64,000 bases of DNA from Siphlonurus alternatus (lineage: Eukaryota; Arthropoda; Insecta; Ephemeroptera; Siphlonuridae). The stretch is from positions 806,001 to 870,000 of the forward strand of contig OX463778.1 in assembly GCA_949825025.1 (NCBI GenBank). The letters run 5' to 3'. The notes beneath the pieces are model-generated. The model did no database searches. It worked only from the letters and a program-made list of their open reading frames with translations, and was not told the origin of the DNA. Shown here one piece after another: positions 1-64,000 of this stretch; position 1 is the first letter of the stretch, and each line of letters opens with the position of its first letter. The translations under genes were made by a program, and so were the position numbers.

Positions 1-3000
1 TTCTGCATGAAAGAAAAGTGTTTTAGAATTTAAATTTATTTCAGTTTATTTCAGCAAGCTAAAGCAAATTAATATAATATGGTCCCACATTGATTAACTG
101 CTTATTCTTTTTATAAATATTTATTTAGGCAAATTAATAATTATTTTAAGACAAAGTCTTTAACTTGAAATCTTATCCTGAACTTACTTTACTACTTGCA
201 GGTGTCAAAAACCGTGAAAAATGTAAATGATCGAAGTTTAATTACATATTTAAATTTAGCTGCAGACAAAAAATTAAAAATACCAACAAATAAGCAGCCA
301 AATTATGGCTTATAAATTTAAAAATATGTTCCCCTTGTTTGACAAGTTAGCTTGCACTAAATGTTGTGTATTTTTTTTTTTTTTTTTTTTTTTTTAATTC
401 AAAAAGTTTAAATTCAATCGATAGCATACGTTAAGTCTACAGTAGTTTAAAGTTAAACTTTATCCATGCAATTTGGTGAATTTTTGTTAAAAGTTTTTGT
501 TTTTGTTTGTGATTCATGCAAGGTGTTCAATATTTTTTCATACAAATTGCTTATTAAAGTAAGTCAAAAACATCAAAAGAATCCTTGAACAATTATGGTA
601 AACATATTTGTTAATGCAGATTTATACATTTATTTTGTCTATACAAAATTACACCAGATGGATTATTATGAAAATTAATTAAGCCAAAATGAAAGAGATG
701 AATTATAATATGAAAATCTGAAATAAAAGTCAATTACAAGTTACAACTATTTTAGAGAGTTGTTTGTTTTTGCTTACCATTGTACATAATATTATATTTT
801 TATTTCATAACACATTTCATAACTTTTCTCGTGCAGATAACTTTATCTTGCATTGACGGCTAGTATTATATTTATACATATATGATATCCATCCAGCACA
901 AGCTTACGAGAAAAATAATGATGGCATTGACATTATTGTTGAAAACATGATACAGAAAATTGGCTCATAGCCAAATGATAATGAGTTTTTTATTTAAGTT
1001 TTTTTATTGTTAACTGTATAATGTATGTGTATTTTAAAAATATTATTACCGAATTTTCAGCATCACCCAAAAATTTAGATAGTTTATTCACACACGCCAG
1101 TTTCCTAAAATATGATTTTTTTTTTTTCCATTCTTTTTCCTTTGCTCCTGTAATATATAGGTGTAAACTGTAAACATTAGTCCATGTACTTTGACATGGA
1201 TATGCTAACTTAATATGCTAACGGTATACTTTATGTACATATTATAGCCATTTAAAATTATAATTTAAGGTTAAGAGTTATTAAACTTTTATAAATTCAT
1301 TGCACATTGCAATCTCTTCCAGCCACATAAAAGTTGTTTTAAAAAAGTAATTAGAGCCATTTCCACTATTAAAAGTTTGTTTTTGAATTCTTTTTTGAAA
1401 GATCAGGAAAATTTGAATGTAAACACATAATTACAACTTGTATGTAGTTGGCTGATTTTAAACATACAGTATTAATGATAGATTCTTTTTGCCAGGGTTA
1501 AGTGTTTGAAAATAGATAGTAATAATTTAGAGCTATATTTACACGAGAGAGAAATTATACCTTAAATACATAATGTTTTTAAATCTTGAAATTTTTTTAT
1601 AGAACATACTTGTGAAGTTATTATACCTGTGAAGTTCCTATGGTTCACAATGTTTACATATTATGTAAACATATAATTATGAATTATCAAGCATGTTAAG
1701 ATCTAACATGCACGGGCAACTAATTCCAATAGTAAAGCAAACATTATTAGTGCTAAAAGAAAATATTTCTAAAATATACAAATGCTAGCCATATCTGTAT
1801 ATTACTACAAAATTTATATATTGAGTGTTTTAATTGTAAACTGCAATAAAATAAAAACAACTGGCAAAATCATTTGAAATCCTATTGTAATTTACTATAA
1901 AATAATTATTTGGAGTAATTTGAAAAGAGATCAAAGCTAATGTAGCGCCAATTATATTTGTACTCTGTACTTGTAGCAGGGCATTAGATGCAACCAAAAT
2001 TTGTTTAACTGCAATTATAGTCCTACAACACGACAAGAAATTAATTAAACTAACTGGGGAGATAAATAAATGAACTGACTTAAAACCAAATTAACACTTG
2101 AAGAGATTCAAGAGATTAGATTTTTTAAAAAATTTAACTTACCAATTTTTAATTAATAATGAATGTAAAAAAACATTAATGTAATTAACTAATTATCATT
2201 AAAATATCTAATACTGCTGTATATTATATACATCTTATATTAAAAAATTAACATTTACTGTAGTATATATTATTATTTTTAATATTTTTTAGGACATGCT
2301 TGGCCTAGGTCTATGTTTCTATGAGATCTAAAGTGCCATAAAATCTCTCTTATTGTTTTCTTATTTACTTAAAACAGGAAATATGACATTTCACTTTTTA
2401 AATATCATATCAAGTTATGGTTATTAAAACTATGGTTATTATCATTACTATTATTATCTTTTTTTTTACAAAAGCATCTTACTAATTAGTTTAAAGTTCC
2501 TCTCTGTTATACTCTTCACAGAATACACTAACATTAAAATATAAATATCTAATTGCAATTCATTTGAGCAGTGTATATCTTGTCTATGTAGAGAATAATA
2601 TATACTAGAGGAACCTTATTTATATTAAAATCATTAGATCATAAGTAAGGCCAATTTTATATACATAACACCGACTGATATAAATACAATATAGTACATA
2701 GCACAATGCATTCAAGCCTTTACATCCCAATTACAGGTAAACTACTTTTGCTTTTCAAGTTTGCTTAATGATTTGCTGCCAAAGAACTTGACGTTTGAGT
2801 AAAAGTTGTTTGACTGATTTTGGAACATTAGGACTTGCTTAATTGAAAGAATTTTGCAATAGCGAAGAAAATTATAAAGTACATGTCATACAGTAAATTT
2901 ATATAATAAGCTATAGTACAGCTTAAAAATATAATAAAAATTCTCTAGAAAAGCAGCCTGCTATGATGGCAAATACCAGTATACATCATAAAGAATCTTT

Positions 3001-3322
3001 GAAATAATATGGGTGCTTCCTTTAACTTTATTTTTACTTTATTATTACTAATTCAGTAATAATATGTCAGTAAATGCAATGCTCGAGGTTACTGCTTTTG
3101 CAATTTGTAGAGCATGAATTATAATGTAATCAATTAGTGGTGATGACACAATTTATTCATTTTAAGTTAATGCATTTTCAATCTTTAGGTACTTCAAGTT
3201 TAAACCTGTGTGCATTTAAAATAAGAAAAAAAAAAATCAATATTTTAAAATAATAAAAAAACATTGGCAAAATTTACAGCACACTTTTACGTATAAAAAT
3301 TTAGAATATTTTCTCCGTGTCT

Positions 3323-3376
<54 letters not shown>

Positions 3377-3681
3377 ATATATTTTAAATTTTACACTCCA
3401 TGTTTGGAACTTAAGATTGCACTAATTTATTATCCGAGAAATGTGATGCTGTTCTATGTTTGACTAAGCAACGATGCACTTGAGTTCACTTGAAGAAGGC
3501 GGTATTTTCAAGATTATTAACAAAGCCCCTTCCTCGCTAGCTACTCCTCTGGAAGTGATATTGAGGAGAGAGGGGGTGGGGGCAAGGGTGGACTGCTGGC
3601 CTTTGCTAGCGGAAGGCTGGGTGCGGGCAGGCTCGGAGGTCCCATGGGTCCCACGCCCAGCAGCCAGGCCAGCAGTGCCCA
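1..3681. other. Downstream flank of ULK, no gene seen
   Basis: A+T-rich sequence with no convincing coding exon on either strand. The part nearest 3681 must contain the 3' untranslated region of the kinase gene, but many A/T-rich poly(A)-signal-like words prevent choosing an end. It includes T homopolymers at about 369-395 and 3327-3370. Short open frames here are chance. Confidence 0.5.
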
Positions 3682-6600
3682 TCAAGTCGAGTCGTAAGCA
3701 TAGATGTAGCCTTGCTGCTGCAACACAAACAGACGCTTCTCCACCGCATCTTTATCTGTAAAAAACAAAAACTTGATAATTTAATAATAATAATAACAGA
3801 AATTGTTGTGCTAACTACTAATTGTCATAAATTAGAATGATTCTTGGAGAAAATTGGTCAATATATTATGTTAGTAGACTGAAACTAATGCCAAAAATAA
3901 TATATTAACAGAGGAAGGTTAATAACATAAGATTCATCATCATTTATACAGTAAGTTCTTACTAATTTGAGGTAGAATGTTACGTTTATTTTATTATTTA
4001 CTACCGGTATCTTTACAATCATCCTGTAGGATGAAATGTGATAATAATTGAGATATAAAGTGACATTTGTAAATTATGTAAAAAAGAACACCAAGACAGA
4101 GGGCATCTATTCAGATGCTCTGCATTAAGAGCGGAACTTGACTAGTCTTGTTGCCTGGCAACATGAAGCGGGAAGAGCAGGAATCCTATCTCTATTGGCT
4201 TGCTAGAAGTAAAATGGTTTAAACGTCAAAACGCGGGCATAAGAAAAGAAGAAGGAGAAGAAGAGATATAAAGCAGTATCATACCACAGCAAGAATTATT
4301 TGAGGTGAGGAGAAGGGCACAAATCTTTCAAGTGATTCTGAATCTGAAACTATGGAATCTCAATGTGAGGTACTTACACTTTGAGAGAAGGGCGCGGTCT
4401 TGTTCATGGTGCACTTGCTGAGACAGAGAGTGCAGCAGGATCTGTGCCGTCTGGTAGCGATGAAAACATTCCTGTGGGTTGCCAAACAGCTCATCCAATG
4501 CTGCAGACTGGCACTGTAAGCACATCAGCAAGTATTAGCAGTTGTCTAGCAACAGGCAGAAGCTCAAAAAAATACATAGAAGATATTAGTACATTCAGAA
4601 CAGCACTATGTTAATCAAAACATAATTTGCTAATGAATATGATGGTTTGACTGTATGAATTAGTAAAGTGTCAACCTTGATTGAGGTATTTATTTGTATT
4701 CGTCTATTGTCTTTTGTTTCTACCAGAAAATAGATTATATAAATATAAGAGACAAGACAGACGCTCTTTTGCTTAGCACTGTATGAATTTTGTGCTAAGA
4801 CCTTGAGCTTGAGATGGATAAAGTTTTAAAGAGAAAAATAAACAAACCACTGTCTTGCTCTGGTAAATGTACAGTCACAGCCAAATTTAGTGGGACAGCA
4901 AGTGCATTCTGCAGCAATTTCAGATTACCTCACATTTTAAAAAAGTATAAAAAGGTAAATAAATTTATGCTGAGTTGTTCTCCTGATCAGGTTCAGGGGG
5001 AAAAAAATCAAGTCAACTAACCATTTCAATGGCATAGTTGTACAGTATACGGTCTGCGGTGATGCTAGAGGTGCTGGGGTCAACACCTGCTCGCTGCAGC
5101 ATGCCTGGCATGTTGAGCTGCTTGCATGTGCTCAGGCAGTAGTGGAACTTGTCGTTGAGCATGGAAACCACTGCAAAACACCAAAATTACTTACAGTTGT
5201 TTAATTTCAAGGAGTTTATTTAATAATTACATATACAAGGGGTTGCTAAATGGTAAAGTCTAGTTCATCAACAGGCCAAAATACCTGTCTATCTGCTCAA
5301 TGCAATTATTTTTTCCTTCTGTGAATGGTTCACTTTTCAAGAATTCAATATTATATTGCTCTCTGATTCAATTTCCTAGCAACTCTTTCTTGATTTTCAG
5401 GCAATGGAACAGTGAACTTTAGTTTTTTTCAAACAAATTGATACAGTGCATTGTCCTGTTTAATGTGTTTCTATTTTCTTTTTTTTTTTTTTTTTTTTTT
5501 TCATTGTTTGTTGAGATCTTCAGCTAGAAATGTTGGCAAATAAACTTTCTGATCTTGATTGTTTTTCATATATATGTTATGTTTTTTTTTAAAGTACATA
5601 GAAACACATTTGTGTTTCTATGTGTTTCTATCTACTTTTAAGTAGATTTGTTGGGAAGGGACCAACAAATATTTTTCTATCATATGTGTTTCTATCTACT
5701 TTTAAAAAAATAAATATCGCTTAGTTCGATTTTTTTCAAATAATTAATTAATATATATGTTATGGTAAGGAATATAGCTTATTTTGAAGGAATAAGATCG
5801 CACTTACCACTCTTGACTGTGGATGATGGCTGGAGACGGGCAGCTCTAAGTTCCTGGGTGGCAAGGTTGAGGCCTGACGAGAGCAGCTGCAGGGCGCGCA
5901 CCAGCAACACCAGCTGTTCTGCTCGTCTCAACCCGTCTGCCCCCTGCTGCCCTGCTCCTGGAGAACCCTGGTGAGCTCCAGACTGCGGGGATGCACTGTC
6001 TGCCAGTGCAGAAAGGGGAGTGGCCCGCGACCGAGCCAGCTCGATCACACAGTCAGCAAGCGCAAGCACAAAGTTCAGCTTGGCCAAAGTCTCATTATGC
6101 TCTCTCTAAAACACACAAAAAAAGTGGAATTAGTACTTTCAATGGCTTCCTTACACTTCATTTAGAATAATATATCATCAGTTCATTGAATTCAAGCACA
6201 CTAATAGCATGGTGATATAAAATACAAATAAGGCAAAGAAGACAGCAAGTACTGAGGTATCTGAAGGCTGAAAACAAATACATAATTCAGAATACACACT
6301 CATAATAAATTCAGATTCAGATCTTGGAAATTGTAAAAATAATATGCTTGTAAAAATAATATGTGACATTTTCTTTTATGTACATTGCATTTAATTCTTA
6401 ATTGACAAAATAATTCTGGTAGTGTCTTTTCAGTACGGCCAATTTTTAATACAATATACATAGTAATTTTATTATTTCATCTTTAATGAGGAGAACCTTG
6501 CGACAGCAACCATGTTTACACAAAAGTATGTATACTCAATATTTGGAATGTTATAATATTTTATTCACTTTCTTAGAACCTTTTAAAAGTAGATAAGATT

Positions 6601-6828
6601 GTGATCACGATGTAAATGTGCACGAAAATGAAAATCAGCTCATTACCAAGTCTCTAAATTTAGCCTGTCTCACCTCCAACAGGGTCTCCTCTGGCAGCTC
6701 TGGCGCTACGAAGGTGATGGGACCCTCCAGTGCTGTCGCTCCCCCTGCCTGGGGTGGCGATGTACCGAACACATCTCCAGAGTCTTGGAACAGACCAAAG
6801 CTTGGCCTCCTCTGGAGCCCTGCTCTCT
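3682..6828 (-). other. ULK exons 17-21: C-terminal early-autophagy-targeting (EAT) domain
   Basis: Encodes residues from about 725 to 994. The block starts with the family hallmark [12 protein letters not shown], continues with [16 protein letters not shown] and [18 protein letters not shown], then the SAALDELF segment and a final helix ending in the stop codon at 3682-3684. In relatives this tandem MIT-like helical domain binds Atg13 and membranes. The domain is complete. An Ala/Gly/Gln-rich insert near residues 810-830, within exon 18, is longer than I expect from vertebrate members. The last exon has only 24 codons including the stop. Confidence 0.92.
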
Positions 6829-6884
6829 CTGTTGACAAATTAGGTAATGTAGTTTCTTTATAACTAGCCTGTTAAGTTCCTAAT

Positions 6885-6925
<41 letters not shown>

Positions 6926-9900
6926 TTGAAATATGAACTATGGACCAAATAAATAAAACCTCTTAATTCTCAATTCTCTAGGCTTTGGGATTGAACTGTA
7001 ATACAGTACTGAAACTCAAAGTGCATACTTTTCTCAACTTGTTCGAAATTAATTAATAAATAGGTTGACTTTGAGGAAAACAGCTTTAATTTTTTTTATT
7101 TGCAATTTCTTGCTAGACAAAACCCTTTGTTTGTTTGATGTTAACACCTCTCTCTCTCTCTCTCACCTGTAATCTCTGGCAAGGTGACTGCCCTGGTGAC
7201 GAAAGGAGGCAGCAGGGGGTGTCCATGCAGTTTGGTTGACCATTCGGCAGGTAAATTGCCACAACGGTCGCTGGCCGTACCACAGCAGGCATTGTCGAAG
7301 GCCATAGCTCCAACTGTCGTGGAGCCCACAGAGCCTGGCAGACGGGTGGGTGAGCCAAGGATGGGGGGAAGCATGCCTCCAGCAGCACCACCTTGTGCAA
7401 ACAAAGGTCCAGTGAGATGGGGGGACGAAGACACACCTGGAAAAACACATCATTGACACTAAATTATAGGACTAAAATCAACACATTACTCTTATGTGAA
7501 GAACATAATTATGAAAAACCTTCATACACTTATTATCATTAAGCAAATTATTTAGATTCAGCATTTTCTAATTAAAATTACAAGCATCAGTTAAATAAAA
7601 ATCAATAAATACAACAGGAATTTGGTCCTGGATTTAAACTTAATTTAGGATAGAATCAGTCAGTGTTTGATTCAGCATTTCCTTACCCCCCTCCCTCCAT
7701 TGCAATCTTATGTTACTTGTAAAAATAAACTTCTTACAAAGATAAATCTAAATTTATACATTTCACTCACATATTCTACAACACCATTGCTAGTTAAAAA
7801 ATAAATAGTTGTTACTACACTTTGAAGAACTCACCAGACCGTCTCATGGGGGAGTTGCTTGGTGTGACATGCCTCACTGTTGGGCCCTGGACAGCAAACT
7901 GAGCCACTGGGGACACCTGCCAAGTAGTGACTGGGGGCGGGGTGCCACACGAGCTGCCAGATGCTGATCGTCGTCTCCCTGCTCCCGGGGGTGTGCCCAT
8001 CGTGAACTGGACCTGCAAGCACCCACGGTTAGCCAGAGCCTAGCTAACACTTATGAAGAAGAGTCTTACCGCAGGAGGAGACAGGGAGCTGATGTCGGTG
8101 CCTGTCCTTTGTGACTCACTTGGTCGCTTCATACTTATAGGCTGAGATCTTGGTACGGAGTTCTGTAGAAGATTTGAATAGGTTAAGAGTGGCGCTTACA
8201 CTAACAAGTATTAAAAAAAAATCACTATTTGTTCAAAACATTATAATTTAAAAATTTTAGCCCCAGTCCCAGTATTACAATGAATAAATTTATAAGATGA
8301 GATACGGTAATTACAAATTGAATTAAATATATTTGTTTCAAATTCTAATTACAACAGAATATGGTAGAAAAGAATATGCAAGAATGCAATACAATATTGC
8401 ACAGAATATAACAATGCTAGACTGGAAAAAAGGCACCTGATAAAATACTAGTCTTACCCTGACTGGTGAGAGCTGCTCTGCTGCATTCCCAATCTCCAGG
8501 TTGTTGTTATCAAGCTGGGGTGGGACAGGGTAGCTGCCGTGGATCTGCTGGTATGTATCACGCTGCGAGGGTACTGGGATGGGCTCAGAGCCAAGTTTAC
8601 CCAGCAGGGCTGTCGCAGGGTTTACAGGACCGGGCTGCTCAGGGATTGGCAGGAAACTCGGTCTTGGAGGACTTGCTTGCAGGTAGCCAGCTCCACCAAC
8701 CTTCTGATACACAGTTTTGTTGGTAGGACTGCGGCCAGAAATGCTGCAATGTAAAATATTATCACTCCTTCTGCGCCACTAGCTGCAAAAAAATTGTAAA
8801 TTAAAGGAATAGTTGGAACTAATAAAATATAAAAATTGATTTTCCATTACGTAATTGTTAGTTTACCTTCATTTATTGACTTTATTGTAGAGAGAGCAAC
8901 ATACCTCAGCAATAAAAACTCATATTTTAAGTTAAAATTAATAAATGTTATGGATTTTTACCCTTTTTTGATAAAATATCAAAATTTATAACAAAGAATT
9001 ATTTCGAAACTTTCATATTTGTTAGAATAGAGTCTCACAACATTATTTTTTCTTTTAATTCTATGCTGTCATATTTTCCACAATAATTTTTCTCATGATG
9101 GGCTATGACACTGATGACAGTACTTTAATGGGATACATGAGCAACACAAAGATTATCACTCACTCGGAGTAGTCTGAGGGAGTGCTAGAAGGTCTAGGAG
9201 AGGGTCTGTCTGCCAAGCCATGGCTGCTGTCGCACGAGTTGTCCGAGGAAGGAATGTGGCTTGGTACCAATACAAAGTCGTCATGATCCTCGGGGCTGGA
9301 GCAGCTGCCATGGCGTGTACACGTCGTCGGCGAGCCTGAACACACAAAATGCCAACCTTAACTACCAAGTACAGTCTGTGTGATAATTAAAACAGGCAAA
9401 TCTAATTGTATAATGTAAAGAACAAATTACAGTCAACCGGGGTAACTTTGAAAGCCCGGGGTAACTTTGAAAATGAGGAAAATAAAGATTTGTAATTTTT
9501 TATAGACCAATCTAATGTGTACACTGAAGTTTTTTCTCACTATATGGTAGGAACATGTTATTAGCTAATAGAGAAAAATAGATTTAAGGGTTGCAGCTGA
9601 TAAATTGAAGATAATTATTTTTTTTTACTGAAGAATGAAAAAAGTGACCAAAATAAGAAGTCTGGAAATAAGCCATCCACAAGGTAAGCAAATACAAGTT
9701 GGAACTTGTAATGCTATTCAGTGTTATATTTTAACCCTTCTTAACACATGTACCAAAGGATTTGAAATTTTTCCTCTAACATTTTTTTTTATGAATTTTT
9801 ACTTTCAATGGGGTAACATTGAAGGGTTCGGCGGGGTAACTTTGAAGGGCTTTGGAGAACATCACTATTTACTTGAATGAAGCTTTAAAAAGAATCTGAT

Positions 9901-12900
9901 ATAAAATTTAGTGCACGAATCATACTATATATCATTGCATCAAATATTTCAATTAATTTTGAACTACTTTTTTCTCTTTTAAGTCCACCGCAATGATTTT
10001 TAGTACTTTATTCTGGTCCGGTACTCCGTGGCGGAGCCAGAAAAAAGTTCCAAAAAAAGTCTTCCATCTTTCAGAATGTTTCTCCCATGAGAAGTGAGTA
10101 GGGGAAAGTGAACCCACCCATTGCCCATGTATTTCTCTGTGTACCATAACATCAAGGGGGGGGGGGATTGTCTATGCCATTACCTGTAATTACCGGTACT
10201 ATTGTTTGACATTAGAACTATATTTGTCTCATTTCATGCCTGAACATTTTTAAGACTCAGTTACTGTTAAATTCATTTATTAATTTTATGATAAAGGTTA
10301 GAACAGAACTACAATCATACTAATTAAATTTTAATTTCAGATTCATTAAGAAATCTCTTACGGACTACCGGTAGGCCTGATTCGAGTACAGAAGAGGTCA
10401 ACAAATACAAAGAGTGTATACAATCAAGACTGCACTGATGAAAATTTAGACCTACCAGTAGGTCACCTAGCCATCACCCCCCTCCCCCCTTCCACCCCCC
10501 ATGGAACCCCTTTTGCCTTCAAGTAGAACCAGGCAACCAAGCCACTGCTTCAAGTTATATTGCTCCTCGTTGGAGTATGAAAGTCAGAGTGAGTCCGCCG
10601 AGTCTTGGGATGGAGAGGTACAGGGACTAGAAGGAGCAGTGGGTGGGAGTTTTATGAACTTATGAACTATTCTAAAGGTGACCTAAACTATGGACTCCCC
10701 CTCCCTCCTCTTCCCCTCTGTCTACAGGTGGCATCAGGTAAAAGTGTGTCTCCAGCACATTTCTCCAGGTCTGAAGTCAGAGTGAGTCAGCTGAGTCTGG
10801 TGGGGTTATGGAAGGTGGAGGGGCAATGGGTGGTATATTTAGTTAACATGAATGACCCCAACCATGCATGACCCCTCCCCTCCCTTGCCTAAAGATGGCA
10901 CTAGGTAAGAGTGAAGAGTGTCGACATTCCTCGTCTGTTGTAAAGTCAAGAGTAAGTGATCAGAGTGTGAATGAAAAAAAGAGCTCAAACAATGATGACA
11001 AAAAATTACAAATGGGAATAACACAGATTATAGTGAAAAAAAAAAAAAAAAAAAAAAAAAACAAGACCCTGTCTACAACTGACAAGTGAGCTCGTCACTG
11101 CGATTAGCGACTTAGCGACGGAACTGAGGCTTCACCTATGGAAATTCTCTGCTTGTCAAGTTAAAGAAGATGTATTGTGATATTCAAAATGGTTCAACTA
11201 TATGTTCATTATTGAACAGCCAACTGACCATGGACTTCAAGTTCTCTGTTAACCATCCGAATACTATTTCGGAAATGATGCCAGTTCAAGCCTGAACATG
11301 AAGAGAAGAAATTTCTAAAAAGTTTGAACTTAACTTTTTAAATTTTTCTGCATTCTTATAAAATTATTAATGTTTGTAAACATTTATGACACAATGGGGG
11401 ACATTCACAAAGCACTTTAACCCCAACTTTAGCCCCAAGTTGTATCCCTGGTACTAAACTAGGAGCTAGACATGGTTAGTTCCTGGTTTAGCACCATGTT
11501 TAGTACCAGGGATAAAACTTGGGGCTAAAGTTGGGGTTAAAAGTAGTTCAGAGAGAGAAAAAATAAATAAATAAAATGAATGTTTAAAATATTTGAAGGA
11601 TTTTAATTAATTACTGTAATTAATTATCTAATTAACCTTTAATTAACTGCAAATAATGGTTTAATATGCTACTAAGTTACTGAAAAATATGTCCAGAACA
11701 GGGGAAATTACATGGTAGGACACATTAATAAAAAAATTACACTTTTAAGTTGCTTGAATATAAGTGTCCGCAAGGCCCTTCAATGTTACCCCATTGCCGG
11801 GGTAACTTTGAAGGGCTTGTTTTAATTTTTTTTTACAGTTAATAATTGGGGTAAAAAAATTTTACAAACATTTTTAGACATCTCTAGCTAAGTTACACAA
11901 CTGGTAATTTTTTTATTTGCCAGATATTTTTTTTTTTTAAAGTTATGATCAGAAAGGTAGTAAAAACCCTTCAATGTTACCCCGGTTGACTGTATCCAAA
12001 ACAACAAAATTTATAAATGGAAATATACTAAACTGATAATTTATACATTTTTTTGAATGACTACATTGTGCAAGTATCGTTCTAGAAATCACTAAAAACT
12101 GTTCATACTTATTTTGATTTATTTATTTTTTTCTGTAGTAAAAATAGAAGTTGTTATGATAATATATAATTAGCAACATTTTTGACCATCACCCTACACT
12201 TGAAAACAAAAATTAAAATATCATGAATGTGTAGTTGTTTACCTGAATGATACATAACTGACTGTTTGTTGGTCAGTGGACTTTTCTGAGGCAATGACTG
12301 CACAAAGAATTAAAAGAATTCAGTTTAAGAAAATATAATTTGATCTGACAGTAAATACCGGTAACAGTATACTGTATTTTCATTTGAAATTAAACAACAA
12401 TGATGCTTTTATTTTCTTGTCAGTGCTTTGAGAATCACTTACCCACTGGCGAGACACAGGCGGCTTCTGCACCGTGCTGATCTGGTGAGTTCCTTTTTGC
12501 ATTGTCCTGGTACAGAAGTGTGCCAGGTGATGGAGGAAGGTGGCCTAGTGAAGATACGAAGAGTTAGTTTATTTTTTACCATAGTAATAATAATCTGCAT
12601 ATGTAGCCATTTTTTTTTTTATTTTCTTTCTAAGCTGAAACCTGTTGAAGGGTATTGAAAAAAATACTCGGTGGTGGTTGGAAAACGTTCACAAGAGAGT
12701 GTTCTTTGCCACATAACACTCAAACTATATAAATTAAATGTACAAGGGTCTGTCAATCTTTTTCCTCACCTGGAATAGGACTGCTACAGGTAGGTGTGTT
12801 CTGCAGAGAGCCTGGACTGTGGGCCGTGGCCCCTGGGGTAGGTACAGCAGGTAGCGTGTGCTTACGAGATGGTACCGGCATTGGTGCAGTGGTAGTCTTG

Positions 12901-15900
12901 GGCACTTGCTGGTGATGATGTGAGCGCTGCTGTGACACACTACTTGATCCCTTCTTTAGGTAAGGGTGGGAGAAAAATTGATCAAAATCCATCCGCTCAC
13001 GAGCATTTCGCCTTAGCAGCCCCATTAGCAAATCAGCTAATTCTTGAGAGGTCCCAGATGGAATTCTAGAAAATTTATATTTATAATTATTATTTTGTTT
13101 TATTATTAGTTTTATTATGAGGTGCAGCATACTTACTTGGGAGATAAATTAGCATTCTTTTCGTAGAATTGTTTGAGAGCTTGAGGTGTCTGTGCTTGGA
13201 ATGGTGCTTTACCAGTAAGACATTGAAATACAATAGTTCCAAGGCTCCACAGGTCTGCTTTGGCATCATATTGTAATGACATTATAACTTCAGGAGCCTA
13301 GAATAGAATATTAGACTTGTTAAATTTTGCTCTACTACATAAAAATTAATGCTCTTACCATATACATAGGAGACCCACACAAGGTAGCTGCCATAACTCC
13401 ATCTTGTAGAAACCTTGCGAAACCAAAATCCGCTGAAACCAAAAAATTATGTGTAACAATCACCAAATTTTCTATGTCTTCTCAATCTTACCTATCTTCA
13501 GTCTGATCTCGTGAGGTTGCGGACAAGCCTTAGGCCCACCAATGTTGTGGCTTAGTAGAATATTTTGTGGTTTGAGATCTCGGTGAACAATACCCTTGGC
13601 ATGAAGCGCCCTCATTGCTCCAGCTTCAAGAAAAGATCAAGTTAAACATTTATCATTTTCATGTCAGAGATAAATTCTTACCTAGTTGCCGCAAGAATAG
13701 ACGGATTGTGTCTTCACTCAAGGTACCTTTGGCTGCAACAGAAACTTGTGTTACTGTAATATAGTTATATAGCACTGTATGTTTATGAAAGAAATATGTA
13801 AATTAAACTTGCAGCTGGAAAACTAGTGATATTGCAAAATCATTAGCTTAGATAAATATCTAGAGTGCTCCCCTTTCTCCCAAATAAGGGAAAATTATTT
13901 ATCATTACTCTTTAATTTTACTCATAGAGAATTTATTTTATAAAGGTGGCATGTGATTTTATAATATACTGAAAAATATCAGGTCAAATTCTTGGAGAAA
14001 CTACATGGCAGTAGCAACTCACCATTGAGATAATCTGCCAAGTCTCCACCATTGCAGTACTGTAAGAAGTCAACAATTAAATTTCTGATACTAAATTTCA
14101 ACTGTTAAGGACACTAACCTCCATGACAAGGTACACATTAGTTGGTGTCTCCTTGCAGTCCAGTAGGGCCACAACATTTTCATGGTGCAACTCTGTCAGC
14201 TCCTGAAGAAATCACATACGTCAAACAACAGAAAAATAAAGGCAAGTCCCATGAGCTAATTTTCATTATTTTATTGCATAATGTAAGTTCTTATTTTGCC
14301 CAATTTACAGCAAAAATGTTAGTGTTTATATACATAATTCTGTATGTGTGAAGGGAGTCAATTTCCCCTTCTATAATATTAAAAGCCAAGGTTAACAATG
14401 TCAATACTATTCTTGATGGATTATTTATATTTATAACATGTCTTAGGATCTGATTCTGTTATATTTTTGGTGATTTTTTTATTATTGCTACATGTAATAT
14501 TTGATATACTATTGTCTAATGTCTCAAACTGTTTACATGATTCTGTTTATTTGCATGTTATAATCCATCTTTATTTAATTACTTATGTTCATTGGCCAGT
14601 TCCTGGATTGCTGAACTGTTAAAGGCATTTCTATTTTTTTTTTTTTTTATTTTTTACTTGTTGTATTAAATATACAGTTGACAAACACCATGAGGTTGTT
14701 ATTAATAACACAGTTTATGATGTGCTTATATTGTATTGTACAATCGAAAAGCAATAACATAAATATGAATATGAGTAATGAAAATTGCACCTTTGCTTAA
14801 TTAAAAATTTTCAGATTCTCCAATTATTGATTTTTGTCTTTATTTTTTTTAAATGTTAAATATACAGCTGCATCAATTCACCTTATTTTTTATTAAAAAT
14901 TATTTTTTATTTATTTATTTCTTTATTTATTTATTCACTCATTTATTTATTTGCTTGTTTGCAATGAATGTTTGCACATTGATTGTTCATTATAAGCCTT
15001 AAATAAATGCTGTGTGTTGCCCAGATAAGCCTATGACCAGGTGGAGTGAGGAAGGTGATTGTTTAACTCTGTAGAGTTGATTAGAGCAATGGCCTTGGGT
15101 GTGCTGTGCTGAGTAACTATGTTAATAAACAAACCGTTTACACTTCCCTGTGACAGAGCAGTCAGAAAGATGGCCTTCAGATAAGAGAAAGGATTCTATT
15201 TTGTTTAAATAAATTATCTGATCAGGAAGACATATAAGGAAGTTTTGTTTGTTTATATGTAACATCATAAATAAATTATGAACGTTTTTTTTTTTTAATA
15301 TAATTTTTCCAAAATAATAGAACAATATGCAGTCATTAAATAAAATAATAATAAATAATGTGACATAAGTTAAATAATGATACAAAGAGTTATGATATAG
15401 AACCACAGTAGAATAAAATGACAAGTTCAACATGATTTTTACTACTGTATGCTTCAATTTGCATATAATGCAACAAAATGAAATGCAAGTAATAATGAGA
15501 CTTCAGGTGTTCTCAGGAGGAAAAATGTTTCCCGTAAGTCACAATGTTAGAAAATTTGAATTTGTTCTCAGAGCCTATTAAAATTAATTACTATTGTAGC
15601 TATTAATTTAAAACCATGGATCTTCTGATAATGAATCAAGAGCTTATTCCTCTCTATTTTTTTTTTTTTATATAGGTTTGGAAAGAACAAAGGGAACTTC
15701 ACTGTATAATGAGCTGAATCAAACCTCTATTGCATTAGAGATAATAAAAAGAGCTCTTATTGCAAATCAGGCATTCGAGTCTGAAGGCCTCATATACCGT
15801 TATGTACAGTAAAGTGCTAGATCATTTTGATTACTGCACACAAAGAAATCATTTTGATTACTGCACACAAAGAAAGTGAATAACTAAATAACATACATTG

Positions 15901-17477
15901 CAGGTGACTTATTTTCATTCAGTATAATTATGACAGTTTCCTTACCTTTAGAATTTTTATTTCTTTTCCAAGAAGATTCTGAGATTTGGCAAGATTCTTT
16001 TTTGTGATGCTTTTTATGGCAACCACAAAATTTGGAGTCTGTAACAGAAAGAAGACAAGCTATGTTATAACAGGGACACAATATAAGAAAAGAAACTGTG
16101 TTGCAAGACATGTGAATTTTCTTTTCTCATCTTGCACTTCATCAAACATTCTGTGACAGGGGGGGTAAGGGAAGTTTGGGAAGAAGTTGTTTCTGACATC
16201 AATATTGATGTCAATATAATCAATATTGATTATGAAAATTCACCCCAAAATTATACACCAACTGAATTTTAAATAACAATGAAATTATTTTGTAAATACA
16301 ATGCAGTATGTATTTGATACTGCCTATTCGGCAATTTTTTTTTTATTGGTTAAAATATTTTTATTTTTTAAAAAAAGCAAACAGTAACAACAATAACAGG
16401 TGCATTTGCTACATGTAAATAATGTAACTAACTGCATATACCGGAAAATTATGGTACAATATATTGCTATACTGCTGGACCGGGATGCGGAAAAATCGGG
16501 GGGGTTCAAGCAGGCACGGATCCAGGGGGGTGTCTTGGGGGGCTGCAGCCCCCTCCAAAATTTTGGATTGAACATGGGCAACATAGGCATTTCTCCCACT
16601 CCAATTTGCTTTTTTTTTAACATTTGTCTTATACAGAGAGCCCTTCAATCCCGAAATTTGGTTCTGGGTCCTCGCCTGGGTTTAAGAACTGGTCGAGCAA
16701 AGTGATAACCTGAGGCGAGCCATCTTGGTCTGTCTACATTTACGCTTTGAAGTGTGCCTATACTGTAAAATCTAATCTCATCCAGTTACTATAATTTGAT
16801 AAAAATTCCTGTTCTTATTATATTATGCATTACATACTGTATATATAATGCATACCCAGTATTACTATCAGAATGTATTGTGCCCATTGCATATTAAGAT
16901 ATATTTATGCAAACAGTAGTACTGTATGCATATAATATGTATGAATGTATACTATGATGTATGATATGCTTATCGAAGCATAATATATGCATAGATAAAA
17001 CGCTATCAGATAATAAGAGAAATAATACATCGAGACAATTAAGACGATTTCCCTATTATATATAATATATATTATAATAATAATATTATTATGCTTTATC
17101 AACAATATGCATAAATATTCATTATATTATAGGATGATACTGTATGCATATCATAAAATATATTGCGTATTTATACAGTATACAAATATGATATACACAT
17201 GCCCGTGACCTTAATCTCCTGCAGGCTAAGATGATGAAAGACCCTGCCTAAAATTTCCAATGTATGCATAACGATCGTGACCTCATAAAAGCAATGCAAC
17301 AATTTTATACATGTCATGAATGCATAATTATGTATTTATGCATTTAATGAACAAAAAATACAGAATGTCTTCTTCAAATACACTTACCTTTCTTCGTCTT
17401 CCTTTGAAAACCACTGCGAATGCACCATGGCCAATCAAGTCTTTTGTGTTATATTCAAATTCCCCTACGATCTCCAT
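3682..17477 (-). CDS. Atg1: ULK1/ULK2/Atg1 serine/threonine autophagy kinase, 21 coding exons
   Basis: Cytoplasmic kinase that starts autophagy in the ULK-Atg13-FIP200 complex (family knowledge). Conceptual splicing gives about 994 residues, close to vertebrate ULK1/2. The start at 17477 gives the family N-terminus MEIVGEFEY followed by the glycine loop GHGAFAVV. Exons (high to low coordinate): 17388-17477, 15946-16038, 14119-14202, 14023-14059, 13682-13732, 13492-13623, 13359-13432, 13137-13297, 12770-13065, 12443-12544, 12243-12297, 9164-9335, 8458-8743, 8070-8162, 7835-8012, 7167-7436, 6674-6828, 5808-6105, 5022-5170, 4378-4513, 3682-3755. All introns read GT-AG. Phases agree everywhere except exon 10, and the total of 2986 coding bases is one too many. 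ULK1 and ULK2 are not separable by eye; a single invertebrate Atg1 is likely. Confidence 0.95.
9430..11992. mobile_element. 2.56-kb TA-flanked DNA transposon in ULK intron 11 (pogo/Tc1-mariner-like ends)
   Basis: Terminal inverted repeats start CAGTCAACCGGGGTAAC at the left and end GTTACCCCGGTTGACTG at the right, with a TA dinucleotide just outside each end. Further inverted copies of the GGGGTAACTTTGAAGGG word lie at about 9805-9860 and 11763-11815. No transposase frame is recognisable, so it is probably non-autonomous. TA duplication and CAGT ends suit Tc1/mariner-pogo elements; superfamily assignment is an inference. Confidence 0.75.
11413..11545. repeat. Near-perfect hairpin repeat inside the intron-11 transposon
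   Basis: The segment starting TTTAACCCCAACTTTAGCCC is repeated in inverse orientation about 80 bases later, ending GGGGCTAAAGTTGGGGTTAA, with a short loop. It could be a tiny nested MITE. No clear target duplication was seen. Confidence 0.65.
12494..12498 (-). other. Probable one-base frameshift in ULK exon 10
   Basis: On the minus strand this is an A5 run. The exon 9 frame enters exon 10 as [15 protein letters not shown]. After the run the exon 9 frame gives unconvincing sequence, while the frame one base shorter continues as [13 protein letters not shown] and joins exon 11 ([11 protein letters not shown]) and exon 12 without a break. The exon total is one base above a multiple of three, which fits one extra A. 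An assembly homopolymer error is the simplest reading; a real allele or an unseen splice arrangement is possible. Confidence 0.6.
12770..17477 (-). other. ULK exons 1-9: kinase domain and start of the Ser/Pro linker
   Basis: Encodes residues 1 to about 339. The kinase domain runs from about residue 9 to 277. Visible motifs are the glycine loop GHGAFAVV, the ATP lysine in VVAIK (K39), the catalytic loop HRDLKPQN (D134), the DFG aspartate (D164), the APE motif (about 188-190) and the terminal FFSHPYL segment. No catalytic residue is missing. The domain is cut by eight introns. The first two are long (about 1.3 and 1.7 kb) and A+T-rich, while exons 3-9 are tightly packed. After the kinase the chain turns into the His/Gln/Ser/Pro-rich linker typical of ULK proteins. 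Confidence 0.95.
16511..16625 (+). mobile_element. CAGGCRCGGATCCAG-type MITE fragment in ULK intron 1
   Basis: Starts CAGGCACGGATCCAGGGG and shares the internal words AATTTTGGATT and AACATGGGCAA with the intact copy at 51380-51495. The right terminal repeat is not present, so this copy is truncated. Other fragments of the family lie at 46150-46188 and 58782-58987. Confidence 0.65.
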
Positions 17478-18079
17478 CGTAGTAAAATTTGTGTAAGTTG
17501 GATGAAACTTTTTATTTCTTTCTTCTTACAACGTTCATTTCAGTAGCTTATCTTTTCCATTCTACCATAACAAACCGCATAAAAAACAAATTTTAGACTT
17601 CGAGACTACGATGTTCACGCGCTGGATTGAATCTGAGCGGATCGATAGCACTTCGGGCCCCTCTCTTCGGGATTTGGGCGAGGACCTGCTGGTTCAGAAT
17701 ACAAACGCATATTTCACAAAATATTGTGCACCAAAATGTACTGTAAGCTTATTTTAAATATTATTGAAAAACCATCAAATATACACTACGCGATTAACAA
17801 CAGTATGACGTGATAAGACAGCCTGTATACTTGATAACCTCGAGCTCGAGAAACAAGTTATTACTTTTAATACTTTTTTTCATCTTTCATCACACAAAAT
17901 ATGAAAAGGCTTGCATAAAGTATTTTTGTGATGTTACTCCAGTTTTTACAGCCTATTTTGGTTCCCGTCTACTCGTAAAATTCGTAAATACACTAAAAGA
18001 AAGCCTCTACTAAAATGTCAGCTGTTCACGCGCAGACGGCGCACTGCGCTGACTGCGCAGACGCAGATCAGGGCTAATC
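17478..18079. promoter_or_regulatory. 5' flank and probable promoter/5' UTR region of ULK
   Basis: About 600 bases between the ULK start codon and the upstream hAT-like element. It is locally richer in G+C (17610-17690 and 18020-18070) than the surrounding introns. No TATA box or start site can be fixed by eye, and no other gene is seen. Any promoter elements farther upstream would be separated from the gene by the 4.7-kb insertion at 18080. Confidence 0.45.
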
Positions 18080-18158
18080 CAGGGTTATTCTCCTATTGTT
18101 ATCGGGTGACGGGTATTCTCGAACGAAATGACCGATGGCGGCGCTGTCTGCAGAGTGA

Positions 18159-18218
18159 TGACGTCACAAAATGGCGGACGTAATGCGGCTCGAAAGAAAT
18201 ATGGAGTATGAAAAGCAG
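18159..18218 (+). promoter_or_regulatory. CRE palindrome followed by ATGGCGG start-like sequence inside the hAT-like element
   Basis: A perfect TGACGTCA (18159-18166) lies five bases before AATGGCGG, a YY1-like initiator word. The ATG at 18171 opens a 16-codon frame (MADVMRLERNMEYEKQ) that meets CAG-GT at 18218. This could be a promoter and first exon, but the candidate donor GTTAAT is weak, no second exon was found, and it lies only 80 bases inside a transposon end. I do not assign a gene. Confidence 0.25.
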
Positions 18219-18594
18219 GTTAATAATTTGATAATGTGCGATTAGAAGCTTACATACAAACGTAAAATTTGACGCACCAGCTGTCAAATTAAATTCATGC
18301 AGGGGCTTTACAATATTATTGGAGCCAATCGCACCCCTTTCAGCCTTTTCAGGGGTGTTTTTTTTTTCCCCATAGGAAATACGAAAAGTTTTTCCAATGA
18401 ATATATGACCGAGATGTAACAATTTGAAAACTTATAAGAATTTTATGGAGAAAATTTCATACAATAGGTAATTAATTTACACCTCTGAAATAATTAATTA
18501 ATACAGATTCACTACCACACCCCCGTGGCACCACCTCTACCACGCACACCCCTGAAGTGCTACTCGATCGGCCGTACCCCGTTATTCAGACCTA

Positions 18595-20755
18595 TTAGTG
18601 TTTTCCACTTTTTTTAATAAACGAGCTAAAATTATAAAACATAATTTTCAAGGGGTTATCAACCCTCCTGAACTAAGAAATATTTTTAGATTTTCTCCCC
18701 GACGCACCCTTGAGTGTTAGATAACTACCCCTAAAACCAATTTTCCTTAAAAATTGTGCTAAAATTATGAAATTAATTTTCAAGGGGTAATCGACCCTCC
18801 TAAACTAGGATATAATTTTAGATTTTCTCCCCAACGCACCCCTGAGGGTGGAGAACTACCCCTAAAATCCACTTTCCTTAAAAATTGTGCTAAAATTATG
18901 AAATTTATTTTCAAGGGGTAATCGACCCTACTGAAGTCAGAAATAATTTAAAATTTTCTCCCTGACGCACCCCTGAGGGTGGAGACCTACCCCTAAAATC
19001 CACTTTCCTTAAAAATTGTGTTAAAATTATGAAATTAATTTTCAAGAGGTAAGTCACCCTCCTGAACTCGGAAATAATTTTAAATTTTCTCCTCGACGCA
19101 CCCCTGAGGGTGGAGAACTACCCCTAAAATCCACTTTCCTTAAAAATTGTGCTAAAATTATGAAATTAATTTTCAAGGGGTAATCGACCCTACTGAAGTC
19201 GGAAATAATTTTAAATTTTCTCCCTGACGCACCCCTGAGGGTGGAGACCTACCCCTAAAATCCACTTTCCTTAAAAATTGTGTTAAAATTATGAAATTAA
19301 TTTTTAAGAGGTAATTGACCCTCCTGAACTCGGAAATAATTTTAAATTTTCTTCCCGACGCACCCCTGAGGGTGGAAAACTACCCCGAAAATCAATTTTC
19401 CTTAAAAAATATGCTAGAATTATGAAATTAATTTTCAAGGAGTAATCGACCCTACTGAAGTCGGAAATAATTTTAGATTTTCTCTCCGACGCAACCCTGA
19501 GGGTAAACGGCTACCCACCATATCCTTCTTTCTTAATAATCGAGTTGAAATCGTGAATTAAATTTTTTTCGGGATTTATCGTAATTTTTCATGGAAAAAA
19601 AAATATATCAGACTCGCCTCCTTACTTGCAGTATGATGATGGATGTCCACCGTTATAATAATTACATGGCGTGAAGGTTCATGTTTTTGGGTCTGCACAA
19701 TGAGGCTATGTGTGATTTTAATTAACAACTGAGGTGTGACCATCAATTCCACATAACGTCTATCACTTTCAGCTCGTCAATGGTCTCAAATCTCTTTCTG
19801 AAGCAAAAGGTTTACAAGAAGAGATTTGAGACCAATTGACGAACAGAAAGTGGAGATAAGACGTTGCATGGAATTGGTCACAACTCAGATGTTATAAGAG
19901 GCCATGCACCTACACACATAGCCTCGTTGAGCGGACCAACATGTGCCATCACGCCAATTAACGGTGCTGAACACATTGAGTGAAACCATCATCATACTGC
20001 AAGTGAAGAAGTGAGTCTGGGATACTTTTTCTCTGAAAAATTTCGATAAATCCCGAATAAAAATTTAATTCACAATTTCAACTCGATTATTAAGAAAGAA
20101 GGATATGGTGGGTAGCCGTTGACCCTCAGGGTTTCGTCGGGGAAAAAGTCTAAATTTATTTCCGAGTTTCAGAGGGGTTAACAAATATTTGAAAATTTAA
20201 TTTTTTTATTTTAACACAATTTTTAAGGAAAATGGATTTTAGGGGTAGGTTTCCACCCTCAGATGTACGTCGGGAAGAAAATCTAAAATTATTTCCGACT
20301 TCAGTAGGGTCGATTACCCCTTGAAAATTAATTTCATAATTTTAGCACAATTTTTAAGGAATATTGTTTTTCGGGGTAGTTCTCCACCCTCAGGGGTGCG
20401 TCGGGGAGAAAATCTAAAATTATTTCCGAGTTCAGGAAGGTCGATTACCCCTTGAAAATTAATTTCGTAATTTTACCACAATTTTTAAGGAAAATTGTTT
20501 TTCGGGGTAGTTCTCCACCCTCAGGGGTGTGTCGGGGAGAAAATCTAAAATTATTTCCGAGTTCAGTAGGGTCGATTGCCCCTTGAAAATTAATTTCATA
20601 ATTTTAGCACAATTTGTAAGGAAAATTGTTTTTCGGGGTAGTTCTCCACCCTCAGGGGTGCGTCGGGGAGAAAATCTAAAATTATTTCCGAGTTCAGTAG
20701 GGTCGATTGCCCCTTGAAAATTAATTTCATAATTTTATCCCAATCAGTAAGAAAA
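18595..20755. mobile_element. Foldback element with 131-bp subrepeat arms
   Basis: The left arm carries at least seven tandem units spaced 131 bases apart (GACGCACC word near 18701, 18833, 18964, 19095, 19226, 19357 and 19488). The right arm carries five inverted units (CGTCGG word near 20135, 20268, 20399, 20530 and 20661). Between them 19500-20110 is itself one long palindrome centred near 19805. Inverted arms built of tandem subrepeats are the hallmark of Foldback/Galileo-type elements. There is no coding capacity. Target duplications were not resolved. Confidence 0.8.
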
Positions 20756-21375
20756 ATTAACAATAACTTAATATCATATGGATCGACATATACATATTAT
20801 GCATATATACCACGCGCCGCGCGCAAGACTCTATTTAAAGCAAATGACACGGTGTATGGTCACATTTATCTGTTATTTTATTTATTAAGACTAATATTTA
20901 ACTTTATTATGATAATTAAAAATTTGCAAGTGGATAATATTATATTATCACGTAAATTAACTCAGGAATGGTATGTTGTTCCTATACTGTTATGAACAGC
21001 TAGCCGCATTCTAGTAGTTCACACTTTTGGCCGCTAGAGGGCTGAATTTGGTTGCGTTCGCGAATACGCGCATCAGAAAAAGTGGACATTTTCATTGTCG
21101 GGGATACGTAACTCAATGTTAAAATCGAATTTTTCGATACTTTTTCTGGAGCTCCAGAGGATTTACATTCTTAACCAAATGCACAAAGGGGTTTTAAAGG
21201 GTGAAAAGAACGATTTTTGAGACGATGGAGACATTCACTCAGTGAAATCATTGATTTTAAAGAATTAAAAGTTGGACGCTTCTGATTGGCTGATTAGAAT
21301 TTGTTGATTTTTTCAGTTACGATTTCCTATTGTTGAAAATTTGCGCTTGGTCCAGGGCCGTCCCATGCGCACGGT

Positions 21376-21886
21376 CAGTGATGCAACGCTTCGCGAAGCT
21401 TCGCGCGAAATTTCGCTAGTTTCGCGAATATTCGCGAAGTTTCGCAAGCCAAGTTTCGCGAAAGTTTCGCGCGAAACTTTGCGAAATTGATATATTTGAA
21501 TTTCCCGCTATACTTTTTCGAATCGTATTTAATGAATACGCCGTTTTCTTCCTAATTTTACTTTAATGACAGGTTTAATTGCATTAATGAATTAAAAATG
21601 AGTTCAATTTAATTTATTAGATATAAAAAAATTTATTTCTTTTTTATTACTTTTAAAAATTACTTTTAATTATTTTTAAATTCATTTAACACATTCGAGG
21701 ATAGACAGTTCATGAAAGGGGCCATTTAATCTTGTTTTCCTAATTTTTTTATGAATATATGAAAAATCGCATTGTGACAGTCATTTTTTAAATTTCGCGA
21801 AATCTTCGCGAAGTTTCGCGAATATTCGCGCGAAAGTTTCGCGAAAGTTTCGCACACCATGTTTCGCGCGAAGTTTTGCATCTCTG
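21376..21886. mobile_element. 511-bp hAT-like MITE with TTCGCGAA-rich ends
   Basis: Starts CAGTGATGCAA and ends TTGCATCTCTG (inward CAGAGATGCAA). The 8-bp repeat CGCACGGT flanks it exactly at 21368-21375 and 21887-21894. Each end carries about 90 bases packed with TTCGCG and CGCGAA words in inverted order, strikingly G+C- and CpG-rich around an A+T-rich core. It is non-coding. Confidence 0.88.
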
Positions 21887-22824
21887 CGCACGGTGCATAC
21901 GTTTAATTTTTTCTGCTCTATTATAGAGTTTTCCGTAAATTAATAGCCATTGCTTAGAAAAGCTGCGCAGAAACGAGTTTTAAATGTTAGTAGTCTACTG
22001 CGCATAGCTCCGCAAAGTGTGAATGATAAAAAAGCTTGAATCCAAATGAAGCTGCGCAAACGCTAGGTGACTAATCTGCGCACAGCCAATAGCAGCTTTG
22101 TATGCTTTATGAACAAAGATACGAACTTCTACCCCAGATTGCTTGCGAATTGCGGTGTTTAAAAATTCTTTTAATACGTTCTGCAACCGGTTTGGCTTGT
22201 AGTATTGTAAATAAATATCAAATTTGAGATGAGATAAAAAGCAACGTTCTCGCTAATGTTGAACAAAAATTCTGCTCCGGTAGGGGCCCCTCGTGCAGCG
22301 AAACAGCTGTTTTGAGCTCACTACGTGACGTCACCTTGGGTGTTTTTGGCCAAAATGCGCAGATCAGTCCAAATTCGTAGGGCTGATGGACCTATCTATT
22401 ATAGTTTGTATCATGCGCTTGGTCCCTGCATAAATAATTAATATTTTTGAAATAAATAATTATAACAATTTATAACACTATTTTCTACCATTTATGATTT
22501 TTTAAATAATTTTTATGGTGTAAAAAGTCTTTTTTTAAATTAAAATTTGGGCAAACAAAGTGTTTTTTTTTATTGCAGCTCTCTGATTGGTTGAAAATTG
22601 GACATTCTTCAACCAATGATATCGCTCGAAAATTTTCAACAATTAAAATTTCAGCCAATTAGAAAAAAATCAACAACTTTATTTTGGCCAATCAGAGCAA
22701 TTCCAAATGACCACTTTTAAGCCAATCAGAATTCAGTATTTAGCGCCATAAGCCAGACAGTGGCGCGTATACCCTCTATTATAGGAGAATAGCCCTGTTA
22801 TAGGAGAATAGCCCTGGGCTAATC

Positions 22825-23057
22825 CTCTGTCCTCTGTTAATTAAAGAAAGTTGGGTTGGCAGTGTTGGCACTCTATACAGGAATTTCATGTTTACATTTT
22901 GGGTAGCACGGAGATGCCCGAAGCCGCCCGAAGAGCTTCGGGATGTAGGCAGAAAACCCTAAAATCCTATGCTGTGCGTGTTAACATAACTCACAACACC
23001 TCTTTTCTCATAACAGTTTTGGTCACCAAATATTTTTTTTCACTAGCATTGGTTCTT
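22825..23057. other. Spacer between two elements, no gene
   Basis: Short flank. It includes a segment (about 22882-22930, around GGTAGCACGG and GATGCCCGAAGCCG) that recurs at 52508-52557, so part of it is an interspersed repeat of unknown type. Confidence 0.4.
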
Positions 23058-24872
23058 CCCATGTAGCACACTTTATCGGCTAAATATTGGTCAGATATTG
23101 GGAATATTGGCTTAAAATCTACGATATCACCCATATGTAGCCAATGTTCTTACAATATTGATATGCCGACATTGCCCAATTTTGGCATTTAATATTCATA
23201 CAATGTTGGCTAAAAGTTGGTAGCGCAATATTTAATTTCACTACCTTGGTCCAATATACGTTAGCCATATATTCATTAAATGTGGTTGTCCCAATGTCAA
23301 TGCAACGTTGGCTGGGCATTGAAGTTCAATACTTGAAATATTTATGTCGGTACAATAATGGCTTTCTGATATTGCTGCGGTGTCAAAATTAAACATTGGT
23401 TGAATGTTGGCTAAGGATTGAAAGTCAATGTATCATATAGGAATTTGTAACAAATATTCAAACAATATTGATATGTGAATATTGCTCAATATTGGTGCTC
23501 GATATTCATGCAATGTTGGATTAAAGTTACTAGCACAATATTTAATTTCATTATACGTTGGTCCAAGATACTTTGCCGTATATTCATTGTATGTAGTTTC
23601 CCAATGTCAATGCAACGTTGGCTGGGCATTGATGTTCAATACTTGAAATATTTATGTCGGTACAATAATGGCTTTCTGATATTGCTGCAGTGTCAACATT
23701 AAACATTGGTTGAATGTTGGCTACGGATTGACAGTCAATGTATCATAGGAATTTGTAATAAATATATAAACAATATTGATATGTGAATATTGCTGAATAT
23801 TTGTGCTCGATATTCATGCAATGTTGGATTAAGGTTTCCAGCACAATATTTAATTTCATTACGTTGCTCCAATATACTTTGCCGAATATTCATTGTATGT
23901 AAGTTTCCCAATGTCAATGCAACGTTGGGTGGGCATTGAAGTGCGATGTTCGAAATATTTAGTTTGGGATTGGCTAAATATTGGCCCAATATTGCACCAA
24001 TTATAAGTTCTAACTTTGTCAATAGATGGCAGCAAAATTAATTCAATTTAAAAAACACTTAAAAATTAAATTAAAATTAATTTAAGTCACTGTACTTTTT
24101 TTTAAAAGTAAACACTAAATAGAACCATTATGCTGGGAATTTTTAAGACAATAAATATTTTAATGCTGTTGTTAACGGAATCAAAAATTAATAAACAATA
24201 AGAGAAACTCTAAAAAGAGATATAGATTGAAATAACAAATAGTCTATGATAAAAATACAAGTGTTATACATTAAAAATATACTCCATCATCGAGACTTGG
24301 GAAAAAGTCTTAAAAAAAAAAAACCCCATGATGCATGCAGCTCCATATATGTAATATATGTTAATAAGTACATATTATTACCCTATGGAATCAAAATCGA
24401 ATCCAATATTGTGCCAATATTGGTTGGCCATTCCTGAGATTTATAAAAAATATATTGTATATAGCAAACACTTGCCCAATATTAAATTAAATATCAAAGA
24501 ATGTTTATTTTAAATGTTGGTGCAACATTGGCAATAAATATCCTCCAGCCATAGAGGTTTGTTGCAGCTGCACTATTTAAATGATATTAAAATTAAATAT
24601 CCGAACAATGTTTATCTTAAATGTTGGTGCAACATTGACATTAAATATCGTCCAGCCCTAGAGGTTTGTTGCAGCTGCACTATTGAAACGATATTAAAAT
24701 TAAATATCCGAACAATGCTTATTTTAAATGTTGGTGCAACATTGATATTAAATATCGTCCAGCCATAGAGGTTTGTTGCAGCTGCACTATTGGACCAACG
24801 TCGAATTTGATATTGAGGCGATATCAAAACGATCTGTGGTGAATATTGCGCCGATCAAATGTGCTACATGGG
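23058..24872. mobile_element. 1.8-kb non-autonomous DNA element with CCCATGTAGC ends and internal tandem repeats
   Basis: The left end CCCATGTAGCACACTTTATC mirrors the right end GATCAAATGTGCTACATGGG. TTCTT stands on both sides (23053-23057 and 24873-24877), so the target duplication is 5 bp, or 2 bp with chance extension. Inside are about three units spaced roughly 310 bases apart (CCAATGTCAATGCAACG near 23291, 23601 and 23908), and near the right end three units of about 110 bases carrying TTAAATGTTGGTGCAACATTG. No protein is encoded. Confidence 0.8.
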
Positions 24873-24877
24873 TTCTT

Positions 24878-25140
24878 GTCACCATTTATGAAAGAAATTT
24901 CTACGAGAAATGATACGAATCGTCAGGAGAAATTAATTTCGAGACCAACTTTAACACGTATTTGCTATGCCACTGACAATGTTTTGCCTACACAATTATG
25001 ACGTCATATTGTTTTGTGACGTATGGTGAAAGACCCGTATAGTCGCTCCCTTCCGGCTTATTGAGGCCCAATTCTGAATTCTGATTGGCTTAGAAATAAC
25101 CATTTTTGCTGAAACGCCTCCCTATTGGTTAAAAAGGGGT
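24878..25140. other. Left flank of the giant element; resembles an inverted hAT end
   Basis: No gene. The segment 25040-25140 (CCGGCTTATTGAGG, then TCTGAATTCTGATTGGCTTA) resembles the inverse of the right end of the hAT-like element at 22640-22790. This suggests that an older copy of that family lies here. A TGACGTCA palindrome lies at 24999-25006. Confidence 0.4.
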
Positions 25141-25162
25141 TACCCTTGTCCAAAAAATCCGC

Positions 25163-25430
25163 AGTGGTCAAGCGTTTGACCACTGCTTAGTGGTAGATTG
25201 GCCAGTGGTCATGGTCAGGGATTAAGTGGTCAATTCTAGTGGTCACCCTAGTGGTCACCCTAGTGGTCACCCTAGTGGTCACCCTAGTGGTCACCCTAGT
25301 GGTCACTCTAGTGGTCAATTCTAGTGGTCACTCTAGTGGTCAATTCTAGTGGTCACTCTTGTGGTCAATTCTAGTGGTCACGCTCTAGTGGTAGCGCCGT
25401 GGTCTAGTGGTCAAAAAATCGGTATGACTG
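25163..25430. repeat. Left terminal AGTGGTCA array of the giant element
   Basis: Dense copies of AGTGGTCA, mostly in units of 12 bases (CCCTAGTGGTCA, 25244-25310) or the variant with TTCTAGTGGTCA. It begins about 20 bases inside the terminal repeat. It mirrors the array at the right end and probably holds protein-binding or replication-slippage repeats. Confidence 0.8.
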
Positions 25431-25739
25431 TAGGTAACGTCATCACGAGGTACAGAAATGCTGTTAACACGACAATACAGAAGAGAATATTCTAAGCATC
25501 ATGGTACCATTCATTCCTTGGGGAAATGAAGAACAACGGAGTAATTAATTTTTTAGTAACGCATGCATTTGCATAGGGAACTGAAATGACGCTATAGATT
25601 CGGCAACACTGCTCGCAATTTTGCGCCAAATTTTCAAATTTAGAACTGGGGCTCGAGAAGCGAGGCTGACGTTAAAATTATTTTTCAGCTTCGACTTTAA
25701 GAAATCATCGAAATCATGACTATTATCACATTATCACAA

Positions 25740-25740
<1 letters not shown>
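25431..25740. repeat. Left-arm unique segment, mirrored at 57760-58085
   Basis: Contains TAACGTCATCACGAGGTACA, then CATGGTACCATTCATTCC and GGGGCTCGAGAAGCGAGG. The inverse of each is found at 57760-58085 with only a few differences. This is the clearest proof that the two distant regions are inverted copies. Confidence 0.85.
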
Positions 25741-27570
<1,830 letters not shown>

Positions 27571-27571
27571 T

Positions 27572-27812
27572 GTTATTATTATTATTTTTACAAGGATACA
27601 CCCCATACAGCTCGCGGCGGGGTAATGGGTATATAGGGATAGGGTATAGGGATAAAGTAGGGAACGGATGATGGCCGCGGCCTGTTACGCGTCCCAGCAT
27701 TAATATTCGCTGAGGTGATCGAGACTGAGGGAACCGTGTGGAAAACCTCAGTCGATCAGGACGGACACCTCTATACTTTTTATCAATGGACCAAGCATGC
27801 GCTAAAGGCCTG
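27572..27812 (-). mobile_element. SINE-like retroposon, minus orientation, copy 1
   Basis: A T-rich stretch at the left followed by CAAGGATACACCCC, CAGCTCGCGGCGGGGTA and GAGACTGAGGGAACCGTG. The same sequence in the same orientation recurs at 55775-56010, and a broken copy lies at 58733-59058. The T-run suggests a poly(A) tail of a minus-strand retroposon. Because both full copies point the same way, they inserted independently of the inverted arms. Pol III boxes were not confirmed. Confidence 0.6.
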
Positions 27813-27829
27813 TGAAGAAAATATAATAA

Positions 27830-28570
27830 TTAATGTAAGAATTGTATGAAACTATATAATATACCGACTGAATTTTATTTCATTTCACCATAACTATAAA
27901 TACCTCTTATATAATATATATAATAGATAATCATGCATATATATATAATAACTGAAAAACTCCCTAAAGTTTTAAAACTATATGATTCTTAAGCGGTTAA
28001 GCGATTATATTTCTTGGATAGATGTTGGTGATTATATTACTCTCCGGATCTTGGCTTGATAGTTGCAATGTGCATTATGTTCAAGCGCTTGAAAACATAT
28101 AAATGGCACTCGATCGATCAATATATCGATCCCGCTTTAATACACAAAATAAAAAATATTTTGTTTTCTAAAAAAATGTTATTTTGACAAAACCAAAAGT
28201 TTTACAGCTTTTAATGACTTTAATGTGAAGGTAAAAGTACATATAACTGGAATCATAAATACATATAATATATACATCGAAGAAATTTTGTTGAATATTT
28301 TTTTGGCTATTTAATTTTATTTGTGTTTCAAGCTTCGAAGCGGGATTTTTTTCCCCGACCGCTTGTGGTCTCTAGCGGACAAATTATGAACTCGATGTAA
28401 TAAATCTCTTTCGCACCAGTGTTTAAACTATAGAATTAAGTTAAGTCATTGGGAAATTTCGTTAAGTTTTTCAAGATATATATATCTTTATTATAATTAA
28501 GTATTATAACTTGCAAGTTAGTTTCAAATCTTGGGACTTTGACGCCCCACCAGACCGGAAAGGGTCAAAC
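27830..28570. repeat. Left-arm inner unique segment, mirrored at 51670-52440
   Basis: Includes GTTTCAAGCTTCGAAGCGGG, CCGCTTGTGGTCTCTAGCGG and TTTGACGCCCCACCAGACCGG. The right arm carries their inverse with scattered changes. No open reading frame of note. Confidence 0.8.
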
Positions 28571-29189
28571 TTTTATAACTCATCTTTTTAGCATGTTTCG
28601 AATTCATTGCAACTTGCAAGTTGCGCCTAATTTTCTTATGGCAACATAACTGCAACATAAAATTGAATTTGTGTGTAATCGAGTTTCATTATAAAAATAT
28701 GTAGTTATTTTTTAATTCTTGGAATTCTTTTAAACTATATTATAATATCTCCTCGTAGCATGCTTTTTTTAAATTAATTGTTTGCACGTCGAGACTATTT
28801 TATCAATTAATTTTGTCGATTATATATAGGCAATATAATAATAACCTCCAAAATGTACACTCCTCACCTTGGTAAATTTTTCTCTAAATGAAATTTTCAG
28901 AGACTGAAAGACCAGCCAAATCTGCAAATAAACTTTAAAATGTCTTCAATTCTTGATAAAGAAATACATATTATAGTGAGGACAATGACTCAAAAAAATC
29001 AAAATCATTTGCTGTACTTGTGTGAAAATTTTGTATATTATAATACAGTACGTGTGTGATAGTGAGCAAGACGCTTATTATATAACGTGCAGTCATTTTC
29101 ACGTTGTATAATATTAACTATTAACGCTACTTTCTGGTATCTGTTAATAAATAACGCCACACTCACAGCATACATAGTTATATTGGTCA

Positions 29190-31263
29190 TTGAAATTGTT
29201 TTAACTCCTCAGAGCATGCTTTAATTTCTATACAATTTGCAATTTGAGTCTCTTATTAATATGGCAACAGAATTAAAAATTAAAATTGAGTCTGTAATAA
29301 TAGAGGTTTTTAATAAAAAATTGTTAATTAATTTATTCATGGAATTAATTAAAATTGCAATATATCTTCGTAGCATGCTTTACACTCATTGCAATTTGCA
29401 CGTTGAGTCTCTAAATCTTATGGCAACATTATAACAAAATAAAATTTAGTCTGCAATGTATTAGATTCCAACTATTTTTTTTATGATATATTTATATTGT
29501 ATACATAATTATGTAAATCATTGAAATTGCTATAACTCCTCAGAGCATGCTTTAATTTCTATACAATTTGCAATTTGAGTCTCTTATTAATATGGCAACA
29601 GAATTAAAAATTAAAATTGAGTCTGTAATAATAGAGGTTTTTGATAAAAAATTGTTAAATAATTTATTCATGGAATTAATTAAAATTGCAATATATCTTC
29701 GTAACATGCTTTACACTCATTGCAATTTGCACGTTGAGTCTATAAATCTTATGGCAACATTATAACAAAATAAAATTTAGTCTGCAATGTATTAGATTCC
29801 AACTATTTTTTTTATGATATTATATTGTATACATATATGTAAATCATTGAAATTGCTATAACTCCTCAGAGCATGCTTTAATTTCTATACAATTTGCAAT
29901 TTGAGTCTCTTATTAATATGGCAACAGAATTAAAAATTAAAATTGAGTCTGTAATAATAGAGGTTTTTAATAAAAAATTGTTAATTAATTTATTCATGGA
30001 ATTAATTAAAATTGCAATATATCTTCGTAGCATGCTTTACACTCATTGCAATTTGCACGTTGAGTCTCTAAATCTTATGGCAACATTATAACAAAATAAA
30101 ATTTAGTCTGCAATGTATTAGATTCCAACTATTTTTTTTATGATATTATATTGTATACATATATGTAAATCATTGAAATTGCTATAACTCCTCAGAGCAT
30201 GCTTTAATTTCTATACAATTTGCAATTTGAGTCTCTTATTAATATGGCAACAGAATTAAAAATTAAAATTGAGTCTGTAATAATAGAGGTTTTTAATAAA
30301 AAATTGTTAATTAATTTATTCATGGAATTAATTAAAATTGCAATATATCTTCGTAGCATGCTTTACACTCATTGCAATTTGCACGTTGAGTCTCTAAATC
30401 TTATGGCAACATTATAACAAAATAAAATTTAGTCTGCAATGTATTAGATTCCAACTATTTTTTTTATGATATTATATTGTATACATATATGTAAATCATT
30501 GAAATTGCTATAACTCCTCAGAGCATGCTTTAATTTCTATACAATTTGCAATTTGAGTCTTTTATTAATATGGCAACAGAATTAAAAATTAAAATTGAGT
30601 CTGTAATAATAGAGGTTTTTAATAAAAAATTGTTAATTAATTTATTCATGGAATTAATTAAAATTGCAATATATCTTCGTAGCATCCTTTACACTCATTG
30701 CAATTTGCACGTTGAGTCTCTAAATCTTATGGCAACATTATAACAAAATAAAATTTAGTCTGCAATGTATTAGATTCCAACTATTTTTTTTATGATATTA
30801 TATTGTATACATAATTATGTAAATCATTGAAATTGCTATAACTCCTCAGAGCATGCTTTAATTTCTATACATTTTGCAATTTGAGTCTCTTATTAATATG
30901 GCAACAGAATTAAAAATTAAAATTTAGTCTGTCATAATAGAGGTTTTTGATAAAAAATTGTTAAATAATTTATTCATGGAATTAATTAAAATTGCAATAT
31001 ATCTTCGTAACATGCTTTACACTCATTGCAATTTGCACGTTGAGTCTATAAATCTTATGGCAACATTATAACAAAATAAAATTTAGTCTGCAATGTATTA
31101 GATTCCAACTATTTTTTTTATGATATTATATTGTATACATATATGTAAATCATTGAAATTGCTATAACTCCTCAGAGCATGCTTTAATTTCTATACAATT
31201 TGCAATTTGAGTCTCTTATTAATATGGCAACAGAATTAAAAATTAAAATTGAGTCTGTAATAA
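29190..31263. repeat. Tandem 326-bp repeats, about six to seven near-identical copies
   Basis: The word ATTTGCAATTTGAGTCTCTTA recurs about every 326-331 bases, from near 29237 to 31200. Each unit is a dimer of two diverged ~160-bp monomers like those in the arms. Copies differ at only a few positions, so they were amplified or homogenised recently. The short open frames in each unit are a by-product of the repeat. Confidence 0.88.
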
Positions 31264-34200
31264 CTCAAGTAAAACAAAAATGTATGCAACTGGTATGCAT
31301 CACGTATAAATCTGGTATGGAACGGGCTAAAAATGTATGCAATACGGTTGGAACACGTATCAGCACGTATGCACAGCAAAAACGCAAAATCCTCTAGTAT
31401 GCAACAAGGTTGGACGGACTGGGTTGCAACACACTTGCACATTCTCTAGTATGCAACTAGGTTGGACGACTGGGTTGCAACACACTTGCACACCCTACTC
31501 TCGGTTGGAACTCACTTGCACACAAAAATCTCGGTTGGAACTCTCTTGTATTTTTTCTCAACTCCCTTCTAGTTTGCAACTCGTATGCAATGTGTACGTG
31601 ACCTTAAACTTCCTTCAAAAAACCGTTAAACGTATGGAAACTCGTATGCATCAATTTGAAGATTCATTCCTAGCTGTGTAAAAGATGGCTTGCCATTGGT
31701 TTAGAAGTAATGTTAAAAAAATTTCAGCTCTTTTTAAACCAATAGAATTTGTTGTTGCATACCCCAGCTGAAAATTATTACTTTATAGTTTCGTAAATAT
31801 TGTGTTAAACTTATATAATTCTTAAGTAAGTAATAAGTTTAAATTGGGACACTTAAATCTTTTGTTTCGGTTACGTAAACCTTTCGTTTCCTTTACGTAA
31901 GAATAAATCGTGTAAATCTATCGTAATCCTGACGTTAATATTACGTAAATATTTTGTTTCGGGAGATTCAGAAAATACACTGTTTTTATTGCATACATCG
32001 TGTTATTTATTCATATTTTGTAAAAAATACAAATAAAAAGTAAATTAAGCAGGGAATCTTCCAATTCTCGATAGACGAAGCTGCTCTTTGACGACATTGA
32101 CACACAGCCGTGGTCACAAACTGCAGTATTCCGGGCCAATCGCGTCTTTGCAGGCACCGCGGGACTCCTCGTGGCCTTCGCACTCTGTCTGCAGGGGCAG
32201 TAGAGATGGGGGTCCATAAGGAGCATATATAGGTGTAATCGGAGCAGGGTTTACGAACAAAAACGTACTGATATAATGTGAATCATACATGACATAGTTG
32301 TATTACTGTATGCATACTGTACAGTACGTATGTCTTTACAATCATGAACTTTTTACATATATAATGAACCTGTATCCTGTATCATATCACTGAAAGAATC
32401 ATGCATGACATAGTTCTATTACTGTATGCATATGTACTGTACAGTATGTATGTCTTTAGTCTTTACAATCATATATGCACACTCTACATAATATATATAA
32501 TGAACATGTACCTGTATCATATCACTGAAAGCCTTCCATTAATTCAAATTTTTTTAATTAATGTAATTACACTCATGAGTTCATAAATTTCAAATTTAAG
32601 TGCTTGCAAATGCTTATTCAGGCAATATTATACAGGGTCAATGAAACATGCTATATGGTACCCTATCTCTACGGTCTGGTTGAACCTGGTAAGGTGCCTG
32701 GTAACAAACTTGGCCATCTGCTGGTACAATTTAACATTATATCCGTACCAGCCTGGCTGGTAAGAAATGGTCACTCTGCATAGCCTGGCTGGTAAGATTT
32801 TACCTGGTGTGCTGGTATGGGATACCAGGTCTTACCTGGCAAGCTTAGATCAAAATTTCCCTCCCCCTCCTCCTGCCTTAAAATATGCTGTTTGCTAGTT
32901 TTTTTTAGTATCAAAAATCATTTTTTAATTTTCTATATACGAAAAAGTACAGAAAAAATAAATTTAAAATTTTTATTTGGTACTTAAATGATACACTCAA
33001 AACTTGTTTTGACTTATGCAGTGCTGACATCTGAGAGGTGGGGACGGGGTGGGGATATGCGGGTAAAATGGCGGCCACAGAAATCATATTTAGAAATAAA
33101 TTTAAGGAATGGAAGGAAACTTTTTAAAGGGACTCTTCTTGCATCTCTTCCATCCATAATACTGTAGTCTGGGATCTTTCAGTGGCTCACAGTATGCCAA
33201 TTCCTGCAGGGCACAGTACATTAAAACTTTGATTCAAAATGTTGTGGCATATATATAATCTTGATTCTGATCATTCAATTCGATCTTTGAAATAAATAAA
33301 AAAAACATGAAGGTATGCTTTTATTAAATATTTGATTTTAATTTGAATGATGAGAAACATAAAATATTCAAAATAAAAATATGTACTTACCATGCAAGGA
33401 AAATAATGAAGAGCAAGAAGAACAAACTGCTGGCATTGTGTCTGCAATGATCTGCAGTTGACTTATGGTTTTTCCTTGATTATGGGTTTCTGTGAGCACA
33501 AAAGTAAATCATTAATGCCTACACCTAAGCAGTATGATTTATTTATTACTGTTAAGATGTTTTTTTACCTCCAAAGTCACTTTATAACACAATTTTAACA
33601 GTAAAACAGGTCATTTTCACGGTTGTTGACATCTTCAATCACTTCCATATGTTTTGCTATGATGCTTCACTTTTTCACCACCAGGTGTCAGTAACTAATA
33701 AAAACGACTGAAAATTTGTATTAATTTTTAAATAAATTATTAATTAAAATAAATCAATTCATTCCATAATTAATGTGCAAAAAAATTGTTTTTTTTTTTT
33801 TTTTAGTATTTTGGTAAATTCTCATCAACAGTCGATCCACACAGTATAAAAATTAAATTGTATAATTAATCTATATTTACAGTGTATATCAATAAATTAT
33901 TTAAATAATTTATGTATAAATTATAAATATAATATAAAATATTATTATATTATAATTAATATGTTAAATTAATAATATTTAAAAAATAATAACAAATTAG
34001 TATATAGTTACAAGATCTTCTGGTAAATCATACCAGGCAATACCAGACAGTGGCTGGTATTGCCTGGTATGCCCTGGTTCGGCTTATCAGCATTTCATGA
34101 TGGCTGGTAAGAACAGGTACGGCTTACCAGCACTGCTGGTTTAGTGCTTGTAAGAGTCTACCAGCCACCTTACCAGGTTCAACCAGACCGTAGAGATAGG

Positions 34201-35942
34201 GTACTCACACTCATGAAGTTTGGCCGGGGATGCATTTCTGATCTGCCTGCTTTGTCGAGATTCTCACGATGAATGCATACTCTCAATTATCCGTGGGGTG
34301 CAGGAATTTATAAATAATCCCCATAATCCTCACGATAAGGGTGTAGCCTGTGTAGATAGAGGTCACGAAGAGAACATGATCCTAAAACAAACATCACCGG
34401 TGTCATTGACAAGTTTGACATTCACATTCAAGATAAAATAATGATTTCTGTAAGCTAAATTCATTCTTGTTGATGCTAACACTTATATTATATATGATTT
34501 TTACCTTGAATCCTGGAAACTTGCTCTAATTCTGACGAAATCTGCATAAAATAGCTGCATCGTCGAGTGTTGTTTACGAAATGGCGTCTTCCTCCCTTCC
34601 CACTCCCCCCTTCCCACACTCGCCCAACCGTCATGCGCGCGATCGAGAGTTTAAATTTTAATTTATTATTTTCTTACGTAACTCTAACGTAAAAAGTACG
34701 TAACAATTACCATAAGATTACATTTAAGATCACAGTTACGTAACTGTAACGTAAAAAGCACGTAACAATTACTTTAACATTTTATTTAAGTTCAAAGTTA
34801 CGTAACTGTAACGTAATATGAACGTAACTATAACGTGCTACACGTAAAAATCACGTATTACACGTAATTATCACGTAAAAACTACGTTATGATGATGTTG
34901 GAAACGAAAACATTTTCAGCCGGGACCCTTTAACTTTAACATTCCAAACACGAAGGCAGCAAGCTGCAAGCAAGCAGCAGAGCAGCCATGGACTCCGAGC
35001 AGAGCGGACATATTATAATGCTGTTGCTATAATATAATATTATTATAGCAAGGAATCAGGTAAACATTACAATTAATATAATTTTATAAATATACTCATT
35101 TTAACTTTTATGTATATACATAGTTTAATGCATTACAGTACAATTTATAACTGCATGCAAATTCATTTAAATTCAAACTTTAATTTTCTATTTGTCAATT
35201 TTACTATTAAAATTGATCATTATAAATATTATTAATAAAAATTACCCTGTAAAATTATAACATGGATAAATTAAATTTGATCTGATTCTCCATAATTATA
35301 AGTACTTACTATATTATACCTTTGAATGATTAATATATATAGTAATAATAAAATAGATAATGTAATCAAAGATGTATATTATGTATTTTAATTATCTTCT
35401 CTTATATGTTTTTAGTGGAGGAGCTGGAATGCATGCAGCAGCATCTAGCATATTCGAAAAAATAAAATCATCTGATGACCTGATGCTGCAAATTCCCATC
35501 CATGCAGAAAGAACTCTATAGCTGAAGGCCGGCCGGTCGCCATTATGGCAAAGTTTAGTTGCACGTGGAGAATAAATTGTAGGGGAAACAGGAAGTAGGC
35601 GGGAGGGGCGGAAATGGAGGAGGGGGCAGGGGACGCTACTATTGTGCAAACCAGTTGCAATTGAATTGCAAACCAATCCATACGAGTTTACCACGTGGCC
35701 AAGGCCCTGTAGTAAAAATGGTTGGAACACGTATGCACGTATGTAAACTGGTATGCACGTATGTAAACTCGTCTGTAACTATTCTGAAATAATGTGACGT
35801 CATCTGGTATGGATTTGTTTCAATTCCATACTTCGAACAAACCTTTTTCCATACCAGTTTTTGCCATAGCATTAACATAGGATTTCCATACCAGATTTAT
35901 ACGAGATGCATACCAGTTGCATACGTTTTCGTTTTACTTGAG
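31264..35942. mobile_element. 4.7-kb element with CTCAAGTAAAAC ends, inserted in the 326-bp array
   Basis: Left end CTCAAGTAAAACAAAAATG, right end inverse CTCAAGTAAAACGAAAACG. Similarity continues inward through TATGCAACTGGTATGCATC. The neighbouring repeat units give the unoccupied site, showing that only AA was duplicated (31262-31263 and 35943-35944). Both ends carry GTATGCAAC-rich stretches, then TTACGTAA-type words (31860-31950 and 34670-34890). No transposase was recognised; weak exon-like patches (32011-32226 minus, 34202-34440, 34988-35030 plus) remain unassigned. A second element at 32661-34201 splits it. Confidence 0.82.
32661..34201. mobile_element. 1.54-kb non-autonomous element, CCCTATCTC family, copy 1
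   Basis: Terminal repeats CCCTATCTCTACGGTCTGG and its inverse, extended by CTGGTAAG-rich subterminal sequence. TA is duplicated at the borders (32659-32660 and 34202-34203). It is nearly identical to copy 2 at 61632-63190, with small indels such as a TATATA expansion near 33250. No coding capacity seen. Confidence 0.88.
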
Positions 35943-36080
35943 AATAGAGGTTTTTAATAAAAAATTGTTAAATAATTTATTCATGGAATTAATTAAAATT
36001 GCAATATATCTTCGTAGCATGCTTTACACTCATTGCACTTTGCATGTTGTAAGGATTGTATCTATTATTCTTTTATGGCA
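35943..36080. repeat. Continuation of the 326-bp repeat after the nested insertion
   Basis: Starts AATAGAGGTTTTTAATAAAA, exactly where the unit at 31263 stops, and runs to the monomer end near 36075. Confidence 0.85.
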
Positions 36081-36084
36081 ATTA

Positions 36085-36283
36085 AACCCTTTGAATTTAT
36101 TAAAGACTGGTGGTTCGGCTGCAAGACTTGTGGTTCGTGTGCTCGCTGCGAGGCCTCGGTGAGTGGTCTGGTCGCAACGGTGACAACTGAAGTTTTTTGG
36201 GCGTGAGCCTTTGACATGAGCCGCCGTTGATGCAGATCTTGGCAACCAAAAGCCGAATTCGTGCAAAGTCCGAAATATATAAT
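36085..36283. other. G+C-rich patch of unknown origin in the loop
   Basis: About 180 bases clearly richer in G+C than the surrounding loop, open in several short frames on both strands. A donor-like GGTGAGTGG lies near 36156 after an AAAG acceptor-like site near 36103. I recognise no protein. It could be a captured host exon or another repeat. Confidence 0.25.
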
Positions 36284-36455
36284 GAGCACAACTAGTTTTG
36301 AGTATCGTCGAGTTATGAGAAGAACCCGAACAATCTAATATTTCAGCTCGATGCTCAAAAAAAACTTTGCTCAAGTCGAAATGATCAAAACCCGAAAAGA
36401 CTTTCTTTTCAGCTTTTACTCATTTCCATTTGAACAAAACTAGTTCTGTGCATTT
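36284..36455. mobile_element. Small MITE-like inverted repeat around AACTAGTTTTG
   Basis: The left word CAACTAGTTTTGAG and the right word CAAAACTAGTTCTG are imperfect inverses. A related right half lies at 50030-50165. The ends are degenerate and no target duplication was identified. From 36456 to 37006 I see only A+T-rich sequence. Confidence 0.4.
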
Positions 36456-37006
36456 TTTACACTTATTTTAAAAGTATATAATATATATAAATATACCATA
36501 ATTATTAATGACTTAATTGCTGTATGTTTATTTTATTTATAAATATCTTTTTACGGTTTTAGCTTATTGCTTATTGGTACGTTATGTAAATTGTTATGCT
36601 TTTTTTATGTTAACTATTATTTATTTATGATTATTATTGACTTTATTATATTTGCATGGTACTGTGGTTATGTAACTGTTACTGAATAAATAAGAATTTA
36701 AAGCATGAATCCTAATATTTTATTTATAATCATTTTCTTTCACATAATGGCAGTGTAAGCGGCATCGTCAAACTGAAACCAATTATTATAATTACTATAA
36801 GGGGTCATGCTTTGTATCACCTATGTAAATGATTAAACTTTATAAAGAATGAACTAATTAATCATGATTAAATAATTATGCATGTGTGAAATAGCTCTTG
36901 AAAAATTAAATATATTTTATTGGATTTTTTAAATACTTCTAGTTAATATTTTGACGGCTTATGTATTTTAATTACTGACTTATTAAGGGTAATATTAGTT
37001 TATTAG

Positions 37007-37266
37007 TTTCAAAACAATTTAACGAGCTGATTTTTTTTTTAATTAATTTTTTTAATTTTCAGCATAGGGCTTTCCCATGAAGAGACAAACTAAAAAATTA
37101 ATTAAAAAAATCGGCTCGTTTAATTGTTTTGAAATTTTTTCTATGGCTTTTAGGCACTATAATATCTGTCTCTCAATTTTTTTTTTTGAAGTTTTGTGAA
37201 TTTGCTAAGGTTTACATGTTTATAAAAGGGCAGTACGTCGAGCAGCTGTTCGGCGTTATCTCAACC
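37007..37266. mobile_element. Truncated foldback MITE, GGTAGAGATAA family
   Basis: Matches the right part of the element at 43579-43962, including the core around CAGCATAGGGCTTTCCCATG and the end TTATCTCAACC followed by TTAA (37267-37270). The left arm is cut off at about 37007. Confidence 0.6.
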
Positions 37267-37392
37267 TTAACTTAAAAATAAATTTAAAAAAATAAAAATT
37301 CGTCTTATATGCATTTGTATTGTGTTCATACACATGAACTATTAAGATATTAAAAAAAAAAAAATGCGTCTTAAAAGTGCACTTGTACGTAC

Positions 37393-37726
37393 AATGGACA
37401 ACATACATGAAAAAATTTATTGCAGAAATGAATAGAAGGTACCAAATTATGCTACTCTGAATTTTTTCAGATTTTTTTGAGTCCCATCCAGAACTATTTT
37501 TAAATAATTATTGAAAGTCCTGTGATTTCAGTTGGCACCCCTTAATCCTTAATAAAAAGGATAGAGACTGGATGCCTATTGACGCCTCCAGGGGGCGTGG
37601 CCGCACTTTCAATACTTATTTAAAAATAGTTCCGGGTCTCCAAAAAATCTGAAAAAAATCAAAGTAGCATAATTTGGTACCCTCTAATCATTTCTGCAAT
37701 AAAAAATTTTCATGTATGTTGTCCAT
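37393..37726. mobile_element. 334-bp foldback MITE with AATGGACAAC ends
   Basis: AATGGACAACATACATGAAAA at the left is mirrored by TTTTCATGTATGTTGTCCATT at the right. Inner parts are also mirrored (GGTACCAAATTATGC against GCATAATTTGGTACC). It shares internal words with 48955-49254, so the two are distant relatives. Confidence 0.7.
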
Positions 37727-37739
37727 TCACAGTATAACA

Positions 37740-38880
37740 ACAAAAAGTTGTCGTTCTGTTTAATTATGCCTTTTGTGAAGTGCGCCAACCTATATGGCTT
37801 ATTTATTTTTTTATTTTTTTTTTACGCAAATCCAGAAATAAAATGCCTTGTTATGGTCTCCTTTTTCCGAAATGATCACTTTATATAGATGTCAAAGCTT
37901 GTATCGTCAAACAATATATATTAGCCAAAACAAGTCTATAATATTAAATTAATATTATTTTCTTTGTATATATAAATATCTTATCATATTTAGCCTGTTT
38001 ATTATATAGCTGGTATTATAATGTTCAGTTCATTAACAATTTTTATTTTTGCAATTACGCATTTACGATGAATCGTTATAATAATAATAATAACAATTTT
38101 TATTCGAACATAAAGGTCGTACAAGACAACATTGATCACGTCAGAAACATAGCATACACTAAAACAACTATACAGCTAATGCAACATGAGTGCGCATTTG
38201 AAATTAATTAAAATTATATTTAAAATAACAGTGCTCGACATTAATTTAAATTAAAAATTAATTGTATGTATTAAGAGTATAACTTTAGTTTTTAACTTTT
38301 AAAAGTATCAATTGCATCACAATATTAATACAATTAATTACATGCATATCTTCGTGCTTAAAGGTATAATATAATACTGCTGTTAGCTCCATTCTGATTT
38401 GCAAAGAATTTGAATTAAAGGAACATAATTTTCATCATTACAAATCAGACAGGAGAGCCCCTCTTACCACGACAAGGTCATAGCAGCATATCAGAGGGGG
38501 GGGGGGGGGGATGGGATGGGGGGGATGGGATGGGTGGAGGAATTTTAAAGGAATCATTGATGATAGAGTTATCTTTACAGCATAGATCACGTAAATTCTT
38601 ACATATTACAGGTAACTATATAATATTACTTAAAATTCACATACATTGTAAAAAAAAAAATAATAACAATAATAATAGGACACGAATATCGTATAAATTA
38701 TTATTTATGCGTTTTAAATTTTAATAATGGATATATATATATATATAACATATTAATATTTAATAAGAAATTAAACAAACAATGTTTCAAAAAAAATTAT
38801 AATCATACTATACTATACAATTCGTTCTTATTAGCACCATATATGAATTCTTGCTGCACATAATATCAACGACTATATAC
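37740..38880. other. A+T-rich stretch, no gene
   Basis: No coding signal. A G-run of about 15 bases followed by GGGATGGGAT repeats lies at 38497-38535, and A/T microsatellites at 38650-38680 and 38735-38750. Confidence 0.5.
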
Positions 38881-38882
38881 TG

Positions 38883-39172
38883 GAGGACGGCCTATAGGAC
38901 AACTTATGAAGAACCTCGATACTCGACATTTCTCGCCAACCTTCGGGGAACTTCGCTAAATGAGCCACGTGCTCGGGCGGTTTCTTTGAAGACGTCAAAG
39001 ATTTGACAGCTTGACAGATTTGACAGATGGCTAATAAAGCGGCACCTTTGACCGCGGTATCTTTGTAGCTGACTCTATAGGCCAATCAAATGCGCTACAA
39101 AAGTCAACGTCGTGACGTCACTGGGTTAAGGAAATGTCAGCCGGTTGGCGGCAAAAAAGTTAGGCCGTCCTC
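38883..39172. mobile_element. 290-bp MITE with GAGGACGGCCTA ends
   Basis: GAGGACGGCCTA at the left is mirrored by TAGGCCGTCCTC at the right. The interior is richer in G+C than its surroundings and holds a CCAATCA word and a perfect TGACGTCA at 39113-39120. It lies about 420 bases beyond the stop codon of the transposase-OTU gene. No clear target duplication. Confidence 0.6.
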
Positions 39173-39596
39173 TTAGTAAATAGTTCTTGACATAATATAA
39201 TTATATTATATGGTTCACAAAACACGTTGAAGGTCCAAATCTATGTAAGTTCACTGTCTTATTTAGTTTAGAACGAGACTTAAGATGCAGATAAAATTTG
39301 TTGTCTTTTTCATCGGTTATTATTATTACTATTTTTTTTTCACCATAAAAATATTTTATGTTGTTTATAGCTTAGTATTCTGTTTTAATTAATAAAACTT
39401 TTCAATTTTTTTTAACACATTATCAATAATTTCATTACCTAAATAATCGGGTAAAAAAGCCATAGACTTCCCTACTATAAATATAAAACAATAATAACAA
39501 TAATGACATAATAATAAATAATTCCACATTAACTAATTACAACAAAAGTGGTATTCAATTTCAGACAGAAATTAAACAATTCAACATACACTTTCA

Positions 39597-41978
39597 CTAC
39601 GCGTCGTTCACATCAACTGGAAGTTCATTCATTAAGCTATCTCTACCTGGAATGAAATAGTAACGTGTACCAGGCACCTGGAGAATTCCAGAAAAATGTT
39701 CACCGCTTCTATAGACTCTTACGTAATTATTATTGTAATTATATCCAGCAATAATTACATGATTGTTGTGAATGAGAGGTGGTTGATTTCTATGTAAGAA
39801 ATCATGTTGAAAATCGGAATCAAGGGCAGCAGCAGTACAATTTCTGCCATATGTGAATTGCTGTGTCACGTTGTTTTTGAAGTTGTTGTAGATAATAATT
39901 TTTCTTTTCATTGCGACTGCTGTTGCTAGTTCTACTAGGGTATCTGCATAGTGGAAGTTGGCAAGAAGAGTTGGGTAACGTCTTTTTGCTGATGAATAGA
40001 GATCTGCACTGCATCCCACACTAATAAGCAACATCCGAATTGAGTTTTGGTGGTCAGCTTGAAGTAGAAGGGAATTTCCAAAATATTGTTGATATTTTAG
40101 AATTATATACATAGTGGCTACTCGAAGAATGGAAACATACTTATCCACACCATAAATATTCCATGAGCACGATCCATAAAAACAGTCACCACCTCCAAGA
40201 GTGTTCATCACTTTATAGTGATCTAAAAAGCAAGGATAAATTTGTTCATCATAATTATCGCAAACACGATTCTTTAGCAGAGTGTCATCATAGACAGCAA
40301 GAGGTTGTCTTCTTAGAGAAAGAAGCATATTTTGTACTCTATTATCATTAATATCAAAAACATTTTGAATGAATTCCAGGTCTCGATAACAGTCCACTCT
40401 CATAAGGTAGTCAAGTATGTTTTTAGCAGCCCTTTCGTTCAAATCTTCTGGTGTTATTCTAGGGACTGTGGGAAATTGAACTTGTAATGTCAGGCGAGGT
40501 GCGGGGGATGGGACGGTCGTGCGAGGCGCGCGAGGTGCGACGGTCGTGTGAGGTGCGACGGTCGTGCGAGGTGAGACGGTCGGTCGAGGTGCGACGGTCG
40601 GGCGAGGTGCGACGGTCGGTCGGGGTGCGACGGTCGGTCGAGGTGCGACGGTCGGGCGAGGTGCGACGGTCGGTCGAGGTGCGACGGTCGGTCGAGGTGC
40701 GACGGTCGGTCGAGTTGCGACGGTCGGTCGAGGTGCGACGGTCGGTCGAGGTGCGACGGTCGGGCGAGGTGCGGGGGGCGGGGCAGTCGTGCGAGGCGCG
40801 CGAGCTCGGACATTTCTGCGAGTCGCGGGACCAGGGACAATAATGCGAGTCACGGGGACAGATGCAGTAGAGGAGAGACCAGAAGTCGCAGGGAGATCAG
40901 AAGATGGTGATGTACTCTCGATTTCGGGTAGCCTCAGTCCATCCTTGCAGGGACCACTATACACTTTATTGGCACTTGCAAAAAAAGTTGCTACCTTACA
41001 TCCTGGATTCTTTATTATTCTCCTCTTCTTGGGGTTTTCTAGATCAAAAGGGACTTTGAAGAAGTACTGTCTGTACATAAACTCCGAGATGTAAAAGTCC
41101 AAACCGTCTTCCCGGTTGCACTTAACTGCATCTCTTAGAGCTCTCCAATTACGCTCTTGCGTGTTCGTATGAATATATCGATATCTTGGATGCACAAAAT
41201 TGTATTTGTGGATCACAACACCATGGCTTGCGAACCCCAACTCTTTATCAATTCCTCTGTAAGGTTTGAAACCATCCGTATATATTGTTGTGCCCTCCTC
41301 GACGTGAGCTGCTATTATTTTAAATAACGTTGCACGTCTCCGATTTGGTACTCGTACGAGGAACATTTCCCTTGTCTCTCGGCATATTCCACCTAATATC
41401 CAAAAATGCTCGGATACTAGCACTCTTCCTACATGGTACTTACAAACTGCAAGATGCGCTTCATCCAGCTCGACGATATATCCAAGACCCCCGATTTTTT
41501 TATCACTTGAAATATTTGAGATAATTATTTCACATATTGCTCTAAATTTATAGTACCAGTGTATGGCAGTTTTCTCCTCTACATTGCACTCGGTTGCAGC
41601 TTGACCAACTGGTTTTGCCTCTACAAAGAAATAAAGTAACTGTACAATTCTGCCATAAGGAATACGTGCGTGTTCAAATAAAGTATTTTCCAAAGGTGAC
41701 ACTTGATGTTGACAACGCCTATTGTGTCTGCGATCAATCACATTGCATCTAAAAATGTAGCCACACCCATTATTTGCTGAAGTGTATCCCATTTTTATAT
41801 TTCCACATTTTGTACAACCTGGACCATCATCTCTACCAGGAATAAGTCCACATACCACGAGAGCTGTTACAAGAATATCTTTTTTATCTTCGTCAAGTGG
41901 GAAATAAGTTAGAACATTTGAAGAACGAAGGTTTGGGGATATTGCTTCCCAACTTGCCTTATCAACAATATAATTCAT
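39597..41978 (-). CDS. IS1595/Merlin-type transposase fused to an OTU-like cysteine protease domain
   Basis: One uninterrupted 793-codon frame. Residues 50-105 form a zinc ribbon (C55, C58, C72/C78, C89) leading to NTLFEHARIPY. Residues 120-155 look like a helix-turn-helix. The ISXO2/IS1595 catalytic core follows, with D172 in VELDEAH, D235 in IYTDGF and E275 in NTQERNW, so the DDE triad is complete. Residues about 395-495 are a Pro/Thr/Arg-rich linker of RPTVAP repeats. The C-terminal part (about 500-793) resembles OTU proteases: GGGDCFYGS (C599) as nucleophile motif and EHFSGIL (H761) as the histidine motif. The usual first aspartate of D-x-x-C is G596 here. The transposase call is firm; the OTU call is motif-level. 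It is intact, so recently active or selected. Confidence 0.88.
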   Translation of the reverse strand: MNYIVDKASWEAISPNLRSSNVLTYFPLDEDKKDILVTALVVCGLIPGRDDGPGCTKCGNIKMGYTSANNGCGYIFRCNVIDRRHNRRCQHQVSPLENTLFEHARIPYGRIVQLLYFFVEAKPVGQAATECNVEEKTAIHWYYKFRAICEIIISNISSDKKIGGLGYIVELDEAHLAVCKYHVGRVLVSEHFWILGGICRETREMFLVRVPNRRRATLFKIIAAHVEEGTTIYTDGFKPYRGIDKELGFASHGVVIHKYNFVHPRYRYIHTNTQERNWRALRDAVKCNREDGLDFYISEFMYRQYFFKVPFDLENPKKRRIIKNPGCKVATFFASANKVYSGPCKDGLRLPEIESTSPSSDLPATSGLSSTASVPVTRIIVPGPATRRNVRARAPRTTAPPPAPRPTVAPRPTVAPRPTVATRPTVAPRPTVAPRPTVAPRPTVAPRPTVAPRPTVAPRPTVAPRPTVSPRTTVAPHTTVAPRAPRTTVPSPAPRLTLQVQFPTVPRITPEDLNERAAKNILDYLMRVDCYRDLEFIQNVFDINDNRVQNMLLSLRRQPLAVYDDTLLKNRVCDNYDEQIYPCFLDHYKVMNTLGGGDCFYGSCSWNIYGVDKYVSILRVATMYIILKYQQYFGNSLLLQADHQNSIRMLLISVGCSADLYSSAKRRYPTLLANFHYADTLVELATAVAMKRKIIIYNNFKNNVTQQFTYGRNCTAAALDSDFQHDFLHRNQPPLIHNNHVIIAGYNYNNNYVRVYRSGEHFSGILQVPGTRYYFIPGRDSLMNELPVDVNDA
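40494..40796 (-). repeat. In-frame 18-bp minisatellite encoding the RPTVAP linker
   Basis: Around eleven clean copies of an 18-base unit (plus strand GGTCGGTCGAGGTGCGAC) lie between about 40569 and 40766, with degenerate copies on both sides. The length is a multiple of three, so slippage changes the linker without breaking the frame. The strong G+C content contrasts with the rest of the gene. The repeat opens all frames, which explains the overlapping open frames here. Confidence 0.9.
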
Positions 41979-42955
<977 letters not shown>

Positions 42956-43578
42956 TACATTGTATACATTTTATATTACTACTATACCTCAGACGAAATT
43001 CACCAGTAAATTAATACATAGTCTGTTAATTTACTGCTGCAATGAAGTCCTTTTTCAGAAAACTATTTTTTATTTTAAATAATTAAATAAAGATATTATA
43101 TTACTATAAATTATTTACAATTTAATATAACAAAATTTCATGTTCCTCTTTTCTTTATATACGATTAAAATTTAATACTGGAAAAAGTTTTAAATTTTAG
43201 CTGTGTTGACGAAAATTATTCATCAAACTTGAATATCGTGTCTCTTTTTTTTTATATAGTACTCTATTTCTGGTATATGAAATAAAAAGAAACAAAAAAA
43301 AAATACTATAGGAGTGCAATTTAGTGAAATATGCATAACTTTATATATTTCAGTTTCAACTTGGCTGATTTTAAAACATATAAATTTAATATGCTTAATT
43401 CGTAATGCATAATTTTAATTTCAATGCAATGCATTTAATTGTTTTTTGTTTGTATTTCTTTCAATTAATGGATGTAATGATGTAGTACGGTCTACCATTG
43501 CCATATCATTTTGACTCGAACAGAAAATAAAAACTTCTATTTTATATCAATGTTATAAGTGCAAACTATATATATTAT

Positions 43579-43962
43579 GGTGGAGATAATGTCGGTCAGC
43601 TGTTTTTTTTTAGCTCCATTTGATTAACATGTAAACCTTAGCAAATTCACAAAAATTCCGAAATTTTTTTGAAAGGCAGATATTAGTGCCTAAAAGCCTT
43701 AGAAAAAATTTCAAAACAATTCAACGAGCTGATTTTTTTTAATTAATTTTTTTAATTTTCAGCATAGGGCTTTCCCATGGAGGGACAAACTAAAAAATTA
43801 ATTAAAAAAATCGGCTCGTTTAATTGTTTTGATTTTTTTTTATGGCTTTTAGGCACTAATATCTGCCTCTCAAAAAATTTTCAGAATTTTTGTGAATTTG
43901 CTAAGGTTTACATGTTAATCAAATGGAGCTAAAAAAAACAGCTGACTGACGTTATCTCTACC
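43579..43962. mobile_element. 384-bp foldback MITE, GGTAGAGATAA family, TTAT-flanked
   Basis: Almost the whole length is an inverted repeat. The left starts GGTGGAGATAATG, and the right read inward is GGTAGAGATAACG. CAGCTG, TTTGATTAACATGTAAACC and GGCACTAATATCTGCC-type words are mirrored. TTAT stands on both sides (43575-43578 and 43963-43966). A TTAA-like 4-bp target suggests piggyBac- or Kolobok-type mobilisation; this is an inference. Confidence 0.75.
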
Positions 43963-43966
43963 TTAT

Positions 43967-46930
43967 ATGCTTTTCGTAAATTTTGCTTTGGTACTTTTGG
44001 TAGCTCAATTGAAAGTCAGTAAATAATAATATGTATTAATGTCAACATTGAAAAACCTTGCTAATTGCTGTACGTCCGATGATAAACCTAAATTATTAAT
44101 TTTTATTTGCAGTTATTAATTGCAAAAATAAAAGATAATTCGTCACTCGTCCGCCAGTAATGAGTTATCTGCCATTTATGGCGAGGACAACAATGAATAA
44201 GAAATGTTACAGCTCATAATATATGCGCTCAACTGAAATATCAACGAAATCGTGGTGGGCAGATAGCTCATTGTTTCGGACGAGGGACGAAATGTTATTA
44301 ATATGAATAGAAAAAAAAATCATATGATTAATTTTTTGATTAATTAATTTGAATATGACTATAACATGTAGCTATATACCACAGATCTCACGATACTCTC
44401 TTCATAACATTGTATAATTATATTATGTATAATATAATGATTAAATAAAATTATCATATTTTGCCTCTTTAATTAAAAAATAATAATTAAGGTGCACCCA
44501 TCTGCAATCCTTAACAGCAATATTAAAATTATTTGAAATTTCATGAAGAACTAAGATGAAGTATATACAGCAATTCAAAATTAAACGCTCTCTTTATATT
44601 AATACGATATAGATATTACGATATTTTATTAATATTTTTATTGCTACAATTAAAAACTTAATTTTAAATATAGTCAATCGTGCATGGGAGCATAAATATT
44701 ATTATTACAATATATTTCGGAGTTTTTGGACTCTCACAAAAGATGTAACTAATGAAAACACAATTGTATATTATATATATAATATTATATTTTGTATAAA
44801 CATGTGGACACTAAGAGTGTAGCCAATCATAAAAGTGTTTCTGAAATCTGTGCGGTAAAGATACTCGGGTAAAGAATTTTATGATTTTTTCACATGCACA
44901 CAATTCTGTATCTGCCATGTATATGTAATGCTGTAACTCAGATAAATTTTAATTTGACATTGCAGAAGAAATTTAAATAACACAAAAGCTATTGAAAATT
45001 CCAATTTCGAAAATTTATTCATCTCCTAATAGACATGCCAATGAAAATGCAGATAACTGAAATATTCATTTGAAGTAATCTTCCACTATAATGTTCCGTG
45101 CCAGTAAATACACCTTTAACTTCTTGTTAAAATTCACAATATTGCATATATAGTTCACAATATCAATATGGCAATCTATTTATAATTATAAGCATACTAA
45201 TTAATTTGTTGAGGTAATTAAAATTTTAATCAATGGCAACAAAGATATTTTTTTGGCTTGTAAAATACTGCACATTTTACACGTGCAATGTTAGTGTGTG
45301 CTATTTTTTTTACATGATAATAAGGTGGTGGATATATTTATGTACTATTATGTATCCTCTCTCTAAATGTGGTTAGAAGGCCTTTATGCAGTAGCACTAT
45401 ATAGGATGTAATATACGTAGTATATGTTATATTAATATGCATTTGACAAATACATATTATAATCATCCCTTAAGAAAAATCCATCATTTTAGCATAGTAA
45501 AATTGCAATATTGCATGCAACATTAATGACAATTTGGTGCAATTAAACCACAATATTATTACACTATATAAACTTGGACACTATTTCACAATTTATTAAA
45601 TTGTAATAAATTACCATTAATTGTGAGAATTAAATATGGAAATTTATCATTTAATTAATCTTCATTTTATGGTAGATTATAAATTGTGCCATACTTATAG
45701 TGCGGTCAATAAAATTATAATAATATTATGCATATCGATAATTTCTAGCATCATAATTAAAAAATGTGTGGATTGTTCAATTTGTGCATGCCTCATCACA
45801 CTATAATATACGAAAGATATCAATAACATTATAATTTAACGGCAAACTGCTCTTGACAGAGGGCTTACTCCTGTACCTATTATAACAGTGTTAGTGCATT
45901 ATGAGCTTTATAATATGAGAAAACTTGCGAGTTATCGTGCCATGTGACATATTAAAAAGAAAAAATAACATAAAAAATTTATTATATATAAAAAAAGAAA
46001 TTTCAATTGTCTATCTAGCCATTTATATTAAGAGATGTGGGCACATGCTGAATTGATTTATAATTTATTATTGTTTTATGCTGACGAGTCTGAGATGGAG
46101 TCTGGCGTGGATTCAAAAAACAAAAATAGGGTCAATGATGCTTTTCGGGGGTTGGGAGCGACCCCAAGCCACCCCTGGATCCGCGCCTCCACGCCTGGCT
46201 GGCGTATTATTTAGCAGACGATAGTATATATTTAAGTACTTAAATTTCATGTACAGTATATAAACAATTAAAAAATAAACAATTCTTTATATAGCTTTGT
46301 ATTTGTTGTGTGTGTTATAGGATTAGGATCTATGTCTAAAATAAAATTCATTTTCTGCATGTGGAATTTTATAGAAAATAATGTGCAAAATGTGTAGTCC
46401 CTCATAATGTGACATTTTGTAAAACACTCTAGTTTAATAAGTAAGTGTAGCAAATATTTGCCTGTATCTAAGGAATCATTACATGCATGTAAAATATTGT
46501 GTCATCTTTTGCCACAAAATTAAATGTATCAATGTTATTCCCCGAACACGAGTTTTCTAAAATCTTGGGGTTTATTGTGTACAAATATTTGGTAGTATAT
46601 AATGTTAAAATATAGGTGTGTGTTTCTTTCAATAAAAAAAAAAATTAAAAATATATCTAATTTTATTAAACAACATGCAGCACAAAAAAATAAACATATT
46701 ATTAGTAAAGTAAATTATTTTAACAGTAAGAAAATAATAAAGTTATTCAGTAACTATTATCTCAATTGATTGATTTCATATAAAAATAATATTTGTTATT
46801 AAAATTTATTACATTAAATATCATTAAATAATAAATATATCTTTAAAAGTCCACATGATAATCAAATAAATAACTACTTGAAATATATATGTAATTTATG
46901 TTCATCAACATGCTAAGTAATAAAGTAATG
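43967..46930. other. A+T-rich loop sequence, no gene
   Basis: No coding exon, RNA gene or mirrored element was recognised in about 3 kb. The only notable item is a fragment of the CAGGCGCGG MITE family at 46150-46188 (ending CTGGATCCGCGCCT). Confidence 0.5.
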
Positions 46931-46936
46931 TACTGC

Positions 46937-47400
46937 TATAGTATATAATATAATATAATATAATATAATATAATATAATATAATATAATATAATATAATA
47001 TAATATAATATAATATAATATAATATAATATAATATAATATAATATAATATAATATAATGTAATGTAATGTAATGTAATGTAATGTAATGTAATGTAATG
47101 TAATGTAATGTAATGTAATGTAATGTAATGTAATGTAATGTAATGTAATGTAATGTAATGTAATGTAATGTAATGTAATGTAATATAATATAATATAATA
47201 TAATATAATATAATATAATATAATATAATATAATATAATATAATATAATATAATATAATATAATATAATATAATATAATATAATATAATATAATATAATA
47301 TAATATAATATAATATAATATAATATAATATAATATAATATAATATAATATAATATAATATAATATAATATAATATAATATATAATATTATATTATATTA
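46937..47400. repeat. Pentanucleotide array: (TAATA)n, (TAATG)n, (TAATA)n blocks
   Basis: Uninterrupted ATAAT repeats to about 47058, then a pure TAATG block to about 47181, then TAATA again to about 47380, ending in imperfect TATAAT and TA repeats. Confidence 0.97.
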
Positions 47401-47705
47401 TATTATATATATATATATATAAAATAATTTCATATAGTAATTCTGTTTTCATGCATGCAAAATTAATAAACATTGGTAATAGCATTTATGAGAGTTATGT
47501 CTGACATAGAAATTACTTATTCATTAAAACTCAATAATTCATAAAATAATTTCCATTATAAAAAAAATATCATGCACAATGATGCTCGATCACCAACTTG
47601 ACAGTGCTAATTGATAAATTGCAATCATAAATTGCCTGATATAAATATATGTATCTAACGTGAACAAGTTTATGCATCATGGTATATTTTTGTAGTGTTG
47701 TTTAA

Positions 47706-48350
47706 AGTAGAGTGAGCGATTGCATTTTTTTAATATTTTATTTTCTAAAAATAGTTTAAGGTACCCTCTATTGAGAAATGAAAACCAAAAAATTCCATCT
47801 CAAATAGTTTCACCACAAAAAATTACCAAAGTTGGTGTTTCGGAGGCCTTTAACGTGCAGCCTTATGGAACATAAAACCGCGTTTTACTGCAACATTTTC
47901 TGAACTATGCTACCATTTAAAAAATACCTACGTAATCTATGATAAATTCTTTAATGGATTTTTAAATAAAAAAATTTTTTTACGGAGCCGTTTTTTCGGA
48001 AAAAAATCTTTAAGTTTTTGCGGGTTAATTCCCATAAGGATTTTCATGATTTTTTTCCAAGAAAACGACCCCGTAAAAAAATTTTTTTATTTGAAAATTC
48101 ATTAAAGAATTCATCATAGATTACGTAAGTATTTTTTAAATGGTACATAGTTCAGAAAAAGTTGGAGTAAAACGCGGTTTTATGTTCCATAAGGCTGCAC
48201 GTTAAAGGCCTCCGAAACACCAACTTTGGGAATTTTTTGTGGTGAAACTATTTGAGATGGAATTTTTTGGTTTTCATTTCTCAATAGAGGGCAGCTTAAA
48301 CTATTTTTAAAAAATAAAATATTAAAAAAAATGAACTCGCTCACTCTACT
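47706..48350. mobile_element. 645-bp foldback MITE with AGTAGAGTGAGCG ends and TTAA target
   Basis: AGTAGAGTGAGCGA at the left is mirrored by TCGCTCACTCTACT at the right, with TTAA on both sides (47702-47705 and 48351-48354). Mirroring continues through GGTGTTTCGGAGGCCTTTAA to a centre near 48025. Exact TTAA duplication suits piggyBac or Kolobok groups. Confidence 0.85.
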
Positions 48351-48395
48351 TTAATTGTTTTACGAATTATTGCTCCTTGATGTTTTTCAACTTAA

Positions 48396-48738
48396 GGTAC
48401 AGATAATACGGATAATCTGACCCAATGCTAAAAAAATCCATGAAAATTATGAAAAAAAAATTAAATGTTCTCCTCTACGTCCCCTATACAGTAAAATATC
48501 AGGTATACAAAAACGAGCTATATAGACTAGTTTTCTAGTAAATAAATTTAACATTGAGAAATGGAACTTCCATGTAAAATTAGTCAACTTTAAAAATTAA
48601 TAACTCGAAAACTAGATCGTTTTTATATACCTGATATTTTACCTACTGATAGGGGATGAACATTTTAATTTTTTTTTCATAATTTTCATGAAAGGGATTT
48701 TTTTAGCATTGGGCCAGCTGATCCGTATTATCTCTACC
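48396..48738. mobile_element. 343-bp foldback MITE with GGTAGAGATAATACGG ends and TTAA target
   Basis: GGTACAGATAATACGGAT at the left is mirrored by ATCCGTATTATCTCTACC at the right, with TTAA at 48392-48395 and 48739-48742. The first ten bases match the end of the 43579-43962 element, so both probably used the same transposase. Confidence 0.85.
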
Positions 48739-48954
48739 TTAATAATCTCTAAAATTAATAACATATATTTTTTCATTGAGAACGAAGAGAATTTCCGTTC
48801 ATGCGGACATTATAATAAGTTATAATATGTATAAGTCCTGATTCAATGCAGAGAGAGAGAGAAAAAAAAAAGATAAACACATTAATTTTTTTATGCCCTT
48901 TTCAAACAAAATTATGACAATTACTATATATATATATATATATAATGGAGTGTG

Positions 48955-49254
48955 GACCTCAATTTTTTTATTGCAAAAATAGATAGAGCGTGCAAAATTA
49001 TGCCACCCTGAATTTGTTCAAATTTTTTAGAGCCCGGGAACTATTTTTAAAAAAATATTGAAAGTCCTTTTTGTGACGTCACGCGGCGGCAAGTCCTATC
49101 TTTTTCTTAAGGAACGGCGCCTCGTGACGTCACAAAAATAACTTTCAATAATTTCTTAATAATATATTTACCGGGCTCTATAAAATCTGAAAAAAATCAG
49201 GATAGCACAATTTTGCACCTTCTATCCATTTCTGCAATAAAAAAAATTGAGGTC
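48955..49254. mobile_element. 300-bp foldback MITE with GACCTCAATTTTTTTATTGC ends
   Basis: GACCTCAATTTTTTTATTGC at the left is mirrored at the right. The centre holds two perfect TGACGTCA palindromes (49074-49081 and 49125-49132) placed symmetrically. It shares GAACTATTTTTAAA and ATTGAAAGTCC with 37393-37726. No clear target duplication. Confidence 0.75.
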
Positions 49255-49624
49255 GATAATCTACTAATTATCGCTTTCATAATGCTTTCAATAATTAAAA
49301 TAATATATTATCTAATAAAGTTTGTTTATTTATTTAAATAAATAATTTATTTATTTATTTATTCCACCTATGTAAATTAATACATAATATATATTATATA
49401 TGCATTATTTTATTGTAAAAAAAATTAAAAGAATAATAAAACAAACAAAAGAAAGTAAAAATAAAAATGGACAAAATATGCATGTTTGAAAATTTTTAGG
49501 GTGAGGACCAATACTGTAGCACCAAAGGGGCACCATGACACAAAAGTGGCATTGATCCATAAAATATACATATATATTTTAAGGTTATAGAGGCCTAGTC
49601 ATACAAAATATTATTACATGTTCA

Positions 49625-49850
49625 ATAGATGTCTCTTTAAACAAAAAGAGAAAGAAGAAGGTGGCTGTAATTTAACATCGGCAGGTAAGTTATTCCACTG
49701 ACAATGAGTGCATGGTGCAACGGTATACAAACTATACAAAGCCGTTTCGATTCGATAAAGTAAAGTCCGTACTTTGTGGGAGGGATAATTCTAGCCACAC
49801 CAAATTGCGTCCACGAATTTCACGACCACTCACAACAATATATAATGAAT
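49625..49850 (-). pseudogene. Non-LTR retrotransposon reverse transcriptase, C-terminal fragment
   Basis: The minus strand reads ARIIPPTKYGLYFIESKRL and, after a frame change, WNNLPADVKLQPPSSFSF, then KRHLLNM and a stop. This is the typical end of jockey/CR1-type LINE polymerases (a W-N-x-L-P motif followed by a short K/R-rich helix). Only the last ~70 residues remain and the frame is broken. Confidence 0.7.
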
Positions 49851-50354
49851 ACTTACATCCATCTCGTTATTTTAGAGATTTTACGTAAATTGATTAAAAA
49901 AATAGAACCCCAAAAATTGCATATAATTAAAACTAACGATCAAACATTTTAAATTGCAACTTATTTTTGCAAAAAAAAAAAATAATAACAATAAATAAAT
50001 AAAATAAGTAAAAGTAAGTATTAAGCTCAAAACCCGAAATAATCAATTATTTCGAGTTTTGAGCATATATAACTACCTCAAATCGAATTGAGCAAAAACC
50101 GACGGAGACTTTTTTAAATCGTGTTTTGCGCGTTTTCATTTGAGCAAAACTAGTTCTGCGCATCAATTAAGCATTTTTCAAAGACATTAATTTATTTAGG
50201 ACTTTTTAATTTGAGGATCAGAAGATCTCTATGCAGGCATGGACATATGGAGCTGTCCCTAAATAAGTACTAAAATATTTCCAGGGCTAAAATTCAGAGT
50301 TATTTAAAGTTTTGCAAAGAATGCCCTGACTGCCAATATAAATATTTTTTTAAA

Positions 50355-51130
50355 TACAGGGTGTCCCAAAGATCTTTAGGTTTTTCAAACCCAAATTACG
50401 AACAAACAAACAAAATTAATACTGACTTCATATACATCAAATTAAAGCTCTGAATTTAACATTTTCAAAAATGTCAACAGAAAAAAAAATTAGAATGGTG
50501 ATTTTTTTTTACCCGTTAGAAAGCAAAATGAGCACTTTTTTTTCAAAATCACGACTGCACCTGCACTTAAAAATTGTTCACTTCAATTCTCATGCTTGAT
50601 AATTTTTTTTTTCAAAGAAAATGCAACAATGCTTCTCTAAATGGGCACCATTGGTGGCTCAGCAAACATTCAGTCCCCCCAAAAGCTCACGCCACACATT
50701 GCGCAACATGACAGGCATGGTGGACTGGATCGTGGTGGTGATGCGCTGCTTTAGCTCCAGCACGTCTCACACTGGAATTGTGAATACGGTGCCTTCCACT
50801 GCAAGTTCCTTCCACCTTCCACATGATAGCCCCGTAGGAAGAATTCTGAAGGAGTACAGTGAGGGGACCTGGGGACCCATGGTGTGGAGTCTTAAAAGCC
50901 TATACAGAGGCCTTGGCCCCAAAGCGACGCAAGAAACAGTGCAAAAAGCTCCCATTTTGGCCATTTTGCCTTCTGACAGGTAAAAACTAAAAATCACTTT
51001 TCAGATTTTTTTTTCTGTTCACATTTTTGAAAATGTTAAATTCAGAGCTTTAATTTTATGTATAAAAAGTGAACATTAAAACACGCCAAACGGTGGTTAT
51101 TTAGCTTTGAAAAATCTAAAGAAAACGTGA
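50355..51130 (-). pseudogene. Degenerate mariner-like (IS630/Tc1) element with transposase remnant
   Basis: The left end TACAGGGTGTCCCAAAG and ~150 bases of imperfect inverted repeat (AAATTAAAGCTCTGAATTTA and its inverse near 51035) bracket a broken minus-strand gene. Recognisable pieces are PRSPHCTPSEFFLRGYHV, then ELKQRITTTIQSTMPVML, VWREL and, after a stop, ATNGAHL, the standard C-terminal end of this transposase group. Several stops and frame changes make it dead. It appears to sit inside another small inverted repeat (about 50290-50340 against 51225-51270). Confidence 0.75.
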
Positions 51131-51379
51131 GTTCAAATCTCTATGTATTTTACTTATTAACTTTATAGGCTTAACAACTTATAGGCCTTTACCTTAATTT
51201 TTTTCCAGCAGACGAGTCGATTCCAGCTGGCAGTCTTTGCAAAACTTTAAATAACTCTGAATTGTAGCCTAATTTAGAAATATTGACTATATATTTCATT
51301 GCATTAATTAATTTAAAAATATAGTGCCATGTCCATATAAGCTTAATAAAAGCCAATTTTAATTCTTTTAAATATGATA

Positions 51380-51495
51380 CAGGCGCGGATCCAGGGGGGG
51401 GGGGCTGGGGGAGCTGCCCCGAAATTTTGGATTTAACATGGGCAATATAGGCATTTTCCGGCCCCACTCCAAATTTTTTTCTGGATCCGCGCCTG
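51380..51495. mobile_element. 116-bp hAT-like MITE, CAGGCGCGGATCCAG family
   Basis: Starts CAGGCGCGGATCCAG and ends CTGGATCCGCGCCTG. The 8-bp repeat ATATGATA flanks it exactly (51372-51379 and 51496-51503). The body is a G-run followed by the inverse-complement-like GGGGGAGCTGCCCC. This is the reference copy for fragments at 16511, 46150 and 58782. Confidence 0.92.
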
Positions 51496-51500
51496 ATATG

Positions 51501-51582
<82 letters not shown>

Positions 51583-51669
51583 CTAGTGTGTGAGTTATTA
51601 TATATTATATATAAACTTATATTAAAGTAAAATTATATATACTAATTGAAGATGTAATTATAAATTAAA

Positions 51670-52163
51670 GTTTAAACTTTTCCGGTCTGGTGTATGGGGC
51701 ATGAAAGTCCCAAGATTTGAAACTAAGTTATAATACTTATAATTGAGATATATATATATCTTGATGACATGGAGAAATCCGAGAAATTAATTTATCCATG
51801 CTTGAAAAACTCAACGAAATTTCCCAATGCCTTGACTTAATTCTACAGTTTAAACACTGGTGCGAAAGAGATTTATTACATCGAGTTCATAATTTGTCCG
51901 CTAGAGACCACAAGCGGTCAGAAAAAAAAATCCCGCTTCGAAGCTTGAAACACAAATAAAATTAAATAGCCAAAAAAATATTCAACAAAATTTCTTCGAT
52001 GTATATATTATATGTATTTATGATTCCAGTTATATGTACTTTTACCTTCACATTAAAGTCATTAAAATCTGTAAAATTTAACTTTTGGTTTTGTCAAATT
52101 TACATTTTTTTTTTAAATTTTATTAAAAAAAGCTGGCTGGGATTGATCGAATAACGTACGTGC

Positions 52164-52256
<93 letters not shown>

Positions 52257-52440
52257 GTGTGTGTGTGTGTTGTGTGCAATGTGTTCAAGAGATTCCAGAA
52301 CAGAGAAAAGTTTTAAAACTTAATTAGCGAGTTTTTCAGTTTTTATGATTATAATCTAAGGTATACTCTTACATATAGTGAAATAAAATTCAGTCTTATA
52401 TGAGCAGTTTCTTACATTATTATATTAATTTTATAATTAA
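51670..52440. repeat. Right-arm inner unique segment, mirror of 27830-28570
   Basis: Carries CCGGTCTGGTG, CGCTAGAGACCACAAGCGG and CCCGCTTCGAAGCTTGAAAC, which are inverses of left-arm words. Two (TA)n runs joined by TATTTA occupy 52165-52255. Confidence 0.8.
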
Positions 52441-52908
52441 TATATTCAAATGGTTGAATTAAAATTGCTGCAACTATAACAACAAAAATATGAGAAATTT
52501 ATTATAAATGGAAATTTCATGTTTACATTTTTGGTAGCACGGGGATATGCCCGAAGCCGAATAAAATAATACAAGAAACTGTACAGACTGCATGGATTTT
52601 ATTTCATCAAAACATCGATCTATATCGGTTTGTAAGAATATGGTCATCCTCAATTAGATAAATTAAAGGAAGTAAAAATATATTTTTTTTATTCTTAATT
52701 AATATTTTTTTAAATACGTACACTAATTACAAAATGAATACCTAACAGACTCAATTTCTTGGTGTAACAATGATTCCATAAGAATACTATGATGTCGTCA
52801 CTCGTCACTTGACAATTGCAATGCATTAAAATCATGCTAGGACGAGTTTTATTACATTTTAAATTTGTTATAAATGATATATATTATATGAAAAATAAAT
52901 TGAAATTC

Positions 52909-52946
<38 letters not shown>

Positions 52947-52979
52947 GGAACTCTATCAATACAGACTCAGTTTTATTTT

Positions 52980-55480
52980 GTAGATATGTTGTAATAATAA
53001 TAATAAAAGACGAAACATGCAAATTGAAGTGAATTTAAAGCATGCTCCAAGGAGTTATTACAATTTCAATGAGTTACATAACCAATAAAATATCATAAAA
53101 TAATTTGTTGGAATCTAGCTCGTGCATTACAGACTAAATTTAATTTTGCAAAAATTTTGTTATAAGATCCGTACAAACTGCAATGAGTTTGAAGCATGCT
53201 ATAAAAGAGTTATTGCAATTTGAATTAATTCCTTCTATGAATTAAATTAACAATTTTTTTATTAAGAAAAGATATTAATCATCGCAGACCTCAATTTTAT
53301 TTTGCTATCATGTTGCCATAAAAGAATAAGAAAAGCAAATCTTGCAAATTGCAATGACTTTAAAGTATATATATGCTAAAAAGAGTTACTGCAATTTGAA
53401 TCAATTACTTCTATAAATTAATTAACAATTCTTTAGTAAGAAAAAATATTATTGCAGACTCAATTTTATTTTGTAATTACGTTGCCATATAAATAAGAGA
53501 CTCAACGTTAAAAAAAACAAGGAGTTTGAAGCATGCTGATAAGAGTTGTTGCAATTCGAATTAATTCCATCTTAAATTTAATTAAAATTTTTTTATTAAG
53601 AAACAAGTTTATTGCAGACTCAATTTTATTTTGTTATAATGTTGCCATAAGAATGAGACACGCAATTAACTTACAAAATGCATTGAAATTAAAGTATGCT
53701 ACAAAGAGTTATTGCAATTTGAATAATTTTATTAATAAATGAATTCACAATTTTTTATTATATAATAGGCAACCAGGTTATTGCAGACTCAATTTTATTT
53801 TTTTAAATATGTTGGAATAAGAATGAGAGACTTAACTCGCAAAATGCTATGAATTTGAAGCATGCTAAAAAGAGTTATTGCAATTCGAATTAATTCCATC
53901 TATAAATTAATTTATCACAATTTTTTGTTAAAAAAAATATTATTGCAGACCCAATTTAGTTTTGTAATTAAGTTGTCATAAGAATAAGAGACTTAACTTT
54001 AAAATTTCAATGAGTTTTAAGCATGCTAGCTAAGAGTTGTTGCAATTCAAATTAATTCCATCTTTAATTACATTAGATTTTTATTTATTAAGAAACAAGT
54101 TTATTGCAGAATTAATTTTAGTTTGTAGTTATGTTGCCATAAGAATGAGAGACGCAATTTAAAAAATACACTGAAATTGAAGCATGCTACAAAGAGTTCT
54201 TGCAATTTGAATAATTTTATTAATAACTTTTAATTTTTTGTGAATAATTTTTAATTTTTTATGAATAAATTTTAATTATAATTGACAATTTTCAATTTGG
54301 CAACCAGCTAGATTATACTACAGACTCAATTTTATTATGATATCATGTTGCCATAAGTATAATAGATTTAACATGCAAATTGCATTGCATTATTACATTG
54401 AAAGCTTGCTATGAAGAGTTATAATATTAGTGTTATTACAATTTGAAATAATTTCATTAGCAAGAAGTAAATAAACAATTTTTTATTTGAAAACCACATT
54501 ATTGCAGACCTTACTTTAGTTTGTAGTTATATATTGTAATAAGAATGAGAGACGCAACTTACAAAATGCAATGAAATTGAAGCATGCTACGAAGAGTTAT
54601 TGCAATTTAAATAATTTTATCAATAAATTTTAATTAATTGACAATTTTTCACTAGGCAACCAGATTATTGCAGACTCAATTTTATTTTGTTACCATGTTG
54701 CCATAAGTGAAATAGATTTAACTTGCAAATTGCATTGAATTTAAAGCATGCTAAGAAGTCGAGTTATAACAAATTGAAATAATTCCGCATGATTAAGTTA
54801 ATAAACATTTTTTTATTATAGGTTATAACCAGATTATTGCAGACTTATTTTTTGTTTGTAGTTATATTGTCATAAGAATATATAAGAGCCGCAACTTACA
54901 AAATTCAATGAAATTAAAGCATGCTACGAAGATTTATTGCAATTTGAATAATTTTATGAATAACTTTTAATTTTTTATGAATAAATTTTAATTAATTGAC
55001 AATTTTTTATTTGGCAACCAGATTATATAACAGACTCAATTTTATTTTGATATCATATGTTGCCATAAGTATAATAGATTTAACATGCAAATTGCATTGA
55101 ATGCATGCCAAGAAGAGTTAATTATTTCAATTTTAAACAATTCCATGAATAAATTAATACACAATTTTTTATTAGCAAACCAGATTATTGCAGACTTAAT
55201 TTTAGTTTGTAGTTATGTTACCATAAAATGAGAGACGCAACATACATAAAATGCTTTGAATTTGAGGCATGCTATGAAGAGTTATTGCAATTTGAATAAT
55301 TTCGGCAATAAATTAATTGACAATTTTTTATTAAGCATATTGCAACAAGATTACTGCAGACTCATTTTTATTTTGTTATGTTGCCATAAGAATAATTAAA
55401 TAAGAGACACAACTTGCAAATTGAAATGAATTTAAAACATGTGACGAAGAGTTATTAAAAAAATTGTAATTTAATTATAT
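52980..55480. repeat. Right-arm array of ~160-bp monomers, inverse of the left array
   Basis: Repeated TTATTGCAGACTCAATTTTA, TTGCCATAAGAATGAGAGAC, AAGCATGCTA and AAGAGTTATTGCAATTTGAA blocks are inverses of the left monomers. The array is longer than the left one (about 2.5 against 1.8 kb), so units have been gained or lost since the arms formed. Confidence 0.8.
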
Positions 55481-55774
55481 AAATAAATTTACTAACAAAA
55501 TTTTTTAATAAAAAAATCAATATTAAAAGACCAAATTTTACCTTGCCATTATATACGTTAATTGCAATTTATGCAATTTTTTTAAATATATAAGAATATA
55601 TTTTAATTTGAAAGAAATCAATTTATATAAATATAGGTTAAGCATGTTAAATAGACATATATATCATATATAGGAGTGCTTCCAATTCCCTCATAATCTA
55701 AGATATCCATTACCTCCAGAGGACCTGCTTAATATAAATATGTTTGGAAATTGAACCATGCAGTTTTTTATATT

Positions 55775-56010
55775 TTTTTCTTTTTTTTTTTTTTTTTTTT
55801 TGCAAGGATACACCCCTAAGAGCTTACAGCTCGCGGCGGGGTACTGGGTAGGGATAAGGTAGGGAACGGATAGTGGCCACGGCCTGCATGCTTACGCGTC
55901 CCAGCATTTGCTGAGGTGTGAGACTGAGGGAACCGTGGAAAACCTCAGTCAGGACGGACACCTCTACTTTTTCTCAATGGACCAAAGCGATGTCCAAAGC
56001 CTGGGGAACC
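55775..56010 (-). mobile_element. SINE-like retroposon, minus orientation, copy 2
   Basis: A run of T at 55780-55801, then GCAAGGATACACCCC, CTCGCGGCGGGGTACTGGG and GAGACTGAGGGAACCGTGG. Same orientation as copy 1 at 27572, although the surrounding arms are inverted, so it inserted after or independently of arm duplication. Confidence 0.65.
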
Positions 56011-56359
56011 ACTAAATTCCACATACATGAATATCATATATATATATATATATATATGACTGCGTAAAGAAGTACTAATAAAAGGTGTATTTATTGTAAT
56101 AATTTATAATTTTGTGTACGATGTATTATGTGAGTTAAATGTCACTCGACCATATAATATATATAATATACTGTGTGTGATAGAAATTAATTCAATATTT
56201 TATATGCTCAACATTGCATATATATTATAAAGTTAACACTATTGTATATTATATATACATATATTGTTTTAAAAAATTGTTCCAGGAAACCCACGATATA
56301 CTCGATTAAGGTCCCTCATCTACTTAATGTAGAGGGACCTTGATACTCGATCGTTTTTT

Positions 56360-56921
56360 CTTTTAATTTTACATGATTGTTTAATAGTTAATGATAAATT
56401 TCCAGAATATTTCAAAAAAGATTTAGTAAAAAATAGTGAATTGCATTCCTACAATACAAGAGGCTGTAATAACTATTTTAGAAATTCTGTAATGGAACAA
56501 GTACTGAATAAAAATCCATTTATATTATAATTGTGGGAAGTCTTTATTTAATAAATTACCTGATGATATTAAGAATTGTGAAAATAAAAAACAATTTAAA
56601 AGATATTGTATACAGTTTGTAAAAGACAAGTTTCCTTATAGCAGGTAAATTATAATAATAAAAAAAAATTATATATATATATATTAATTAGACTGTATGT
56701 AATAGGGAATATAATTTAGTCGATTTATTTGATGGTCTAATTATAATTATAATTTTTAATTTGTATTTAGTTAATTTTACTGTAGGCATATATGTAATAT
56801 GAAATTATCTAATATGATCGATATACATTTAATGTGTGCATTTATTATTGATTAATGGAAAATCAATAATAACAATTTCATTAATAAATTAATTATCATG
56901 TTATTTTATTTATGTCAACAA

Positions 56922-56953
<32 letters not shown>

Positions 56954-57079
56954 TAATATGCCAAAAGGTTATTTTAAAGTTATATATGTCAATTTGTATA
57001 TGTAATCTGTTTTATAATCTTATATTTTTATAATAATATCTATATAGCGCAAGCTATTAAATAAAGAATATTTCAATTT

Positions 57080-57110
<31 letters not shown>
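56360..57110 (+). pseudogene. LINE 3' fragment: reverse transcriptase C-terminus and 3' UTR
   Basis: The plus strand reads NDKFPEYFKKDLVKNSELHS followed by YNTRGCNNYFRNSV, then KSLFNKLPDDIKN, KKQFKRYCIQFVKDKF and a stop near 56648. H-x-Y-N-T-R and the LPDDI motif are standard for CR1/L2-like LINE polymerases. A downstream TATAGCGCAAGCTATTAAATA hairpin and A-rich end near 57047-57080, followed by (TA)n, look like the 3' terminus. One internal stop or frame slip. This insertion makes the right arm longer than the left. Confidence 0.75.
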
Positions 57111-57113
<3 letters not shown>

Positions 57114-57759
57114 TGACAAAATTATATAAATTTATTATATATTAATGAAATAGACATAATGGCAGAGGCCATTTCTCCCATTATTTCAAATTATTGTGAC
57201 TGCATGTCCTTTTTGTTTTACCATTGTTTTTGTGTGCATAATGTGTGTTTATATATGCGGTATGTAATATATTAATATATATATGTAGTTGTGATTTCTT
57301 CTCTATTTTTTTCTTATTATTCCAGATTTACTATTTAAAAAATTACATCTAAATTATGCAACTGCCAATTTAAAGTGTAATATTAATAAACTATAGCTGT
57401 ATTTTAATATGGTTGTCTTACTCTCTTTGTTTATCCGCTATTTCAGATACTAAACAAAACTTTTTCCCTCTTCTCGCGAGCTTTAGCTCATTGAGCTGTA
57501 AACACAATCTTGTATCTAAATAAAATATGTATTATGTGAATTGATAATGAATAAAAAAAAAATATATATATAATATATTTTTATTATTTATACTAGATTG
57601 TATATTATGTTTAACTGAACTAGCTATATAACAACTAATAAAAGCGTACATGAAGCCTCTTTTTCTACTATGTATAACCAAATTGAATTTATTTGTTTTG
57701 ATTGAATTGTTATTGTTACGAAATTAAAATATCCAAGAAATACATTACCAATGTATATA
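57111..57759. other. Right-arm insert, no gene
   Basis: A+T-rich. A second retroposon-like 3' end (CGCGAGCTTTAGCTCATTGA followed by an A-rich stretch with AATAAA) lies at about 57475-57560. Nothing else is recognised. Confidence 0.4.
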
Positions 57760-58085
57760 ATGTTTGATCTCCCCCTTTTGTGATAATAGTCATGATTTCT
57801 TAAAATAGCTGAAAAATAATTTTAACGTCAGCCTCGCTTCTCGAGCCCCAGTTCTAAATTTGAAAATTTGGCGCAAAATTGCGAGCAGTGTTGCCGAATC
57901 TATAGCGTCATTTCAGTTCCCTATGCAAATGCATGCGTTACTAAAAAATTAATTACTCCGTTGTTCTTCATTTCCCCAAGGAATGAATGGTACCATGATG
58001 CTTAGAATATTCTCTTCTGTATTATCGTGTTAACAGCATTTCTGTACCTCGTGATGACGTTACCTACAGTCTTACCAAAAAATCG
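57760..58085. repeat. Right-arm unique segment, inverse of 25431-25740
   Basis: Carries CCTCGCTTCTCGAGCCCC, GCGAGCAGTGTTGCCGAATC and GGAATGAATGGTACCATGAT, inverses of the left-arm words with high identity. Confidence 0.85.
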
Positions 58086-58089
58086 TTAG

Positions 58090-58680
58090 TAGATGGTGAT
58101 CACACGCCGTATATCACGAAGCAGTTAGCACTTTCTTCAGCCTCAGACAGTGGAAAAAATAGCTACAACATGTAATAAAATTATTATTTCACATTTCTAC
58201 CTTGAATAAGTAAATTATTTCACTTAATTCAAGATAAAAATGATACATATATTATACATGCGTGTGTACAAGAAAACGACAAAAAGGCATGCACTGAGAG
58301 AGAATTGTTCATTTTTATTATTATAACATTAATAAAATTACAATACAAAAGAAATATAATAATAATTATAAAGCATGCAAGTTTTTGAAGAATAATTACC
58401 AACCAGCGAGATATATGTTCCGGCGATATTTTTGTCATGTCCCAAAAGAAGCCGCGCGACAATCATTGACTGTTAAAGGCTACCTGGAACAAATTATTCA
58501 ACACAAAGTAACGAGAACTTAACAAAAGAACATTTCATAACACGTTTTATGTACTAAAAAGGTACTTATCTGACATAAAACAGCTTGATAATACGTTTTT
58601 CAGAGCTCGCACTTTGCTCGACCTCGTGTGCGACGCCATGATGTTTCTTTATCACGTGACGTTGCGCATGCGCTCTAGAG
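58090..58680 (-). promoter_or_regulatory. Promoter-like insert present only in the right arm
   Basis: Between the mirrored segment and the terminal array lies about 590 bases without a left-arm counterpart. It includes CACGTGAC (58653-58660, E-box type) and TGCGCATGCGC (58663-58673, NRF1-type), followed on the minus strand by ATGGCGTCGCACACG, an open frame of 30 codons (58547-58639). A T/C-rich acceptor-like TTTGTTCCAG lies near 58485. It looks like a captured host promoter and first exon, but no protein family is recognised and candidate splices give stops. Confidence 0.35.
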
Positions 58681-59710
58681 TGACCACTGAGCTCAGTGGT
58701 AAAAAATCTGACCACTAGATAATTAAGTGGTCAATTTTTTTTTTTATTGACAACGGATATATTTATATGGTGCGGCCACGGCAGGCGCGAATCCAGGGGG
58801 GGGGGGTGCCCCTCCCCCCAAAATTTTGGATTTAACATGGGCAATATAGGCGTTTCCCCCACTTAAATTTTTTTAACATTTTCGGTAGCCTGGCCCCGGC
58901 CCCTCTTCCAAATTTTGCAGCCGCCCCCGCCCTGCCCCCGCCTCCCCCCCCCCTGCCCCAAATTTTTTTCTGGATCTGATGCGCCTGTTACGCGTTAGAG
59001 GTGATCGAGACTGAGGGAACCGTGGAAATCCTCAGTTGATCAGGACGGTCAGTGCAGTATGTATTATTTGCAAGCCATGAAACTCCGTACCCCAACAATT
59101 AATAAGTAATAAAAATATTACACACCTCTTATCACTAACACTCTGACCACTACCACTTGGTCTGACCACTACCACTAGATCTGACCACTACCACTTAGGT
59201 CCTACCACTTAGTCTAGTGGTCCTACCACTAAGGCTACCACTTAGTCTGACCACTACCACTTAGGTCCTACCACTTAGTCTAGTGGTCCTACCACTAAGG
59301 CTACCACTTTATGTGACCACTACCACTAGATCTGACCACTTAGTCTGACCACTACCACTAGATCTGACCACTACCACTTAGGTCCTACCACTTAGTCTGA
59401 CCACTACCACTAGATCTGACCACTACCACTTAGGTCCTACCACTTAGTCTAGTGGTCCTACCACTAAGGCTACCACTTGATGTGACCACTACCACTAGAT
59501 CTGACCACTACCACTTAGGTCCTACCACTTAGTCTAGTGGTCCTACCACTTAGTCTAGTGGTCCTACCACTAAGGCTACCACATGGTCTGACCACTACCA
59601 CTAGGCTCTACCACTACATTTAGTGGTCCTACCACTAAATTTAGTGGTCCTACCACTAAATCTAGTGGTCTGACCACTCATTTTAGGTGGTCAAATCATG
59701 ACCACTACTC
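58681..59710. repeat. Right terminal TGACCACT array of the giant element
   Basis: Dense copies of GACCACTACCACT, TAGTGGTCCTACCACTAAGG and related words at 58681-58745 and 59137-59710, arranged in higher-order units. It is the inverse of the left array, but longer and including both orientations (ACCACT and AGTGGT), so it can form many hairpins. It is split by retroposon and MITE sequence at 58733-59058. Confidence 0.8.
58733..59058. mobile_element. SINE-like copy 3 split by a CAGGCGCG-type MITE
   Basis: A T-run and the word GGCCACGG (retroposon) run to 58781. A CAGGCGCGAATCCAG MITE with a long C-rich interior occupies 58782-58987 and ends GCGCCTG. The retroposon then resumes at TTACGCGT and continues as GAGACTGAGGGAACCGTGG. 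Confidence 0.6.
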
Positions 59711-59729
59711 TAATTTTTGGACAAGGGTA

Positions 59730-60023
59730 TTTGCGTGTTTTTTACAATTTTCAACAATCCAATTTTTTTTGTAACGGTCGTGAGTGACTTTACCCGGTAC
59801 AATAGAGGATTAGCCCTAACGCAGATCAGAAAACAGCCAATCGGCTGGTTCTGCCCCATAAAAATGAGAAATGACCGAATAAAAGTCGAGCATGCCCGAA
59901 ATCATACAATGAACTACGACATTTACAAAAATGAAGCAGAAGTGCTTGGGTGCCCTTGGGTGCATGGCTGTTTTTGGCCTATTCTCAGAAACGGATCAAG
60001 AAGAAGAAGAAAATGAAGCAGAA
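59730..60023. other. Right flank of the giant element
   Basis: No firm gene. A segment near 59797-59825, read on the minus strand as AGGGCTAATCCTCTATTGTA, resembles the terminal repeat of the hAT-like element at 18080, hinting that the giant element lies inside an older hAT copy. The 99-codon frame here is not convincing. Part of it may be the body of the adjacent 5S-derived retroposon. Confidence 0.35.
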
Positions 60024-60128
60024 CGGGAACTGCATGGTCACCCATCCAAGTACTAACCATGCACGCTCGACGTAGCCTGACTTCGGTGATCTAACGAGAA
60101 CCGGTCAATGCACTGCGCCACGCTCAAC
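60024..60128 (-). ncRNA. 5S rRNA-derived sequence (SINE3-like head), not a normal 5S gene
   Basis: The minus strand reads GACCGGTTCTCGTTAGATCA, CCGAAGTCAGGCTACGTCGA and GGTTAGTACTTGGATGGGTG, which match animal 5S rRNA in order, including the internal promoter region. The 5' part differs from 5S and contains TGGCGCAGTGC, which resembles a tRNA A-box. The 3' part runs on into unrelated sequence with a CTT-repeat. This suits a 5S-derived SINE rather than a functional ribosomal gene. Confidence 0.75.
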
Positions 60129-60284
60129 CTCAAAATATAAAATACATTTGGTGCCAAAATTATCAAACATTGAATTGTTAATGCAAATGTGCAATTAAAT
60201 AAAACTAATCATCCTTAATTGTGTGACTGCAAATTGTCAAAAACACCCTGTAAAATCTGTAATGCAGTCAACCTGCATTACACT

Positions 60285-61550
60285 CCCCTCTATAAATGCT
60301 TTCGTAAGCATTTTTCTTGTGAAACACAGTTAGCTGGGTTAGTGCAGGAGTTGTCTGATATGTTGGATGCTGGGGGAGAGATGCATGCGATTTTTCTGGA
60401 TTTTGAAAAAGCTTTTGATAAGGTGCCTCATAGGGAGTTGGTAACTAAGGTTCGGCACTGCGTTGGAGATGAGGAGTTTGTGTCGCTGATTGAGGATTTT
60501 CTAAGGGATAGGGTGCAGAGTTAGGGTTGGAGCTTTGTTTTCAGACCATGTCAGAGTATCGTCAGGGGTTCCCCAGGGCAGTGTCTTGGGTCCTTTATTA
60601 TTTCTGATTTATATAGAGGATTTGCCAAGAGGAGTGAAGTCGAAGGTGAGACTGTTTGCAGATGACAGTGTTGTGTACAGGAAGGTGGAAAGTGAGGATG
60701 ATGTTGTTGAACTTCAGTAGGATCTTGATACTTTGCAAGAGTGGGTTGATGATAATGGGATGAAGTTGAATGTGGCGAAGTGTTGTGTGGTTGTGTTTGG
60801 CAGGAAAAGGACAAGGAGGGTGTTGCAGTATATATTGGGGGGTGAAGTTTTGAAAGAAGTTGAGAAGTACAAGTATTTGGGTGTGGTGTTGCACAGAAAA
60901 TTGATGTGGAATGAACATATTAAGTATGTTAATTCTAAGAGTAGAAAGTTCTTAGAGTTTGTTATGAGAAATCTGAAGGGAGCTAGTATGTTCGTGAGAG
61001 ATAGCGCTTATAGAGCCATGGTGTCGAGACCGATGCTTGAGTATAATATGGATGCAGTGTTTGGGATCCATACAGGTGTGTTGGGGTGAAGGAGTTGGAG
61101 AAGGTGCAGAGAAGAGCAGCGAGAAGAGTTATGGGGCGTATGGGAAGATGGAAGTTGGTGGGAGATGGAAAGGAGGTCAGAAAAGAGTTTGAGAGTGTAA
61201 CTGCGATGATTGATAAGTTGGGGTGGGAGTTGCTGGAGGAGAGAAGGAGAAATTGTAGACTTGGTGTTAATTATGTATAAAATAACAAGAAATAGTGAGG
61301 GTTGGAGGGAGTTGAGCTCTCGTATTAAGAGAGGTGTTTACATTGGAAGGAGTGATCACAGTTGGAAGTTGGATTTTGTCGGCAGTAGAAGTGATGTGGG
61401 AAATATTCCATCATTAACAGGACTGTAAGAGAGTGGAATTTGCTGAAGGCAGAAGTTGTTGAAGCAGAGAGTTATGAGTTGTTTAAGAGGGTTTTGAGAC
61501 AAGCAAACCCTGCGCGAGCCACCGTGGCGTATAGCCACATTTGCCGCGTT
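60285..61550 (+). pseudogene. Non-LTR retrotransposon reverse transcriptase, broken
   Basis: Pieces of one polymerase are found in order: RKHFSCETQLAGLVQELSD, IFLDFEKAFDKVPHREL (with the first catalytic Asp), a frame break near 60522, SGVPQGSVLGPLLFLIYI, the active-site LFADDSVVY, a stop near 60718, then EWVDDNGMKLNVAKC, KYLGVVL and a degenerate C-terminus. The catalytic FADD is kept, but stops and frame slips show that it is dead. The endonuclease half is missing (5' truncated). Its 3' end may be the TTA repeats near 61551-61585. Jockey/I/CR1-type clade; finer placement needs a tree. Confidence 0.9.
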
Positions 61551-61585
61551 AATTTTATTATTATTATTATATTATTATTATATAC
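61551..61585 (+). repeat. (TTA)n microsatellite tail of the LINE fragment
   Basis: Follows TTTGCCGCGTTAATTT directly after the reverse transcriptase remnant. Simple-repeat tails of this type end several LINE families. Confidence 0.7.
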
Positions 61586-61631
61586 TTCTTGGGGAGACAG
61601 CACTGACAGCAGTCACAGCGTCACAGCACCC

Positions 61632-63190
61632 CCCTATCTCTACGGTCTGGTTGAACCTGGTAAGGTGCCTGGTAACAAACTTGGCCATCTGCTGGTACAA
61701 TTTAACATTATATCCGTACCAGCCTGGCTGGTAAGAAATGGTCACTCTGCATAGCCTGGCTGGTAAGATTTTACCTGGTGTGCTGGTATGGGATACCAGG
61801 TCTTACCTGGCAAGCTTAGATCAAAATTTCCCTCCCCCTCCTCCTGCCTTAAAATATGCTGTTTGCTAGTTTTTTTTAGTATCAAAAATCATTTTTTAAT
61901 TTTCTATATACGAAAAAGTACAGAAAAAATAAATTTAAAATTTTTATTTGGTACTTAAATGATACACTCAAAACTTGTTTTGACTTATGCAGTGCTGACA
62001 TCTGAGAGGTGGGGACGGGGTGGGGATATGCGGGTAAAATGGCGGCCACAGAAATCATATTTAGAAATAAATTTAAGGAATGGAAGGAAACTTTTTAAAG
62101 GGACTCTTCTTGCATCTCTTCCATCCATAATACTGTAGTCTGGGATCTTTCAGTGGCTCACAGTATGCCAATTCCTGCAGGGCACAGTACATTAAACATT
62201 AAAACTTTGATTCAAAATGTTGTGGCATAATCTTGATTCTGATCATTCAATTCGATCTTTGAAATAAATAAAAAAAACATGAAGGTATGCTTTTATTAAA
62301 TATTTGATTTTAATTTGAATGATGAGAAACATAAAATATTCAAAATAAAAATATGTACTTACCATGCAAGGAAAATAATGAAGAGCAAGAAGAACAAACT
62401 GCTGGCATTGTGTCTGCAATGATCTGCAGTTGACTTATGGTTTTTCCTTGATTATGGGTTTCTGTGAGCACAAAAGTAAATCATTAATGCCTACACCTAA
62501 GCAGTATGATTTATTTATTACTGTTAAGATGTTTTTTTACCTCCAAAGTCACTTTATAACACAATTTTAACAGTAAAACAGGTCATTTTCACGGTTGTTG
62601 ACATCTTCAATCACTTCCATATGTTTTGCTATGATGCTTCACTTTTTCACCACCAGGTGTCAGTGACTAATAAAAACGACTGAAAATTTGTATTAATTTT
62701 TAAATAAATTATTAATTAAAATAAATCAATTCATTCCATAATTAATGTGCAAAAAAAATTTTTTTTTTGTTTTTTTTTTTTTTTTTTTTAGTATTTTGGT
62801 AAATTCTCATCAACAGTCGATCCACACAGTATAAAAATTAAATTGTATAATTAATCTATATTTACAGTGTATATCAATAAATTATTTAATTAAATAATTT
62901 ATGTATAAATTATAAATATAATATAAAATATTATTTTATTTTAATTAATATGTTAAATTAATAATATTTAAAAAATAATAACAAATTAGTATATAGTTAC
63001 AAGATCTTCTGGTAAATCATACCAGGCAATACCAGACAGTGGCTGGTATTGCCTGGTATGCCCTGGTTCGGCTTATCAGCATTTCATGATGGCTGGTAAG
63101 AACAGGTACGGCTTACCAGCACTGCTGGTTTAGTGCTTGTAAGAGTCTACCAGCCACCTTACCAGGTTCAACCAGACCGTAGAGATAGGG
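61632..63190. mobile_element. 1.56-kb non-autonomous element, CCCTATCTC family, copy 2
   Basis: Same terminal repeats and nearly the same sequence as copy 1 (32661-34201), in the same orientation. The flanking dinucleotide is CC on both sides (61630-61631 and 63191-63192). It differs by a longer T-run near 62760-62790, a repeated ATTAAAC near 62190 and the lack of a TATATA expansion. It sits just outside the giant element. Confidence 0.88.
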
Positions 63191-63192
63191 CC

Positions 63193-64000
63193 ATGCAATG
63201 GGCGCTGTCAGCACTGTCAGCAGCATACAAAAGTGCATCCAACTGCATACTAATTTCAAATGCGCATGCGCGAAAAAGCTTCCGTGTATGAGACCCATGT
63301 CCGGTTACCGTGTTACCGAATGTTGAGCAACCTTGATGTTGAGGACTTGAGGTTTGAGGTTGTGGAACGTCCAAAAAGAGGAACCGCATCCCTAAATCTA
63401 ACGACATTCTTCTTACATCCACCTTCAACGTTAAAAAGGGATTGTTTTTGTTTTTATTTCTTTTTAAAGACCCATTTAAACAAATAGATACAGCTTTTCG
63501 TACAACTGCAATGAAGGTGTATTTTGGGTACTGCAAAAGTTGTTGATGCGGTGAGTTTTGTTGATGCTCTCACTTTTTTTTTCCGCCTCTGAACGCCGCG
63601 TTATTCTGGTATGCATACTTACAGCAGTTACAGCCAAGGAGTTGCTTACAGCAATGTTTTGATTTTTGATAGGGGATAGGATGTGATACAGAAACTGTGC
63701 ATTAAAATTTGACCCGTGTTTGCATGACCCTTGAATCCCTTCTTCAAATGTTCAATATTAGGATTAGTCTGGTTTAGACTGATATAATTAAATGACATAA
63801 TATATAATGCATACTTATAACTCATGTATGCATACTTACTTTAATTAAAGCTAATAGAAGTAAATTGCTTTTTGCAGCAAAGAAAAAAACATCCAGCAAC
63901 TTACAGCAGGTTCTTACGTATAATACCAGTACTGCAGCCATCATAACCATTTGTTTCCACATCTCGTCTCCACAACTCGGAGAGTAATTCACTAAAACTG
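63193..64000. other. Unassigned sequence at the window end
   Basis: No recognised gene or repeat. A TGCGCATGCGC word (NRF1-type) lies at 63261-63271, followed by a 58-codon plus-strand frame starting MLSNLDVEDLRFEVVERPKR. It matches no family I can name with confidence and could be a first exon or chance. Confidence 0.35.

Follow-up and report, generated by a model that had tools for sequence, protein, structure and literature searches.

Why should a cut-and-paste transposase carry, on the same polypeptide chain, a domain that appears to be related to ubiquitin-removing proteases, and does such a chain represent a working part of a mobile element? That question is raised by a reading frame within a stretch of 64,000 nucleotides from Siphlonurus alternatus (contig OX463778.1; the whole of this stretch is termed the window), in which a preliminary description had reported an uninterrupted frame of 793 residues joining a transposase to a C-terminal domain. 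The frame was confirmed on the minus strand, reading from its ATG at the 41978 end down to 39597, and the residues D172, D235, E275, C599 and H761 were each found in the translation at the position originally given. The frame and its parts, from the N-terminus to the C-terminus, are as follows.

39597..41978, minus strand: transposase-OTU fusion frame, 793 amino acids and a stop codon (open reading frame listing and residue check)
41712..41816, minus strand: probable zinc ribbon, C55, C58, C78 and C89 (invariant cysteines in alignment)
41067..41666, minus strand: IS1595-type DDE transposase domain, residues 105-304, with D172, D235 and E275 (Pfam, NCBIfam and alignment)
40452..40868, minus strand: linker rich in P, T, A and R, residues 371-509 (translation and tandem repeats)
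40242..40451, minus strand: residues 510-579, an extension ahead of the OTU core that can be aligned with the protein P0001 (alignment)
39600..40241, minus strand: OTU-like domain, residues 580-793 (profiles, BLASTP, hhalign and PDB matches)
40182-40184, minus strand: codon of C599 (residue check)
39696-39698, minus strand: codon of H761 (residue check)

The reading frame is open from 33 bases upstream of its ATG. The chance of encountering 793 codons free of stops is approximately 10^-27 at the composition of the window, and approximately 10^-17 if the composition of the frame itself is used and the repetitive linker is excluded; its length is not a product of chance (approximately 10^-17 or less). 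The linker, in which an 18-bp unit is repeated 13.5 times (40531-40773), is also open in other frames, and for that reason its openness is weak evidence for the frame. Within the mobile element described below no frame comes near the fusion in length: those others that run from stop to stop over at least 75 amino acids extend to a maximum of 180 amino acids, and the longest of them lie within simple repeats or across the linker.

The original assignment of the N-terminal half to the IS1595/Merlin group of DDE transposases was borne out by a match to the Pfam family DDE_Tnp_IS1595 (E 1.3e-8; 35.4 bits, above the cut-off of 27) and by an invariant DDE triad; the NCBIfam model transpos_IS1595 gave an E-value of 1.1e-15, with 58.1 bits that lie under its cut-off of 75. 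In a three-sequence alignment of the window frame, an IS1595 transposase from a bacterial plasmid and a frame from another locus of the same genome (L015), not only D172, D235 and E275, but also the cysteines C55, C58, C78 and C89, are invariant. The zinc ribbon that had been proposed for this region is probable from those four cysteines, though they are accompanied by no Pfam zinc-ribbon match to the fusion protein at E <= 10; at that threshold Pfam returned DDE_Tnp_IS1595, one low-complexity match under its cut-off and nothing else, and an integrase domain was not found. The transposase half is matched at approximately 25% identity by 33 plasmid records, and the ten plasmid matches listed are all annotated as IS1595 family transposase. 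No relatives were found in viral contigs or in phages, nor, with the transposase as the query, in prokaryote genome contigs. A search with the full-length protein gave five matches, each of which covers 12-15% of the query and lies on a protein with other Pfam domains, and these are tentatively read as matches to the linker.

The frame lies within a much larger transposon of 32.7 kb that had gone unnoticed in the preliminary description, and whose components can be listed as follows.

25421..58076, unstranded: Merlin-type transposon of 32,656 bp, including approximately 4.7 kb of nested insertions (terminal inverted repeats, or TIRs; target-site duplication, or TSD; inverted arrays)
25413..25420, unstranded: left 8-bp TSD, AAAAAATC (flank comparison)
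58077..58084, unstranded: right 8-bp TSD, AAAAAATC (flank comparison)
25421..25758, plus strand: left outer TIR, starting 5'-GGTATGACTGTAGG (92.9% identity to the right arm)
57759..58076, minus strand: right outer TIR, starting 5'-GGTAAGACTGTAGG on the minus strand (pairs with the left arm)
25752..27349, plus strand: left subterminal repeats, in the opposite orientation to those on the right (compared with 52879-55510, at most 85.5% identity)
29187..31263, plus strand: left tandem array of approximately 160/326-bp units (tandem-repeat search)
52879..55540, minus strand: right tandem arrays of approximately 160/330-bp units, inverted relative to the left (tandem-repeat search and self-comparison)
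31264..35942, unstranded: nested transposon within the left array, foreign to the original element (99.4-99.6% identity to a stretch at the locus L010)

The two TIR arms (318-338 bp in length, starting GGTA, with the arrays lying inward of them) align over 338 columns, of which 314 are identical, 4 are substitutions and 20 are gaps, and the target-site duplication is perfect at 8 bp. Because the arms are nearly identical (4 substitutions in 318 aligned columns) and the duplication is perfect, the insertion is probably young. The true ends of the element are located approximately 14 and 16 kb from the reading frame. A search for closer ends, between 37300 and 43700, gave AT-repeat matches only, and the repeats that flank the frame (37007-37270 and 43604-43938) were rejected as ends, as they look like short palindromic elements: that at 43604-43938 is a palindromic short element inside the Merlin element, with 112-nt arms that are 93% complementary, and that at 37007-37270 is a diverged relative of it.

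The nested transposon in the left array is itself interrupted by an insertion (31765-34924), and is missing at the same junction in a copy on contig C11. With up to 3 mismatches allowed, the TIR of the window family was found at nine places in the genome (a control gave none), three of which fall in a 52-kb stretch of C11 (64.667-64.719 Mb); the arrays are present in that stretch, and neither the transposase nor the OTU domain was found there by tblastn at E <= 0.01. Several other repeats and genes were observed in and around the element. A repeat within the nested insertion (32661-34201) recurs outside the right end of the element (61632-63190) at 97.8% identity, with 43-nt inverted ends. Beside the Merlin element, 131-bp tandem arrays at 18604-19504 and 20122-20758 are mutually inverted, with approximately 76-88% identity, in a foldback-like arrangement. 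Finally, a minus-strand frame at 12756-13148, residues 26-67 of which match the end of the kinase domains of ULK1 and ULK2 (PDB, E 1.6e-9), is a predicted exon of an ATG1/ULK-like host gene.

The OTU assignment of the C-terminal part, when examined with family profiles, failed as a direct match, with no Pfam OTU match to the window domain at E <= 10, and succeeded by way of a bridging protein, P0001, which itself matches Pfam OTU above cut-off. A profile (A1) that combined the window domain with four relatives from the genome recovered P0001 at an E-value of 4.8e-3, as the sole match at E <= 1 among 5821 candidates; BLASTP of the window domain against P0001 gave 4e-9 (as a single comparison), hhalign gave a probability of 96.4, and the alignment of the two spans most of the domain. 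When P0001 was included in the profile, a PDB search returned 12 distinct sequences at E <= 10, each of them weak singly and the best of them OTUD1 (E 0.021), with OTU domains in 11 of the 12 rows. Nine of these matches are fragments of viral L polymerases, near-duplicates of one another, which we take to be OTU domains; one match carries the name ubiquitin thioesterase, and one other is unrelated. With P0001 omitted, the PDB profile search gave a single match, OTUD5, at an E-value of 0.2, and a protein search with the OTU domain as a single sequence gave nothing at E <= 0.001. The homology of the C-terminal domain to OTU proteases hinges on the one bridging protein together with the weak PDB matches, and on those grounds appears to be well supported. 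AlphaFold2 models of residues 510-793 and 580-793, computed with P0001 as the sole added sequence, had mean pLDDT values of 30.9 and 29.7, respectively, and values of approximately 30 would argue for neither the presence nor the absence of an OTU fold.

A protein search of the genome, in which 57 of 105 candidates were scored, gave ten matches: the fusion itself, seven with the OTU domain only (at six loci, one of which is split) and two with the transposase only. No second full fusion was found among the 57 candidates scored. Four of the six OTU-only copies are nearly identical to one another, and share 43-44% identity with the window OTU domain; of the remaining two, one contains several stops and the other is split. 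The surroundings of these copies are 96.8-98.9% alike across their main aligned core, and inverted 160-bp arrays were found on both sides of five of the six loci, and on one side of the sixth. All six loci sit inside pairs of TIRs that belong to a second family of elements (family 2), the start of which, GGTACGACAGGAG, agrees with that of the window family, GGTATGACTGTAG, at 10 of the first 13 bases.

The 23-base end of family 2 is present in 54 exact copies in the genome (a control gave none), which by manual count form 24 convergent pairs, spaced 9.3-29.6 kb apart, and leave six ends unpaired; the pairs are located on contigs C1-C4, C6-C9 and C11. Of the 24 pairs, 14 were tested by script: a perfect 8-bp TSD was found at 8 of these 14, and the other six comprised one pair with 1 mismatch, two with 2 mismatches and three without a duplication; in a control, none of 182 non-partner pairs matched, and lengths of 6, 7, 9 and 10 gave none. 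A fifteenth pair, on C9, has no TSD, such that 8 of 15 pairs are perfect overall; among the OTU-bearing pairs examined in this manner, that on C1 has the duplication and that on C9 does not. Family 2 consists of recently spread, large elements of 9.3-29.6 kb, whose own transposase was not found in the stretches searched: tblastn detected none beside the OTU-only copies in stretches of 9.9 kb, which are shorter than some of the elements. Across the two families, Merlin-type ends delimit elements that measure roughly 9-33 kb and whose terminal regions are of the array type.

The two transposase-only places differ in their state of preservation. One of them (L015, 4704-5675) contains an IS1595-like frame of 324 amino acids (Pfam, E 1.3e-15) in which the cysteine ribbon and the DDE residues are kept, and which is, to judge from its sequence, a second IS1595-derived gene of this genome; the other (L016) is an IS1595-like fragment. 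No OTU domain was found near either, within a fetched stretch of 9.9 kb. Pfam OTU domains were recognised at four further genomic places, and neither the fusion nor any OTU-only locus is among these. Because L015 and L016 are without an OTU domain in those stretches, and the Pfam-recognised OTU genes lie elsewhere, the OTU pairing tracks the large elements, as far as seen.

A comparison of the window OTU domain with that of the family-2 locus L010 over 205 codons gave a pN of 0.38 and a pS of 0.82, the latter being saturated, and demonstrates at the codon level that purifying selection acted on the domain while the two element families diverged; because that divergence took place under purifying selection, the OTU domain was a working part of the lineage. 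The four family-2 copies, in six comparisons, differ by as many as 9 nonsynonymous changes and by no synonymous ones, as expected of an unneeded passenger, and these copies are now relics.

We are highly confident that the window contains a giant, probably young, cut-and-paste transposon of the Merlin type (IS1595-related), and that its OTU-like domain represents an inherited functional module of the lineage. In the mechanism that we propose for it: (i) the zinc ribbon would bind the TIRs or the arrays; (ii) the DDE domain would cut the element and re-insert it with an 8-bp stagger; (iii) the OTU domain, tethered via the flexible linker, would act either on the transposase or on proteins present where transposition takes place, stripping them of ubiquitin or of a ubiquitin-like tag; and (iv) removal of that tag would shield the complex from degradation, host repair or silencing. 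To guard the transposase or its complex against turnover, repair or silencing that depends on ubiquitin would be the most likely role of the OTU domain; that the domain indeed carries out a deubiquitination step is a possibility on which doubt weighs slightly the heavier. The explanation taken as a whole, comprising a Merlin-type transposase gene, an inherited OTU module and the proposed ubiquitin-removing role, appears to us to be evenly poised between right and wrong.

C599 and H761 stand in columns that do not vary among the window domain, P0001 and the four family-2 copies aligned with them. The third residue of OTU enzymes, which is acidic or an amide, is usually found at the position three residues before the cysteine or two residues after the histidine. 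In the window those positions are occupied by Gly596 and Ser763, and the third residue of an active OTU deubiquitinase is present at neither; the position before the cysteine is a glycine in both element families, and an aspartate (within a DGNC motif) in P0001. Because the usual acidic residue is absent, catalysis is uncertain. The domain is labelled here as OTU-like and is not classed as an active deubiquitinase.

These same substitutions, shared as they are at the glycine by both families, favour a pseudo-protease that has kept the OTU fold, and that binds ubiquitin or other partners so as to steer assembly of the complex or choice of target without cutting; vertnin, described as an inactive OTU homologue, provides a precedent (PMC10318531). 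The retention of the cysteine and histidine across all of the aligned copies argues against it, as does the description, in the same source, of OTU-like enzymes for which a Cys-His dyad suffices. We consider this alternative to be unlikely, while deserving of serious attention, and past purifying selection does not separate it from an active protease. A processing protease, in which the OTU domain cuts the fusion itself and releases the transposase in the manner of viral polyprotein OTU-like proteases, would be in keeping with the long repetitive linker between the two halves, and with the polyprotein peptidase activity described for viral OTU relatives (PMC10318531); however, Ginger1 has its OTU domain at the same C-terminal place, and its description (PMC2836005) reports no such processing, leaving this possibility distinctly improbable.

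It is likewise improbable that the frame is a domesticated fusion of host and transposase that no longer mobilises anything. The fusion is the single full one found in the genome (with 57 of 105 candidates scored), and it is missing from the further copies bearing these TIRs that lie in the C11 stretch retrieved, as domestication would have it; the nearly identical TIRs and perfect TSD nevertheless point to a young insertion, and the OTU domain is present in a second element family too. Accidental read-through from a transposase into an unrelated, adjacent OTU gene, to which the multi-frame openness of the 18-bp-repeat linker lends some room, is very improbable, as OTU relatives recur within a second family with 5'-GG ends and 8-bp TSDs, and the four Pfam-recognised OTU genes of the genome lie elsewhere, none of them at these loci.

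The transposon with an inherited OTU module may be compared with several known systems. Merlin elements are marked by TIRs that begin 5'-GG and range from 24 to 462 bp, and by TSDs of 8 or 9 bp, and families with tandem repeats, one of them of 163 bp, have been reported (PMC8101967). The window element resembles them in its DDE_Tnp_IS1595 domain with an intact DDE triad, its 5'-GG TIRs and its 8-bp TSD, and differs from them in its C-terminal OTU-like domain, its probable N-terminal zinc ribbon and its size of 32.7 kb with inverted subterminal arrays. According to the same survey, nearly all described Merlins are without a Zn_Tnp_IS1595 domain, with some exceptions, and other additional domains, WD40 for instance, are known from Merlin proteins; the words OTU and protease are absent from its main text (PMC8101967). 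No report of a Merlin-OTU pairing was found in the open-licence literature.

The OTU domain of vertnin (VRTN) may be closer kin to that of the window. As described in PMC10318531 and PMC3024977, vertnin combines an OTU-related domain with a transposase-like helix-turn-helix motif; unlike the window protein, its catalytic site is missing, and a DDE domain is unmentioned in those descriptions. Helitrons and Helentrons share with the window element the presence of a ubiquitin-protease domain on a mobile-element protein, in the form of OTU and tegument-type deubiquitinase domains (PMC9741609), whereas they possess a rolling-circle Rep-helicase and no DDE transposase, and the activity described in that source was tested, and shown, for the tegument-type domain and not for the OTU. 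The transposases of Ginger1 have an OTU or Ulp1 domain at the C-terminus, for which a role in transposition has been suggested (PMC2836005), and are thus alike in having a C-terminal OTU domain on the same chain as the transposase; the core of Ginger1 is Gypsy-integrase-like, and that of the window protein IS1595-like.

Because Ginger1 (PMC2836005) and Helitrons (PMC9741609) already carry such domains, the premise of rarity in the preliminary description, that transposases normally lack a deubiquitinase-like domain, was too strong, while its reading of an intact fusion with an OTU-homologous domain stands. A transposase and a protease on one chain would provide a convenient test object, in which mutants of either half could be compared in a single assay. 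We tentatively suggest, with doubt prevailing, that a recently active lineage of giant Merlin elements gained a ubiquitin protease tail independently of Ginger1 and Helitrons, and that this tail shields the transposition complex from host control that depends on ubiquitin. If that is true, the case for deubiquitination as something that mobile DNA needs time and again would be strengthened, and the Merlin-type elements would represent a further, separate class of DNA transposons equipped with a ubiquitin-protease domain, Ginger1 and the Helitrons being the earlier ones.
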